Part shown: positions 1 to 51,593 of the stretch, piece after piece
Numbering within the stretch: the first letter of the stretch is position 1
Layout of the letters: each line of letters starts with the position of its first letter
Source of the DNA: Oscillospiraceae bacterium
GTDB lineage: Bacteria; Bacillota; Clostridia; Oscillospirales; Oscillospiraceae
Direction of reading: 5' to 3'
DNA length: 51,593 bases
NCBI GenBank assembly: GCA_017380435.1
Contig: JAFODZ010000020.1
Span: 1 to 51,593, forward strand
Notes under the pieces: model-generated
Told to the model about the DNA's origin: nothing
What the model saw: the letters and a program-made list of their open reading frames with translations, nothing else
Databases searched by the model: none
Program-made: the position numbers and the translations under genes

Positions 1-60
1 GACTGATGAGGAATGCGGGCGGAACGCTACCGATTTACACCAAGAAACAGACTTTTTCCT

Positions 61-122
61 AACCTTCGGCTATCGCCGTTCCTCATCCGCCCCTTCGGGG
101 CACCTTCCCCCCGGGGGAAGGT
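61..122. repeat. Dispersed palindromic repeat, family A, copy 1
   Basis: Nested palindromes: CCCCTTCGGGG inside, and an outer ACCTTCCCC/GGGGAAGGT hairpin at 102-122. The plan (GC-rich outer hairpin, exchangeable inner palindrome, then a short tail) matches the copies at 12777-12826, 12862-12913, 37838-37885 and 37901-37964. It is non-coding and lies downstream of the minus-strand glyQS gene. Confidence 0.55.
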
Positions 123-159
123 ATTTACTAAGGTAAATTCTAATTTATCCGATTGTAAA

Positions 160-186
160 ACGAAGGGAGGGGCAATGCCCCTCCCC
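160..186 (-). terminator. Probable terminator of plsC-glyQS
   Basis: A GC-rich hairpin (165-173 pairs with 177-185, loop of three) lies just beyond the glyQS stop. Read on the minus strand it is followed by TTCGTTTT, a modest T-rich tail. Confidence 0.5.
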
Positions 187-231
187 AATGGTATAAGGTT
201 TTGTTTTTGGATAATTGTCAACTGTCAATTA

Positions 232-1659
232 TCAAAATGCGCACTTCTCAGCGATATAGTTTTTCAGCTCAGCGATGGGAATCCGCACCTGCTCCATAGT
301 GTCGCGGTCACGGACGGTGACGCAGTTGTCAGCTTCGGTGGTGTCGTCGCCCACGGTCTGGAAATCTACGGTGATGCACAGAGGTGTGCCGATCTCGTCT
401 TCCCGGCGGTAACGCTTACCGATAGAACCGGCATCGTCGAAATCTACCATGAAGTCCTTCTGGAGCATATGGTAGATCTCCTCAGCCTTGGGAGAGAGCT
501 TCTTGCTCAAAGGCAGCACAGCAGCCTTGAAAGGAGCCAGTGCCGGGTGCAGACGCAGCACGGTACGCACATCGTCCTTGCCGTTCTTGTCCTGACCCAC
601 AACTTCCTCGTCGTAAGCCTCGCACAGGAAAGCCAGGGCCACACGGTCGCAGCCAAGGCTGGGCTCGATGACATAGGGGATATAGTGCTCGTTAGCTTCC
701 TGGTCGTAGTAGTCCAGAGCCTTGCCGGAAGCTTCCTGATGGCGGCCCAGGTCGTAGTCGGTGCGGTCGGCAATGCCCCACAGCTCACCCCAGCCGGAGC
801 CGAAGGGGAACTGATACTCGATATCGGTGGTAGCCCGGGAATAGAAGGCCAGCTCTGCCGGCTCGTGGTCACGCAGCCGCAGGCTCTCTTCCTTGATGCC
901 CAGGGAGATCAGCCAGTTCTTGCAGAAGTCCTTCCAGTAGGCAAACCACTCCAGGTCAGTGCCGGGCTTGCAGAAGAACTCGCATTCCATCTGCTCAAAT
1001 TCTCTGGTACGGAAGGTGAAGTTGCCGGGGGTGATCTCGTTACGGAATGCTTTACCCACCTGGCAGACACCGAAGGGCAGCTTTTTCCGGGTAGTGCGCT
1101 GAATGTTGGAGAAGTTGACGAAGATACCCTGGGCGGTTTCCGGACGCAGATAGCAGGTGGAGGAGGAGTCCTCGGTGACACCGATCTTGGTCTGGAACAT
1201 CAGGTTGAAGTTGCGGATGGAGGTAAAATGGTGCTTGCCGCAGTTGGGGCAGACCACATCCTCGTGCTCGGTGATGAAATCGTTCATCTGGGCGGAGTTC
1301 ATGGCATCCACATTGACGCCCTCGCCGGAGGGAGCGGACTCGATCAGCTTGTCAGCGCGGTGACGGGCGCCGCAGCCCTTGCAATCCACCAGGGGATCGG
1401 AGAAGCTGCCCACATGGCCGGTGGTGATCCAAGTCTGGGGATTCATCAAAATGGCGGCGTCCAGGCCGACATTGTAGTCAGATTCCTGCACAAACTTCTT
1501 CATCCAGGCCTTCTTGACATTGTTCTTAAATTCCACACCCAAAGGGCCGTAGTCCCAGGAGTTGGCCAGACCGCCGTAAATTTCAGAGCCGGCATAGACA
1601 AAACCTCTGTTTTTGCAAAGGTTTACGATCATATCCAGTGTTTTTTCGCTGTTTGTCAT
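232..1659 (-). CDS. glyQS: Glycyl-tRNA synthetase, alpha2 (single-chain) type
   Basis: Charges tRNA-Gly with glycine in the cytoplasm. The 475-residue length and sequence fit the eukaryote-like homodimeric class II enzyme, not the alpha2beta2 GlyQ/GlyS form. Visible features are the N-terminal region with [11 protein letters not shown] and WDYGPLG, a Cys-rich insert (DCKGCGARH, later CPNCGKH) that may bind zinc, motif 2 around [19 protein letters not shown], and motif 3 around [14 protein letters not shown]. The C-terminal anticodon-binding domain begins near [15 protein letters not shown]. The start is supported by AGAGGA upstream and by an ATGA overlap with the stop of plsC, which implies coupled translation. 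No T-box leader is visible; transcription appears to come from the promoter before plsC. Confidence 0.97.
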
Positions 1660-2501
1660 AGTATAGTCCTCTTTTCTGTAGATACATTTTCCGGGCCCAG
1701 ATGCTGAGCCATCAAGTTATAAATTTGTTCACCCAGTTCCACGGTATTCAGCCCTCGGTATTGCTCCGGTTCGATCACGGTCAAAAGATCCATATACACA
1801 TGGGTTCGTTTCAACCGCCGCAGATTCTCTTTGATGTACTGGGTATTTTTCAGTGTACAGACCACGATGGGCACCTTTGCCCGCTGGGCGATTTTAAATA
1901 CACCGTTGCGGAAATGGTGGAGCTTGCGGTCGCTTTTATAGATATGCCCCTCCGGGAATACCACAATGGAGGCCAGATCGTCTTTTAAAATCTGAATGCA
2001 CCGCAGGATGCTTTTCAGCGCTTCCCGGTCGTTCTCCCGGTTGATGAAGGGACAAATCAGCTTGTGCATATATTTGCTGATCATAAACAGCTTTTTGTTT
2101 TCCCGTTTGGAAACAAAGGTCAGCTGACTCTTGGGAAAGCACTTGAGAAAAACAACCGGATCCAGATCAAACAGATGGTTGGATACCAGCAGAAAGCGTC
2201 CTTTTTTGGGGATTTTCTCGGTTCCGGTGGTGTGGATCTTCATCAGCCGGGGGACCACCAGGGCGATGGCCTGTCTGGTCAAAAAACGGCAGAAAGGACT
2301 TTCTTTTTCCTGGGGCTTGCTGGTATCCACGGTCAGACTCCACAGCCAAAGGAAAATGAAAAACACCACATATTGCAAAAGAAAAACGCCAATATAGCTC
2401 ACAGGCAGGATCCAGAGCCGGGAAAGCTGTTCAAAGACCCCGGTAAACCCACTGATGGCCAGACTGATCAGAAGGCTTGAAATGTATAAATAAGCGCGCA
2501 C
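1656..2501 (-). CDS. plsC: 1-acyl-sn-glycerol-3-phosphate acyltransferase (PlsC family)
   Basis: Predicted to acylate lysophosphatidic acid to phosphatidic acid at the membrane in phospholipid synthesis. Of 281 residues, about the first 60 form two membrane segments. The catalytic NHxxxxD motif is present (N108-H109 to D114), as is the substrate-binding FPEG (182-185, followed by HIYKSD), both family hallmarks. The start codon is GTG (2501-2499), chosen because GGAGG sits seven bases upstream. The stop overlaps glyQS by ATGA. A TTGTTT/TATAAT promoter lies about 40-70 bases upstream. Acyl-donor specificity cannot be told from sequence, and other acyltransferases share these motifs. Confidence 0.88.
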
Positions 2502-2541
2502 AGGGAAACCTCCGTTTTTGCGGAAATTTTACACTCTGGCT

Positions 2542-2570
2542 ATTATACTATCTCTTTGCCCGGGAAACAA
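2542..2570 (-). promoter_or_regulatory. Promoter for plsC-glyQS
   Basis: Minus-strand TTGTTT (2570-2565), 17-base spacer, TATAAT (2547-2542), 40 bases before the GTG start. Confidence 0.7.
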
Positions 2571-2611
2571 GTGTTATTTTTCCGAATGGGGGTAGAATTT
2601 CCATATTTTTC

Positions 2612-2620
2612 TGCTATAAT
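2612..2620 (+). promoter_or_regulatory. Extended -10 promoter for the CCA-adding enzyme gene
   Basis: TGCTATAAT is an extended -10 element without a convincing -35. It gives a leader of about 65 bases containing a short GC hairpin (around 2647-2669) before the GGGAGG ribosome site. Confidence 0.5.
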
Positions 2621-2690
2621 AAAGATAAAATTGCATTGGATACGGTCATCGGCGCAGTTGCGCGCCGATGTGCGGATGGGAGGGCATACT

Positions 2691-4700
2691 ATGAAACCGA
2701 AAAAAACAGCAATTCCGGTTCTGGGGATCGGAATTGTATGCCTGCTGCTGCAAATGCGGCTGTTTGCCCAAATGGACGAATATGGGCGGCTGCCTGGAAG
2801 TCCCGTAACTTCCTGTGTGATCGCTTGCGGCATTCTGGCGGTGGCGGCGATTTTGGCAGTGTATGCGGTGAAGGGCGCTGACCGGGACTACCGGATTCCG
2901 GTGAAGCTGCCTGTGCAGGCCATTGGCTGTCTGGCAGCGGCGCTGAGCCATATTTACTGGGCGCTTACGGATTACGACCGGAATGTATTTTGGATTTTAA
3001 AGCTGGTGACGGCGGTTTGCTTCGTGCTGCTGGCTGTGTGCCGTCTGCAGAGAAAAAAGATACCGCTGGCGGCCTACGCAGTGCTGGGGATTACCCTGTT
3101 TGCCCTGTGCTTTAGCCGGTATTCCCAATGGAGCCGTCAGACGCAGCTGCTGGAATATCTGTTCCCGGCGCTGTCGGGACTGCTTTGTGTACTGTACAGC
3201 TTGGAGCTTTGCCCTGTGGAGCTGCGGGAAGCAAATTATAAAAGAGCGCTGATTCTGAATTTGGCTGCGCTGTTTGCTACCGTGGCCTGTATGTACGGCC
3301 CAATGTGGCCCTATCAGTTGGGTATGGCGCTGTGGCTGGCCAGCGGACTGTTTGTTACCCCGGGGGCGGTGCGGCTGCCCCAGCCGGTGCAAAGCTGCAT
3401 GGAGCAGTTGGAGCAGGCAGGTTTTACGGTGTATGCCGTGGGCGGCTGCGTCCGGGATAGTCTGCTGGGACTGACTCCCAGCGATTATGACCTTTGCACC
3501 AATGCTACCCCGGAGGAAATGTGCCGGATTTTTGCCGGTTACGAACTGGTTCGTGCCGGAGAAAAACACGGAACGGTGGGCGTTGTGATGGACGGCAAGG
3601 TCTATGAGATCACCACCTATCGCACAGAAACCGGCTATGCCGACAACCGCCATCCTGACAGCGTGGTATTTGTGGATCGGGTGGAGGAAGATCTGGCCCG
3701 CCGGGATTTCACCATCAATGCCATGGCCTACCACCCCAAAACAGGATGCATCGATCCCTATGGCGGCGAAAAAGACTTGTTTGCCGGCGTACTGCGGGCA
3801 GTGGGAGAACCCGAAACCCGCTTCCAAGAGGATTCTCTGCGGATTTTGCGGGGTGTGCGCTTTGCCTGCCGCTTCCGGCTGGAAGTTGCGCCGGAAACCC
3901 GCAAGGCTATGAATAAACTGACGCCCCTTATGGAGAACCTGGCTTCTGAGCGGGTGATGAGCGAGCTGACCCAGATCCTGTGTGCCATGGAGCAGGGGGA
4001 TCTGCTTCGTTTCCGGGAGGTTATGGTGCAGGCTGTGCCGGAGCTTGCCCCCTGTGTCGGCTTCCAGCAGCACAATCCCCACCACGCCTTTGATGTATTT
4101 GCCCACACAGACCGGGTGCTGTGCCGCGTGCCGCAAGACCCGGCGCTACGCTGGGCAGCGCTGCTGCACGATGTAGCAAAGCCGCATACCTTTACCCGGG
4201 ATGCGGACGGAAAAGGTCATTTCTATGGCCACGCCAAAGAAAGCGCAGCCATTGCCAACGATATTCTGACCCGGCTGAAAGCCTCCAACGCCCTGCGGGA
4301 GCAGGTGGTGTTCCTGATCGAGCACCATATGGATACCCTGACCCCGGAAAAAGCCGCTCTGCGGAAAAAGCTCAGCCGCTACGGCGGGGACAATATCCGC
4401 AAGCTGGTGGCGCTGCAGCAGGCGGATCGGGACGGAAAGCGTAAGATCAGCTCCAATTCCACCCAAAGCGAGAAGCTGCTGCTGATGCTGGAAAAGCTGG
4501 AAAAAGAGGAAGGCCGCCTGCAGCTGCGGGATTTGGCTGTCAATGGCCATGACTTGATGGAAATTGGGTTTGAACCCGGACCGGCTCTGGGAAAATGCCA
4601 GAAAAAGCTGCTGGAAATGGTTCTGTCCGGAGAAATTGCCAACGAAAAATCTGCCTTGCTGGCAGCGGCAAAGCAGATGCTGGGAAATCCGGAAATGTAA
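2691..4700 (+). CDS. cca: CCA-adding tRNA nucleotidyltransferase with N-terminal membrane domain
   Basis: The C-terminal part (from about residue 237) is a class II CCA-adding enzyme, which builds or repairs the tRNA 3' CCA end. It has YAVGGCVRDSLLG, the catalytic D265-Y-D267, EDLARRDFTINAMAY, the RNA-binding region DSLRILRGVRFACRF, and an HD domain (LLHDVAKP, H493-D494; IEHHMD). The first ~235 residues are quite different: strongly hydrophobic with about seven or eight potential membrane helices. The family is normally a soluble protein of roughly 400-470 residues; this one has 669. ATG 2691 was chosen because GGGAGG precedes it. An internal ATG at 3399 starts the enzyme part but has no visible ribosome site. 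There is no stop or frame change between the two parts, so it reads as a genuine fusion. A terminator follows directly. Confidence 0.93.
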   Translation: MKPKKTAIPVLGIGIVCLLLQMRLFAQMDEYGRLPGSPVTSCVIACGILAVAAILAVYAVKGADRDYRIPVKLPVQAIGCLAAALSHIYWALTDYDRNVFWILKLVTAVCFVLLAVCRLQRKKIPLAAYAVLGITLFALCFSRYSQWSRQTQLLEYLFPALSGLLCVLYSLELCPVELREANYKRALILNLAALFATVACMYGPMWPYQLGMALWLASGLFVTPGAVRLPQPVQSCMEQLEQAGFTVYAVGGCVRDSLLGLTPSDYDLCTNATPEEMCRIFAGYELVRAGEKHGTVGVVMDGKVYEITTYRTETGYADNRHPDSVVFVDRVEEDLARRDFTINAMAYHPKTGCIDPYGGEKDLFAGVLRAVGEPETRFQEDSLRILRGVRFACRFRLEVAPETRKAMNKLTPLMENLASERVMSELTQILCAMEQGDLLRFREVMVQAVPELAPCVGFQQHNPHHAFDVFAHTDRVLCRVPQDPALRWAALLHDVAKPHTFTRDADGKGHFYGHAKESAAIANDILTRLKASNALREQVVFLIEHHMDTLTPEKAALRKKLSRYGGDNIRKLVALQQADRDGKRKISSNSTQSEKLLLMLEKLEKEEGRLQLRDLAVNGHDLMEIGFEPGPALGKCQKKLLEMVLSGEIANEKSALLAAAKQMLGNPEM

Positions 4701-4705
4701 AATAG

Positions 4706-4734
4706 ACGGTGCCGTTTTTCGGCACCGTTTTTTT
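4706..4734 (+). terminator. Rho-independent terminator after cca
   Basis: A perfect 9-bp stem (4706-4714 with 4720-4728), five-base loop and seven T residues. It overlaps the stop codon of the convergent gene at 4733. Confidence 0.9.
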
Positions 4735-5167
4735 AGAGGTATTCTTTTAAATCGTCGGCCAAAGACTGTTCCAGAGCAATGAGCTTTTTGGTGATATCCT
4801 TGGCGTATTCTTCAGCCGCTTCGTACTCGTTGAGGTATTGGTTCAGAGATTTTACCCCCATATTGCAGCCGTCGGTCATCAAAGAAGCGATGGTTTTGTC
4901 GCTTTCGTCGATGCCCAGCTTGAAGGTGGTCTTCATCCAGCTCATACCCTTAGCCATAGGGTTAGGGTTTTTGCCCTCATCGTGAAATTCAGAAAGCCGC
5001 TGCTGGATCTTGCTGTGAAGCTGGGTGTGCTCCTGCAGGCAGTGCTCCAGGACCTTGGCCATGGAATCGTCCTTCACCCGTCCGATCACATCCTCGATGG
5101 AGGAAATTCCCATTTTGACTCCGGCGTCACATTCCCGCAGCAGCCGGATGGTATCTTGTTCAATCAT
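4733..5167 (-). CDS. Small all-helical protein of unknown function (ferritin-like/DUF2383-like)
   Basis: A 144-residue soluble protein that appears wholly alpha-helical, with amphipathic heptad-like stretches, no signal peptide and few prolines. The layout of four long helices with spaced Glu/His/Asp (ECDAG, EHCLQEHTQLH, DESDK, EYEAAEE) recalls ferritin-like or DUF2383-type stress proteins, but no exact metal-site motif can be confirmed. ATG 5167 was chosen because AAAGG lies about ten bases upstream. An in-frame ATG at 5197 would add ten residues. A small hairpin with a T run on the minus strand (5263-5242) lies in its leader. It is convergent with cca and probably a single-gene unit. Confidence 0.7.
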   Translation of the reverse strand: MIEQDTIRLLRECDAGVKMGISSIEDVIGRVKDDSMAKVLEHCLQEHTQLHSKIQQRLSEFHDEGKNPNPMAKGMSWMKTTFKLGIDESDKTIASLMTDGCNMGVKSLNQYLNEYEAAEEYAKDITKKLIALEQSLADDLKEYL

Positions 5168-5289
5168 GATATTCAAACCTTTCGTCAGAAAATACATGGG
5201 TATTTTCTCCGAAAGACGAAGGATTATGCGAAAAAAGGCATAAAAAAACGCCCTTTCAGGCGTGTAAGGGAATCTATTTGTAAAAAAGT

Positions 5290-5358
5290 GAAATGACCCT
5301 TGACTACTGCTTCTTGTGTCACGGCAAAAAACATTTTTTTGTAGTCAAGGGTCATTTC
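5290..5358. repeat. 18-bp perfect inverted repeat with 33-base loop
   Basis: GAAATGACCCTTGACTAC (5290-5307) recurs as its exact reverse complement at 5341-5358. The loop is T-rich at its right end. It could be a remnant of a small mobile element or an RNA hairpin; no transposase lies nearby. Confidence 0.7.
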
Positions 5359-5419
5359 TGTTCACTCTTATTATCTAACATCCTTGGTTAACCTCTCTTT
5401 CTACAGAATCAAACGATAA

Positions 5420-5676
5420 CCCATTGTCGAAATCCATTCCGCATCACGCTATCTATCCAAAAAACATCCAAACAAGCTCGAAAAGCGAGCAACTTTTTAT
5501 GAGCCGGAACATTTCCCTTGGGGGTTATCGGTAAAGACTCGTATTTCAACTTCCCAGGCGCCAGTGTTCAAATGCTGCACAAATTTGTATCTTCTATTGA
5601 TGATGCAAGTAATCAGCACTTGATCGGTGATTTCGTTACTTACTTTCAGATTGATGAGTCGATAAAAATTATTTAA
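5420..5676 (+). pseudogene. Frameshifted remnant of an unrecognised ORF
   Basis: One frame is open from 5420 to the G run at 5520-5524 and reads up to ...YEPEHFPWG. A second frame is open across that run and continues VIGKDSYFNFPGASVQ... to TAA at 5674. Adding one G to the five-G run joins them into one sensible sequence of about 85 residues. There is no start codon or ribosome site, and a stop (5417-5419) cuts off the 5' side. I do not recognise the family. A sequencing error in the homopolymer is possible. Confidence 0.35.
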
Positions 5677-5873
5677 CTTCTTACTGACAGCCTTGAACGA
5701 TCACGCCGAAAGGAAAGTGATGTTTGAGTCTTTTTTTACTTTTTCATTGGTATCACCCTTTCTGACTATAAGATAGCACAAGAATTTGGAAAATGCAATA
5801 TGGAAAACTATACAAAGTGCATAAAATGTATTTGTGCAGAATACAGAAATGCACCACACACGGACATAAGGCG

Positions 5874-5902
5874 TTGACAAAATCAATGCCCTATGATATA
5901 CT
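5874..5902 (+). promoter_or_regulatory. Near-consensus promoter
   Basis: TTGACA (5874-5879), 17-base spacer, TATACT (5897-5902). No start codon with a ribosome site follows for about 230 bases. The transcript would run through two GC hairpins into the terminator-like hairpin at 6034-6072. Confidence 0.7.
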
Positions 5903-5958
5903 AAATCTGTTGGGGCTATTTTTAGCCTGCTTTAAAAATCTGTCGTTAGAATCTGTAG

Positions 5959-5998
5959 GGGAGGCTATCAGCCTCCCGCGGGCGGATTCTATCCGCCC
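5959..5998. repeat. Two adjacent GC-rich hairpins (dispersed palindromes)
   Basis: GGGAGGC-tatca-GCCTCCC (5959-5977) is followed by GGGCGGAT-tct-ATCCGCCC (5980-5998). The second resembles the hairpin at 20671-20687 (GGCGGATagcATCCGCC), suggesting a dispersed unit rather than a gene-specific control element. Confidence 0.55.
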
Positions 5999-6033
5999 CA
6001 ACATTCGCAGAAGTAGAAATTGCATAGTTTCAG

Positions 6034-6072
6034 GGCGTATTGCAGTCGTTTTGCAACACGCCATTTTGTTTT
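6034..6072 (+). terminator. Terminator-like hairpin upstream of the CDF gene
   Basis: An 11-bp stem with one mismatch (6034-6044 with 6052-6062) followed by ATTTTGTTTTT. It could end the transcript from the 5874 promoter before the CDF gene. Confidence 0.5.
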
Positions 6073-6097
6073 TGTCTGGACTTATGATTGCAGAATA

Positions 6098-6106
6098 TGG
6101 TATAAT
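6098..6106 (+). promoter_or_regulatory. Extended -10 promoter for the CDF transporter gene
   Basis: TGGTATAAT with a weak TGGACT -35 about 18 bases upstream; 30 bases before the ATG. Confidence 0.6.
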
Positions 6107-6135
6107 GACTATAGTAATAAAGTAAGGAGATCGGT

Positions 6136-7338
6136 ATGACCAGGCTGTTGATTTATTTGTTTGCCAAAGGCGACCCAAGCCAGCCATCAGTGCGGGCAAA
6201 AACCGGCAAGCTGTCCGGCGCGGTGGGAATTATTTGCAACATCTTGCTGTGCGCGATGAAGTTGGTTGTGGGTACGGTGTCCGGCTCGGTCAGTATCACC
6301 GCGGATGCCTTAAATAACCTTTCCGATGCGACCAGCGCCCTGGTGACTTTGGTGGGATTCCGACTGGCAGAGCGTCCGGCGGACGATGACCACCCCTACG
6401 GCCACGCCCGGTATGAATATCTTTCCGGTCTGGCGGTGGCAGCGCTGATCGTGGTGATCGGCTTTGAATTGGCAAAAACCTCTTTGGATAAAATTCTGCA
6501 TCCCGCTGCTGTGGAAATGAGTATCCCCATGCTGGCAGTGCTGATCGGCTCTGTGCTGGTAAAGCTGTGGCTGTGCCTGTTTAACCGCCGTTTGGGCAAG
6601 CGCATTGCCTCCCAAACGCTGCTGGCAGCGTCCGCAGACAGCCGTAACGATGTGATCGCCACCTCCGCGGTGCTGATCGCCGTGCTGGCGGAGCACTTCT
6701 TTAGTTGGCAGATCGACGGCTGGATGGGTATGGCGGTGGCGCTGTTTATTCTCTATAGCGGTATATCCCTGGGCAAGGAAACCATCAGTCCCTTGCTGGG
6801 GGAAACAGCCAGTCCCGAGCTGCAACGACTGATCGTGGATGTGATCCAAACCGAGCCGAAAATTCTGGGCTACCACGATCTGATGGTTCACGACTACGGC
6901 CCGGGTCAGCGGTTTGCCAGTATCCATGTGGAAATGGACGAGCGGGAAAGCGCTCTGGAGTGCCACGAGCTGATCGACCAATTGGAGCGAAAATGCTTGC
7001 AGGAGCATAATGTGCATTTGGTGATCCATTATGATCCGGTGGTCACCGACGACCCCGAGCTGGAGCGTATGCGTGCTGTGGTTGGCAAAATCCTCACCGC
7101 CATAGACAGCCGCATCACCTTTCACGATTTTCGGATGGTGCAGGGCAAGGACAATACCAATTTGATTTTCGATATTGCCTTGCCGGCGGAGCTGATGCAG
7201 CAGCAAAAAACCATCAAAAAACACCTTGATGAGCAGCTGCGCAGCCAGGGAGATTGCACCTACCATACGGTGGTGACCTTCGATATGGCAACAATTCATC
7301 ACGAAGTAAGGAGATCAGACAGTGGCCCGGAAACATAA
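6136..7338 (+). CDS. Cation diffusion facilitator, probable Mn(II) exporter (MntE-like)
   Basis: A 400-residue secondary transporter with the CDF plan: six membrane helices (about 30-240) and a cytoplasmic C-terminal dimerisation domain ending near residue 390. The four transport-site residues read N60-x3-D64 in helix 2 (NNLSD) and D168-x3-D172 in helix 5 (DSRND). Zinc-type CDFs such as CzcD have His-Asp-His-Asp, and the N-D-D-D pattern is the one described for Streptococcus pneumoniae MntE, so manganese export is the likeliest role. Start ATG 6136 has AAGGAG upstream. The MATE gene starts 17 bases before this gene's stop, implying coupled translation. Metal choice is inference from the site residues only. 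Confidence 0.9.
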   Translation: MTRLLIYLFAKGDPSQPSVRAKTGKLSGAVGIICNILLCAMKLVVGTVSGSVSITADALNNLSDATSALVTLVGFRLAERPADDDHPYGHARYEYLSGLAVAALIVVIGFELAKTSLDKILHPAAVEMSIPMLAVLIGSVLVKLWLCLFNRRLGKRIASQTLLAASADSRNDVIATSAVLIAVLAEHFFSWQIDGWMGMAVALFILYSGISLGKETISPLLGETASPELQRLIVDVIQTEPKILGYHDLMVHDYGPGQRFASIHVEMDERESALECHELIDQLERKCLQEHNVHLVIHYDPVVTDDPELERMRAVVGKILTAIDSRITFHDFRMVQGKDNTNLIFDIALPAELMQQQKTIKKHLDEQLRSQGDCTYHTVVTFDMATIHHEVRRSDSGPET

Positions 7339-8692
7339 AACGCTGACCAAAGATTTTACCCAGGGCAGTATTTGGCGGCAGATGCTATGGTTTATGCTGC
7401 CCTTTATGGCATCCAATGCCCTGCAGGTGTTTTACAGCACCATCGATATGATCGTGGTGGGCGAGTATGTGAAAACCCCCGGCCTGTCGGCGGTTTCCCA
7501 AAGTAGTCAGATCATGAACTTTGCCACCATGGTGTGCCTTGGATTTTCCAATGCGGGCCAGGTTCTGATCGCCCAGGCTCTGGGCGCGGGCAAGCGCAAG
7601 GAAATGAGTCAGATCACGGGAACGCTGTTTGGTATGATCATGCTTTTGTCGCTGATGCTCTCGTCGGTCATTCTGCTGGGCAGAAATCAGATTTTGGATT
7701 GGATCAACATTCCCGAAGAATCCCGGGATTATGCCATGGATTATTTGGTGATCTGTGCCGCAGGCCAGGTGTTTACCGCCGGATATAATATGGTGGCGGC
7801 GGTGCTGCGGGGGATGGGCGATTCCAAACGGCCCTTCCTGTTCATCGGCATTGCATCGGTCATTAACCTGGTGCTGGATTTTCCCTTTGTTATCAAATGG
7901 CAGGTGGCAGGTGCAGCCTGGGCCACCATCATCGGCCAGGCCGTATCGTTTGTGTTCTCCCTGTTTTACTTATACCGCAAGCGGGAGGAATTTGGCTTTG
8001 ACTTCCAAAGAAAGAATTTCCGCATCAACGGTCATTATGCCCGGATGATTCTGCGCTTAGGCTTCCCCATGGCGATCCAGGCCGGCAGCATCAATATTTC
8101 CATGCTGTTTGTCAATGCTATGGTCAATGATATCAATGTGGTGGCATCGGCTACCTTCGGCGTGGGCCTGCGCATCGACGATATTATTAATAAGATCTCT
8201 ATGGGCATCCAGTATGCGGCAGTGCCTATGGTAAGTCAGAACATCGCCGCAGGCCAGGTAAAGCGGGCGCAGAAAACGGTGCATTGGGCGTGGATCTATG
8301 CCGGGGTATTTACGGTGCTGGCGGTTGCAGCCTATTTGATTTTCGGCAAACAGCTGTTTATGGTATTTGACGATAATCCCCAGGTCCACGCATTAAGCAG
8401 CACCTTTATCCGGGGCATTGTCTGGATGTTCCCGGCGCTGGCAGTGATGCGGGGAACGGGCGCGTTTATCCAGGGCATCGGCAATGCGAAGCTGAGTATG
8501 GTGCTGGCGATTTTGGACGGCGTGCTGCTGCGTATCGGCTTGAGCTGGCTGTTTGGCATAGCGCTGGATTATGGGTTCTTTGGCTTTGTGCTGGGCTACG
8601 GTCTTGCACCCTACGGCTTTGCCATACCCGGTCTTATCTATTTTTTGTCGGGAATCTGGAAAAAACGCAGAGTCCTGGCGGAGGAAATTTAG
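7322..8692 (+). CDS. MATE-family multidrug/cation antiporter
   Basis: A 456-residue membrane protein with about twelve predicted helices in two similar halves, the usual MATE size. N-terminal signature sequences include GSIWRQMLWFMLPFMASNAL and YSTIDMIVVGEYV; the second half has RLGFPMAIQAGSINI. It probably exports organic cations or toxic metabolites using a sodium or proton gradient; the substrate is unknown. The start is GTG 7322, preceded by AAGGAGA and overlapping the end of the CDF gene, so the two exporters form an operon. A family B repeat follows the stop. Confidence 0.9.
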   Translation: MARKHKTLTKDFTQGSIWRQMLWFMLPFMASNALQVFYSTIDMIVVGEYVKTPGLSAVSQSSQIMNFATMVCLGFSNAGQVLIAQALGAGKRKEMSQITGTLFGMIMLLSLMLSSVILLGRNQILDWINIPEESRDYAMDYLVICAAGQVFTAGYNMVAAVLRGMGDSKRPFLFIGIASVINLVLDFPFVIKWQVAGAAWATIIGQAVSFVFSLFYLYRKREEFGFDFQRKNFRINGHYARMILRLGFPMAIQAGSINISMLFVNAMVNDINVVASATFGVGLRIDDIINKISMGIQYAAVPMVSQNIAAGQVKRAQKTVHWAWIYAGVFTVLAVAAYLIFGKQLFMVFDDNPQVHALSSTFIRGIVWMFPALAVMRGTGAFIQGIGNAKLSMVLAILDGVLLRIGLSWLFGIALDYGFFGFVLGYGLAPYGFAIPGLIYFLSGIWKKRRVLAEEI

Positions 8693-8710
8693 CCAGGCAA
8701 CCCCAAAGAG

Positions 8711-8750
8711 TGTCATTGCGAGCCAGTGCGCACACTGGCGTGGCAATCTC
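8711..8750. repeat. Dispersed palindromic repeat, family B, copy 1
   Basis: TGTCATTGCGAG, inner palindrome CCAGTGCGCACACTGG, then CGTGGCAATCTC. Related copies with different inner palindromes lie at 45372-45406, 45464-45503 (inverted) and 51536-51572. It sits between the MATE stop and the thioredoxin ribosome site. Confidence 0.8.
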
Positions 8751-8781
8751 TAAAAAAATAATATATACAGGAGGAAGAAAT

Positions 8782-9090
8782 ATGTCTGTCGTGCATGTTG
8801 GAAAAGAGAATTTTATGCAGGAAGTCATGGAAAGCGACCGCCCGGTGCTGGTGGATTTCTGGGCGTCCTGGTGCGGCCCCTGCCGGATGATCGCCCCTAC
8901 TCTGGACGAGATCGCCGAGGAGCGGGAGGATATTAAGGTAGTTAAGATCAATGTGGATGAAGAGCCGGAGCTGGCCAATCAGTTTTTTGTTTCCAGCATT
9001 CCCACCCTGTTCGTGATCAAAAACGGAAAGGTTACCGCCCAGTCTTTGGGCGTAAGACCTAAGGCTGCCATCCTCTCCATGGTGGACTGA
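8782..9090 (+). CDS. trxA: Thioredoxin
   Basis: A 102-residue cytoplasmic thioredoxin. The active site is WCGPC within VDFWASWCGPCRMIAP, and the cis-proline loop is SIPTLFVIKNG. It reduces protein disulfides, normally fed by thioredoxin reductase, which is not in this window. ATG 8782 is preceded by AGGAGG, giving the standard thioredoxin length; an upstream in-frame ATG (8710) lies inside the repeat and is rejected. It has no signal peptide, unlike the extracytoplasmic thioredoxin-like domains encoded at 13.2-26 kb. Confidence 0.96.
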   Translation: MSVVHVGKENFMQEVMESDRPVLVDFWASWCGPCRMIAPTLDEIAEEREDIKVVKINVDEEPELANQFFVSSIPTLFVIKNGKVTAQSLGVRPKAAILSMVD

Positions 9091-9107
9091 AATCCAAATG
9101 CTATTGT

Positions 9108-9133
9108 AAGGGCCGGCGGAATTGCCGGCCCTT
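9108..9133 (+). terminator. Perfect 10-bp hairpin after trxA
   Basis: AAGGGCCGGC (9108-9117) pairs exactly with 9124-9133. Only TTATT follows, so it is a weak intrinsic terminator or a dispersed palindrome. Confidence 0.5.
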
Positions 9134-9134
9134 A

Positions 9135-9163
9135 TTGACTTGTGGATTTAAAATGCCTATTAT
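9135..9163 (+). promoter_or_regulatory. Promoter for the LRR protein gene
   Basis: TTGACT (9135-9140), 17-base spacer, TATTAT (9158-9163), 39 bases before the ATG at 9203. Confidence 0.65.
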
Positions 9164-9202
9164 TAAAATATAACTATGCAATGCAACCAAGGAGGAAGAT
9201 TT

Positions 9203-12200
9203 ATGAAAAGACGGCGTTCTGGTTGGATCGTTTTGTGCCTTGTGGCTGTTTTTCTGGCAGCGGCGCCTATGCTTGCCAAAGCGGACAGCTCCGGCTACTA
9301 TACCTACGAGGTTACCAACGGCAAGGCTACGATCACCTATGTAGATCCATCTATCAGCGCAGATATCACCGTTCCTTCAAACCTGGGCGGATATCCTGTT
9401 ACGACCATTGCAGACCATGCATTTGTTGGCTGTAGCCAGTTGACCGGCGTTACGATTCCGTCCGGCATTATAACGATTGGGGATCACGCGTTTGCTGACT
9501 GCACCAAGCTGAAAAGTGTTTCCATTTCCGATAGTGTCACGAATATTGGGAATAATATATTCGGTGGATGTACAAGTTTAAGCGGAATATGGGTCAATAC
9601 CGCAAATCCCAGTTACAGCAGTGACAGCCGTGGCGTTTTGTTTGATAAAGAAAAGCTGGTATTGTACCGGGCGCCGGAAGCCATCAGCAATTCCTATACC
9701 ATTCCCTCCGGTGTCAGATACATCAATCAGGATGCGTTCTTTGGCTGCGGCAAATTGACAGCAGTTACCATTCCGACCGGCGTTACCTACATTGGGGAGG
9801 GTGCGTTCTATCACTGTGAAAGCCTGGCGAGCATCAATATCCCCAGTGGCGTTACCGGTATTGAGGCCTACGCATTTTGCGGCTGCACCGCTTTGAAGAG
9901 TATCAGCATTCCAAACAGTGTGCAGAGCATTGGCGAGTTTGCCTTTTATAGATGCAGCAACCTTTCCAGACTCACCATAGGAAGCGGTGTCACCTGGATC
10001 GGCGGGGCGGCTTTTTATGAGTGTATCAGCCTATCCAGCGTGAGTATTCCCAACAGCGTGAAGTATATTTGGGAATATGCATTTTCCGGTTGCAGCAATA
10101 TGACTACATTAACCATTGGCAGTGGCGTGACATACCTGGACGAATATGCCTTCTCCTGGTGCAGCGCACTGAAAAATGTTAACATTCCTGCCAATGTTAC
10201 CCTGGTTGGCGCCTATGCTTTTTATGAATGTACCGGTCTGACGGGGGCGACCGTCGGTGCAGATGTAGGCGATTATATGTTCTACGGCTGTACCGGCCTG
10301 ACGAATGTGACTATTGGCAGCGCGGTTACCCGAATTGGTGAAAATGCCTTTTACGGTTGCAGCAGATTACAAAGCGTTGTGATTCCCAATCGCGTTGTTG
10401 AGATCGGGGATTCCGCGTTTTATAACTGTATTAAGCTATCCAAGGTGACTATGGGCAGCGGTGTTACCAGCATTGAGGATGCTGCGTTTTGCGGCTGCGA
10501 AAGTCTGACGGCTATTACCGTCCCGGACAGCGTGACCACTATGGGGCAAATGGTGTTTTTTGGCTGTACCAGTCTGACGAAAGCCACCATCGGCAATGGC
10601 GTTGTCAAAATACCGGAGGATGCTTTTTCTACCTGCGGCAACTTGCAGCAAGTGATTTTGGGTAGTGCAGTCGCCGAAATTGAGGATTATGCATTCTACG
10701 ATTGCAGCAGTCTGACCAATATAAATATTCCCAATGGTGTCACCACTATCGGGGACTTTGCATTTTTCCGATGTGGCGACCTTGCGAATATCTCCCTTCC
10801 TGAAGGCGTTACCCATATTGGAGAATCTGCCTTTAACCGATGCGGCAGTTTGACCAATATTTCTATTCCCGACAGCATTACCAGCGTTGGGATGGATGCG
10901 TTCTACGATTGCAACAAGCTGCAAACTAAAGTGTATGAAAAAGCCAAATATTTAGGAAACAGCCGGAATCCTTATGTGTATCTGCTGGAATACGAGTATC
11001 AGGAAATTGGCTCTTGTACCATTCATCCCAATGCCAGGATCATAGGAGAAGAGGCATTCTGGAGCTGCTATAATTTGACCGAAATTACGATACCGGAAAA
11101 TATTGTACAGATCTCCCCGGATGCATTTACTTACTGCAATAGTCTGACGGGGATCCGGGTCGATGCAGACAATGCCTATTATTGCAGCGACAGCGCCGGT
11201 GTGCTTTATAACAAGGATAAGACCGAACTGCTTCAGGCCCCCGGCGCCATAGAGGGATATTATGATATCCCTGACGGCGTGACGAAGCTGCATATGTATG
11301 CCTTTAATACCTGTAACAGCTTAGAAGGTGTCCGTGTACCCGCCAGCACCTGTGAGATTGGCCGGGAGGCATTTGGTGCCTGCGGGAGTCTGACCGGAAT
11401 TTGGGTGGATGGCAACAATGAAGCGTATTGCAGCGATAGCTGGGGTGTGCTGTTTGATAAAGGCAAAAAGATACTGCTCCAGGCCCCCGGCGCGTTGGAG
11501 GGGACATATACCGTTCCCAATAGTGTAACGGAGATCCGTTCCTATGCCTTTGGAAGCTGCGACGATTTGACTGACATCAACATCCCCAATAGTGTTTCGG
11601 TTATAGGGGATTATGCGCTGTCGTTTTGCCACGGCTTGACCGCCGTTACCATTCCCGACAGTGTCCAAACCATTGCCAACGGCACATTTATCGGCAGCAG
11701 CAATTTGCAGCAGGTTGTGATCCCGGCCTCTGTGGAAAGTATCGCGGAATATGCGTTTTTCTGGTGCGATAAGCTGCAAACGGTCTGTTATACCGGAACC
11801 CGGACGCAATGGAATGCTATTGCCATCAACGCCGATGGCAACGATCCCTTGTTCAATGCTGAGGTTGTTTGTGATTACAAGCCTCAGATACCGGAACATG
11901 GAAAGGTAGATACCTGGAATCTGATTCTCAAAGAGGATATCGGTGTCAATTTCCAGATGGTATTTAGTGATGCAATCATGGCAGATGACAAAGCCTATGT
12001 GGAAGTTGAAGTGGCAGGACAAATCACGGAAATTCCTGTTTCCTCGGCAATCGGTGGTCTGCTGGTCAATGTGGCGCCGGCACAGATGACCGAAGAAATC
12101 GGCCTGTGCATTGTTTCCGGCAATGGCATACGCGGGCAGACCTTTGCTTATTCGGTCAAAGCCTATGCCGATGAGATCCTTTCCGGTAACTACAGCAACA

Positions 12201-12715
12201 GCACAAAGCAGTTGGTTCGCTATATGCTCAATTATGGAGCGATGGCGCAAACATATTTCGATTATAACGAAAATACCTTAGCCAATGAGGGCGTAGCCAG
12301 CGAAATGGCTGCTGTTCCGCAAATAGCGCCGAGTGCAATCAGCATTTCCGGCAATTTGGAGGGCGTTACCTTCCGGGGAGCCTCTCTTCGCTACGATCAT
12401 AAGTTGGCGCTGCGGTACTATTTTGAAGCTGACGATATCCGCGATTTTACCTTTACCGTCAACGGCGCGGCGCTACAGGCAGAACAGAAAGATGACCTCT
12501 ATTTTGTGGAAATCTCCCAGATCGTGCCCCAGGATATAGGCAATACATTCAGTATGCGTGTGGAAGATGCCGGCGGCAGGTCGATGACAGTTACTTATTC
12601 TCCTATGAATTATATCGTCAGAATGTATCACAACGAGAATACTTCATCCGATGGCAAAAATCTCTTGCAGGCATTGTACACATATTGCCTTGCTGCAAAA
12701 TCCTACACACCATAA
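9203..12715 (+). CDS. Secreted BspA-like leucine-rich-repeat protein
   Basis: 1170 residues. A Sec signal peptide (KRRRSGWIVLCLVAVFLAAA, cleavage likely after AKA) is followed by several dozen BspA-type LRRs of about 23 residues to roughly residue 880, with the pattern AFxxCxxLxxVxIPxxVxxIG. Three spacer blocks of the IWVNTANPSYSSDSRGVLF type interrupt the array. The last ~290 residues form a non-repeat beta-rich domain (from WNLILKEDIGVNFQM) seen at the end of other clostridial secreted proteins. No LPXTG motif, dockerin or C-terminal membrane helix is present, so how it stays at the surface is unclear. BspA-type proteins are linked to adhesion, but no ligand can be inferred. ATG 9203 has GGAGG upstream. 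Confidence 0.9.
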   Translation: MKRRRSGWIVLCLVAVFLAAAPMLAKADSSGYYTYEVTNGKATITYVDPSISADITVPSNLGGYPVTTIADHAFVGCSQLTGVTIPSGIITIGDHAFADCTKLKSVSISDSVTNIGNNIFGGCTSLSGIWVNTANPSYSSDSRGVLFDKEKLVLYRAPEAISNSYTIPSGVRYINQDAFFGCGKLTAVTIPTGVTYIGEGAFYHCESLASINIPSGVTGIEAYAFCGCTALKSISIPNSVQSIGEFAFYRCSNLSRLTIGSGVTWIGGAAFYECISLSSVSIPNSVKYIWEYAFSGCSNMTTLTIGSGVTYLDEYAFSWCSALKNVNIPANVTLVGAYAFYECTGLTGATVGADVGDYMFYGCTGLTNVTIGSAVTRIGENAFYGCSRLQSVVIPNRVVEIGDSAFYNCIKLSKVTMGSGVTSIEDAAFCGCESLTAITVPDSVTTMGQMVFFGCTSLTKATIGNGVVKIPEDAFSTCGNLQQVILGSAVAEIEDYAFYDCSSLTNINIPNGVTTIGDFAFFRCGDLANISLPEGVTHIGESAFNRCGSLTNISIPDSITSVGMDAFYDCNKLQTKVYEKAKYLGNSRNPYVYLLEYEYQEIGSCTIHPNARIIGEEAFWSCYNLTEITIPENIVQISPDAFTYCNSLTGIRVDADNAYYCSDSAGVLYNKDKTELLQAPGAIEGYYDIPDGVTKLHMYAFNTCNSLEGVRVPASTCEIGREAFGACGSLTGIWVDGNNEAYCSDSWGVLFDKGKKILLQAPGALEGTYTVPNSVTEIRSYAFGSCDDLTDINIPNSVSVIGDYALSFCHGLTAVTIPDSVQTIANGTFIGSSNLQQVVIPASVESIAEYAFFWCDKLQTVCYTGTRTQWNAIAINADGNDPLFNAEVVCDYKPQIPEHGKVDTWNLILKEDIGVNFQMVFSDAIMADDKAYVEVEVAGQITEIPVSSAIGGLLVNVAPAQMTEEIGLCIVSGNGIRGQTFAYSVKAYADEILSGNYSNSTKQLVRYMLNYGAMAQTYFDYNENTLANEGVASEMAAVPQIAPSAISISGNLEGVTFRGASLRYDHKLALRYYFEADDIRDFTFTVNGAALQAEQKDDLYFVEISQIVPQDIGNTFSMRVEDAGGRSMTVTYSPMNYIVRMYHNENTSSDGKNLLQALYTYCLAAKSYTP

Positions 12716-12722
12716 TCTTTAT

Positions 12723-12749
12723 GACCCCCTCTGCTGAGGGGGCCATTTT
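12723..12749 (+). terminator. Terminator after the LRR gene
   Basis: CCCCCTC/GAGGGGG stem (12725-12731 with 12736-12742), four-base loop, then a short ATTTTA tail. Confidence 0.65.
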
Positions 12750-12776
12750 AATGCGGTAAAGGATGGTTTATCTTAG

Positions 12777-12826
12777 AAAGGCTCCCCTTGCAGGGGAGCT
12801 GTCTGCGATAGCAGACTGAGGGGTTA
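12777..12826 (+). repeat. Dispersed palindromic repeat, family A, copy 2
   Basis: Outer hairpin CTCCCCTTGCAGGGGAG, inner palindrome GTCTGCgataGCAGAC, tail TGAGGGGTTAA. It is paired with an inverted copy 35 bases on. Confidence 0.7.
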
Positions 12827-12861
12827 ACGGAATGAAATGATTGCGAAATCTAACATCCAGA

Positions 12862-12913
12862 AACCCCTCCGTCACGGCTACGCCGTGCCACCTCCCCTAC
12901 AGGGGAGGCTTTG
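12862..12913 (-). repeat. Dispersed palindromic repeat, family A, copy 3
   Basis: On the minus strand: outer hairpin CCTCCCCTGTAGGGGAGG, inner palindrome GGCACGGCgtaGCCGTG, tail GGAGGGGTTT. Same plan as copy 2 but with a different inner palindrome. Confidence 0.7.
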
Positions 12914-13066
12914 GCTTGCATGCCGAATTTTTTGCTCCCAAATGGGATTTTTGATACCGCCAATAGGGGAGGGAACTCTATCCGCATACAAAAAACAAAT
13001 TGCGCCATAATGTGCGTCGGTTGTCGCCACACAGAAAATAAATGTCCGCAAGACAAAGAAATTTTC

Positions 13067-13095
13067 TTGACGCAAAAAATTTGATATGGTAGGAT
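13067..13095 (+). promoter_or_regulatory. Promoter for the lipoprotein cluster
   Basis: TTGACG (13067-13072), 17-base spacer, TAGGAT (13090-13095). It gives a leader of about 70 bases before ATG 13173. Confidence 0.6.
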
Positions 13096-13172
13096 TATTT
13101 TATAATGAGGTTAATATGCCTTAGTATGCGAATTTTTACGATATTTTATTTAATAAAGAATAGGAGAGCATT

Positions 13173-15953
13173 ATGAAAAACATGAAGAAACTTGTTGTCA
13201 TGCTGACCGTGTTGGCAACCCTGTTTTCCCTGACCGCAGGTCTTGCGGGTTGTAAGGAAAACGGCGATGGCGGTACTGTCATAGCGGGCAATTCGGCAGA
13301 TTATAAGATCGCTGTCCGCACTGCCGGCGGTATGGCCATGGAGGGTGTTGCCGTATCGGCCTATACCGACGAAGCCCTCAGCAATTTGCAGGGCTACGGT
13401 CAGACCAATGCCGATGGTATTGCCACCATCTCCCTGCCCCAGGGCGCTACTTATTATCTCAGCCTTTCCGGTGTGCCCAAGGGATATGATCTGAAGCCGT
13501 CCTACACCTTGGACAGCACTACCTATACCATCACCCTTACCTCCAGCCTGATTACCGGCGAATCCATGAGTGAAACGACTTTGAAGCTGGGCGATGTGAT
13601 GTACGATTTCACCGTCACCACCCCCGACGGAACGGATATCACCCTGTCGGAGATGCTTAAGGAAAAGGAAATGGTTCTGATGAACTTCTGGTACACCGGC
13701 TGCAGCTGGTGCGTTACCGAGTTCCCCTTCATGGAGAAGGCCTATCAGCTCTACCAGGACAAGGTGGGCATCGTGGCGCTGGATCCTCTGGGCGAGAGCA
13801 ACGAGGCCATTGCTGCCTTCCCCGCATCCCAGGGTCTGAGCCTGACCTTCCCTCTGGCTGCCTGTCCCTCTGCCTGGGCCAATACCTTTGGCATCAGCGG
13901 CTATCCCACATCCGTGATCGTGGATCGCTACGGCGTGATCGTGGCTATTGAGGCCGGTGCTATTACCAGCCTGCGCCCCTTCACCAGCCTGTTTGAGACT
14001 ATGACCGGCGACGACTACCAGCAGAAGCTCTACGAGAGCATCAGCGAAATGGAGATCATCCCCGAGCCTGTTTATCAGATGCCTGCGGAGGAGACGATTG
14101 CTGAAATCCTGGGCGCCACCGAGCTGCCCGTTGCCTTCCGTGCCGAAGAGGGCGAAAGCGCTACCTACTGCTGGCCCTTCATCGAGGCTGAGAAGAACGG
14201 CGAGCGCTGCCTGAAGGCCTCCAACCAAAATATTGAAGACTCCTATTCTATCATTTATATGGATGTGACCCTGGAAGCCGGACAGGCCTTTGGCTTTGAC
14301 TTCCTGCGCTCCACCGAGACCGGCGGCGACTTTATGTATGTAATCGTCGATGACGAAGACATCAATGCCATTTCCGGCTTCTTCACCGAGGAAAAGTGGG
14401 AATCCTGCTATCCGCTGGTGGCGGATGAGGCCGGCACTTACGAAGTTGCCCTGTGCTATCTGAAGGATTCCGAGATCGATGTGGGCGACGACACAGTGTA
14501 TGTTAAGAATCTGCGCATTGTGGAGGAGAGTAAGATCGACACCGCTACTTTCCTGCCCAAGAAGGCAGCCACCTCCATTGATGGCTTTACATATGAATAT
14601 GTGCCTACCGTGTTTAACAAGAAGGATGGCTACTACCATGTAGGCGAGGAAAACGGCCCGCTGCTGCTGGTGGATCTGCTCAACCCCACCGAGTTCAGCG
14701 AGGAAGATTCCATCTGGCTGATGGCCTACGACGGCCAGATTTTGGTCGATGGTGTGGATTATGTAGATAGTATCGAAATCTATAGTAACTATGCCAACAA
14801 CTCCAATCTTAACGGTGTTGTTCCTGTGAATCAGGAGCTGTACGAGCTGCTGCAAAAGGTCGATCAGGCCATTGGCTTTGACGAAGAAGACAAAAACGAG
14901 TGGATGAAGGCTTGTAAGTACTTCAAGTCCTATGGCACCAAGGAGCAGCTGGAAGACCCCATTGCCGGTCTGGCTCCTTTCAGCGCCTTTACTGCCAAGG
15001 AAGGCAAGAACATTCCCACCAATGTCTTTACCTACAACCGTCTGATTATGCCCCGCGGTCTGTTCGCGGAGTTTATCCCCAGCCGCTCCGGCGCATATCG
15101 CATTACCTCCCGCAATGAATCCCGGGACGGCGTTGACGGCTGGATCTTCGATGAAAACAAGAATATGCTGCTGAACACCGACGATTTCTATGAAAGAACC
15201 TTCGCTGAGCCGGGGGAAATTTCCATGGTCTATTATATGGAGGCCGGAAAACCCTACTACATCAACATTGCTCTGAAGACCACCAATGAGCAGGTAGGCA
15301 GCATCTACTACGATATTGAGTACCTGGGCGCAAGCTATAAGCACTTTATCAGCGCCTCCGCCGGTGCGTTTACCTATAGCACCGATGCCACCGGTACTGC
15401 CATGAACTACACCATCGCCCCCGGTATCGATGTGGTTCTGGGCAGCGACGGAAAGTACTACCACGATCTGGGCGACGGCAAGACCGGCAGCGTTCTGTAT
15501 GCCGACTTTGTCAACTCTACTTCCTCCATCACCACTCCCATCTCCTCAGGAAACGGAATTAAGGGTCTGATCGAGCTGGGCGCATTTGATTTCAGCAAGG
15601 ATGAAAGCGATACTTATGTGCTCACCGCTATGAGCTACAGCGAAAACGACCCGGAAAAGACCAAGGAATATCTGAAAAAGATGTGGGGCGCCGACTACGA
15701 GGCAAACTACCAGCTGTACAAGGTGGATGATGTTCTGGCCGGCATTTATCACGGCAAGGGCGAGGACTACACCGAGATCATGCGCCAGTATGAAAAGAAG
15801 GTGATCACCTCCGGTGCTTCCGAGCTTCGCGGCTGTGTGGTCGTCGATGAGCAGCTTGCAGAGATCTTGCAGATGCTGATGGATAAATACACCTTCGAGG
15901 GTGTAGAGACCTCCTGGCGCAAGATGTGCTACTACTACGATACCGTTGGCTAA
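13173..15953 (+). CDS. Lipoprotein with SpaA-like and extracytoplasmic thioredoxin-like (TlpA-type) domains
   Basis: 926 residues. The signal peptide has a lipobox (LAGC, Cys27), so it should be lipid-anchored outside the membrane. An SpaA/carboxypeptidase-regulatory-like beta domain (about 40-125) precedes a TlpA/redoxin domain (about 135-290). That domain has active-site C177-S-W-C180 in NFWYTGCSWCVTEFPF and a cis-Pro region GYPTSVIVDRYG. Beyond it the protein is unfamiliar: a beta-rich region, then two copies of a module starting DGYYH (about 485) and DGKYYH (about 758). Both have a following LLLVDL- or VLYADF-type strand and a W-x3-C-K/Y-Y-F/Y ending. Related modules end the next two lipoproteins. 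Thiol oxidoreductase activity outside the cell is a family-based inference. ATG 13173 follows AGGAGA; it is the first gene of the cluster. Confidence 0.85.
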   Translation: MKNMKKLVVMLTVLATLFSLTAGLAGCKENGDGGTVIAGNSADYKIAVRTAGGMAMEGVAVSAYTDEALSNLQGYGQTNADGIATISLPQGATYYLSLSGVPKGYDLKPSYTLDSTTYTITLTSSLITGESMSETTLKLGDVMYDFTVTTPDGTDITLSEMLKEKEMVLMNFWYTGCSWCVTEFPFMEKAYQLYQDKVGIVALDPLGESNEAIAAFPASQGLSLTFPLAACPSAWANTFGISGYPTSVIVDRYGVIVAIEAGAITSLRPFTSLFETMTGDDYQQKLYESISEMEIIPEPVYQMPAEETIAEILGATELPVAFRAEEGESATYCWPFIEAEKNGERCLKASNQNIEDSYSIIYMDVTLEAGQAFGFDFLRSTETGGDFMYVIVDDEDINAISGFFTEEKWESCYPLVADEAGTYEVALCYLKDSEIDVGDDTVYVKNLRIVEESKIDTATFLPKKAATSIDGFTYEYVPTVFNKKDGYYHVGEENGPLLLVDLLNPTEFSEEDSIWLMAYDGQILVDGVDYVDSIEIYSNYANNSNLNGVVPVNQELYELLQKVDQAIGFDEEDKNEWMKACKYFKSYGTKEQLEDPIAGLAPFSAFTAKEGKNIPTNVFTYNRLIMPRGLFAEFIPSRSGAYRITSRNESRDGVDGWIFDENKNMLLNTDDFYERTFAEPGEISMVYYMEAGKPYYINIALKTTNEQVGSIYYDIEYLGASYKHFISASAGAFTYSTDATGTAMNYTIAPGIDVVLGSDGKYYHDLGDGKTGSVLYADFVNSTSSITTPISSGNGIKGLIELGAFDFSKDESDTYVLTAMSYSENDPEKTKEYLKKMWGADYEANYQLYKVDDVLAGIYHGKGEDYTEIMRQYEKKVITSGASELRGCVVVDEQLAEILQMLMDKYTFEGVETSWRKMCYYYDTVG

Positions 15954-15980
15954 AAAACCATAGGAACCGGGATTTTATCT

Positions 15981-16100
15981 TGCTTTCTTGTTTCGGCAAG
16001 AAAGCAAGCAAAGAAGCCGACTTAGTGGAGGCGCTGAGTTGATAGCTCCCGCTATCAAAGCCGCCCTCCCCTAAGTACCCCTCCCGGCGCGCAAAGTCGG
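15981..16100. repeat. Structured intergenic element
   Basis: Three nested or adjacent inverted repeats: TGCTTTCTTG/CAAGAAAGCA (15981-16006), CCGACTT (16017-16023) with AAGTCGG (16094-16100), and TTGATAGC-tcc-GCTATCAA within. An imperfect long stem also forms between CTTAGTGGAGGCG and CGCCCTCCCCTAAG. It resembles a dispersed repeat and may reduce read-through between lipoprotein genes. Confidence 0.5.
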
Positions 16101-16182
16101 AAAAGCGCAAAATGTTTCACATTGTAAGGAACAGTGTTCTGCTGAAAATGCAGGATAATTGATCATAAAGAGGATGATTTTA

Positions 16183-17385
16183 ATGAAAAAGAATATCAAG
16201 GCATTGCTGCTGGCGGTGGTTATGCTGTTTGCTCTGGTGCTGACAGCCTGCGGCGGCAGCGGCGAGGCGGATTATACCGTTACCGTTACCGATGCAGCCG
16301 GCACACCCTATAACCAGGTAGCGGTGAAGTTTATGCAAAACGGCCAGCAGGTAGCTATGCAGCTGGCAGGGGAGAACGGCGTTGCCCAAAAGACCCTGCC
16401 CAAGGGCGATTACACCGTGCAGCTGCAATTCACCGACCCCAAGGCCAATTTCGTCTATGATACGGAAAACTTGACCCTGTCGGCGGACAAAACGGAGCTG
16501 ACAGTCGTGCTTTCCATGGCACTGGGCGAAGAATACTTTGAGCTTGCCGAGGGCAAGGCATACTATATTTCCGAAGGCTCTACCAATATCACCCTGAACC
16601 CCGAGGGCAGAAGCTATTTCATCTTCACCCCCAAGCAGGTGGGCAAGTTTGAATTTTCCTTAAACGGCAGCGATGCAGCCATTGGCTATTTTGGCGGCAG
16701 TGTCCATTATGTCTGGCCTGAGAGCGCGGTAGAAGTTGTGGATAATAAGTTCACGGTAGATATCAAGCAGGATCAGCTGGGCGGTGCCATTGTGATTGTG
16801 GGCGTGAATGCCGGAGAAGGCAATGCGCTTTTGAATGCCATTCGTGTAGGCGATCCCAGTTGGACGGTGGAGGATGAACCCTGGAGCATCTATGAAGCCG
16901 CCACACCGGCAACAGCCTATACTTTGCCCGCCGGCGCCAAGGTGAACAAATTCGATATTACCGCAGCCGGCTATACCCTGGTTCTCAACGAAACCGACGG
17001 CTTCTACCATCTGGATACTGTCGATGGCCCGCTGGTGCTGGTGCAGATCGGCAATACCGCAGAAGAGACCGAGTACCTGCCGCCCTTTGCCACCATTTTG
17101 GAAAAGCAGGGTCTGCGCCGCTATTTCTACGACGACGGCGGCAACTTCCTGAAAAAAGAGGAATACTCCCAGTGCGTTCTGAACTACATTGAAAAGGCGG
17201 ACGAAGCATCCGGTCTGTATCCTCTGACAGAAGATCTGAAGTATATCATCGCCAATACCGGCATCCAGATGGGTTGGTTTGATGTGGAAAACGCCGGATA
17301 TCTGTTCAAGGACTCCAATGGCAATCCTGTTATCGGTGTCAACAGCGATATTTCCTGGCTGTTTATGTGCCGCTATCTGGGATAA
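16183..17385 (+). CDS. Lipoprotein with SpaA-like domain and shared C-terminal module
   Basis: 400 residues. Lipobox LTAC puts the lipidated Cys at 23. An SpaA/carboxypeptidase-regulatory-like domain (YTVTVTDAAGTPYNQVAVKF, about 28-115) is followed by a beta-sandwich (about 120-235, with FIFTPKQVGKFEFSL). The C-terminal module (about 265-400) has DGFYHL, GPLVLVQIGN, KEEYSQC, SGLYPLTEDLKYII and GYLF. The whole chain aligns by order and motifs with the C-terminal half of the next lipoprotein, but the thioredoxin-like domain is missing, so it is a shorter paralogue. Function unknown. ATG 16183 was chosen over 16159 because AGAGG lies nine bases upstream and the signal peptide then begins MKKN. 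Confidence 0.75.
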   Translation: MKKNIKALLLAVVMLFALVLTACGGSGEADYTVTVTDAAGTPYNQVAVKFMQNGQQVAMQLAGENGVAQKTLPKGDYTVQLQFTDPKANFVYDTENLTLSADKTELTVVLSMALGEEYFELAEGKAYYISEGSTNITLNPEGRSYFIFTPKQVGKFEFSLNGSDAAIGYFGGSVHYVWPESAVEVVDNKFTVDIKQDQLGGAIVIVGVNAGEGNALLNAIRVGDPSWTVEDEPWSIYEAATPATAYTLPAGAKVNKFDITAAGYTLVLNETDGFYHLDTVDGPLVLVQIGNTAEETEYLPPFATILEKQGLRRYFYDDGGNFLKKEEYSQCVLNYIEKADEASGLYPLTEDLKYIIANTGIQMGWFDVENAGYLFKDSNGNPVIGVNSDISWLFMCRYLG

Positions 17386-17409
17386 TACAGAAAATAGGAG
17401 GGTAAGCAT

Positions 17410-20400
17410 ATGACCCTTAGTAAAAAGCGCATGGCAGCGCTGGTTGCGCTGTGCCTGGTGCTGTGCATTGGCCTGGGTCTGACGGCCTGTAAGCAAAATG
17501 GCGGACAGCCTGCCGGTGAACCTATCACCTACAGCTTAAGCGTGAAAAACCAAGGCGGAATCGGCCTTGGTGACATCTCCGTATATATTTATGAAAACGA
17601 TACCCTGCAGGAGCTGATCGCGGTAGCAACCACCGATCAGCAGGGCAATGCCAGCTTCCAATGCCCCGCCGCAGAAGGTTATGTGGCGGTGCTGGGCAAT
17701 GTGCCGGACGGCTACGGTGTGGAAAAATTCTATCCATTGACCGGGGAGCAGACCCAGATCGTGCTGTCTGTGCAGCTGGTAGAGGGTGACCTGGATACCG
17801 CCAGCTATAAGCTGGGGGATGTGATGCAGGACTTCACCTTTGCCGATGCAGCAGGCAATACCTATAAGCTCTCCGAGCTGCTGCAACAGAAAAAGGCAGT
17901 GGTTCTGAACTTCTGGAGCCTGGATAATGCCCAGTGCAAAATAGAACTGCCCTATTTCCAGCAGGCTTACGACGAATATGCAGATTCCGTTGCCTTGCTG
18001 GCAATGAATCCGAAAGACCGGGATAATGCTGCGGTTGCCGCCTTTGCCCGGGAGAACGGTTTGACCTTCCCCATGGGCGTGTGCGAAAGCAGCTGGTCTG
18101 AGGCTATGAACCTGCTGAGCCTGCCCACCACCGTTGTCATCGACCGCTACGGCATGATCACCTTGCTCCAAAGCGGCAGCTTCTCTTCCGCGGCAGCGGT
18201 GGGGGATGTGTTCGCCTTCTTCACCGCCGAGGACTATACCCAAACTGTGGTGGAGAATGTGGAAGATATTTTGGTGACGGAGCCGGAGGATGAATACGGC
18301 AATCCTGTGGATATCAGCGGTCAGTCCAGCTTTGAGCTGACCCTGGATCCCGGCAAAGTCCACCTGCTGAATATCCACAAGGTTAGCAATGTGTGGATGC
18401 AGGTGAAAAACCCCCATATTTATGTAGAATACGGCGGCAAGAAATTCACTGCCCAGGGCGGTGAAGTGGGATTGCTGGTGTCTGCACCCAGCACCTTTGA
18501 ACCTGCCCAGCTGATCTTTGGCAACAGCGGCACGGAAAAGCAGACCTTTACAGTCACACTTTCCAACCTCGCCGGCTCGTTTGACAATCCTTACACCCTG
18601 TCCGTGGGAGAATTTACCGCCAGCGTATCTGCCGGTAACAACCAGGGCGTGTACTTCAAATATACCGCTGCCGAGGACGGCTATTTTAACTTGCAATGTC
18701 TGGGCGTGACGCCCAATATCAAATACGGCTTTAGTGTAATGAATCTGACCACCAGCGTTATGCGTACTATGGAAGACGACGGCGTTGTAGATGAGCAGAC
18801 CGGCGCTAAGGCTCTGACTATGGCAATGAACAAGGGCGAGCAGCTGCGTATCACCATTGCCGCAATGCCCGACGATTCCAACAACTATCCCGCTGCTTCC
18901 TTCCGGATGCTGGCAAAGTTTACCGCCGGTGATGTGGAAGATGTGGTAGTGGTGGAGAAAATTCCCTATGCAGTAACCGTTACCGACGAAAACGGCAATC
19001 CAGTTCCCCAGGTGAATGTCAACCTGTTGGGAATGCTCCCGGAAACTCCTGTAGAGGGAACCGAAGATGAAACCGCACCTGCTGAGCCTTTCCGGGCCAA
19101 TGCCGCCACCGATGAAAACGGCGTGGCAGCGCTGAGAATTCCCAAGGATACCTATACCGGCAGCATCATCGTGCCTTCCGGCTATAAGGCTACCACTACG
19201 GAATTTACCCTGACTCCGGAGCACCCCTTCCTGTCGCTGAAAATCGATACCCATGTGGTGATTATGGAAGACTATACGGTGCGCGTGGTGGATGAGGAAG
19301 GCAACCCGGTTGCAGGCGTTCTGATTACCATCGGCACAAACTTCGGCACGACCGACACCGACGGCGTTGTGACGCTGAAGCTGGAAAAGGGCGAATATAC
19401 CGCCACCATCGGCGCCCCCGAAGGCTACTATGCCGATGAGATTTCCGTAGATTTCCCCAAAAACAGCAATGTGCTGGGCATCACCCTGAAGAAGGGCTCC
19501 GGGGAAACAGCAGGCGTTGCCTATACGGTCAATGTGGTCGATGCCAACGGCGATGCGCTGAAAAATATTGTTGTTACCTTCAATCAGAACGGTAAGCCGG
19601 TGACCATGGCAGTTGCTCCCAACGGTACGGCTACCGCAACACTGCCTGCCGGCACATACAACATCACCCTGACAAGCTCCAGCGGCGCTGCGCTGAAATT
19701 TGATGCAACCCAGGCAACCGTAACAGCGGATAAGACCGCCACCACCATTACCGTATCCGAAAAAATCGATGCAAGCAGCATGGAATCTGCATGGTGGGGA
19801 TATTACTACAAGGTTTCCACCGGAAGTATGTGGGTTGATCTGGCAGATATCCAGAATCTGAGCGAGGAATACGGCTGTTATATGTATGTATTCCTGCCGG
19901 AAAGTCCCGGCATCTATCGCTTCAGCACCAGCAATGGTACAGTTTTGGGATACTACGGCGGAATCAACTTCCCCAACGGCCCCAGCTATTCCACCGATAA
20001 CGAAAACGGCTTCTTTGAGCTGACTGTCCGCGACGGTGAATTTGAAAGTGATAGCCAACCGGCATTGGTGCTGGGTCTGGAGCGTACAGGGGATGTGGTG
20101 GATGCCACAATGACCATTGTCCGCACCGGTGATCCCCCGAAGGAACTGCCCAGAGTGGTCTATGAGCCTGTTTGTCAGATCCAGGGCGTGGGCAAAATCA
20201 ACGGCAAACCTACTTATATCGACTTGACTAAGTCCGTTTCCATAGAAAAGGGAAGCGACGGCTTCTACTATCTGGGCGGCAAGAAACTGTATATGAATAT
20301 CAGTAAGGAAGCGCCCTTCCTGTCCTTCAATCAGATGCTTGGTCTTAACTATGACCCGGCAACCGGTCAGTGGACCGCCGGCTCTACCGGTACGGGTATG

Positions 20401-20652
20401 CGCGGTTTGATCTATGAAGACGGTGTTGCGGTACTGATGGAGGATTATACCCAGTGTATGGGCGATTACATCCAGGCATCCGATCCTTCCAGCGGTCTGT
20501 ATCCGCTCAATGACGATCTGATCCATATGGTTCAGACTACCGGTTTGTATATGGGCTGGTGGAAGATTGACAATCCCAACTATCTGTTTGCCACCGTGGA
20601 GGGGATGAATCCCGATACCGGCTGGATGTTCAGCGTTTGCACCTTAGGATAA
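17410..20652 (+). CDS. Large lipoprotein with degenerate thioredoxin-like domain and four SpaA-like domains
   Basis: 1080 residues, lipobox LTAC with Cys27. Order: an SpaA-like domain (about 38-125); a TlpA-like domain (about 135-290); a beta-rich region (to about 515); three more SpaA/carboxypeptidase-regulatory-like domains (about 520-620, 620-695, 700-780); a beta-sandwich; and the shared C-terminal module (about 945-1080: DGFYYL, EDYTQC, SGLYPLNDDLIHMV, NYLF). The thioredoxin fold keeps NFW...ELPYFQ and LPTTVVIDRYG, but the active-site motif is N173-A-Q-C176, so the nucleophilic cysteine is gone. It may bind rather than reduce a partner, or work with a second protein's cysteine. GGAGGG precedes ATG 17410, 24 bases after the previous stop, so co-transcription is likely. 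Confidence 0.82.
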   Translation: MTLSKKRMAALVALCLVLCIGLGLTACKQNGGQPAGEPITYSLSVKNQGGIGLGDISVYIYENDTLQELIAVATTDQQGNASFQCPAAEGYVAVLGNVPDGYGVEKFYPLTGEQTQIVLSVQLVEGDLDTASYKLGDVMQDFTFADAAGNTYKLSELLQQKKAVVLNFWSLDNAQCKIELPYFQQAYDEYADSVALLAMNPKDRDNAAVAAFARENGLTFPMGVCESSWSEAMNLLSLPTTVVIDRYGMITLLQSGSFSSAAAVGDVFAFFTAEDYTQTVVENVEDILVTEPEDEYGNPVDISGQSSFELTLDPGKVHLLNIHKVSNVWMQVKNPHIYVEYGGKKFTAQGGEVGLLVSAPSTFEPAQLIFGNSGTEKQTFTVTLSNLAGSFDNPYTLSVGEFTASVSAGNNQGVYFKYTAAEDGYFNLQCLGVTPNIKYGFSVMNLTTSVMRTMEDDGVVDEQTGAKALTMAMNKGEQLRITIAAMPDDSNNYPAASFRMLAKFTAGDVEDVVVVEKIPYAVTVTDENGNPVPQVNVNLLGMLPETPVEGTEDETAPAEPFRANAATDENGVAALRIPKDTYTGSIIVPSGYKATTTEFTLTPEHPFLSLKIDTHVVIMEDYTVRVVDEEGNPVAGVLITIGTNFGTTDTDGVVTLKLEKGEYTATIGAPEGYYADEISVDFPKNSNVLGITLKKGSGETAGVAYTVNVVDANGDALKNIVVTFNQNGKPVTMAVAPNGTATATLPAGTYNITLTSSSGAALKFDATQATVTADKTATTITVSEKIDASSMESAWWGYYYKVSTGSMWVDLADIQNLSEEYGCYMYVFLPESPGIYRFSTSNGTVLGYYGGINFPNGPSYSTDNENGFFELTVRDGEFESDSQPALVLGLERTGDVVDATMTIVRTGDPPKELPRVVYEPVCQIQGVGKINGKPTYIDLTKSVSIEKGSDGFYYLGGKKLYMNISKEAPFLSFNQMLGLNYDPATGQWTAGSTGTGMRGLIYEDGVAVLMEDYTQCMGDYIQASDPSSGLYPLNDDLIHMVQTTGLYMGWWKIDNPNYLFATVEGMNPDTGWMFSVCTLG

Positions 20653-20665
20653 ACGACAAAAAAGA

Positions 20666-20701
20666 CCGCAGGGCGGATAGCATCCGCCTGCGGCTTCCGC
20701 A
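20666..20701 (+). promoter_or_regulatory. Two mutually exclusive hairpins before the small lipoprotein
   Basis: CCGCAG-g-GCGGAT pairs with ATCCGC-CTGCGG (20666-20693). Alternatively TGCGG-ctt-CCGCA (20689-20701) forms. No T run follows, so processing or partial attenuation inside the operon is possible. A dispersed palindrome is the simpler explanation. Confidence 0.35.
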
Positions 20702-20735
20702 AAAGAGGAATATCCTCAAATATAAGGAGGAAAAT

Positions 20736-21137
20736 ATGATGAAAAAGTTGATTGCTGCTATGCTGCTGGTGAGCCTGGTATTTTGCCTGTGCGCCTGCGG
20801 CGAAACCCAAAATAACAACGAAACAAACGCACCCGAAGTAACCGAACCCCAGGAAAGCGAAGTACAGGCTACCGGCGTTACCTACACCATCAAAGTGGTG
20901 GATGAAAGCGGCAACCCTGTTGCGGGCGCTATGGTTCAGCTTTGCTCCGATCTGTGCCTGCCCAAGATCACCGATGCACAGGGCGTAGCGGTTTTTGAAA
21001 ATCAGGAGGAAAAGGATAATTATAAAGCCTCTGTTACTTCCTATCCCGCCGGCTACGAGCAGTTGGGCGAGGAAACCGAGTTCTATTACGGAACAGGCAT
21101 CTACGAGGTAACCATCACCGTTAAGGCAGTCGCTTAA
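20736..21137 (+). CDS. Small lipoprotein with one SpaA/carboxypeptidase-regulatory-like domain
   Basis: 133 residues. The signal peptide ends in LCAC (Cys21), followed by an Asn/Glu/Thr-rich linker (about 22-48). A single beta domain has YTIKVVDESGNPVAGAMVQL and ITDAQGVAVF, the same build as the domains in the larger neighbours. The domain contains two further cysteines (LCSDLC) that could form a disulfide or serve as a redox substrate. ATG 20736 is preceded by GGAGG at the ideal distance. Function unknown; it could be a minimal binding partner of the larger lipoproteins. Confidence 0.75.
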   Translation: MMKKLIAAMLLVSLVFCLCACGETQNNNETNAPEVTEPQESEVQATGVTYTIKVVDESGNPVAGAMVQLCSDLCLPKITDAQGVAVFENQEEKDNYKASVTSYPAGYEQLGEETEFYYGTGIYEVTITVKAVA

Positions 21138-21175
21138 AAGTGCGGTAATCTGCCGATAAAGGAGAAACGGCTATT

Positions 21176-23965
21176 ATGAAAAATAAAAAGCTATTATGGC
21201 TGCCGGTGGTTCTTCTGCTTGTTCTTGCAATCGGTGTTTTTGCTGCCTGTCAGCGGGGACTTCCGGATGAGCTTGAACCTTCCGAAAGCCAGACCCAGCC
21301 GGAACCTACTCAGCCGGAGCCCACCGAAACAGAACCGGTGCTTACAGAGCCGGTGGCAACCGAGCCGGAAGAAACTGAGCCGGAAGCTACCGAGCCGGAG
21401 GAAACCACTGCTCCCGGAAGCTCCGGTCCTAATGTGAATACCGGAACCGGCGGCGGTTATGATCCCGGAACTACGGAACCGGGCACAACAGAACCGGGCG
21501 CAACAGAACCGGACACGGATGTCACGGAGCCTGCGATCGAAGTTCCCGCCGCAGGTTCTGAGGCCAACCCCTATTATGAAAACATCCAAAATGGAGCAGG
21601 GGAGTTTACCACCGTAAAGATCCCCGCCGGCGCAACCGTTTATTATCGCATTCAAACCGCGGGCCAATTCCTGTGGGTTGAATCGGAAGATATCTCCGTT
21701 ACCTATGAAGAACCTGCCCAGCAGACCCGGGACGGTAGAATGCAGCTGGAACTGCCCGCAGACGACAGCGAGCCGATCAGCCTGGCATTTACCAACAATT
21801 CCGACGAAGATCAGAATTTCCCTGTGCAGATCGTCGGCCCTGTGGGCAGTGCCAGCAATCCCATCGAGGTAGGCGCGCTGGAGGATATTTCTGCCGCTTT
21901 GGAGCAGGACGATGTAGATGGCCTGCACTACCGGTGGATCGCTGACCGGGACGGTATGCTCAAGCTCTGGGCAGACAGCAGCAAGGATGTGGATATCAAC
22001 CTCTTTGTGGACGAAAAAGCTGTGCAGCTGACCCAGGATAACGGCGGCAAGCTGTGCGCCCAGGTCAAAGCGGAGGATGTGCTCCTTGTGCAGCTGCTGG
22101 CCAAGAGTGACAGCGAGGGCAATATCCCTGCTGCGGAAGTGAAGCTCCACGGCTATATCGCCCAAATGGTGGATCTTTCGGTTATGTTTGTGCCCTTTGA
22201 GGCTGAGCCTGTAACGGTGGCACCCGGAGAAAGCGCTTACTATACCATCACCGGCGCGAATGGAAAGCAACTGCAGCTGGCAGCGGAAAAAGCGCAGATC
22301 TACTGCGGCACAGAAACCTTGCTGCCGGATGAAAACGGCGTAATCCGTTTGAGCATCACCCAGGACACCCAGCAGATCGAGGTCTGCAATACAGACACGC
22401 AGGAAAGCACCTTTGTGGTCAAGATCCATTACCGGGAAGGACATATGCTCAATCCCCAGGTGCTGGAGCAGTTGGGCAACGAGCTGATCGCCCAAACCTC
22501 TGCCACCGACGGCGGACATTATTACAGCTATACAGCGCCCGGTGCCGGTTTGGTCACATTCCAGATTTTGGAAGCCCCGGATAATGCCGGCGCAATTCCC
22601 AAAATCCTGTTGAGCAACAACACCAGCGGCGCAACCGCAGAACTTACGGATGTAGAGGGTACAGTTTCTGTGCAGGTATCCGCAGGCGATTGCCTTGCCA
22701 TCTGCGTGCTGGTCGAGGATGACCTCGGCGCTGGACTGGATGCCCAATTGAGTATCCTTGGCAATCATTTCGGCACGGAGGAGAATCCCATCGTTGTGGA
22801 ATATCCCGGATTTACTGCCGATGTGCCTGCCGGCCAGACGCTGTATTACCAGTGCTTCAATATGAACGGCGTTCTGTTCTCTTTGAACGCAAGCGATGTA
22901 ACAGTTGCCCATAACGGCACGGAGCATACCGGCGAGCAGATCGCATTCCCCATCGTCAGCGAGGGAAGAAACCCGGCGGTGTTTGCCATCACCAACACCG
23001 GCACGGAAGACGGTGAATTTGCGGGCGTATTTACCTATCCCGTTGGCTATGCCGAAAACCCGGCACCGCTGATTCTGGGCAGCAATACGCTGACGCAGGA
23101 AGCAGGAGCGGGGGAATACTACTATACCTTTACCGCGCCCAAAGCCGGTAAATTGACTGTGCGCTTTGATGAAACTGCCCAGTGGGTCTATGTGGTCAAC
23201 AATCTTACCCAGGGCATTTATGGTGATACCCAATGGAGCGACAGCGACCCGATGATTCCTGCTACGGAGATCACAGTCAAGAAAAATGATGTGATCCAAA
23301 TTTCTGTCAATACCTACGATAAGGATAATGTGTTTGAAGCACCCGCCGGAACGGTGGAGTTCACCGCAGAGTATGTCAGCGGCCCCACCAAGATCACGAA
23401 TTTGAATGGGAGCACTGCAGTATCCCTGATCCCCGGAGAATACGCCATCTACACAGGCCAGTTCTACGGCAAGATGCTGAACATTACCGGCGCCGCCAAC
23501 ACAGTGGTCTATTACGACGGTACGGCTTATACGCCAGAATCCTCCGGCAGAATTTCGATTCTGTTCCCGGAAAGCGGTACAGATGATTTGCAGATTAAGA
23601 TCCATAATACCGGTACAACCAATATTACGCGCAGTCTTCTTTTTGGCGGAACGGATATTGGTACGGATAGCAATCCGGACATTTTGGAGTTGGGAACGAC
23701 CAATTTGACCCGGGAAGCTGGCAGCGACTTCTATATCTTCACTTATACCGCACAGACCAGAGGTACGCTGGTGCTGACCTTTGGTGGTGATGTGGATTGT
23801 ATGTATTACATCAACAATCAGATCCTCGGCTATTCCAATACTACTGCTACCCGCAGAGTATCCGTTCGAGAGGGTCAGACGATCACAATTGCGGTCAGAA
23901 CCTACGACCCGGCTAAGCCCACCGCTTCCCCCGCAGGCACTATCACCATCACAGCAACCCAGTAA
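21176..23965 (+). CDS. Lipoprotein with Thr-Glu-Pro linker and tandem beta-sandwich repeats
   Basis: 929 residues. The signal peptide ends FAAC (Cys25). A TEPE/TEP-rich tandem-repeat stalk (about 30-120) lifts the rest off the membrane. The remainder alternates two repeated beta-sandwich types. Type A has a PAG/PGE-x-YY opening and a later I-x-NTG. Type B starts with NPI/NPD (GSASNPIEVG, AENPAPLILG, DSNPDILELG), then an aromatic YxYTAP stretch and a PAG near its end. I count about four A/B pairs. No enzyme motif is visible, so ligand binding or a structural surface role is likely. GGAG lies upstream of ATG 21176. It is the last gene of the cluster, followed by strong terminators. Confidence 0.75.
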   Translation: MKNKKLLWLPVVLLLVLAIGVFAACQRGLPDELEPSESQTQPEPTQPEPTETEPVLTEPVATEPEETEPEATEPEETTAPGSSGPNVNTGTGGGYDPGTTEPGTTEPGATEPDTDVTEPAIEVPAAGSEANPYYENIQNGAGEFTTVKIPAGATVYYRIQTAGQFLWVESEDISVTYEEPAQQTRDGRMQLELPADDSEPISLAFTNNSDEDQNFPVQIVGPVGSASNPIEVGALEDISAALEQDDVDGLHYRWIADRDGMLKLWADSSKDVDINLFVDEKAVQLTQDNGGKLCAQVKAEDVLLVQLLAKSDSEGNIPAAEVKLHGYIAQMVDLSVMFVPFEAEPVTVAPGESAYYTITGANGKQLQLAAEKAQIYCGTETLLPDENGVIRLSITQDTQQIEVCNTDTQESTFVVKIHYREGHMLNPQVLEQLGNELIAQTSATDGGHYYSYTAPGAGLVTFQILEAPDNAGAIPKILLSNNTSGATAELTDVEGTVSVQVSAGDCLAICVLVEDDLGAGLDAQLSILGNHFGTEENPIVVEYPGFTADVPAGQTLYYQCFNMNGVLFSLNASDVTVAHNGTEHTGEQIAFPIVSEGRNPAVFAITNTGTEDGEFAGVFTYPVGYAENPAPLILGSNTLTQEAGAGEYYYTFTAPKAGKLTVRFDETAQWVYVVNNLTQGIYGDTQWSDSDPMIPATEITVKKNDVIQISVNTYDKDNVFEAPAGTVEFTAEYVSGPTKITNLNGSTAVSLIPGEYAIYTGQFYGKMLNITGAANTVVYYDGTAYTPESSGRISILFPESGTDDLQIKIHNTGTTNITRSLLFGGTDIGTDSNPDILELGTTNLTREAGSDFYIFTYTAQTRGTLVLTFGGDVDCMYYINNQILGYSNTTATRRVSVREGQTITIAVRTYDPAKPTASPAGTITITATQ

Positions 23966-23978
23966 AAATCAAAAAACA

Positions 23979-24012
23979 GCCGCCGGAGGCAATGTGCTCC
24001 GGCGGCGTTTTC
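23979..24012 (+). terminator. Terminator of the lipoprotein cluster
   Basis: A perfect 10-bp GC stem (23979-23988 with 23997-24006), eight-base loop and a GTTTTCT tail. Confidence 0.85.
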
Positions 24013-24020
24013 TATATAAA

Positions 24021-24051
24021 AGAGGATGCCGTGGAGGCATCCTCTTTTTTT
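24021..24051. terminator. Bidirectional terminator between convergent operons
   Basis: AGAGGATGCC pairs with GGCATCCTCT (24021-24030, 24036-24045). Seven Ts follow on the plus strand and TTTTATAT on the minus strand. Confidence 0.88.
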
Positions 24052-24056
24052 GGTGT

Positions 24057-25520
24057 TTAGGCAAGCAGCTCGTCAACTGCGTTCTTTAGGTCCTCATAGT
24101 GGACAGAACTGAAGAAAATATAGCGGATCACGCCGGTTTCGTCCAGAATCAGCGTGTAGGGATAGGCGCTGAGACCTCCTAAAGTGAGGTAGTACTGACC
24201 GTCCATATCGCTTGGATTTGCTCCCTTTTCCCAGGAGAACAGCAGTTTGGAATCGGGGTAATTGTCTGCAATATAGGCCGGGGCGGTGTCGCTCAGACCG
24301 GCAGAGTGGATCGCAACCACAGTGACGGAATCGGCATATTCCTCTGCGATCTGCTGGAAGTAGGGAAGCTCCTTCACACAAGGGCCGCACCAGGTTCCCC
24401 AGAAGTTGATAACGGTAATTTTGCCGCTTTGGCTGGGGTTAAGGTACTGCCCGGTTGGGCCGTTTCCGTCAATCAGCTCCAGCTCGTAGCCGGGGCAAAG
24501 ATCACCGATTTGATTGCCCTCCGGGGGAAGCTGTTCGCCGCTGGCAAACCAGCTGTAGCCGATCGTGCCGATGAGCATAGCCGCCAACAGGACTGCGGAA
24601 ATGCTTCGGGTAACTTTCTTTGCGGTTTTTTGCTTGGGTTTATCGGTTTCGTTGGGGGCAAGGAAGATCTTTGGACCTTTCCAGGAGATAGCCTTGGTGG
24701 GACAGACCCCCACACATTCGCCGCAGCTAATGCATTCCTGGTCGCCGGGATTTCGAATATCTACCTTGCATTTTGCCTGACAAAGTCCGCAATGGGTGCA
24801 TTTGGAGTTATCTACCTGAATGCCGAAAATGGAGATTTTGTTGAACAGTCCGTACAGCGCGCCAAGGGGACAAATGAAACGGCAGAACAGCCGGAAAATG
24901 AACACGCAGCCGACAATAATGCTCACCATCAGCAGGAATTTCCAGGTAAACAGCGGGCCTAAAATGGACAGAAGTCCCTCATTTGTCTTGTGGGACAGCA
25001 GCAGAAGTCCGCCTTCAATCGTACCTGCGGGGCAGATGTATTTGCAGAAGGCGGGCAGGGGAACACCCCGCAAGCCGTAAGTAATGGGAACAATAAAAAC
25101 GAAGAAAACTAAAATCGCGTACTTAAAATAGGAGAGGATCCGGGTCACCGGGCTCTTTTTCAGCTTGGGGGTTTTAATTTTGTAGGCCAGCTCCTGAATC
25201 AGTCCAAAGGGGCAAAGCCAGCCGCAGATCATTCTGCCGAAGAGAATGCTGTACAGCAGCAAAATTCCGGCAACATAGAACAGGGTGCTGCGGTTTTTTG
25301 CGCTGAACGCACCCTGCAACGAACCTAAGGGACAGGCGGCAACCGCACCGGGGCAGGAGTAGCAGTTGATGCCGGGGGCGCAGAGGATCTTGCTTTGCCC
25401 CTTGAAAATATTGCCGGTGACAAAGCCTTTGAGGTTGGCGTTAAACAGCAGCGCAAAATATAACTGCATTATTTTTCGCTTGGAGGGCAGCCATTTTTGA
25501 ATAAATTTCTTCATAACCAT
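24057..25520 (-). CDS. Polytopic 4Fe-4S membrane protein fused to a TlpA-like thioredoxin domain
   Basis: 487 residues. The N-terminal part resembles the NapH/YccM/CcoG-like group: several membrane helices, an N-terminal Cys cluster (CAPGINCYSCPG, then ACPLG), and CGWLCPFG, CKYICPAG and CRFICPLG at helix ends. Next come two ferredoxin-type motifs, CTHCGLCQAKC and CISCGECVGVCP, a further helix (SAVLLAAMLIGTIGYSWFA) and a TlpA-like domain with C378-G-P-C381 (NFWGTWCGPCVKELPYF). Likely job: carry electrons from the cytoplasmic ferredoxin side through the membrane to reduce the outside thioredoxin domain. ATG 25520 overlaps the preceding stop as TGATG; ATG 25514 is an alternative. It is co-transcribed with the CTEC-tail gene and convergent with the thiol-domain lipoproteins. 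Confidence 0.88.
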   Translation of the reverse strand: MVMKKFIQKWLPSKRKIMQLYFALLFNANLKGFVTGNIFKGQSKILCAPGINCYSCPGAVAACPLGSLQGAFSAKNRSTLFYVAGILLLYSILFGRMICGWLCPFGLIQELAYKIKTPKLKKSPVTRILSYFKYAILVFFVFIVPITYGLRGVPLPAFCKYICPAGTIEGGLLLLSHKTNEGLLSILGPLFTWKFLLMVSIIVGCVFIFRLFCRFICPLGALYGLFNKISIFGIQVDNSKCTHCGLCQAKCKVDIRNPGDQECISCGECVGVCPTKAISWKGPKIFLAPNETDKPKQKTAKKVTRSISAVLLAAMLIGTIGYSWFASGEQLPPEGNQIGDLCPGYELELIDGNGPTGQYLNPSQSGKITVINFWGTWCGPCVKELPYFQQIAEEYADSVTVVAIHSAGLSDTAPAYIADNYPDSKLLFSWEKGANPSDMDGQYYLTLGGLSAYPYTLILDETGVIRYIFFSSVHYEDLKNAVDELLA

Positions 25521-26284
25521 CACCCCAATCCTACGCATTCGGTGCAGATGGCAGCGGCTTTTGCCAGCACATCGGCCATACCGCCGAAGCAGAAGCCGAC
25601 TACCAAAACCACCACGGCAATGACCAAAACAGAATACCGGGCGATGATCACGCCGGTCTGCTTTTTCTCTTTCACAGCAGGAATAGCATCGGATGCTGCG
25701 CCCTGGGCCAAGGCCTGTTTGACAAGCTCAATTTCCTTGCGCATACTGAATTTTTTGTGGTAAGCGGTAAAGATCGCAAAGCAGCAGGGGAGGGTAAGAC
25801 AGGTGAAAAACAGCGGCATTGCCTGCAAAACGGCGCTATTGGCATCGTCGGGATAGTTTTGCGCGTTTAAGGCATAGCCGAAAAACAAACTGCTGCAAAA
25901 AACAAGCACGCCGGCAGTGCAGCCGCGCCACGCCATCCGCCAAATCCGCTTTTTCCGGATGGCTTGCACCAGCTCCGGAGGGCATTTGGTGATATCGACC
26001 TTTTTGCAAAGGTTATGCAGTATAGTTTCGTACTGCTTTTCCGGCTTCAGCTTTGTTTCCCGGAAGGAAAAGGCATCGATCAAGAAACCGACGATCACCA
26101 GGGCAAGACAGCAGAAAACAGGAATTGAGATGGTATCAAAGGCTGCTGCCACCGATTCCCGGGAGAATGACCCCGCCTGGAAGTCATAAATATCCACACA
26201 GGCCACGATCAGACAGATGCCGCAAATGACGAGCACCACACTGAGGATGATCCCGTAAAGCAGATGGAGGTATTTTTTTGTCAT
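25520..26284 (-). CDS. Membrane protein with C-terminal CTEC motif (CD1871A-like tail)
   Basis: 254 residues with about five membrane helices and a soluble stretch (about 70-105). The last helix ends in ICTECVGLG, placing C247 and C250 at the extreme C terminus. This tail strongly resembles the small CD1871A-family CXXC proteins of clostridia, which end in a similar CxECIGxG sequence. Here it is attached to a longer polytopic protein. The neighbouring 4Fe-4S/TlpA gene starts on this gene's stop, so the two products probably work together, the CXXC pair perhaps passing electrons or thiols. ATG 26284 is supported by GGAGG eight bases upstream; open sequence upstream in the same frame runs antisense to the protease gene and is rejected. 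The family comparison is from memory. Confidence 0.75.
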   Translation of the reverse strand: MTKKYLHLLYGIILSVVLVICGICLIVACVDIYDFQAGSFSRESVAAAFDTISIPVFCCLALVIVGFLIDAFSFRETKLKPEKQYETILHNLCKKVDITKCPPELVQAIRKKRIWRMAWRGCTAGVLVFCSSLFFGYALNAQNYPDDANSAVLQAMPLFFTCLTLPCCFAIFTAYHKKFSMRKEIELVKQALAQGAASDAIPAVKEKKQTGVIIARYSVLVIAVVVLVVGFCFGGMADVLAKAAAICTECVGLG

Positions 26285-26317
26285 ATCCACGCCTCCTGCG
26301 TTCAAATTTCGCCTTTT

Positions 26318-26346
26318 ACTATAACATAAGCGGCGAAAAAAGTAAA
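26318..26346 (-). promoter_or_regulatory. Promoter for the CTEC-tail and 4Fe-4S/TlpA genes
   Basis: On the minus strand: TTTACT (26346-26341), 17-base spacer, TATAGT (26323-26318), 34 bases before the start codon. Confidence 0.65.
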
Positions 26347-26426
26347 TCCAAAACTGCACACAAGACCACAATCCCCGCTTATATACAATAATAAAAAGAA
26401 AATCATGGGTTTTGCCCATAAAAACC

Positions 26427-26455
26427 TTGCTTTTTATTTGGAAATGCGATAGAAT
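26427..26455 (+). promoter_or_regulatory. Promoter for the protease-peptide uptake gene set
   Basis: TTGCTT (26427-26432), 17-base spacer, TAGAAT (26450-26455), 66 bases before ATG 26522. It is divergent from the promoter at 26318-26346. Confidence 0.5.
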
Positions 26456-26521
26456 AAAATGGACTATGTATAAGGCGAAGTAGCCTGTTTTTGACATTAA
26501 ATGAGAAAGGCGATTCAACTC

Positions 26522-29500
26522 ATGAAAAACAAAATGCACCCAAGTATTTTGCGCAAGCTGGCGGCCTTGCTGCTGGTGATATCTATGGTATCCGGCTTTG
26601 CGCTGATCCCCCATGCCAGTGCGGCGGAAGGGGAGGACTTCTCCATCAACAAGATGGAAGGGGTCAAGGTGGATTACGAGAGTTATCTGGATAACTCCGT
26701 GATGTACCGCCTGCCCGAGACCATCCGGGATGATGAGGAGATCTCCGTCATCATCACCCTGGAGCAAATTAATCTGATGGATGCCTACGAAGGTACCGAT
26801 AAGGCTATGAGCTTTACAGATTATGCTTTGTCCAGCCAGGATGCAGCTGACCTTCGGGCAGCCATCACTGCCGACCGGGCAGCAATGCTGGAAAAGCTGG
26901 ATGCCCAGGGCATTGCCTATTCTACAGGCGAGGTGTTCGACACCTTGCTCACCGGCTATGAGCTGGTGATCCGGGCTTCGGATTATGCCGCTGTTGCCCA
27001 GTCTGTCAGCGACGGCAGCAAGATCGTAGTAGGCGAGGTTTACCGGGCAGCGGAAGCGCAGCTGGTGGAAAATACCGTTAATGTTTATGAAACCGGTATC
27101 TTCAAAAGCGGCGAATCCGGCTACGACGGTACGGGTATGGTGGTAGCGGTTTTGGATACGGGTTTGGATTCCAAGCACACCGCCTTCAGCACCGCAAACT
27201 TCACCTCCGATAAGCTGGGTCTGACCTATGAGCAGGTGGCCGCAGTTCTCGACCGCACCAAGGCCAAGGAGCTGGCCGGCGACTTGAGCGTTGACGATGT
27301 ATATATCAACGAAAAAGTCCCCTTCGGCTATGACTACGCCGACAACGACCCGGATGTGTTCTCCACCCACAATAATCACGGCACTCACGTTTCCGGCGTG
27401 ATTGTGGGCAAGGACGACACCATCACCGGCGTTGCGCCCAATGCCCAGCTGGTTTCCATGAAGGTTTTCTCCGATATTATGGATACCGCCCGGGCAGCCT
27501 GGATTCTCAACGCGTTGGAAGACTGCGTGATTTTGGGCGTGGATGTGATCAATATGTCCCTGGGTACTGCCTGCGGCTTCGGCACGGAGGGCGAGGAGGA
27601 AATGACCAGCGGCGTGTATGAGAAAATCCGCAAGGCAGGCATTTCTCTGATTGTGGCAGCCTCCAACAGCTACAGCTCCGCCTACGGCTCTGAGCGCAAC
27701 GGTAACCTGGGCCTGACCTCCAACCCCGATACCGGCACAGTCGGTTCTCCCGGTACATATGCAGGAACCATGTCTGTTGCCTCCATCAACGGTGAAGAAA
27801 CTCCCTATATCGAGTTTAACGATACCATCATCTATTTCGACGAAACCACCAACGGCGCTTCCAAGGAAAACGATTTCTTCGAAACACTCCTGGGTGAGGA
27901 AGATTCCCGTACTTATGAATATGTTGTCATCCCCGGCGTAGGCCGTGCAGCGGACTATACCGGCATGGATGTGACGGGCAAGATCGCCCTGGTCCGCCGC
28001 GGTGACAATACCTTCGAAGAAAAGGCGATGATCGCCGAGGCCCAGGGTGCTGCCGGTATCATCATCTATAACAACGTTTCCGGCGAGATCAAAATGAATG
28101 TGGGCAAGGCAAAGCTGGCTGTTTGCTCCATCACCCAGGACGACGGCGAAATGCTGGTAGCAGCCGGCGGCGGCAAGCTGAAGATCAAGAAGGATCAGAC
28201 CTCCGGCCCCTTCATCTCCGATTTCTCCTCCTGGGGTCCCACCCCGGAGCTGGGCATCAAGCCGGAAATCACCGCCCACGGCGGCAACATTCTCTCCTCC
28301 GTCACCGGCGGCGGTTACGACCGTCTGTCCGGTACCTCCATGGCCTGCCCCAACCTGGCAGGTGTGGCCATCCTGCTGCGGCAGTATGTGGTGGAGAATT
28401 TCCCCGATATTGCCAATGACAGCTGCGCGGTCAACGATATGGTTTACGGTCTGCTGATGTCCACTGCCGATATCGCCTTCGGCACCAACGGACAGCCCTA
28501 TTTCGTCAGAAAGCAGGGCGCAGGTCTTGCCAATCTGATGGCTGCCATTCGTACGCCCGCAGTCCTCACGGCCTACGACCGTAAGGGCAACGAAATGGAC
28601 AAGCCGAAGCTGGAGCTGGGCGACGATCCCGAAAAGACCGGCATCTATCAGATGACCTTCGATATCCGCAACTTCGGCAAGAAAACCGTAAAATATGAGC
28701 TGGGCGCCTATGTGATGACCGAGGGCGTCAGCGATACCAAGACCAGCGCCGGTGAAACCACCGTTACGGAAGAAGCGGTGATTCTGGAGGGCGCACAAAT
28801 CACCATCGACTCCGTGGAGGGCGGCAAGCTTTCCAAGAATACCGTTTCTGTCAAGGAAGGTGAAACCGCCAAGGTCACCGTGACCATCACCCTCACCGAG
28901 GAAAACAAGGCATATCTGGATACCTCCTTTGAAAACGGTATGTATGTGGAGGGCTTCATCACCCTTACCGCAAAATCCGGCGCCGATGTAAATCTGAACA
29001 TCCCTTATCTGGCCTTCTACGGCGACTGGACTTGCGCTCCGCTGTTCGACTTGGACTACTTTGAGACCAACGCCGACGAGCTGGACGATTCCATCGCCAA
29101 GGAAGACAAGCTGCTGGCTGATGCCTACTCCACCCGTCCCGTCGGCGGCTTGACCGAGGACTATATCAACTACTTAGGTTCCTACTATTTCCTGCAAGAC
29201 CCCAGCGATATTACCATTTCCGCAAACCGGGACTATGTGGCGCTGTCCAACCAGGAGGCAACGATCCACTCCTTGCGGTTTGTGTTTGCAGGTCTTCTGC
29301 GCAATGCCAAGAAAATCGAGGTTGTGATCACCGACGATACCACAGGCGAAGTGATCTTTGAGACCGTGGATGATGATGTGCGCAAGTCCTATGGCGACGG
29401 CGGCTCTATCTACCCGGCCAATGTGGAGATCGAGTTCGACACCATGGACTACAACCTGGCCAACAATACCCAATACACCGTAACCCTCACCGGTTATCTG

Positions 29501-32500
29501 GACTACGGCAACGGCGGTCTGGAAACCAACGAGAAAAATACTTTTACCTTCCCTCTGACGGTGGACTTCCAAGCGCCCACCATTACGGATGTGCGCTATG
29601 AATACGAGTACGACAAGGCGCTCAAGAAGAACCGGCTGTATGCTTATGTGGATGTATATGACAACCATTATGCTATGGCGGCACAGCTTGGCTTCGTGGG
29701 AAGCGGCCCGGATGAAGAGGGCAATATGGTTCCCGAAATGTTCGGCTTTGAGCAGTATCTGACGCCTATTTACTCTCAGAAAAACAGCACCACCACCGTA
29801 AAGCTGGAGCTGACCGACTATATCTATGAGCTAAAGGAAAACGCCCGCAACAAAAACACCTTTGCGCTGACTTGCTACGACTACGCAATGAACTATGCCA
29901 CTTATGAGATCGGCCTGCCTACAGATTTCACCGATTTCTACTTCGACTCCATCGCCGAAGAGGGCATTGTTCTCAGCCCCAATGAAACCTACACCCTGGA
30001 TCCGCTGGTAGCACCTGCTACCGAATGGGCAGAGCTGCTGAACTTCACCTCCTCCAGAACCAGCGTTGTGCGTATTGTTAACAACAAGCTGGTGGCTGTA
30101 GGAGAGGGCAACGCAGTTGTCAAAGTCAGCAGTCCCGACAATGCCATCAGCACCACCTTTAAGGTGACAGTCCTCGGAGAAGAGGATGAAGGCTACCGCC
30201 GCTACGATAAGCCGGTGGCAGACATCTTCCGGCTGACAGGTTATACCACCAAAAAGGCCTACTATGTGGTAGATAACAACGAAAAGGATATCGGCGATAC
30301 CGACGATAAGCGTTTCTTCGAGGGTAACTACAATTTGTCCATGTATCCCTCCGAAACGGTTCTGCTCACCTATGACCTGGATCCCTATTTCCCCAGAGAT
30401 ACCACAGTGGAATTTGAAACCAGCAACGAAAACATCGTTAAGATCGACCAAAACGGCAATGTGACTGCTGTGGCAGAGGGTTTTGCCTCCGTGACCGTTA
30501 AGGTTATGATGGACGGCAAGAGCACCTTCTACTCCCAGTCCGTATCTGTGGAAGTCAAAGATCCCTTCATTACCACCGGCGCAAGCCTGACCCACTACTA
30601 TGGTAACGGCGGTCTGGTCGTCGTGCCGGAGGATCTGACACTGACGGAGATCGGAAACTTCGCCTTTGCCAACTTTAACTATGTTGCCAAAACCCCGGAA
30701 GAACTGGAATTTGACGATGCAGAAACCAGCAAGCAGTGGTACATCGGCGAATCCACCATCACCAAGGTCATTCTCCCCGAGGGCATCGAAAAGATCGGCG
30801 CTTACGCCTTTGCAAACCTCACCGGCCTGGAAGAAATCGTCCTGCCCTCCACTTTGGAAGCGATTGAATACGGCGCATTCTACGGTTGCAGCGCTTTGCA
30901 GAAGGTAACCTTCAGCGGCGATAACAACCTGAAGATCATCAGCAAGAGCGCTTTTGAAAGCTGCGACCTCCAGGGCACATTGGAACTGAGCGCTATCTGC
31001 GTCATTTCCGACTATGCCTTTGCCGGCAACCAGGACTTAAAGGGCATCACCACCACCGATACCCTGCTGTCCATCGGTGAATACGCGTTTGCCGGCTGTA
31101 AGAGCCTGGAGAATGTGACCATTACCGCCGAAAAGGTGAAATACGGCCCCTATGCCTTCACTGGCTGCGAGGCGCTGAAATCCTTCTATGTCAATGCATC
31201 CGTCCTGCCCGAGGGTATGTTCTATGAGAGCAAGAACCTGACAAAGGTAACCGTTGGTCCCGATGTCAACGAGATCGGCGAATTTGCCTTCCGGGATACG
31301 GCGGTGGAAACCTTTGAAATCGCCTCCGGCAGCAAGACCTACAAGGTCCAGACGGCTGAGTGCATTTTGTCCGCAGATGGAAAACAGTTGGTGGCAGTTG
31401 CCCCCACCCTCACCGGTGAATATACAGCCAATGCCGATGTTACCTCTGTGGCCGGCGGCGCATTTTCCAACAATAGAAAAATCACCGCAGTCAAGCTGCC
31501 CAATGTTACCCAGGTAGGGGACTATGCCTTCGGCTCTGCGGAAAAGCTGGAAACTGTGACCCTGGGAACGCTGACAAAGATCGGCGAATATGCCTTCTTT
31601 GAAACTCCCATCACCCAGCTGCCTGCTGTGGCAGAAGATGTGCAGATCGGCAAGTACGCCTTTGCCAAGACCGGTCTGACCTCCGTTGCAATTCCCAACG
31701 GTATGACGGTCAATGAGGGCGTGTTCGCCCAGTGCGAAAACCTGCAAACCATTACCATCGGCGACGATGTTACCCTGGGAAGCTTCGCCTTCAATATGGA
31801 CAAGGACGAAAACTTCACCATCCGTAACTACGACGAAAACGATACCAAGTATTTCTACTACGAGTTCAATTCCTCCCTCACGGAGCTGACCATCGGCAAC
31901 AATGCCGTCATCGGGGAAAACGCCTTTGCTTACCACGCCAATCTGGAAAAGGTGACCCTGGGCGAAAATGCCGATATCGGCAAGCAGGCATTTTATAGCT
32001 GTACATCCCTGGCGGACATCGATCTGAGCAAGGCTGTCAAAATCGGTGATTATGCCTTCTCCGGTGATGAGTACTATATCTGCACCGACGAAAATATGGC
32101 CTACGCCGCAGTTTCTACTGAGGGTGAGTATCTGACCACCAACCACGCCACCGCACTGGTTAAGGCAGATCTGAGCGCAGCCGCTTCTATCGGCGAGTAT
32201 GCTTTTGCAATGTGTCCGGAGCTGACTGAGGTCATTTTGAACGAAAACATCACCAATATTCCCCAGTATGCCTTCGCAAGCTGCGAAAAGCTGGCTGCCA
32301 TCGACCTGAGCAAGGTGCAAACCGTTGGCGAATACGCCTTTATGGAAACCGGCGCTCTGGAAACGGTGGATCTGTCTGTTGCCACCAAGCTGGATAAATA
32401 TGCCTTCGTCAACGGCGCGGCGCTGACATCCGTAACCCTCAATCCCGAGGGAACGGACATGGGAGAAGGCGCATTTGCCTACTGCCAGAAGCTGACGGAT

Positions 32501-33829
32501 GTTCAAAATCTGTCTGCTGCCAAAAATATCGGCGATTACGCCTTTGCTTATGGCACTTTGGCTGAGGCTGACCTTACCGGCGCAGAAAATATCGGCAAGC
32601 ACGCCTTTATGAAGGAAGAACCCGCACCGCTGAAGGTGACCCTGGGTGAAAATCTGAAAACCCTGGGCGACAACCCCTTCGCAATGTGCCGCTTAGAACC
32701 TTTCTGCCAGGTGGAAACCGTTGATTTTAACGGCACAGCCACCGAAAACAGAACCTATACCTACGATATTTCCGATTCCGTAAAGGTGATTGACGGCTCG
32801 CTGTACTGCTGCAGCGATGGCAGTATGCAGCTGGTCACCTACGCAGGAACCAATCCTGCGGATGTGCAGGTGGCTGAGGATACCGACCGGATCACCGCCA
32901 TGGCCTTTGCTTCCTCTGATGTGCAGATGGTAACAATGCCCTCTACGGTATTTGCCATCGGCCACAAGGCATTCTTCGGCTGTGACGAGCTGGAAATCGT
33001 GGTGTTCGGCTCTCACGAATCTCCCATTATGGAAGAGGAATTTGACCCCCGCTACTATGAAGTTATGGAGCATGTCCCCGGCACCGGCGACTTCGGCACT
33101 TATACCGATTACGACGGCCAGGAAGTGATGATCACCGGTATGGGCCTGCTGCCCTACTTTATGTGGAATGTCACCGACGGAATGTACTTCGATGTCTATT
33201 ACGGCGCTAACTTCAAGGATTATGTGGGCTATGTGGATAACAAGATTCTGATGGTCAAGCCGGTCAACGGCGTGCACTACGACTCCTTTATTCTGGATCA
33301 GTACTTCGATGTGGTCATTGACGGCGCGCAAGCACCGACCAAGCACACCCTCAAGACCATCGCCGCCATCCGGGCGATCCCCGAGCGTGTTTCCTATGAG
33401 CAGAAGCATCTTGTGGAGCATGCCCGCGCTCTGTACAGCCAGATTGGTACTTTGGAGCAGCAGGCATTGGTTGTCAACTATGCCGATCTGATCTCTGCCG
33501 AGCAGCGTATTATTGCTCTGGATCCCAACCAGGAAACCCAGACCCCTGTGGAAAATGAACAGCAGGAAGAAGAAAAAACCAATAGCGTTTTCTCCATTGT
33601 GCTTCTTTGCCTGGGTCTTGTGGCACTGGTGGCTGTTATCGTGTTCGTGCAGATCATTCGGAAAAAGGTCAAAGCCAGAAAGCTGCAAGCCCAGCAGGAA
33701 ACGCCCGCTGAGCAGATCCCGGAAGAAATTGCAGAAGAACCCGCGGAAGAAATCGCGGAAGAACCTGCAGAAGAAGTTTTGGAAGAAACAGCAGAAGAAA
33801 CCGCTCAACCCGAAGAAACCGAACAGTAA
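26522..33829 (+). CDS. Giant membrane-anchored subtilisin-like serine protease with BspA-type LRR ectodomain
   Basis: 2435 residues. After a signal peptide (cleavage near HASA) and prodomain comes an S8 subtilase with Asp212 (AVLDTG), His286 (NNHGTHVSG), oxyanion Asn382 (VAASN) and Ser606 (GTSMA). A protease-associated domain is inserted at about 470-560, as in lactocepin/C5a-peptidase enzymes. An Fn3-like region (about 690-1000) and two Big_2-like domains (about 1156-1220, 1273-1355) follow. An LRR array of BspA type runs from about 1370 to 2165. Near the C terminus is one membrane helix (about 2355-2377) with RKKVKARK after it and a Glu-rich repetitive tail of about 50 residues that should face the cytoplasm. 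All catalytic residues are present. ATG 26522 has AAAGG upstream and starts the signal peptide; ATG 26501 lacks a ribosome site. It probably degrades external proteins for the peptide transporter downstream. Confidence 0.92.
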   Translation: MKNKMHPSILRKLAALLLVISMVSGFALIPHASAAEGEDFSINKMEGVKVDYESYLDNSVMYRLPETIRDDEEISVIITLEQINLMDAYEGTDKAMSFTDYALSSQDAADLRAAITADRAAMLEKLDAQGIAYSTGEVFDTLLTGYELVIRASDYAAVAQSVSDGSKIVVGEVYRAAEAQLVENTVNVYETGIFKSGESGYDGTGMVVAVLDTGLDSKHTAFSTANFTSDKLGLTYEQVAAVLDRTKAKELAGDLSVDDVYINEKVPFGYDYADNDPDVFSTHNNHGTHVSGVIVGKDDTITGVAPNAQLVSMKVFSDIMDTARAAWILNALEDCVILGVDVINMSLGTACGFGTEGEEEMTSGVYEKIRKAGISLIVAASNSYSSAYGSERNGNLGLTSNPDTGTVGSPGTYAGTMSVASINGEETPYIEFNDTIIYFDETTNGASKENDFFETLLGEEDSRTYEYVVIPGVGRAADYTGMDVTGKIALVRRGDNTFEEKAMIAEAQGAAGIIIYNNVSGEIKMNVGKAKLAVCSITQDDGEMLVAAGGGKLKIKKDQTSGPFISDFSSWGPTPELGIKPEITAHGGNILSSVTGGGYDRLSGTSMACPNLAGVAILLRQYVVENFPDIANDSCAVNDMVYGLLMSTADIAFGTNGQPYFVRKQGAGLANLMAAIRTPAVLTAYDRKGNEMDKPKLELGDDPEKTGIYQMTFDIRNFGKKTVKYELGAYVMTEGVSDTKTSAGETTVTEEAVILEGAQITIDSVEGGKLSKNTVSVKEGETAKVTVTITLTEENKAYLDTSFENGMYVEGFITLTAKSGADVNLNIPYLAFYGDWTCAPLFDLDYFETNADELDDSIAKEDKLLADAYSTRPVGGLTEDYINYLGSYYFLQDPSDITISANRDYVALSNQEATIHSLRFVFAGLLRNAKKIEVVITDDTTGEVIFETVDDDVRKSYGDGGSIYPANVEIEFDTMDYNLANNTQYTVTLTGYLDYGNGGLETNEKNTFTFPLTVDFQAPTITDVRYEYEYDKALKKNRLYAYVDVYDNHYAMAAQLGFVGSGPDEEGNMVPEMFGFEQYLTPIYSQKNSTTTVKLELTDYIYELKENARNKNTFALTCYDYAMNYATYEIGLPTDFTDFYFDSIAEEGIVLSPNETYTLDPLVAPATEWAELLNFTSSRTSVVRIVNNKLVAVGEGNAVVKVSSPDNAISTTFKVTVLGEEDEGYRRYDKPVADIFRLTGYTTKKAYYVVDNNEKDIGDTDDKRFFEGNYNLSMYPSETVLLTYDLDPYFPRDTTVEFETSNENIVKIDQNGNVTAVAEGFASVTVKVMMDGKSTFYSQSVSVEVKDPFITTGASLTHYYGNGGLVVVPEDLTLTEIGNFAFANFNYVAKTPEELEFDDAETSKQWYIGESTITKVILPEGIEKIGAYAFANLTGLEEIVLPSTLEAIEYGAFYGCSALQKVTFSGDNNLKIISKSAFESCDLQGTLELSAICVISDYAFAGNQDLKGITTTDTLLSIGEYAFAGCKSLENVTITAEKVKYGPYAFTGCEALKSFYVNASVLPEGMFYESKNLTKVTVGPDVNEIGEFAFRDTAVETFEIASGSKTYKVQTAECILSADGKQLVAVAPTLTGEYTANADVTSVAGGAFSNNRKITAVKLPNVTQVGDYAFGSAEKLETVTLGTLTKIGEYAFFETPITQLPAVAEDVQIGKYAFAKTGLTSVAIPNGMTVNEGVFAQCENLQTITIGDDVTLGSFAFNMDKDENFTIRNYDENDTKYFYYEFNSSLTELTIGNNAVIGENAFAYHANLEKVTLGENADIGKQAFYSCTSLADIDLSKAVKIGDYAFSGDEYYICTDENMAYAAVSTEGEYLTTNHATALVKADLSAAASIGEYAFAMCPELTEVILNENITNIPQYAFASCEKLAAIDLSKVQTVGEYAFMETGALETVDLSVATKLDKYAFVNGAALTSVTLNPEGTDMGEGAFAYCQKLTDVQNLSAAKNIGDYAFAYGTLAEADLTGAENIGKHAFMKEEPAPLKVTLGENLKTLGDNPFAMCRLEPFCQVETVDFNGTATENRTYTYDISDSVKVIDGSLYCCSDGSMQLVTYAGTNPADVQVAEDTDRITAMAFASSDVQMVTMPSTVFAIGHKAFFGCDELEIVVFGSHESPIMEEEFDPRYYEVMEHVPGTGDFGTYTDYDGQEVMITGMGLLPYFMWNVTDGMYFDVYYGANFKDYVGYVDNKILMVKPVNGVHYDSFILDQYFDVVIDGAQAPTKHTLKTIAAIRAIPERVSYEQKHLVEHARALYSQIGTLEQQALVVNYADLISAEQRIIALDPNQETQTPVENEQQEEEKTNSVFSIVLLCLGLVALVAVIVFVQIIRKKVKARKLQAQQETPAEQIPEEIAEEPAEEIAEEPAEEVLEETAEETAQPEETEQ

Positions 33830-33843
33830 GCAATGATAATGAT

Positions 33844-33868
33844 GGGCAAAGCCGCAATGGCTTTGCCC
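33844..33868 (+). promoter_or_regulatory. Hairpin between protease and lipoprotein genes
   Basis: A perfect 10-bp stem GGGCAAAGCC/GGCTTTGCCC with a five-base loop and no T run, just before the next ribosome site. It could stabilise or process the mRNA. Confidence 0.45.
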
Positions 33869-33889
33869 ACCGGAAGGAAGATGCACAAA

Positions 33890-35200
33890 ATGAATCAATT
33901 GAAAAAGCGACTGCCCTTGTGCCTGCTGCTTTTGCTCATGGTGGCGCTTCTGGTCGGCTGTGGGGAGGAAAATCCCTACGCAGTCAACGACAGCGAGGAT
34001 TTCACCGTCAGCATCCGCTTTGATGCCAACGGCGGTTCTTTTACCACCACCGACACCCCGGCTATCGTAGATTCCTACAATATCACCGATTTGCCGGTGA
34101 ATGGGGAGGGCAAGGTGGAGATTCCCTTGCTTGCACCCAACGATAAGACCCGTAAGGATGCCTGCACCGCGGCAAAGGACGGCTATTTCCTGGCTGGCTG
34201 GTATGCCCAGCGCACGGAAAACGCCGATGGCACTTATGCCTATGCAGAACCCTGGGATTTTGCCAACAATCGGGTTAAAGTCGATCCCAACGGCACTTAT
34301 ACCGCCAGCGAGCCGGTTTTGACCTTGTATGCCGGTTGGGCGCCGGAATTTACCGTGGAGTATTATGACCGGGCAGATGGCAGCCTGATCGGGGAATATG
34401 CTTTTTCTCCTGCCAGCGGCATGGAGATCCAAATTCCCGCCTGGAGCGAAGAAACCGGCGCACTGGAAATGTTCAAATTCCCCAAGCGTGCAGGCTACAC
34501 GCTGGAAACGGTCAGCTATGACTCGGAAGGTCTGCAAACGGTGGACACCGAAACCGTTCTTCACCCTGCTGTGCTGGATAGCGCCAGCGCCACCGTCACC
34601 GGCGGCACGCTGAAGCTCTACACCACCTGGCGGGAAGGGGAGTGGTACCGGATCACCTCCGCAGAGCAATTTGCCGACAATTTTAATCCCCAGGGCTGCT
34701 ATGATATTCTGGCAGATCTGGACTTTACCGAGGAAAACTGGCCCACTGCGCTGATGCACGGCAATTTCTCCGGCAAGATCAACGGCAACGGCCATACCAT
34801 TTCCAACATCACTTTGACCCAAACCGATAATTCCCGGCTGCAAACCGGCCTGTTCGGAAATTTGACCGAGGAAGCCAGCATCCGCGACATCACATTTGAT
34901 AATGTGGAGCTGACCATCAAGGGCGGCGCCCGTGTTGCCGGCGCATCCTTCGGCCTGCTGGCAGGCACGGTATCTGCCGATACCCAGCTTGACGCAGTGG
35001 CCATTACCAATAGCCGGCTGCTGATCCATTCCCGTTGCTATTTCGCATTTGACGATTATGCCATTGGCCTGCTTTGCGGCACCGGTACTGCCCCCGTGGA
35101 CAATTCCGGCATCGTATGCACCGCCACAGGCGACAATCCTGAAAAAGTCAATATTACCGTAGCCGATTCGATGGTCACCGTCGAATTCCTTACGGAGTAA
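33890..35200 (+). CDS. Lipoprotein with InlB-type beta repeats and a GLUG-like region
   Basis: 436 residues. The signal peptide ends LVGC (Cys24). Residues about 36-150 and 150-230 look like Listeria-Bacteroides (InlB B-type) repeats, with FDANGGSF, GYFLAGWYAQ, LTLYAGWAP and VEYYDRADG. The C-terminal part (from about 240) has DILADLDFTEENWP, FSGKINGNGHTISN, LFGNLTEEASIRDITF and FGLLAGTVSADTQL, the beta-helical GLUG-type pattern of surface proteins. No enzymatic motif is visible; a binding or surface role is likely. ATG 33890 is chosen for spacing to GGAAGGA; ATG 33881 lies too close to it. It is only 60 bases after the protease and 18 before the peptide-binding protein, so it is probably part of the same operon. 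Confidence 0.78.
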   Translation: MNQLKKRLPLCLLLLLMVALLVGCGEENPYAVNDSEDFTVSIRFDANGGSFTTTDTPAIVDSYNITDLPVNGEGKVEIPLLAPNDKTRKDACTAAKDGYFLAGWYAQRTENADGTYAYAEPWDFANNRVKVDPNGTYTASEPVLTLYAGWAPEFTVEYYDRADGSLIGEYAFSPASGMEIQIPAWSEETGALEMFKFPKRAGYTLETVSYDSEGLQTVDTETVLHPAVLDSASATVTGGTLKLYTTWREGEWYRITSAEQFADNFNPQGCYDILADLDFTEENWPTALMHGNFSGKINGNGHTISNITLTQTDNSRLQTGLFGNLTEEASIRDITFDNVELTIKGGARVAGASFGLLAGTVSADTQLDAVAITNSRLLIHSRCYFAFDDYAIGLLCGTGTAPVDNSGIVCTATGDNPEKVNITVADSMVTVEFLTE

Positions 35201-35218
35201 AATAAAAGGAGTATCCAT

Positions 35219-37801
35219 ATGAAAAAGAGAATTCTCTCCATCGTCCTGTGCATGGCATTGTGCGTGGGAATGGCATCTACATTTGCCGGCTGCGGCGGTA
35301 AAGCGGATGCGTTTGTTATTATGACCGACCTGCTGGACGGCCTGTTCAACCCCTTCTTCTATACCTCCGCCAACGACGGCACCATCGTGGGTATGACCCA
35401 GATCGGTATGCTTGGCTCTACTTTGGACGCCAATGGCGAAGTGACCGTGGCATACGGCGAGAACGAAGCCGTTGTCACCAAGGACTATGATATCGTCACC
35501 AATGACGACGATACCGTCACCTACACCTTCGTCCTGAAAAACGGCATCAAGTTTGCCGACGGCCATCCTCTGACTATGGAGGACGTGCTGTTTAACTACT
35601 ATGTGTATTTGGACCCTGTTTACACCGGCTCTAATACCCTGTATTCTACCGATATTCTGGGTCTGAGTGAGTACCGCAATCAGACTGTGGGCGCAGGCTC
35701 TGACAGCGCCGACGAGCAGATCAACTCTCTGGCCGATACCAGAGCCCAGGCCCGAATCGACGAACTGGTGAACCTGTTCATTAACCTCAGAAAGGCATCT
35801 GCCTTCAGCACCGTCACCTATGACGAAATGGTGGCAGCCATCAATTCCCAGAATGTCAGCTCCGGCTATAAGAGTGCTATCTCCAATGATCCCAATGAAG
35901 TCAGCAGCGCTAACCTGCTGGCCGACTACGAGCTGACCATCGAGCGTTTCAAGGAAGAACTCTATACCGACTATGCAGCCGCACAGGAATCCTTCCACGA
36001 TGCACCCTACGATGCCCACGAAGAATTTGAAAACGAAGTGTTCTGCTTCATGTTCTACGAAGGCTATGTGCAGGTTGAGTACGCAGAGGGTGCTGACGGC
36101 AAGATCGACCGCACCCAGATCAAGAGCCTGACTCCCAGCTACAACACCGATGTGGTCAAGGATATGGACAGCGCCGTGAACTATGTCTATGAGGACAAGA
36201 TCTCCGGCGAGCTGGAAATCATCCTCTACTACTGGGCAACCGGCAACGAGCTGAAGACAGAGTACGCTGCCAAGGCCAAGGAAGTCATTCTCCACGAAAA
36301 GGTTGGCACCGACGGCGATCTGGTAGTTCCCAACATCTCTGGCATCGTGTCCCTGGGCCATACCGATAAGGCCGGCTCCACCATCACCGTAAATGGCAAC
36401 AGCTACACCGTGGCCTCCGGCCATAACGATGACGGCACCGTCACCAACCCCGCAGAGTACGATGTTCTGCAGATCACCATTGACGGCGTTGACCCCAAGG
36501 CCATCTGGAACTTCGCCATTTCCGTTGCTCCTCAGCACTACTACGGCGAGGGCAGCTCTGTAGAGATGAACATTGCTGAAAACAAGTTCGGCGTGGAGTA
36601 CGCCAGCTACGACTTTATGTCCAAGATCATCCAGTCCACCAGAAATGTCCGCCTGCCCATGGGTGCCGGCGCATATAAGGTGACGGACAGCGCAAACAGC
36701 GACAATCCCAGCGAGAACGAGTTCTACAAGGACAATGTTGTTTATTTTAAGGCGAACACCAATTTTGAGTCCGTAGGCGAGGGCATCAACAACGCCAATA
36801 TCGAGAAGATCCGCTACCAGGTGGTCTCCTCCAACAACGCCATCGGTGCTTTGGAAAGCGGCGCTGTTCACTACATTTCTCCTGCACTGACCACCGAAAA
36901 CTACGAAAAGCTGGAAAAAATGGAGTCCAAGGGCTATGAAATGCTCTCCACCGACCAGCTTGGTTACGGTTATATCGGCGTCAACGCTGCTAAGATCAAC
37001 AACCTGTACCTGCGCCGTGCCATTATGTGCGCTATGAACACCAGCCTGGCTCTGGACTACTACCGTGCCAACACCGCTGAGCGTATTTTCTGGAATATGT
37101 CCACCGTTAGCTGGGCATACCCCAAGACCGACAGCGGCGAGCTGAGCACCGACAACGGTCACGATTATCCCCAGATGAACAAGACTTGGAATGAAGAATC
37201 CGCCAAGGAGAACATTCTGAAGAATATGCAGCTGGCTGGCTACAGCGGCGGCGAAAGCGATCTGAAGGTCAAGTTCACCATCGCCGGCTCTACCTTGCAG
37301 GATCACCCCACCTATAAAGTATTCCGTGACGCAGCCGCTCTGCTCAACTCCCTGGGTTGGGAAGTTACTGTTGTCTGTGACAGTCAGGCTCTGACCAAGA
37401 TCAGCACCGGCTCTTTGGAAGTTTGGGCCGCTGCCTGGTCCTCCGCTCTTGACCCGGATATGTACCAGGTCTATCACAAGGATTCCTCCGCAACCAGCAC
37501 GCTGGCTTGGGGTTATAACTACCTGAAGAACAGCGGCAGCGCTGAGGAGCTGGACATTCTGGACGAGCTGAGCGAACTGATCGACCAGGCTCGTGAGACT
37601 GACGACCAGGAAGTCCGTACCGAGCTGTATGAGGAGGCTATGGGTTACATTTTGGATCTGGCTGTGGAGCTGCCTGTATATCAGCGTGATGTGCTGTACG
37701 CCTACAACGCCAAGGTCATCGACTCCGAGAGCCTGCCCAAGACCATCAACCCCTATTCCTCTCCTCTGGACCGCATTTGGGAACTGAAATTCGCCGAGTA
37801 A
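35219..37801 (+). CDS. Peptide ABC transporter substrate-binding lipoprotein (SBP_bac_5), enlarged
   Basis: 860 residues; family 5 binding proteins are usually about 500-600. Lipobox FAGC gives lipidated Cys25. Family features include DLLDGLFNPFFYTSANDGTI, FVLKNGIKFADGHPLTMEDVLFNY, VSLGHTDKAG, YGYIGVNAAKINNLYLRRAI and the C-terminal LSELIDQARETDD. The extra length is mostly an inserted helical, acidic stretch between about residues 155 and 350 after the FNYYVYLDPVY strand. It captures peptides outside the membrane and delivers them to the permeases encoded next. AAAGGAG precedes ATG 35219. Two palindromic repeats separate it from oppB and may let it be made in excess over the permeases. Substrate size and specificity are unknown. 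Confidence 0.92.
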   Translation: MKKRILSIVLCMALCVGMASTFAGCGGKADAFVIMTDLLDGLFNPFFYTSANDGTIVGMTQIGMLGSTLDANGEVTVAYGENEAVVTKDYDIVTNDDDTVTYTFVLKNGIKFADGHPLTMEDVLFNYYVYLDPVYTGSNTLYSTDILGLSEYRNQTVGAGSDSADEQINSLADTRAQARIDELVNLFINLRKASAFSTVTYDEMVAAINSQNVSSGYKSAISNDPNEVSSANLLADYELTIERFKEELYTDYAAAQESFHDAPYDAHEEFENEVFCFMFYEGYVQVEYAEGADGKIDRTQIKSLTPSYNTDVVKDMDSAVNYVYEDKISGELEIILYYWATGNELKTEYAAKAKEVILHEKVGTDGDLVVPNISGIVSLGHTDKAGSTITVNGNSYTVASGHNDDGTVTNPAEYDVLQITIDGVDPKAIWNFAISVAPQHYYGEGSSVEMNIAENKFGVEYASYDFMSKIIQSTRNVRLPMGAGAYKVTDSANSDNPSENEFYKDNVVYFKANTNFESVGEGINNANIEKIRYQVVSSNNAIGALESGAVHYISPALTTENYEKLEKMESKGYEMLSTDQLGYGYIGVNAAKINNLYLRRAIMCAMNTSLALDYYRANTAERIFWNMSTVSWAYPKTDSGELSTDNGHDYPQMNKTWNEESAKENILKNMQLAGYSGGESDLKVKFTIAGSTLQDHPTYKVFRDAAALLNSLGWEVTVVCDSQALTKISTGSLEVWAAAWSSALDPDMYQVYHKDSSATSTLAWGYNYLKNSGSAEELDILDELSELIDQARETDDQEVRTELYEEAMGYILDLAVELPVYQRDVLYAYNAKVIDSESLPKTINPYSSPLDRIWELKFAE

Positions 37802-37837
37802 TTCTTTGTGATTGAAAAATTAACAAAGGAAATCTTG

Positions 37838-37885
37838 TCCCCCTCGTTATGAGGGGGATGTCACCGAAGGTGACAGGGGGAGTTA
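37838..37885 (+). repeat. Dispersed palindromic repeat, family A, copy 4
   Basis: Outer hairpin CCCCCTCgttatGAGGGGG, inner palindrome GTCACCgaaGGTGAC, tail AGGGGGAGTTAA. It lies between the binding-protein and permease genes. Confidence 0.75.
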
Positions 37886-37900
37886 AATACCTTTATTTAA

Positions 37901-37964
37901 TTAACTCCCTCAGTCAAATTGCCTAAAGTCGGCAATTTGCCAGCTCCCTCAAAACGAGGGAGCC
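37901..37964 (-). repeat. Dispersed palindromic repeat, family A, copy 5
   Basis: Inverted relative to copy 4. On the minus strand: outer hairpin CTCCCTCGTTTTGAGGGAG, a longer inner palindrome around GGCAAATTGCC and GGCAATTTGAC, tail TGAGGGAGTTAA. The tail matches copy 4. Confidence 0.75.
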
Positions 37965-38015
37965 GAGAATTACTCGGTCAAAAATCCCAGATAAAAAAAG
38001 TAAGGAGCGGCATTT

Positions 38016-39011
38016 ATGCTGAAATACATTCTAAAAAGAATTGGATATGCCATTCTGGTTCTGATCGGTGTGTCGCTGATTATCTATTTTCTGACCCGGC
38101 TGATGCCTGTTGACTATGTCAAAAACAAGGTGGTTGCCATGCAGACCTCCGGCTCAACGGTGGATCAAAGCACGGTGGAAGCCATGTACCAGGCCTACGG
38201 CCTGAGTGCGGATGCCGGTGCAAAGGAGATCTTCCTGGGTTATTTGAGCTGGCTGGGCGACCTGGTCCGCTTTGATCTGGGCGAGAGCTTCATTGATATG
38301 GAGCCTGTGGCATCGAAGATCTACCACCATATGGGTACATCCTTTGCTGTTGCGCTGATTGCAACCATATTTGAATTTATGATCGCAATTCCCCTGGGCA
38401 TTACGGCGGCTACCCACCAGTACAGCCTGCGGGACTATGTGGTAACGGTTTTGGTGATGATCGGCATATCCCTGCCTTCGTTCTTCTTTGGTAATATTCT
38501 GAAAAACTGGCTGGCTTTGGAGCTGGGATGGTTCCCGTCCTCCGGCTTGGTGGATGCCACCCGAGATTCCGGCTTCTTTGCCCAAATTTTAGACTATGCC
38601 CACCACCTGTTCATCCCGGTGCTGACGGTGGTCATCCTCAGTATCGGCGCTCGGATGCGGATGACCCGTACCAATATGCTGGAGGTTATGAACTCCGACT
38701 ATATCCGCACCGCCCGTGCCAAGGGTCTGAAGGAAAAAGTGGTTATCAATAAGCACGCCTTCCGCAATACTATGATCCCTCTGGTGACATCTATGGCGGG
38801 TCTGCTGCCCAGCCTGTTCTCCGGTGCAATCATCACCGAGCAGGTGTTTAACTTGCCCGGTATCGGTAATGTGGCGCTGGATGCCATGACCCGCGGCGAC
38901 ATTCCCTTCATTATGGGCTACAATATGTTCCTGGCGCTTTTGAGCGTTCTGGGCATTTTGATGGCCGACCTGATGTACGGCATTGTTGACCCCCGGGTCA
39001 AGCTGGAGTGA
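38016..39011 (+). CDS. oppB: Peptide ABC transporter permease, OppB/DppB type
   Basis: 331 residues, six predicted membrane helices, the normal family size. The N terminus MLKYILKRIGYAILVLIGVS and the EAA loop (ARMRMTRTNMLEVMNSDYIRTARAKGL) are typical, as is the late TEQVFNLPGIG. Together with OppC it forms the channel for peptides delivered by the upstream binding protein. GGAG lies upstream of ATG 38016; oppC starts 12 bases after the stop. Opp, Dpp and Nik systems share this plan, so the symbol denotes family only. Confidence 0.94.
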   Translation: MLKYILKRIGYAILVLIGVSLIIYFLTRLMPVDYVKNKVVAMQTSGSTVDQSTVEAMYQAYGLSADAGAKEIFLGYLSWLGDLVRFDLGESFIDMEPVASKIYHHMGTSFAVALIATIFEFMIAIPLGITAATHQYSLRDYVVTVLVMIGISLPSFFFGNILKNWLALELGWFPSSGLVDATRDSGFFAQILDYAHHLFIPVLTVVILSIGARMRMTRTNMLEVMNSDYIRTARAKGLKEKVVINKHAFRNTMIPLVTSMAGLLPSLFSGAIITEQVFNLPGIGNVALDAMTRGDIPFIMGYNMFLALLSVLGILMADLMYGIVDPRVKLE

Positions 39012-39023
39012 GGAGGTGCCTAA

Positions 39024-40073
39024 ATGGAAGAAAAAATCCAAGTACAGGCGCAGCCTGCTGCAGAAGATACCCCTCTGGACAAAAATGTCCGTATGATGTC
39101 CCCCACCCAAATGCTGCTGCGGCGGTTTTTCCGCTCCAAGCTGAGTATTTTGGGACTGGTGATGGTCATTGGCCTGTTTGTGTTCTCGTTCCTTGGCCCT
39201 GTGGTTTATACCCGCTGGGGTGAAACGGAGCTGGATAAGAGCGGCAAAACCAAATACGCCCTCTCTACCACCGAATATACGGTTGACGGCGTAACCTATA
39301 CCCTGCATCAAACAACGGAAACGGTGCTGGTGGATAATTTCCTTTCAGCGCCCTCTGCCGAGCATCCCCTTGGCACCGACGATCAAGGCTATGATGTGCT
39401 GGCAAGACTGATGTACGGCGGCAGAACCTCTCTGCTGGTTAGCTTTATGACTGTGTTTCTGCTGACTATTTTCGGCGTGATCATCGGCGGACTGGCCGGC
39501 TTCTTCGGCGGCTGGATCGACAATATCGTGATGCGTGTTTGCGATGTGCTGATCTGCCTGCCCGGTATTCCCATTTTGCTCATTCTCAGTACCGCAATGG
39601 ACGGCTGGGTGGATCTGGGTATGATGGAAGAAAGCTGGCGTATTTACCTGCTGATGGCGTTTTTGACCCTGATCTCCTGGCCCGGCACGGCCCGATTGGT
39701 CAGAGGTCAGATCCTGTCTTTGCGTGAGCAGGAATTTATGGTAGCTGCGGAAGCTATGGGCTATTCCACCTTCCGCAAGGTGTTTAAGCACTTAGTTCCT
39801 AATGTTATGCCCCAGCTGATCGTGCAAATGAGCTTGAGTCTGGGCAGTATGATCTTGTATGAAGCCACGCTGTCCTATTTGAATATGGGCATCAAAGCCC
39901 CCTATACCGCCTGGGGTTCTATGATTCAGATCATCACTACCAACAGTGATATTTTGCAGAACCACCTGTATGTATGGGTGCCCGCCGGCGTTTGCATCGT
40001 CATTGCGGTTTTGGGCTTCAACTTCGTGGGCGACGGTCTGCGTGATGCGCTGGACCCCAAGGGAAGGAGATAA
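39024..40073 (+). CDS. oppC: Peptide ABC transporter permease, OppC/DppC type
   Basis: 349 residues. A ~45-residue cytoplasmic N terminus precedes the first helix (LSILGLVMVIGLFVFSFLGP), followed by an external region (about 70-125, with HPLGTDDQGYDVLARLMYGG, the hallmark of OppC) and five more helices. The EAA loop is REQEFMVAAEAMGYSTFRKVFKH. It partners OppB. AGGAGGTG precedes ATG 39024; the stop is three bases before oppD. Confidence 0.94.
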   Translation: MEEKIQVQAQPAAEDTPLDKNVRMMSPTQMLLRRFFRSKLSILGLVMVIGLFVFSFLGPVVYTRWGETELDKSGKTKYALSTTEYTVDGVTYTLHQTTETVLVDNFLSAPSAEHPLGTDDQGYDVLARLMYGGRTSLLVSFMTVFLLTIFGVIIGGLAGFFGGWIDNIVMRVCDVLICLPGIPILLILSTAMDGWVDLGMMEESWRIYLLMAFLTLISWPGTARLVRGQILSLREQEFMVAAEAMGYSTFRKVFKHLVPNVMPQLIVQMSLSLGSMILYEATLSYLNMGIKAPYTAWGSMIQIITTNSDILQNHLYVWVPAGVCIVIAVLGFNFVGDGLRDALDPKGRR

Positions 40074-40076
40074 GCC

Positions 40077-41276
40077 ATGAGTGAGAAAAAAGGCTATTTG
40101 ACCAACCGGGAGATCCGGGCCATTGCCAAGGCCAATGCCAAGCAGATCAAACGGCTGGAGGCTTATAAAAACCGTAAAGCCGAAGAATCGGAATTTCTGA
40201 CCCAGATGAAGGATGATTCCAACATTTTGGAGATCGAAGATCTGCACACCTATTTCTTTACGGAGCAGGGCGTGGTCAAGGCCGTCAACGGTGTTTCCTA
40301 CGATGTTCCTAAGAATAAGGTTGTGGGTGTTGTGGGCGAATCCGGCTGCGGCAAATCCGTCACCAGTATGTCCGTGATGCGCCTGATCCAAGGCCCTGCC
40401 GGTCAGATCGTGGAAGGCGCCATGCGCTTTAAGGCTTATGATTACCAGCGGGACGCCAAGGGTAATCCCGTTTGCGATGGGGATGGCAAGCCGGTGATGG
40501 AGGAGAAGATCTACGACATTGCCAAAATGCCTATTAACGAGATCCACCGCATCCGGGGCAAGCAGGTTGCTATGATTTTCCAGGAGCCGATGACCTCTCT
40601 AAACCCGGTGTTCACCATCGGCGAGCAGCTGGACGAAGTAACGCTTCTGCATGTTCCCAATGCCACCAAGCAGATGGCAAAGGAAAAATCCGAGGAAATG
40701 CTCCGCCTTGTGGGCATCATTCCGGAAAATGTCTATAGCAGCTTCCCCCACGAGCTGTCCGGCGGTATGCGTCAAAGAGTGATGATCGCTATGGCTCTGG
40801 CAGCAGAGCCCCGGCTAATCATTGCCGACGAACCCACCACAGCGTTGGATGTGACCATCCAGGCGCAGATTTTGGATCTTTTGCAGGATATCAAAACCAA
40901 GATCGACGGCTCTATTCTGCTCATCACCCACGATTTGGGCGTGATTGCGGAAATGGCAGACTATGTGGTGGTTATGTATGCCGGAAAGGTTATCGAAAAG
41001 GGGACTGTGCTGGAGATCTTCCAGGATCCCAAGCACCCCTATACCATCGGCCTGCAAAAGTCCAAGCCGACCATGACCCTGGATGACAGCACCGAGCTTT
41101 ACAACATCCCGGGCAATGTTCCCAACCCGGTGAATATGCCCCAGCACTGTTATTTTAAAGAAAGATGCGCAAAGTGCACCGCCAAATGCTCTGGTCAGTA
41201 CCCGGGTATGGTGCAGGTAAGCCCCACCCACTTTGTAGCATGTCATCTATATGACGGGGAGGAGAAACATGGCTGA
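40077..41276 (+). CDS. oppD: Peptide ABC transporter ATP-binding protein, OppD/DppD type
   Basis: 399 residues; members are usually about 320-360. Walker A GESGCGKS (87-94), Q-loop [12 protein letters not shown], signature LSGGMRQR, Walker B LIIADEPT and H-loop LITHD are all intact, so it should hydrolyse ATP. The extra length is a basic, helical ~48-residue N-terminal extension and a ~35-residue insert between Walker A and the Q-loop ([13 protein letters not shown]... to DIAKM). The C-terminal oligopeptide-family region has a cysteine cluster, C-x6-C-x2-C-x3-C, seen in this family. AAGGAG precedes ATG 40077. It overlaps oppF by eight bases. Confidence 0.94.
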
Positions 41277-42351
41277 TAAAACGGTTTTGAATACAACTCC
41301 CTACGATGATGCTGCCGAGCAGCAAAAATTCCTGGAGCGCCGCAAAAAGCAGATGGAGGAGGATTTTGCCAAGCCCTTTGATCCCGACTGCGTGCTGGAG
41401 GTGCGCCACCTTCGCAAGACCTTCCCGATTAAGAAGACGATGATGGGCAAGGTGACAAAGGAGCTTGTGGCAGTTGACGATATTTCCTTTAAGCTCAAGG
41501 CCGGTGAAACCCTGGGTATTGTAGGTGAATCCGGCTGCGGTAAGACAACTGCGGGCCGTGCCATTTTGAAGCTGCACCAGCCTACCGCCGGTCAGATCAT
41601 CTTCAATGGCCAGGATATTACCCATCTCAAATCCCGGCAGATGCGGTCTATCCGCAAGCAAATGCAGATCATCTTCCAGGATCCCTATTCCTCACTGCCT
41701 CCCAGAAGCACCGTGGGCGGAATTCTGTCCGAGCCGGTGCAGGTGCATAAGATCGTGCCGAAAAATCAGACCAAGCAGTATGTTTTGGAGCTGATGGAAA
41801 GGTGCGGCCTGCGGGATTACTACTATGAGCGCTATCCCCACGAATTTTCCGGCGGTCAGCGCCAGAGAATCTGCATCGCCCGGGCATTGGCGGTCAATCC
41901 TAAGCTGATTATCTGCGACGAGCCGGTTTCTGCGTTGGATGTTTCCATCCAGGCGCAGATCATCAACTTGCTCAAACAATTGCAGCGGGATATGAACCTT
42001 GCCTATGTGTTTATCTCCCACGATCTTTCGGTGGTCAAATTTATCTCCGATAAGATCGGCGTTATGTACCTGGGCTCTATGATGGAGTTTGGCACCAAGG
42101 AGGATATCTTCCGTAATCCGCTGCACCCTTATACCAAGGCACTGTTCTCTGCCGTACCCAATCCCGATCCCACAGCAAAAATGGAGCGTATCAAGCTGGA
42201 GGGCGATATTCCTTCTCCTGCCAATCCGCCTAAGGGCTGCCGGTTCCATACCCGCTGCCCCTATGCCAAGGAAGTGTGTAAGCACGTCCCGCCGGAGTAT
42301 AAGCAGTACGAGGAAGGTCATTTTGCCGCCTGCCATTTGCTGGATGAATGA
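41269..42351 (+). CDS. oppF: Peptide ABC transporter ATP-binding protein, OppF/DppF type
   Basis: 360 residues. Walker A GESGCGKT (86-93), Q-loop IIFQDPYSSLPP, signature FSGGQRQR, Walker B LIICDEPVSALD and H-loop FISHD are all present. The C-terminal oligopeptide-family region has GCRFHTRCPYAKEVC. It pairs with OppD to power peptide import. ATG 41269 is chosen because GGGGAGGAG precedes it; an earlier in-frame ATG at 41251 lacks one. The stop overlaps the next start (ATGA), so translation is coupled. Confidence 0.94.
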   Translation: MADKTVLNTTPYDDAAEQQKFLERRKKQMEEDFAKPFDPDCVLEVRHLRKTFPIKKTMMGKVTKELVAVDDISFKLKAGETLGIVGESGCGKTTAGRAILKLHQPTAGQIIFNGQDITHLKSRQMRSIRKQMQIIFQDPYSSLPPRSTVGGILSEPVQVHKIVPKNQTKQYVLELMERCGLRDYYYERYPHEFSGGQRQRICIARALAVNPKLIICDEPVSALDVSIQAQIINLLKQLQRDMNLAYVFISHDLSVVKFISDKIGVMYLGSMMEFGTKEDIFRNPLHPYTKALFSAVPNPDPTAKMERIKLEGDIPSPANPPKGCRFHTRCPYAKEVCKHVPPEYKQYEEGHFAACHLLDE

Positions 42352-42596
42352 TTGCTATGGCTAAGAAGAAAAAAGATAAAATCACCTATATTGATGACGG
42401 CAGACCGCTGGCGGATATGTCCGGCATTACCGGCCCTCGATTGGGCCGTCGGGTAGGCCCAAGCCCCCGGTTCCGGGATGTTTGGAAGACCTACTGGAAT
42501 GCGGTTAGAATGATGTTTTTGCCGATGCTGGCTGTAATTGGCGCAATCTGCGTTATCTTCGGCATCCTGGCGCTGATTTTCCGGTTTGTACTATGA
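42348..42596 (+). CDS. Small single-span membrane protein, unknown function
   Basis: 82 residues: a Lys-rich start (MAKKKKDK), a polar Gly/Pro/Arg segment (GITGPRLGRRVGPSPRFRDV) and one C-terminal hydrophobic helix (about 55-80). It resembles small unnamed proteins, not a known transporter subunit. The start overlaps the oppF stop (ATGA), and its own stop overlaps the next start (ATGA), so it is translationally coupled on both sides. ATG 42357 is an alternative start. It might tether or modulate the ABC transporter; that is a guess from position only. Confidence 0.65.
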   Translation: MIAMAKKKKDKITYIDDGRPLADMSGITGPRLGRRVGPSPRFRDVWKTYWNAVRMMFLPMLAVIGAICVIFGILALIFRFVL

Positions 42597-42913
42597 AGAA
42601 AATTGCCTATCATAAGCTGATCCGGGACAAGATCCCGACTATCATTGAACAGCAGGGGAATTCCTGCGTGACGGAAGTGCTTTCCGAGGAAATGTACCTG
42701 CAAATGCTCGACGAGAAGCTTTCGGAAGAACTGGCAGAGTACCGGGAAAGTAATTCTCTGGAAGAACTGGCAGATCTGCTGGAAGTGATGCAGGCAGTGG
42801 TGACGGCCCGGGGTTATACCTGGGAGGAACTGGAATCGGTTCGGCTGGAAAAACACCAAAAGCGGGGCGGCTTCGAAAAACGGCTGCTGCTAAAAGAAGT
42901 AACAGAAAAATAG
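42593..42913 (+). CDS. MazG-like nucleoside triphosphate pyrophosphohydrolase
   Basis: 106-residue all-alpha protein of the MazG/PRA-PH-like superfamily, close to the stand-alone house-cleaning group (opening YHKLIRDKIPTIIEQ). The metal-binding acidic pattern is visible as EKLSEELAEY and LEELADLLEVMQAV, a variant of ExxE...ExxD. It probably removes non-canonical NTPs in the cytoplasm. It is coupled to the preceding gene by ATGA and followed by a strong terminator, making it the last gene of the peptide-uptake operon. Its link to peptide import is unclear. Confidence 0.85.
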   Translation: MKKIAYHKLIRDKIPTIIEQQGNSCVTEVLSEEMYLQMLDEKLSEELAEYRESNSLEELADLLEVMQAVVTARGYTWEELESVRLEKHQKRGGFEKRLLLKEVTEK

Positions 42914-42915
42914 TT

Positions 42916-42952
42916 AAAAAATGGGATGTCGATCATAGACATCCCATTTTTT
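42916..42952. terminator. Bidirectional terminator ending the peptide-uptake operon
   Basis: A 15-bp stem AAAAAATGGGATGTC/GACATCCCATTTTTT with a seven-base loop. A T run on either strand makes it effective in both directions. Confidence 0.92.
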
Positions 42953-42963
42953 GCATATGCATG

Positions 42964-43112
42964 ATTGTTTATCTTGCGTTAGCAAGATAAACAATATAAT
43001 GCATAATTCATAATGCATAATGCAAAATTATGGTATTTTCTTCGAAAATGATTTCAAATAGTCGCCTTTGGCGACACATTAATTATGCATTTTGCATTTT
43101 ACATTTTGCATT
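42964..43112. repeat. MITE-like AT-rich element
   Basis: A perfect 14-bp hairpin (42964-42977 with 42982-42995) leads into repeated ATGCATAAT/TAATGCAT units (42998-43030). Matching inverted units with TTTGCAT follow at 43079-43112, around an inner hairpin GTCGCCtttGGCGAC (43061-43075). There is no coding potential; 42914-43293 holds only this element and the glm promoter. Confidence 0.6.
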
Positions 43113-43227
43113 AAATTTATGGTGCAATAGCAACATAAATTCTAATTTAGCGGAATGCTCGCAGGTACAAAACGTCCGGTTGCTGCATATATCATTTTAA
43201 AAATATTTATATATTTCAACAAAACAT

Positions 43228-43256
43228 TTGCATATTTCAACTTCTTGTGATACAAT
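43228..43256 (+). promoter_or_regulatory. Promoter for the glm gene pair
   Basis: TTGCAT (43228-43233), 17-base spacer, TACAAT (43251-43256), 38 bases before ATG 43294. Confidence 0.75.
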
Positions 43257-43293
43257 CTACGAGGCTATGGCATTTTGCCGGAAAGGATTGCTT

Positions 43294-43950
43294 ATGATTA
43301 CAATTTCTGATTTATATGATCTGTCTCATACAAAGGCAGCAGATTACCTGCGTGGCTTTACATACCCCTGGGAGGCTCTAAAGGGCATTTCCAATTTAAT
43401 CGAGACCCTTGGCGCTCAGTTGCCGGAGGAGGAATACCGTCAGGTTGCGGATAAGGTCTGGGTTCATCAGACTGCAAAAATCGCTCCCACAGCCTATTTG
43501 GGAGCGCCCTGCATTATCGGAGCCGGTACGGAAGTCCGCCACGGTGCGTTTATCCGTGGTTCTGCCCTGGTGGGTGACGGCTGCGTTGTGGGTAACTCTG
43601 TGGAGCTGAAGAATGTTATTTTGTTCGACAGCGTTCAGGTTCCTCATTATAATTATGTAGGCGACAGCATTTTAGGTTATAAGGCCCATATGGGCGCAGG
43701 CTCTATCACTTCCAATGTGAAATCCGATAAGAGCCTTGTCACTATCCACGCTCAGCCTCCTATTCCCACCGGCATCAAAAAGGTGGGCGCGATGGTTGGA
43801 GATTTTGTGGAAGTCGGCTGCAACAGCGTGCTCAATCCCGGTACGGTGATTGGCAGAAGATCGAATGTGTATCCGCTGTCTTCGGTGCGGGGCGTTATTC
43901 CTGCGGACAGCATTTATAAAGCAAAAAATCAAATTGCAGATAAGTATTAA
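43294..43950 (+). CDS. Left-handed beta-helix acyltransferase-like protein (GlmU C-terminal-like)
   Basis: 218 residues. A short N-terminal helical part (about 1-60, with LRGFTYPWEAL) precedes hexapeptide repeats (about 70-200) with the [LIV]GxxxxI/V rhythm: IAPTAYLGAPCIIGAGTEVR, VGDGCVVGNSVELKNVILF, VGDFVEVGCNSVLNPGTVIG. This fold occurs in GlmU's acetyltransferase half and related sugar-phosphate acyltransferases. There is no N-terminal uridylyltransferase domain. Lying directly before glmM, it may acetylate glucosamine-1-phosphate for UDP-GlcNAc synthesis, although such proteins are often loosely labelled UDP-GlcNAc pyrophosphorylase. ATG 43294 has AAAGGA upstream. Confidence 0.82.
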   Translation: MITISDLYDLSHTKAADYLRGFTYPWEALKGISNLIETLGAQLPEEEYRQVADKVWVHQTAKIAPTAYLGAPCIIGAGTEVRHGAFIRGSALVGDGCVVGNSVELKNVILFDSVQVPHYNYVGDSILGYKAHMGAGSITSNVKSDKSLVTIHAQPPIPTGIKKVGAMVGDFVEVGCNSVLNPGTVIGRRSNVYPLSSVRGVIPADSIYKAKNQIADKY

Positions 43951-43964
43951 TCTTTGGAGGAATT

Positions 43965-45311
43965 ATGGGAAAATATTTTGGTACTGACGGTTTTCGCGGT
44001 GAGGCCAATGTAGGCCTGACCGCTGACCATGCTTACAAAATCGGACGCTTTTTAGGCTGGTACTATGGAAAAGACAATCCGGAAAGAGCGCGTATCGTGA
44101 TCGGTAAGGATACCCGGCGTTCGAGCTATATGTTTGAGTACGCATTGGCAGCGGGCATTACCGCTTCCGGCTCCGATGCATACCTGCTCCATGTTACGAC
44201 TACGCCTTCTGTCAGCTTTGTCACCCGTACCGACGGCTTTGACTGCGGCGTTATGATCTCCGCCAGTCACAATGCGTATTACGATAACGGCATCAAGCTG
44301 CTCAACAGCCACGGTGAAAAGATGGAGCAGGAAGTGCTGGATCAGATCGAGGCATACTTAGACAGCCAAGAAGATCTGCCCTTTGCCAAGCGGGAAAAGC
44401 TGGGCAGCACAGTTGACTACATTGCAGGCCGTAACCGTTACATTGGCTTTTTGATCTCCCTGGGTCTTTATTCCTTTAAGGGGATGCGCATTGGCCTGGA
44501 CTGTGCCAACGGCGCTGCCTGGAATATGGCGCGCACCATTTTTGAGGCACTGGGCGCCAAGACATATCTGCTGGGCGTAGAGCCGGACGGCTTGAACATC
44601 AATGCCGGCGTAGGTTCTACCCATATGGAAAAGCTGCAACAGCTGGTGATCGAAAAGGGACTGGATGTTGGCTTTGCCTATGACGGCGATGCGGATCGCT
44701 GCCTGTGCGTGGACGAAAAAGGCAACATCGTCAGCGGCGACCATATTCTGTACATTTTGGGTCAGTATATGCGTGACCGCGGCCAGCTGGACAACAATAC
44801 CGTAGTCACCACCGTAATGTCCAATTTCGGCCTGTATAAAGCCTTTGATAAGCTGGGCATCGACTATGCCAAGACCAAGGTTGGCGACAAATATGTGTAT
44901 GAATATATGGCGCAAAATGGCTGCCGTTTGGGCGGTGAGCAGAGCGGCCATATTATCATCTCCAAGTACGCCAACACCGGCGACGGTATTCTCACCAGCT
45001 TAAAGATCATGGAGGTTATGCTGGCGAAGAAGCAGACCCTCAGCGAGCTTGGCAAGGGATTGAAGGTCTATCCCCAGGAACTGAAGAATATCCGGGTGGT
45101 GGATAAGGCTACAGCCCAGCAGGATTCCGAGGTGCAGAAAGCTGTGGCAGAGGTTGCCGAAAAGCTGGGGGATACCGGCCGTATCCTGGTTCGGGAATCC
45201 GGCACAGAGCCGGTGATCCGGGTGATGGTGGAAGCACCTACCCAGGAAGAATGCGAAAATTATGTAAACCAAGTCGCGGAAGTCATTCTCGCCCGCGGAC
45301 ATGGCGCATAA
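43965..45311 (+). CDS. glmM: Phosphoglucosamine mutase
   Basis: 448 residues, normal for the family. It converts glucosamine-6-phosphate to glucosamine-1-phosphate in the peptidoglycan precursor pathway. The start YFGTDGFRGEAN, phosphoserine loop ISASHNAYYDNGIK with Ser101, metal loop AYDGDADRCLCVDE, sugar-binding GGEQSGHII and C-terminal phosphate-binding VRESGTEPVIRVM are all intact. GGAGG precedes ATG 43965, 14 bases after the acyltransferase stop. A terminator hairpin follows, duplicated 206 bases on. Confidence 0.97.
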   Translation: MGKYFGTDGFRGEANVGLTADHAYKIGRFLGWYYGKDNPERARIVIGKDTRRSSYMFEYALAAGITASGSDAYLLHVTTTPSVSFVTRTDGFDCGVMISASHNAYYDNGIKLLNSHGEKMEQEVLDQIEAYLDSQEDLPFAKREKLGSTVDYIAGRNRYIGFLISLGLYSFKGMRIGLDCANGAAWNMARTIFEALGAKTYLLGVEPDGLNINAGVGSTHMEKLQQLVIEKGLDVGFAYDGDADRCLCVDEKGNIVSGDHILYILGQYMRDRGQLDNNTVVTTVMSNFGLYKAFDKLGIDYAKTKVGDKYVYEYMAQNGCRLGGEQSGHIIISKYANTGDGILTSLKIMEVMLAKKQTLSELGKGLKVYPQELKNIRVVDKATAQQDSEVQKAVAEVAEKLGDTGRILVRESGTEPVIRVMVEAPTQEECENYVNQVAEVILARGHGA

Positions 45312-45314
45312 AAT

Positions 45315-45348
45315 ACATGCCTGTTGAGGTTTTCCTCAACAGGCATTC
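45315..45348 (+). repeat. Duplicated glmM terminator hairpin, copy 1 (no T run)
   Basis: A 12-bp perfect stem TGCCTGTTGAGG/CCTCAACAGGCA with TTTT loop (45318-45345). All 34 bases recur identically at 45521-45554. Only TTCGAG follows here, so this copy has lost an effective T run. Confidence 0.85.
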
Positions 45349-45371
45349 GAGTGTGTCAAAGAAGCCTTCCT

Positions 45372-45406
45372 TGTCATTCCGAGGAGCGCAGCGACGTGGG
45401 AATCTC
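45372..45406 (+). repeat. Dispersed palindromic repeat, family B, copy 2
   Basis: TGTCATTCCGAG, then GAGCGCAGCGAC, then GTGGGAATCTC. The flanks match copies 1, 3 and 4 with compensating changes (TTCC with GGAA in place of TTGC with GCAA), so the outer stem is kept. Confidence 0.7.
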
Positions 45407-45463
45407 ATAGTAAAATGTTACGAATTTGCCGATAACTACATAATAATCTAAACATTGAACTGC

Positions 45464-45503
45464 GAGATTGCCACACCAGTGTGCGCACTGGTTCGCAATG
45501 ACA
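45464..45503 (-). repeat. Dispersed palindromic repeat, family B, copy 3 (inverted)
   Basis: On the minus strand it reads TGTCATTGCGA, inner palindrome CCAGTGCGCACACTGG, then TGTGGCAATCTC. It is nearly the same as copy 1 at 8711-8750 in the opposite orientation. Confidence 0.8.
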
Positions 45504-45520
45504 CGTTTTTTGACAGTTTG

Positions 45521-45562
45521 ACATGCCTGTTGAGGTTTTCCTCAACAGGCATTCTTTTTTTG
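45521..45562 (+). terminator. glmM terminator, copy 2 (with T run)
   Basis: The same 12-bp stem and TTTT loop (45524-45551), followed by TTCTTTTTTT. It is probably the original, functional terminator. Confidence 0.88.
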
Positions 45563-45646
45563 GAAGCGATTTCATGGAGGTAGCAAGATTACCAAAAAAT
45601 AACAGGGGAATTTTGTGTTTTTGACATTCTTCCTTTTGTTGATTTT

Positions 45647-45675
45647 GTGACAGTGCTGTGTTATTATGGCATAAT
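45647..45675 (+). promoter_or_regulatory. Promoter for the secreted endonuclease gene
   Basis: GTGACA (45647-45652), 17-base spacer, CATAAT (45670-45675), 40 bases before ATG 45716. Confidence 0.55.
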
Positions 45676-45715
45676 AAAATGGTATTGTATGCCCTAATGA
45701 AAAGGAGGAAATTTT

Positions 45716-47755
45716 ATGAAACAGATTTGCAAACGCAGTTTAGCGGCGTTTCTGCTTCTGGTTATGCTGGTCGGTTATTTCTCCGGCATTACCATCCGGG
45801 TCAATGCCGCCAGCTATGTGTATAACTGGGGCGAGCGTGGTGAGGTTGCCACAGAACTGTCCGATGCCGCAGAGGCTTGGTACGCAAAGTACAACACCTC
45901 TTATGCGAAGCTTTCTGCCTACAGCGGCGCGTCCTCTGTAAGCTCTGTGCCGTCCAGCGCTTTGTATCAGCAGCTGAAGACCTTGATGACCAATGCCCAT
46001 AGTTTTATTAATGATTATGGTGATAATAAAACATTTGCCAGATACACCGACTGTCAGAATGGCGGCGGTGCGATTTCCAGCTTCTATTCCGGCAAGTCCA
46101 TTGGCCCGTCCTGGGACGGCACATGGAACCGGGAACATACCTGGCCCAACAGTAAAGGCTTGGGTGGCAGTGATGAAGACGATGTAATGATGATTCGTCC
46201 CACCTCTATTTCGGAAAACTCCAGCCGTGGTAATGATGCCTACGGTAAGAGCGGCGGCAGTTTTTATGACCCCAACTCCGAGTCCGGCGGCAAATACAAC
46301 CTCCACGGTGATGTTGCCCGTATCTGCCTGTATGTGTATGTCCGCTGGGGCAATACCAGCAAAATGTGGGGATCTTCCGGCGTTATGGAGAGCAAGGAAG
46401 TTTTGCTTGAGTGGATGGAAGAAGACCCGGTTGACACCTGGGAATTGGGCAGAAATGACGCTGTCCAGTCCATCACCGGCACTCGGAATGTCTTTGTTGA
46501 CTACCCCGAGCTGGCCTTTGATCTTTTCAATGCGGAGATTCCCAATAACTACGATACGCCCTCCGGCAGCGCCCCGGCCTATACCATTACTGCAACTTCC
46601 AATAATACTTCCTACGGTACGGTTTCTCTGTCCGGTAAAACCATTACTGCCACCCCCAAGACCGGCTACCAGGTGGCTGGCTATACGGTGACCAGCGGCT
46701 CGGCCACCGTGACCCGCAGCGGAAACACCTTTACGGTCATCCCCAGCACCAACTGCACGGTGCGGATCAATTTTGAACCCCGGGTGCAATCTACTGTAAC
46801 ATTTATAGACCGGGGCATTACGCAGACCACGAAAACCGCATATAATGGCGATTCCATTACGATCCCCGCTCTGACCCGTATCCAACCGGATGGCTATCTG
46901 TTCCGGGGCTGGGTGGAGCAGCAAATCACCAGTAGCCAGACAAAGCCTGCAGTCTATGCAGAAAATGCCTCCTACACCGTTTCCGGTAACAAGACCTTCT
47001 ACGCTCTGTATGCCAAGGTGGAGGATGGCTCTACCGGTGACGCAACCTACCGCCTGGTCACCTCTGCCGATCAGCTTACCCAGGGGACCTCTGTGGTGAT
47101 CGCCGCTGCCGGTACAACAGCGCTGGCTATGAAGCAGACCGGTGGTACAAACAATCGATATACTGCCTCTGTCACCAAAAATGCCGACGATACCATCACC
47201 TTTGATGAGAATGTACTGATCGATGTACTGACCCTGGGCGCCGGCACTACCTCCGGTACCTACAGCTTCTATAGCAATGCCAATGGCCAGTATTTAGCCG
47301 CCGGAACCAGCTCCGGAAGCAACATTCTGAAGCTGCAAGCTTCTGTGGATGCCGCTGCCTCCTTTACGATTACGGTGGATTCCAACGGCATAGCTACGGT
47401 TACTTCCAAAACCTCCAGTGACAGAAAATTGTTGCAATATAACAGCGGTGCCAACATTTTTGCTTGCTATGGCTCTGCCCAAAAGGCAATCAGCTTGTAT
47501 GCATATATGGGCGGCGGTATTTCTTACTACACAACGAATCCGGAAGGCGGCGTAAGCTATCTCCCCGGCGACATTGACGGCAACGGTCAGGTCAACCGGG
47601 ATGATGTGATCGCGCTCTTGCTCCATGTTTCCATGCCCGATGCATTCGCCATCTCCGTCCCCGCAGACTTTAACGGCGACGGTCTTGTGACCCGTGACGA
47701 TGTGATCCAGCTGTTGCTCCATGTATCCATGCCCGAAAATTTCCCCCTGCAGTAA
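45716..47755 (+). CDS. Secreted endonuclease I with beta-rich domains and C-terminal dockerin
   Basis: 679 residues. A signal peptide (cleavage near RVNA) is followed by an endonuclease I domain (about 40-285) with the catalytic-type NREHTWPNS (His141) and DDVMMIRPTSISENSSRGND. A divergent InlB-like repeat (about 295-370), a second such repeat (about 370-440, LFRGWVEQQ, FYALYAKVED) and a beta domain (about 445-600, NANGQYLAAGTSSG) follow. A type I dockerin (about 615-679) ends it, with two calcium loops, DIDGNGQVNRDD and DFNGDGLVTRDD. It probably cuts extracellular DNA or RNA for nutrients while docked to a cohesin-bearing scaffold. No cohesin gene is in the window. AGGAGG precedes ATG 45716. 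Confidence 0.92.
   Translation: MKQICKRSLAAFLLLVMLVGYFSGITIRVNAASYVYNWGERGEVATELSDAAEAWYAKYNTSYAKLSAYSGASSVSSVPSSALYQQLKTLMTNAHSFINDYGDNKTFARYTDCQNGGGAISSFYSGKSIGPSWDGTWNREHTWPNSKGLGGSDEDDVMMIRPTSISENSSRGNDAYGKSGGSFYDPNSESGGKYNLHGDVARICLYVYVRWGNTSKMWGSSGVMESKEVLLEWMEEDPVDTWELGRNDAVQSITGTRNVFVDYPELAFDLFNAEIPNNYDTPSGSAPAYTITATSNNTSYGTVSLSGKTITATPKTGYQVAGYTVTSGSATVTRSGNTFTVIPSTNCTVRINFEPRVQSTVTFIDRGITQTTKTAYNGDSITIPALTRIQPDGYLFRGWVEQQITSSQTKPAVYAENASYTVSGNKTFYALYAKVEDGSTGDATYRLVTSADQLTQGTSVVIAAAGTTALAMKQTGGTNNRYTASVTKNADDTITFDENVLIDVLTLGAGTTSGTYSFYSNANGQYLAAGTSSGSNILKLQASVDAAASFTITVDSNGIATVTSKTSSDRKLLQYNSGANIFACYGSAQKAISLYAYMGGGISYYTTNPEGGVSYLPGDIDGNGQVNRDDVIALLLHVSMPDAFAISVPADFNGDGLVTRDDVIQLLLHVSMPENFPLQ
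47565..47736 (+). repeat. Dockerin-coding DNA repeat, copy 1
   Basis: 172 bases coding for almost all of the dockerin are repeated at 51322-51493 with only two differences (47695 and 47725). The sequences before and after diverge at once. Confidence 0.95.
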
Positions 47756-47803
47756 TTGACAATTTTCCTAAGATTACAGAACAAAAGTTCCTACAGGAAT
47801 ATG

Positions 47804-47844
47804 AATCCCACAGGCAATTTCACTGAAACTGTCTGTGGGATTTT
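47804..47844 (+). terminator. Terminator after the endonuclease gene
   Basis: AATCCCACAG (47804-47813) pairs with CTGTGGGATT (47833-47842), followed by TT; the inner loop is long. A moderate intrinsic terminator. Confidence 0.65.
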
Positions 47845-47925
47845 GCATAGTAATCGTTACTGTGCTTTGTTCCACATTATTCTTGCAGGTTATACAGAAA
47901 AAACCAATACAAAGAGGGAGGCAAC

Positions 47926-47954
47926 TTGACAGAGTACTGGAGTTGTAATATACT
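47926..47954 (+). promoter_or_regulatory. Near-consensus promoter for the second LRR gene
   Basis: TTGACA (47926-47931), 17-base spacer, TATACT (47949-47954), 48 bases before ATG 48003. Confidence 0.85.
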
Positions 47955-48002
47955 TTAATTAGGCCAATCCAATATACTGCACAAATAATTGGAGGGATAT
48001 AG

Positions 48003-51000
48003 ATGAAGAAAAGAACCCAAAAGCTTACGATATTGCTATTGACTCTGTTTCTGACCTTAACCTGCTTTCCTGCCTTCTGCCTGACTACCCAAGCTGCCAG
48101 AACGGGAAACTGCGATAGTGATGTGGTATGGAGCCTTGATGCCTATGGCACGCTTACATTTTCGGGCAATGGCGCAGTCACGGGAAGACAATCCTATAAC
48201 ATCGGACCACGGATAAAACATATTGTCATAGAATCTGGAATTACCAGCATTGATGATGAGGCGTTTATGAATTGCGCTGATGTGATCAGTGTTATCATTC
48301 CGGATAGCGTTATAAGTATTGGTGCAAGCGCCTTTAGAAATTGTACGGCGTTGACGAGCATTACAATTCCTAACAGCGTTATCAGTATTGGAAATTTTGC
48401 CTTTTTAGGGTGTAATAATCTTAGCGATGTTAAGCTTTCTGAAAACTTGATTAGCATTGGCATTCAAGCGTTCTATGATTGCACAAGTTTGAACAGTATT
48501 GTGATACCGGATACGGTTACGAGCATTGGATCTCAGGCGTTTTATTATACAAACCTATCTAATGTTGTTCATTCGTCTGGTGCGGTTGAAATTCCCTTTT
48601 ATGGAAGCAAAATAAAATATGTTACCTATGAAGACGGAAAATATCTGGGAACAAAAGAGAATCCGTATTATGCCTTTATGGGAACGGTATCAGAAGGTGT
48701 GTCAACAATTACTTTTCACAAAGATACGAAAGTAATTGCTTCTGTGGGGGCCAGCAATAAGAGCACTTTAACTGCTGTAACAATCCCGGAGGGCGTGGTC
48801 AGCATTGGCACAGATGCGTTTAATGGTTGTTATGCATTAGCAGAGCTTACGCTGCCCGAAAGTTTAACCTATATTGGCGAGAAAGCATTCAACCAGTGCA
48901 GCAATCTTACCCGCATTAACATTCCCGCCGGTGTTACGTTTGTTGGTGAAGGCGCATTTACAAGCTGTAACCGATTGCAGGGGGTATATATTACTGATTT
49001 AAAGGCCTGGTGTGGAATTGAATTTGCTGATAACCACGCAAATCCGATCGCGTGGAGTGAGAATCTTTATTTAAATGATGTGTTGGTGAAAGACCTTATA
49101 ATTCCCGAAGGAACGATTTCTATCGGCCAGCGTGCTTTCTTTAACTATCATAGTTTGAGTAAGGTTGTTATTCCGGATAGTGTTACAAGTATTGGCTCTG
49201 ATGCCTTTAATGACTGCGATTATTTGAAATCCGTAGAAATAGGAAAGGGTTTAGCAAGCCTTGGAGATCGTGTGTTTGGCGGATGTGAATGGCTGTCAGA
49301 AATCCAGGTTAGTAATGAAAACACTGTATTTCACAGTGCAGGAAATTGCCTGATTAATACGGATGATAAAAAACTTGTTGTAGGCTGTAAGTCCAGCGAG
49401 ATACCGTCAGATGGAAGCGTTACGGTTATTGGCGCATATGCATTTTATCAGAGCTTGCGACTTTCTTCTGTTGTGATTCCGGAAGGTGTGACAAGCATTG
49501 AAGAATATGCGTTTAGGTATTGCCAAGGCCTGACCAGTGTTACCATTCCCAATAGTATTACCCATATTGGACAATCGGCATTTGAGACTGGTGGTGTTAA
49601 GCTGACATACAATACATACGACAATGCCAATTACCTCGGAAACAGTACGAATCCTTATTTGGTGTTGATAGGAGATAAAACTTCTACTGTTGAGAGCTGT
49701 ATTATTCATTCCAACACAAAAATGATTTACGACCGCGCATTTGCTTACAACAAAAAGATTGGCTCCATTGTAATTCCGGATAGTGTAAAATACATTTCCA
49801 ACTTTGCGTTTTCTGGCTGTTCCGGACTGAGCGAAGTTACGATTGGCGACGGCGTGGTGACAATTGGAGAAAATGCTTTTGAAAATTGTAGTGCCCTGAC
49901 AAGCTTAAAAATTGGCAGTGGAGTAAATGAAATTGGCCGACAAGCATTTATAAATTGTTCTGCATTGACAGGTGTCTATATTACAAAGCTATCGAATTGG
50001 TTCAATATTAATTTTATAGATATATATTCTAATCCGATAGCCTACACAGAAAAGCTATATCTGAACGATGCGCTTGTGACCGAAATGGTTGTTCCCAATG
50101 GTGTGACAACTATTGGCGACTATGCACTCTATAATTGCACCAGTTTGGCAAGTGTTAAGCTTCCGGACACAGTGAAGAGTATTGGCTATTTGGCGTTTAA
50201 TTGCGAGAATATGAAGACAATTGATTTGGGTTCTGGCTTGGTAACAATAGGCGACGGAGCGTTTGTAGAGGCTGGCCTGACAAATATCGTTATTCCTGAT
50301 AGTGTCGTAACAATTGGTGAATCGGCATTTTATCAATGTCAGAGCCTTGGTAGTGTTAAATTCGGTAAGAATGTTCGCAGCATTGGAGCAGGTGCATTTG
50401 ATACTTGCTCAATGCTGGAAGATGTGGAACTCCCGAGCGGTATAACTGAAATTAGTGCATGCTTATTCCGTGGGTGTAGCATGAAAATGAAAAAAATTAC
50501 GATTCCTGAGGGAGTAACCAGTATTGGAGCAGCTGCATTTGCCGATTGCGAAATAAGTGAAGTTGTAATTCCGCAAGGCGTGGTCGGTATTGACGATGCT
50601 GCGTTTAGAGGCTGCGATAATCTAACGCGAATTGTTATTCCGGACAGCGTAACTTCCATTGGTGATGAGGCATTTAGTTATTGCAATAATATGCGTAACT
50701 TGACGATTGGAGAAGGCCTCACTTATGTTGGTTATAACGCATTTAGCCCGGGAAGTGGAATGATGATCTTCAATAGGAATGTTTATATCAAAAATTTAGC
50801 AGCCTGGGCGTCTATCAACTTTGCAAATGCCAACGCAAATCCATTGTGTTCTGATGGAAATCTGTATTTAAACAACAAACTGGTCACTGATTTGGTGATT
50901 CCCGATGATGTATCGGCCATTGGTGACTATACCTTTGCCGGTGGATATAGAATCGAGAAAGTAACAATTCCGGACAATGTTGAATGTATTGGCGAAGGTG

Positions 51001-51512
51001 CGTTTTTGTCTTGTTCGGCTCTGACCGGTGTTACCATTCCTGATAATGTAAAATGTGTTGGATACCAGGCATTTTGGCACTGTAGCAGCTTAAAGAACAT
51101 TACCATTGGAAGCAATGTAAATGAAATTGGTAACGAGGCTTTTTCCTACTGCAATTCGCTGAGTAAGATTTATTTTGAAGGAAAAGCACCTAAATTTTGG
51201 GAGAGTTCTTTTAAGGATGTAACAGCTACAGCTTACTACTATGCTGATGAAACATGGACGGAAGGTGTACGCCAGAATTATGGCGGTACGATCACCTGGC
51301 GTGAGCGGGGAGCAGCGATCTCCGGCGACATTGACGGCAACGGTCAGGTCAACCGGGATGATGTGATCGCGCTCTTGCTCCATGTTTCCATGCCCGATGC
51401 ATTCGCCATCTCCGTCCCCGCAGACTTTAACGGCGACGGTCTTGTGACCCGGGACGATGTGATCCAGCTGTTGCTCCATGTTTCCATGCCCGATGCCTTC
51501 CCTCTGCAATAA
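48003..51512 (+). CDS. Secreted BspA-like LRR protein with C-terminal dockerin
   Basis: 1169 residues. A signal peptide (cleavage near TQA) and an N-terminal cap (VVWSLDAYGTLTFSGNGAVT) are followed by a long BspA-type LRR array to about residue 1095. Three inserted blocks of the form W-x-I-x-F...NP...LYLN-x-x-LV-x-x-x-V/I-x-P begin near 340, 665 and 935. A type I dockerin ends the protein, with DIDGNGQVNRDD and DFNGDGLVTRDD. Unlike the LRR protein at 9.2 kb it therefore has a docking device. The LRR part is visibly more AT-rich in codon choice than its neighbours, while the dockerin part is GC-rich. GGAGG precedes ATG 48003. Ligand unknown; adhesion or scaffold display is likely. Confidence 0.92.
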   Translation: MKKRTQKLTILLLTLFLTLTCFPAFCLTTQAARTGNCDSDVVWSLDAYGTLTFSGNGAVTGRQSYNIGPRIKHIVIESGITSIDDEAFMNCADVISVIIPDSVISIGASAFRNCTALTSITIPNSVISIGNFAFLGCNNLSDVKLSENLISIGIQAFYDCTSLNSIVIPDTVTSIGSQAFYYTNLSNVVHSSGAVEIPFYGSKIKYVTYEDGKYLGTKENPYYAFMGTVSEGVSTITFHKDTKVIASVGASNKSTLTAVTIPEGVVSIGTDAFNGCYALAELTLPESLTYIGEKAFNQCSNLTRINIPAGVTFVGEGAFTSCNRLQGVYITDLKAWCGIEFADNHANPIAWSENLYLNDVLVKDLIIPEGTISIGQRAFFNYHSLSKVVIPDSVTSIGSDAFNDCDYLKSVEIGKGLASLGDRVFGGCEWLSEIQVSNENTVFHSAGNCLINTDDKKLVVGCKSSEIPSDGSVTVIGAYAFYQSLRLSSVVIPEGVTSIEEYAFRYCQGLTSVTIPNSITHIGQSAFETGGVKLTYNTYDNANYLGNSTNPYLVLIGDKTSTVESCIIHSNTKMIYDRAFAYNKKIGSIVIPDSVKYISNFAFSGCSGLSEVTIGDGVVTIGENAFENCSALTSLKIGSGVNEIGRQAFINCSALTGVYITKLSNWFNINFIDIYSNPIAYTEKLYLNDALVTEMVVPNGVTTIGDYALYNCTSLASVKLPDTVKSIGYLAFNCENMKTIDLGSGLVTIGDGAFVEAGLTNIVIPDSVVTIGESAFYQCQSLGSVKFGKNVRSIGAGAFDTCSMLEDVELPSGITEISACLFRGCSMKMKKITIPEGVTSIGAAAFADCEISEVVIPQGVVGIDDAAFRGCDNLTRIVIPDSVTSIGDEAFSYCNNMRNLTIGEGLTYVGYNAFSPGSGMMIFNRNVYIKNLAAWASINFANANANPLCSDGNLYLNNKLVTDLVIPDDVSAIGDYTFAGGYRIEKVTIPDNVECIGEGAFLSCSALTGVTIPDNVKCVGYQAFWHCSSLKNITIGSNVNEIGNEAFSYCNSLSKIYFEGKAPKFWESSFKDVTATAYYYADETWTEGVRQNYGGTITWRERGAAISGDIDGNGQVNRDDVIALLLHVSMPDAFAISVPADFNGDGLVTRDDVIQLLLHVSMPDAFPLQ
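51322..51493 (+). repeat. Dockerin-coding DNA repeat, copy 2
   Basis: Near-identical to 47565-47736 (two differences). It is joined to an LRR gene of different base composition. Confidence 0.95.
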
Positions 51513-51535
51513 TTGACAAGGGTAACACCCTTCGT

Positions 51536-51572
51536 TGTCATTGCGAGATGCCGTAGGCATCGTGGCAATCTC
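51536..51572 (+). repeat. Dispersed palindromic repeat, family B, copy 4
   Basis: TGTCATTGCGAG, inner palindrome ATGCCgtaGGCAT, then CGTGGCAATCTC. Same flanks as copy 1 with a different centre. Confidence 0.8.
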
Positions 51573-51593
51573 AGCCTTACACCAAGAGATTCC

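Follow-up and report, generated by a model that had tools for sequence, protein, structure and literature searches.

A membrane protein in which a NapH-like 4Fe-4S module is fused to a TlpA domain, together with a partner ending in a CxEC tail and a set of surface lipoproteins, probably forms a ferredoxin-driven transmembrane reductase of surface thiols, judging from domains, gene linkage, and conserved residues. We analyzed this system in a contig of an Oscillospiraceae bacterium (GCA_017380435.1, JAFODZ010000020.1), whose full 51,593 nucleotides we call the window. An original prediction had proposed that cytoplasmic ferredoxin electrons cross the membrane to keep surface thiol proteins reduced, without DsbD or quinones. 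This interpretation is partly supported: the conserved neighborhood, the topology, and the lack of quinones stand, whereas the absence of DsbD is a tendency only. Beyond that prediction, we report a TlpA-type domain in a further lipoprotein (LpC), a divergent subtilase with peptide-transporter genes (a neighborhood of protease and peptide import), extra conserved cysteines in the NapH-like part, of which the outward ones are a likely electron exit point, and a split form of the system. The system, which gut bacteria appear to carry, is a candidate for extracellular thiol control in strict anaerobes that have no quinones and in many cases no DsbD, and would constitute an extracellular thiol route separate from the DsbD system. 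If true, this reading would assign a function to the CD1871A family and explain some of the modularity seen among NapH-like proteins. It can be tested at C177/C180 of LpA, at the CxEC tail, and at the outward cysteines.

Two convergent operons and their neighbors

Genes were called with a simple ORF picker. A reverse-strand operon containing the fusion gene (24057-25538) and the CTEC gene (25520-26284) converges on a forward-strand operon of five lipoprotein genes, LpA to LpE, and two terminator-like hairpins (23979-24006 and 24018-24048, spanning 23979..24048) lie between them. The fusion and CTEC genes overlap by 19 bases, or by less if translation begins at an internal ATG. The features on which the original prediction was built were all where it had placed them: a polytopic protein with two ferredoxin motifs and a C-terminal WCGPC thioredoxin domain (confirmed by Pfam), a membrane protein ending in CTECVGLG, and, converging on this operon, five adjoining lipoprotein genes, the first with a CSWC motif that falls inside a ResA-like domain. 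The Pfam scan covered 17 window proteins, encoded up to position 39011.

In the fusion protein (493 aa), Fer4_5 (in three stretches), Fer4, and Redoxin/AhpC-TSA all score above their Pfam gathering thresholds. Fer4_5 is followed by two ferredoxin 4Fe-4S motifs (residues 243-285; 24684..24812, reverse strand; predicted cytoplasmic), one hydrophobic segment (residues 309-331; 24546..24614, reverse strand; present in 77 of 79 fusions), and a TlpA/Redoxin domain with WCGPC (24078..24512, reverse strand; predicted extracytoplasmic). All 20 motif cysteines are invariant in an alignment of 64 fusions, including the eight of the ferredoxin motifs, and C384, C387, and E390, the CxxC and following glutamate typical of TlpA/ResA, occur in 64/64 rows. 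The conserved glutamate of the fusion and of LpA matches E80 of ResA. Twelve of the cysteines, namely C105, C109, C219, and C223 (the inner CX3CP pairs) and the eight of the ferredoxin motifs, are shared with E. coli NapH and YccM. We rejected the reading of the fusion as an ordinary NapH: its whole-protein score against TIGR02163 (NapH/MauN) is 69.6 bits, far below the curated cut-off of 213, NapG and NapA nitrate reductase genes were not found among the 17 scanned proteins, and most genomes carrying the system have no UbiA match. The same scan found no FMN-binding family, by which a flavinylation system would be recognized, and neither the fusion nor the CTEC protein matched the DsbD transmembrane domain (PF02683 or PF13386).

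The CTEC protein (25520..26284, reverse strand) has 254 aa and five hydrophobic segments, and its CTECVGLG tail (25523..25546, reverse strand) is predicted to lie outside. Its match to NF040920, over residues 219-254, reaches 26 bits in hmmscan against a cut-off of 32, and 30.2 bits in the genome search; long-form relatives in two other loci (L084 and L085) score 47.1 and 44.8 bits. It resembles the CD1871A type in its C-terminal CxECxGxG tail, placed after the last hydrophobic segment, and in the adjacent NapH-like gene. A PDB profile search with the CTEC proteins returned eight weak matches, the strongest being the chain sc-CC-6-95 (E 0.0016).

All five lipoproteins are encoded on the forward strand and carry a lipobox-like signal, as assessed by eye. 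LpA (13173..15953) combines a ResA-like domain (C177xxC180, E183) with two C-terminal modules; the thioredoxin-type domain scores above Pfam gathering thresholds (Redoxin/AhpC-TSA fold), the family profile matches a ResA chain at E 5e-28, and C177, C180, and E183 are present in 13/13 LpA rows. In LpB (16186..17385), an Ig-like domain at the N-terminus is accompanied by a single C-terminal module that resembles those of LpA (E 4e-10). LpC (17410..20652) contains a TlpA-type domain that lacks the first active-site cysteine (NAQC), the CxxC being kept in six of the seven relatives inspected, as well as four stretches resembling the shared N-terminal Ig-like domain. LpD (20739..21137) is a small lipoprotein with that shared N-terminal domain (E 3e-11), and LpE (21176..23965) is a large one with no Pfam family over gathering score and with relatives in two other loci (L037 and L045).

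Divergent from the CTEC gene lies an S8 subtilase that carries PA and Fn3 as well as leucine-rich repeats of the BspA type (26501..33829, forward strand; Pfam), followed on the same strand by genes for a lipoprotein, a solute-binding protein, a permease, and further transporter-like ORFs (33833..42351) that suggest a peptide importer; SBP_bac_5 and BPD_transp_1 match 35219-37801 and 38016-39011. The subtilase and then the peptide-transporter genes belong to the conserved neighborhood. Of 59 relatives, the eight whose fusions are closest have an ortholog of the subtilase at at least 65% identity, and none of the others does. Across the 80 loci, BLAST labeled an S8 subtilase in 13: in ten it is divergent, at 204-665 bp from where the CTEC gene starts, in one it is 5.4 kb away (L119), and in two it lies downstream (L103 and L159); we therefore rejected the idea that every such system has a subtilase partner. 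Two split operons have a 212-aa membrane gene beside them that was considered as a CcdA and proved to be a thiamine transporter S component.

Conservation, topology, and outward cysteines

The original prediction called for conservation of the neighborhood in related genomes, and this is what we find. In 77 of 80 loci the gene immediately upstream of the fusion ends in a CxEC tail (the exceptions, which lack the tail, are L115, L120, and L161); the gap between the two genes has a median of 1 bp and is at most 60 bp in 72/76. In 243 genomes of the class, a tail-family search found 40 places and a search with a NapH profile found 39 above 330 bits; 38 pairs of places are adjacent on one contig, and one further pair sits at two contig ends (G272). 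The NapH profile was built from 11 rows, several of them from genomes of this same sample. All 30 fetched class loci contain a NapH-like gene, and the tail family extends over 19 bacterial families in this one class sample. By these counts the unit is strongly conserved and not a product of chance, and its linkage and co-occurrence may in part reflect inheritance of one block. In the tree, the fusion arose once, with a single change between fused and split forms; all split-locus rows were scored as short-tailed, including two (L050 and L080) with no listed tail. Repeated co-evolution of the fusion with a long tail protein was thus rejected, since one tree change is one event.

Among 295 genomes of the order, seven, spread over three families, have the complete fusion, and the LpA family is found in exactly these seven; the matches reach at least E 1e-60, and two of those to LpA are partial. 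None of the 28 order genomes with the NapH part alone has LpA. A fusion without an LpA match was seen in G008 (68% complete) and G036 (97%), and LpA without a fusion match in G034.

The original prediction had placed the ferredoxin and TlpA domains on opposite sides of the membrane, joined by the last helix before TlpA, and the charge signals bear this out. Lysine plus arginine is more frequent before than after the ferredoxin-TlpA hydrophobic segment in 75/79 fusions. Three, five, or seven hydrophobic segments were counted in 63 of 76 CxEC proteins, every one of which has its more basic loops on the N-side; an odd count with basic N-side loops places the tail outside. The count is even in ten of the 76; counts were made with a hydropathy window rather than a trained predictor. 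These charge signals put the ferredoxin motifs inside and the TlpA domain and CxEC tail outside. The topology of the fusion was judged from loop charges and NapH homology rather than from plain segment counts. The first NapH segment is weakly hydrophobic, reaching 1.5 in a 19-residue window in 0/79 fusions and 0/35 split rows, compared with 18/19 other NapH-like rows; plain counts of four (47 of 79 fusions) and five (29 of 79) follow from this weakness. The prediction that loops 1 and 3 face outward depends on the strong later segments alone, and the side of the N-terminus is uncertain. Taken naively, four segments with the N-terminus inside would put the ferredoxin motifs outside, which counts against the explanation.

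Six cysteines of the NapH-like part are predicted to face outward: C53, C59, C62, and C69 in loop 1 (residues 47-85; 25284..25400, reverse strand) and C165 and C169 in loop 3. All six are kept in 115/115 rows of the system (79/79 fusions and 36/36 rows from loci L050-L085), whereas 0/20 other NapH-like homologues have the full set, and not one of the six is present in E. coli NapH or YccM. These 20 comparison rows come from the 21 next-best NapH-region matches, down to 112 bits, the match in G245 being left out. Cysteine occupies position 69 in 14 of the 20, positions 165 and 169 in three, positions 59 and 62 in two, and position 53 in none; two rows (L202 and L203) have five of the six and one (L219) has three. 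We thus rejected the idea that the set is exclusive to the system, on account of L202, L203, L219, and the frequent C69. As an invariant feature of a NapH subfamily in the alignments, the six loop cysteines are a new observation.

A putative relay and its alternatives

The sequence itself shows the genes and domains of the proposed relay, how they are linked, which cysteines are invariant, and what the topology signals are; we infer the donor and the substrates, the cofactors, the direction of flow, and the order in which the steps follow. A cytoplasmic ferredoxin or similar donor would reduce both 4Fe-4S clusters in the NapH-like domain, and electrons would cross the membrane through the NapH-like cysteine motifs to an outward center formed by the six loop cysteines and possibly completed by the two CxEC-tail cysteines of the partner protein. 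They would exit through the tethered TlpA domain in the form of a reducing dithiol, and this domain would reduce the thioredoxin-type surface lipoprotein LpA and, via LpA, the disulfides of other extracytoplasmic proteins. LpA appears to be a dedicated acceptor because it occurs in the same order genomes as the complete fusion and in none with the NapH part alone, and the invariance of CxxC and a ResA-type glutamate in the fusion and LpA alignments is a reductase-type signature. NapH is thought, in the available text of PMC5928378, to draw electrons from quinol, so the donor of the relay could be other than ferredoxin.

That the relay would work without quinones is supported by the genomes, as 33 of 38 CxEC-tail carriers have no UbiA match over the cut-off and 14/14 control genomes do match. 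Independence from DsbD, also part of the original prediction, is seen only as a tendency: 26 of 38 carriers lack DsbD_TM but 12 have it (13 counting the DsbD_2 match in G262), and DsbD_TM occurs in 12/38 carriers versus 114/205 others (Fisher p 0.008, kinship ignored). We accordingly rejected substitution for DsbD as a full explanation. The window's own genome, 59% complete, has no match to DsbD_TM or DsbD_2 (PF02683, PF13386).

We infer that electrons flow outward and keep surface thiols reduced. The reverse, in which TlpA and CxEC thiols oxidize extracytoplasmic cysteines and electrons are dumped into ferredoxin, is highly improbable: the chain is reversible in principle, and quinone-less anaerobes, which the carriers mostly appear to be from the lack of UbiA, would need an electron sink for disulfide formation, but TlpA/ResA-type active sites with a conserved glutamate, as in the fusion and LpA, are those of reductants, and electron transfer from dithiols to ferredoxin is steeply uphill. 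Nearly as improbable is a metal or Fe-S task, on the model of the copper reduction proposed for CcoG-like proteins, in which the NapH-like part exports electrons and TlpA only maintains the machine's own cysteines. The six outward and two tail cysteines could bind two Fe-S clusters, and NapH-like modules work with many partners, according to the available text of PMC8238504; against this, LpA, with a ResA-like domain of its own, is present in just those of the 295 genomes that have the complete fusion, and inspection by eye recognized no metal-related cluster among recurrent neighbors of the 80 loci.

An unlikely, though less remote, alternative is that the same relay serves oxidative-stress defense, feeding an extracytoplasmic methionine sulfoxide reductase or peroxidase, with the lipoproteins acting as repair enzymes or scavengers. 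Pneumococcal CcdA-Etrx-MsrAB2 is a close functional parallel (PMC3914529). Response-regulator-like genes were recognized by motif in 6 of 30 class loci (one confirmed by Pfam). L048 has an MsrA gene (Pfam) at 4.4 kb from the fusion, and L049 apparently has one near the fusion too. That MsrA, however, has no evident signal peptide and looks cytosolic; no Msr-like cluster was apparent by eye among recurrent neighbors of the 80 loci; and the 17 scanned window proteins, up to position 39011, include no Msr family, and hence no linked extracytoplasmic Msr as in CcdA-Etrx-MsrAB.

Within the preferred reading, reduction of surface thiols by outward electron flow, it is possible but doubtful that the substrates in this lineage are the proteins handled by the subtilase and peptide importer, in a form of reductive proteolysis. 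We put forward only tentatively, as a rather unlikely whole, a broader proposal. It would add the system to DsbD/CcdA/ScsB as another class of thiol reductase that acts across the membrane, one that needs neither quinones nor DsbD nor cytoplasmic thioredoxin. An Fe-S protein would send ferredoxin electrons to an outward center built jointly from the six cysteines of the NapH-like loops and the two of the CxEC tail. In Oscillospiraceae of the ruminant and rabbit gut and their kin, dedicated thioredoxin lipoproteins would wire this relay to the surface subtilase and peptide importer, and disulfide-bonded food or host proteins would be reduced during digestion.

Relation to known systems

The closest published counterpart is a novel gut operon of Clostridia described in a 2025 preprint (PMC12637426). 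As far as its available text goes, it resembles the window in encoding a multi-TM 4Fe-4S protein, a CxxC protein, and TlpA, and its authors also propose reduction of extracellular or surface targets; the genes are separate there, whereas 4Fe-4S and TlpA are fused in the window, and that text does not mention the long multi-TM CxEC protein, outward cysteines, LpA-type lipoproteins, or the subtilase. The preprint focuses on an association of operon abundance with immunotherapy side effects, a link through which the biochemistry of the system may be relevant beyond microbiology. Our literature search turned up no description of the fused form together with its lipoproteins, the subtilase, and the set of cysteines, and no paper on CD1871A or on TlpA with NapH.

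NapH/YccM/NosR-type proteins (TIGR02163, PF12801), including those of NapH-like flavinylation systems (PMC8238504), pass electrons across the membrane to an extracytosolic carrier, as proposed here; in the window the carrier would be a thioredoxin-type domain instead of FMN or NapG. The extra outward cysteines are a feature of the window's fusion and not of E. coli NapH or YccM. DsbD, CcdA, and ScsB likewise deliver cytoplasmic reducing power to extracytoplasmic thioredoxin-fold proteins, in the available texts of PMC3914529 and PMC12288474. The window's system, in contrast, lacks the DsbD transmembrane domain, and its electrons would come via an Fe-S protein instead of cytoplasmic thioredoxin. 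Observations named with the original prediction as speaking against it were loss of the neighborhood, domains on the same side, and a close homologue of proven unrelated role; none was made, and the only homologue of known role that we compared is the distant NapH.

B. subtilis ResA, which serves cytochrome c maturation, resembles both the thioredoxin-type domain of LpA and the TlpA domain of the fusion. Unlike ResA, LpA exceeds 900 aa, carries extra modules, and occurs in what are presumably fermenters. CD1871A proteins (NF040920) share with the window's CTEC protein a KAxxICxECxGxG tail at the very C-terminus and an adjoining NapH-like gene, but the short members seen have about 50 aa and one hydrophobic segment, in contrast to its five.

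Gene layout and conservation of the fusion, tail and lipoproteins

The genes lie in two convergent operons, a minus-strand membrane pair facing a plus-strand lipoprotein set, with two terminator-like hairpins between them. The membrane pair consists of the CTEC protein (25520-26284, minus strand), with five hydrophobic segments and the C-terminus CTECVGLG, and the 493-aa fusion whose gene it overlaps (24057-25538, minus strand), in which a NapH-type membrane domain is followed by two ferredoxin motifs, a further hydrophobic segment and, last, a TlpA domain carrying WCGPC. Among the five lipoprotein genes (13173-23965, plus strand), ResA/TlpA-type domains occur in LpA (13173-15953) and LpC (17410-20652); an N-terminal Ig-like domain is common to LpA, LpB (16186-17385), LpC and LpD (20739-21137), and a C-terminal module to LpA, in two copies, and LpB. 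In the window's LpC, the TlpA-type domain no longer has the first of its active-site cysteines. Its close relative in locus L045 likewise has no flagged CxxC, and the motif is kept in the homologues of L037, L038, L039, L042, L044 and L046. Divergent from the CTEC gene is an S8 subtilase of 2442 aa with BspA-type repeats (26501-33829, plus strand), with peptide-transporter genes next. Just upstream of the lipoproteins, 9176-12715 encodes a BspA-type leucine-rich-repeat protein with 40 cysteines, preceded by a thioredoxin gene (ORF 8710-9090). The window's genome also encodes a stand-alone TlpA lipoprotein (L002:1393-1965) with 52% identity to the fusion's TlpA domain.

We found fusions in 10 of 59 relatives; identity to the window's fusion is 52-75% in eight of them and 50-51% in the other two (genomes G026 and G036). 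An S8 ortholog with at least 65% identity is present in the same eight, and the next-ranking match among the 59 relatives has 46%. Of the 10 fusion carriers, 8 have an LpA match at E 1e-30 or better, the one in G026 being partial, and the two without a match at this threshold are G008 and G036; one relative, G034, has an LpA match without a fusion match. The order S8, CTEC, fusion, lipoprotein recurs in neighbourhood maps, in some genomes spread across two or three contigs. A fusion-profile scan of one genome per GTDB species returned at least 594 stretches, at least 593 of them relatives, and the best 80 loci were kept. These are mostly from gut MAGs labelled Oscillospiraceae, Lachnospiraceae, Clostridia or Clostridiales. 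The CxECxG tail stands directly upstream of the fusion in 77 of these best 80 loci, and a further TlpA-, LpA- or LpC-like gene was identified by BLAST in 33 of them, many loci stopping at contig ends. In the rather distant locus L153, the CTEC gene is immediately preceded by an LpA homologue belonging to the same operon. Three fusion loci (L115, L120 and L161) are without a CxEC tail. We also sampled 295 genomes evenly across the order: the complete fusion and the LpA family occur in the same 7, both at E 1e-60 or better; the 7 represent three families, and in G491 (at a contig end) and G555 the LpA match is partial. LpA was found in none of the 28 further genomes of this sample having the NapH part alone. 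The unit of fusion, CTEC protein and lipoproteins is real, conserved and probably functional.

The split form and related systems

Among 243 genomes of the class, the tail family (NF040920, CD1871A) occurs in 38, in 35 of them above cut-off. The NapH-part profile matched 39 places above 330 bits, spread over 37 genomes, with the next best match at 185 bits; several rows of this profile were drawn from the sampled genomes, whose matches are by construction. The two lists agree: in 38 pairs the tail and NapH genes stand side by side on a single contig, and in one more pair (G272) they lie at two contig ends. In G202 (L225), a 50-aa tail-family match below cut-off, with no NapH-like partner within the 9 kb fetched, is perhaps a false positive. 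The 30 class loci fetched, just ~3 kb long, have a NapH-like gene in every case and a visible TlpA gene in 20; L084 and L085 are fusions. In the split loci, where the three functions are separate genes, the tail is carried by a protein of ~50 aa with one hydrophobic segment. L050 (G045) is a split NapH and TlpA locus with no tail gene called, and in two genomes the gene before the split operon (L067:2008-2646 and L070:679-1317) encodes a thiamine transporter S component (Thia_YuaJ). In a quick NapH-domain tree, with 38 of 135 inner branches starred and some branches long, fusion and split forms are parted by a single change, meaning that the fusion arose once.

The general idea of delivering electrons to extracytoplasmic thioredoxins is already known. 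The nearest functional parallels are the pneumococcal CcdA-Etrx-MsrAB2 route (PMC3914529) and Fusobacterium routes (PMC12288474). In a flavinylation survey (PMC8238504), NapH-like proteins figure as modular exporters of electrons, the carriers being FMN-based. A three-gene operon (4Fe-4S, CxxC, TlpA) is described as novel in a 2025 preprint (PMC12637426), which reports it from Blautia wexlerae, Anaerostipes hadrus and others, connects it with immunotherapy side effects and suggests that it reduces extracellular targets. Among the open-licence papers listed by our searches, we recognised none dealing with the fusion or the LpA lipoproteins, and none on the long CxEC proteins or the set of outward cysteines. 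The Fe-S/CxEC route is a new form of this known electron delivery to thioredoxins, its split form having been mentioned previously; the mechanism is a proposed one.

Predicted membrane topology and outward cysteines

CxEC proteins at fusion loci fall into several groups by size. Most have 3, 5 or 7 hydrophobic segments (an odd count in 66 of 76), and the N-side loops are the more basic in all 63 proteins with 3, 5 or 7 segments, which places the CxEC tail outside. For the fusion (64 rows), mean net charge is +5.3 at the N-terminus, +2.0 in loop 1, +4.8 in loop 2, +0.2 in loop 3, +4.6 in the ferredoxin part and -18.3 in the TlpA part. These charges are those expected of a topology with the N-terminus, loop 2 and ferredoxin part inside and loops 1 and 3 and the TlpA part outside. 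K+R is also higher on the ferredoxin side of the pre-TlpA segment in 75 of 79 fusions. Counting against this topology, the first NapH segment has a median hydrophobicity of 0.77 and reaches 1.5 in none of the 79, whereas the value is 1.5 in E. coli NapH and YccM and at least 1.5 in 18 of 19 other NapH-like rows; a plain segment count likewise gives 4 in 47 fusions and 5 in 29. Because the second segment is strong, an inside loop 2 would put loop 1 outside regardless of the first segment; we are unsure that the N-terminus is inside. Throughout the group, this first segment (residues 24-46) is far less hydrophobic than its counterpart in other NapH-like proteins; it may be inserted differently or be a helix lying in the membrane surface.

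When aligned with E. coli NapH and YccM, the window's group shares with both of them the four inner CX3CP cysteines and the eight of the ferredoxin motifs; the role of the CX3CP motif is left undecided in the available part of a discussion of NapH, NosR and PceC (PMC5928378). Six extra cysteines (C53, C59, C62, C69, C165 and C169) are confined to the window's group in this alignment, and the charge-based topology would put them in two outward loops. Each fusion row (79/79) and each row from loci L050-L085 (36/36) has all six, and the full set occurs in 0/20 other NapH-like homologues and 0/2 E. coli proteins aligned. Cysteine occurs in those 20 rows 0 times at C53, 2 at C59, 2 at C62, 14 at C69, 3 at C165 and 3 at C169. 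With the two tail cysteines, the window group's six make eight, a number that would suffice for a pair of 4Fe-4S clusters or for four dithiols. Two NapH-like proteins, L202 (G264) and L203 (G230), have five of the six; no CxEC tail lies beside their genes in the 2 kb fetched (wider maps, L222 and L223), and their neighbours, from N-terminal sequence, presumably belong to aromatic amino acid biosynthesis.

Proposed electron source, acceptor and role

NapH itself is thought to act as a quinol dehydrogenase (PMC5928378). Among tail carriers, a UbiA match above cut-off is absent from 33/38, versus 130/205 non-carriers (Fisher p 0.004, kinship ignored), the same search finding UbiA in 14/14 control genomes. 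DsbD_TM is absent from 26/38 carriers (Fisher p 0.008, kinship ignored), DsbD_TM and DsbD_2 together from 25 and DsbD_TM and UbiA together from 23; the 38 include three whose tail matches fall below cut-off. In the window's genome, 59% complete, neither UbiA nor DsbD_TM was found. Given how often carriers are without UbiA and DsbD, ferredoxin as the putative donor is the natural reading.

The CxxC and the Glu following it are invariant in the fusion's TlpA domain (64/64 rows) and in LpA (13/13), which is conserved along its full length. On the best reading, the fusion's TlpA domain would reduce LpA, and LpA would in turn reduce other surface proteins. The neighbouring subtilase and peptide importer suggest that the LpA route may serve reductive digestion of disulfide-bonded proteins, the main rival being a role in oxidative-stress repair; 10 of the best 80 loci, all among those nearer to the window, have the subtilase gene alongside in divergent orientation. 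LpA has a further invariant cysteine, C581, in its first C-terminal module (20/20 rows), a possible intramolecular target of its ResA-like domain.
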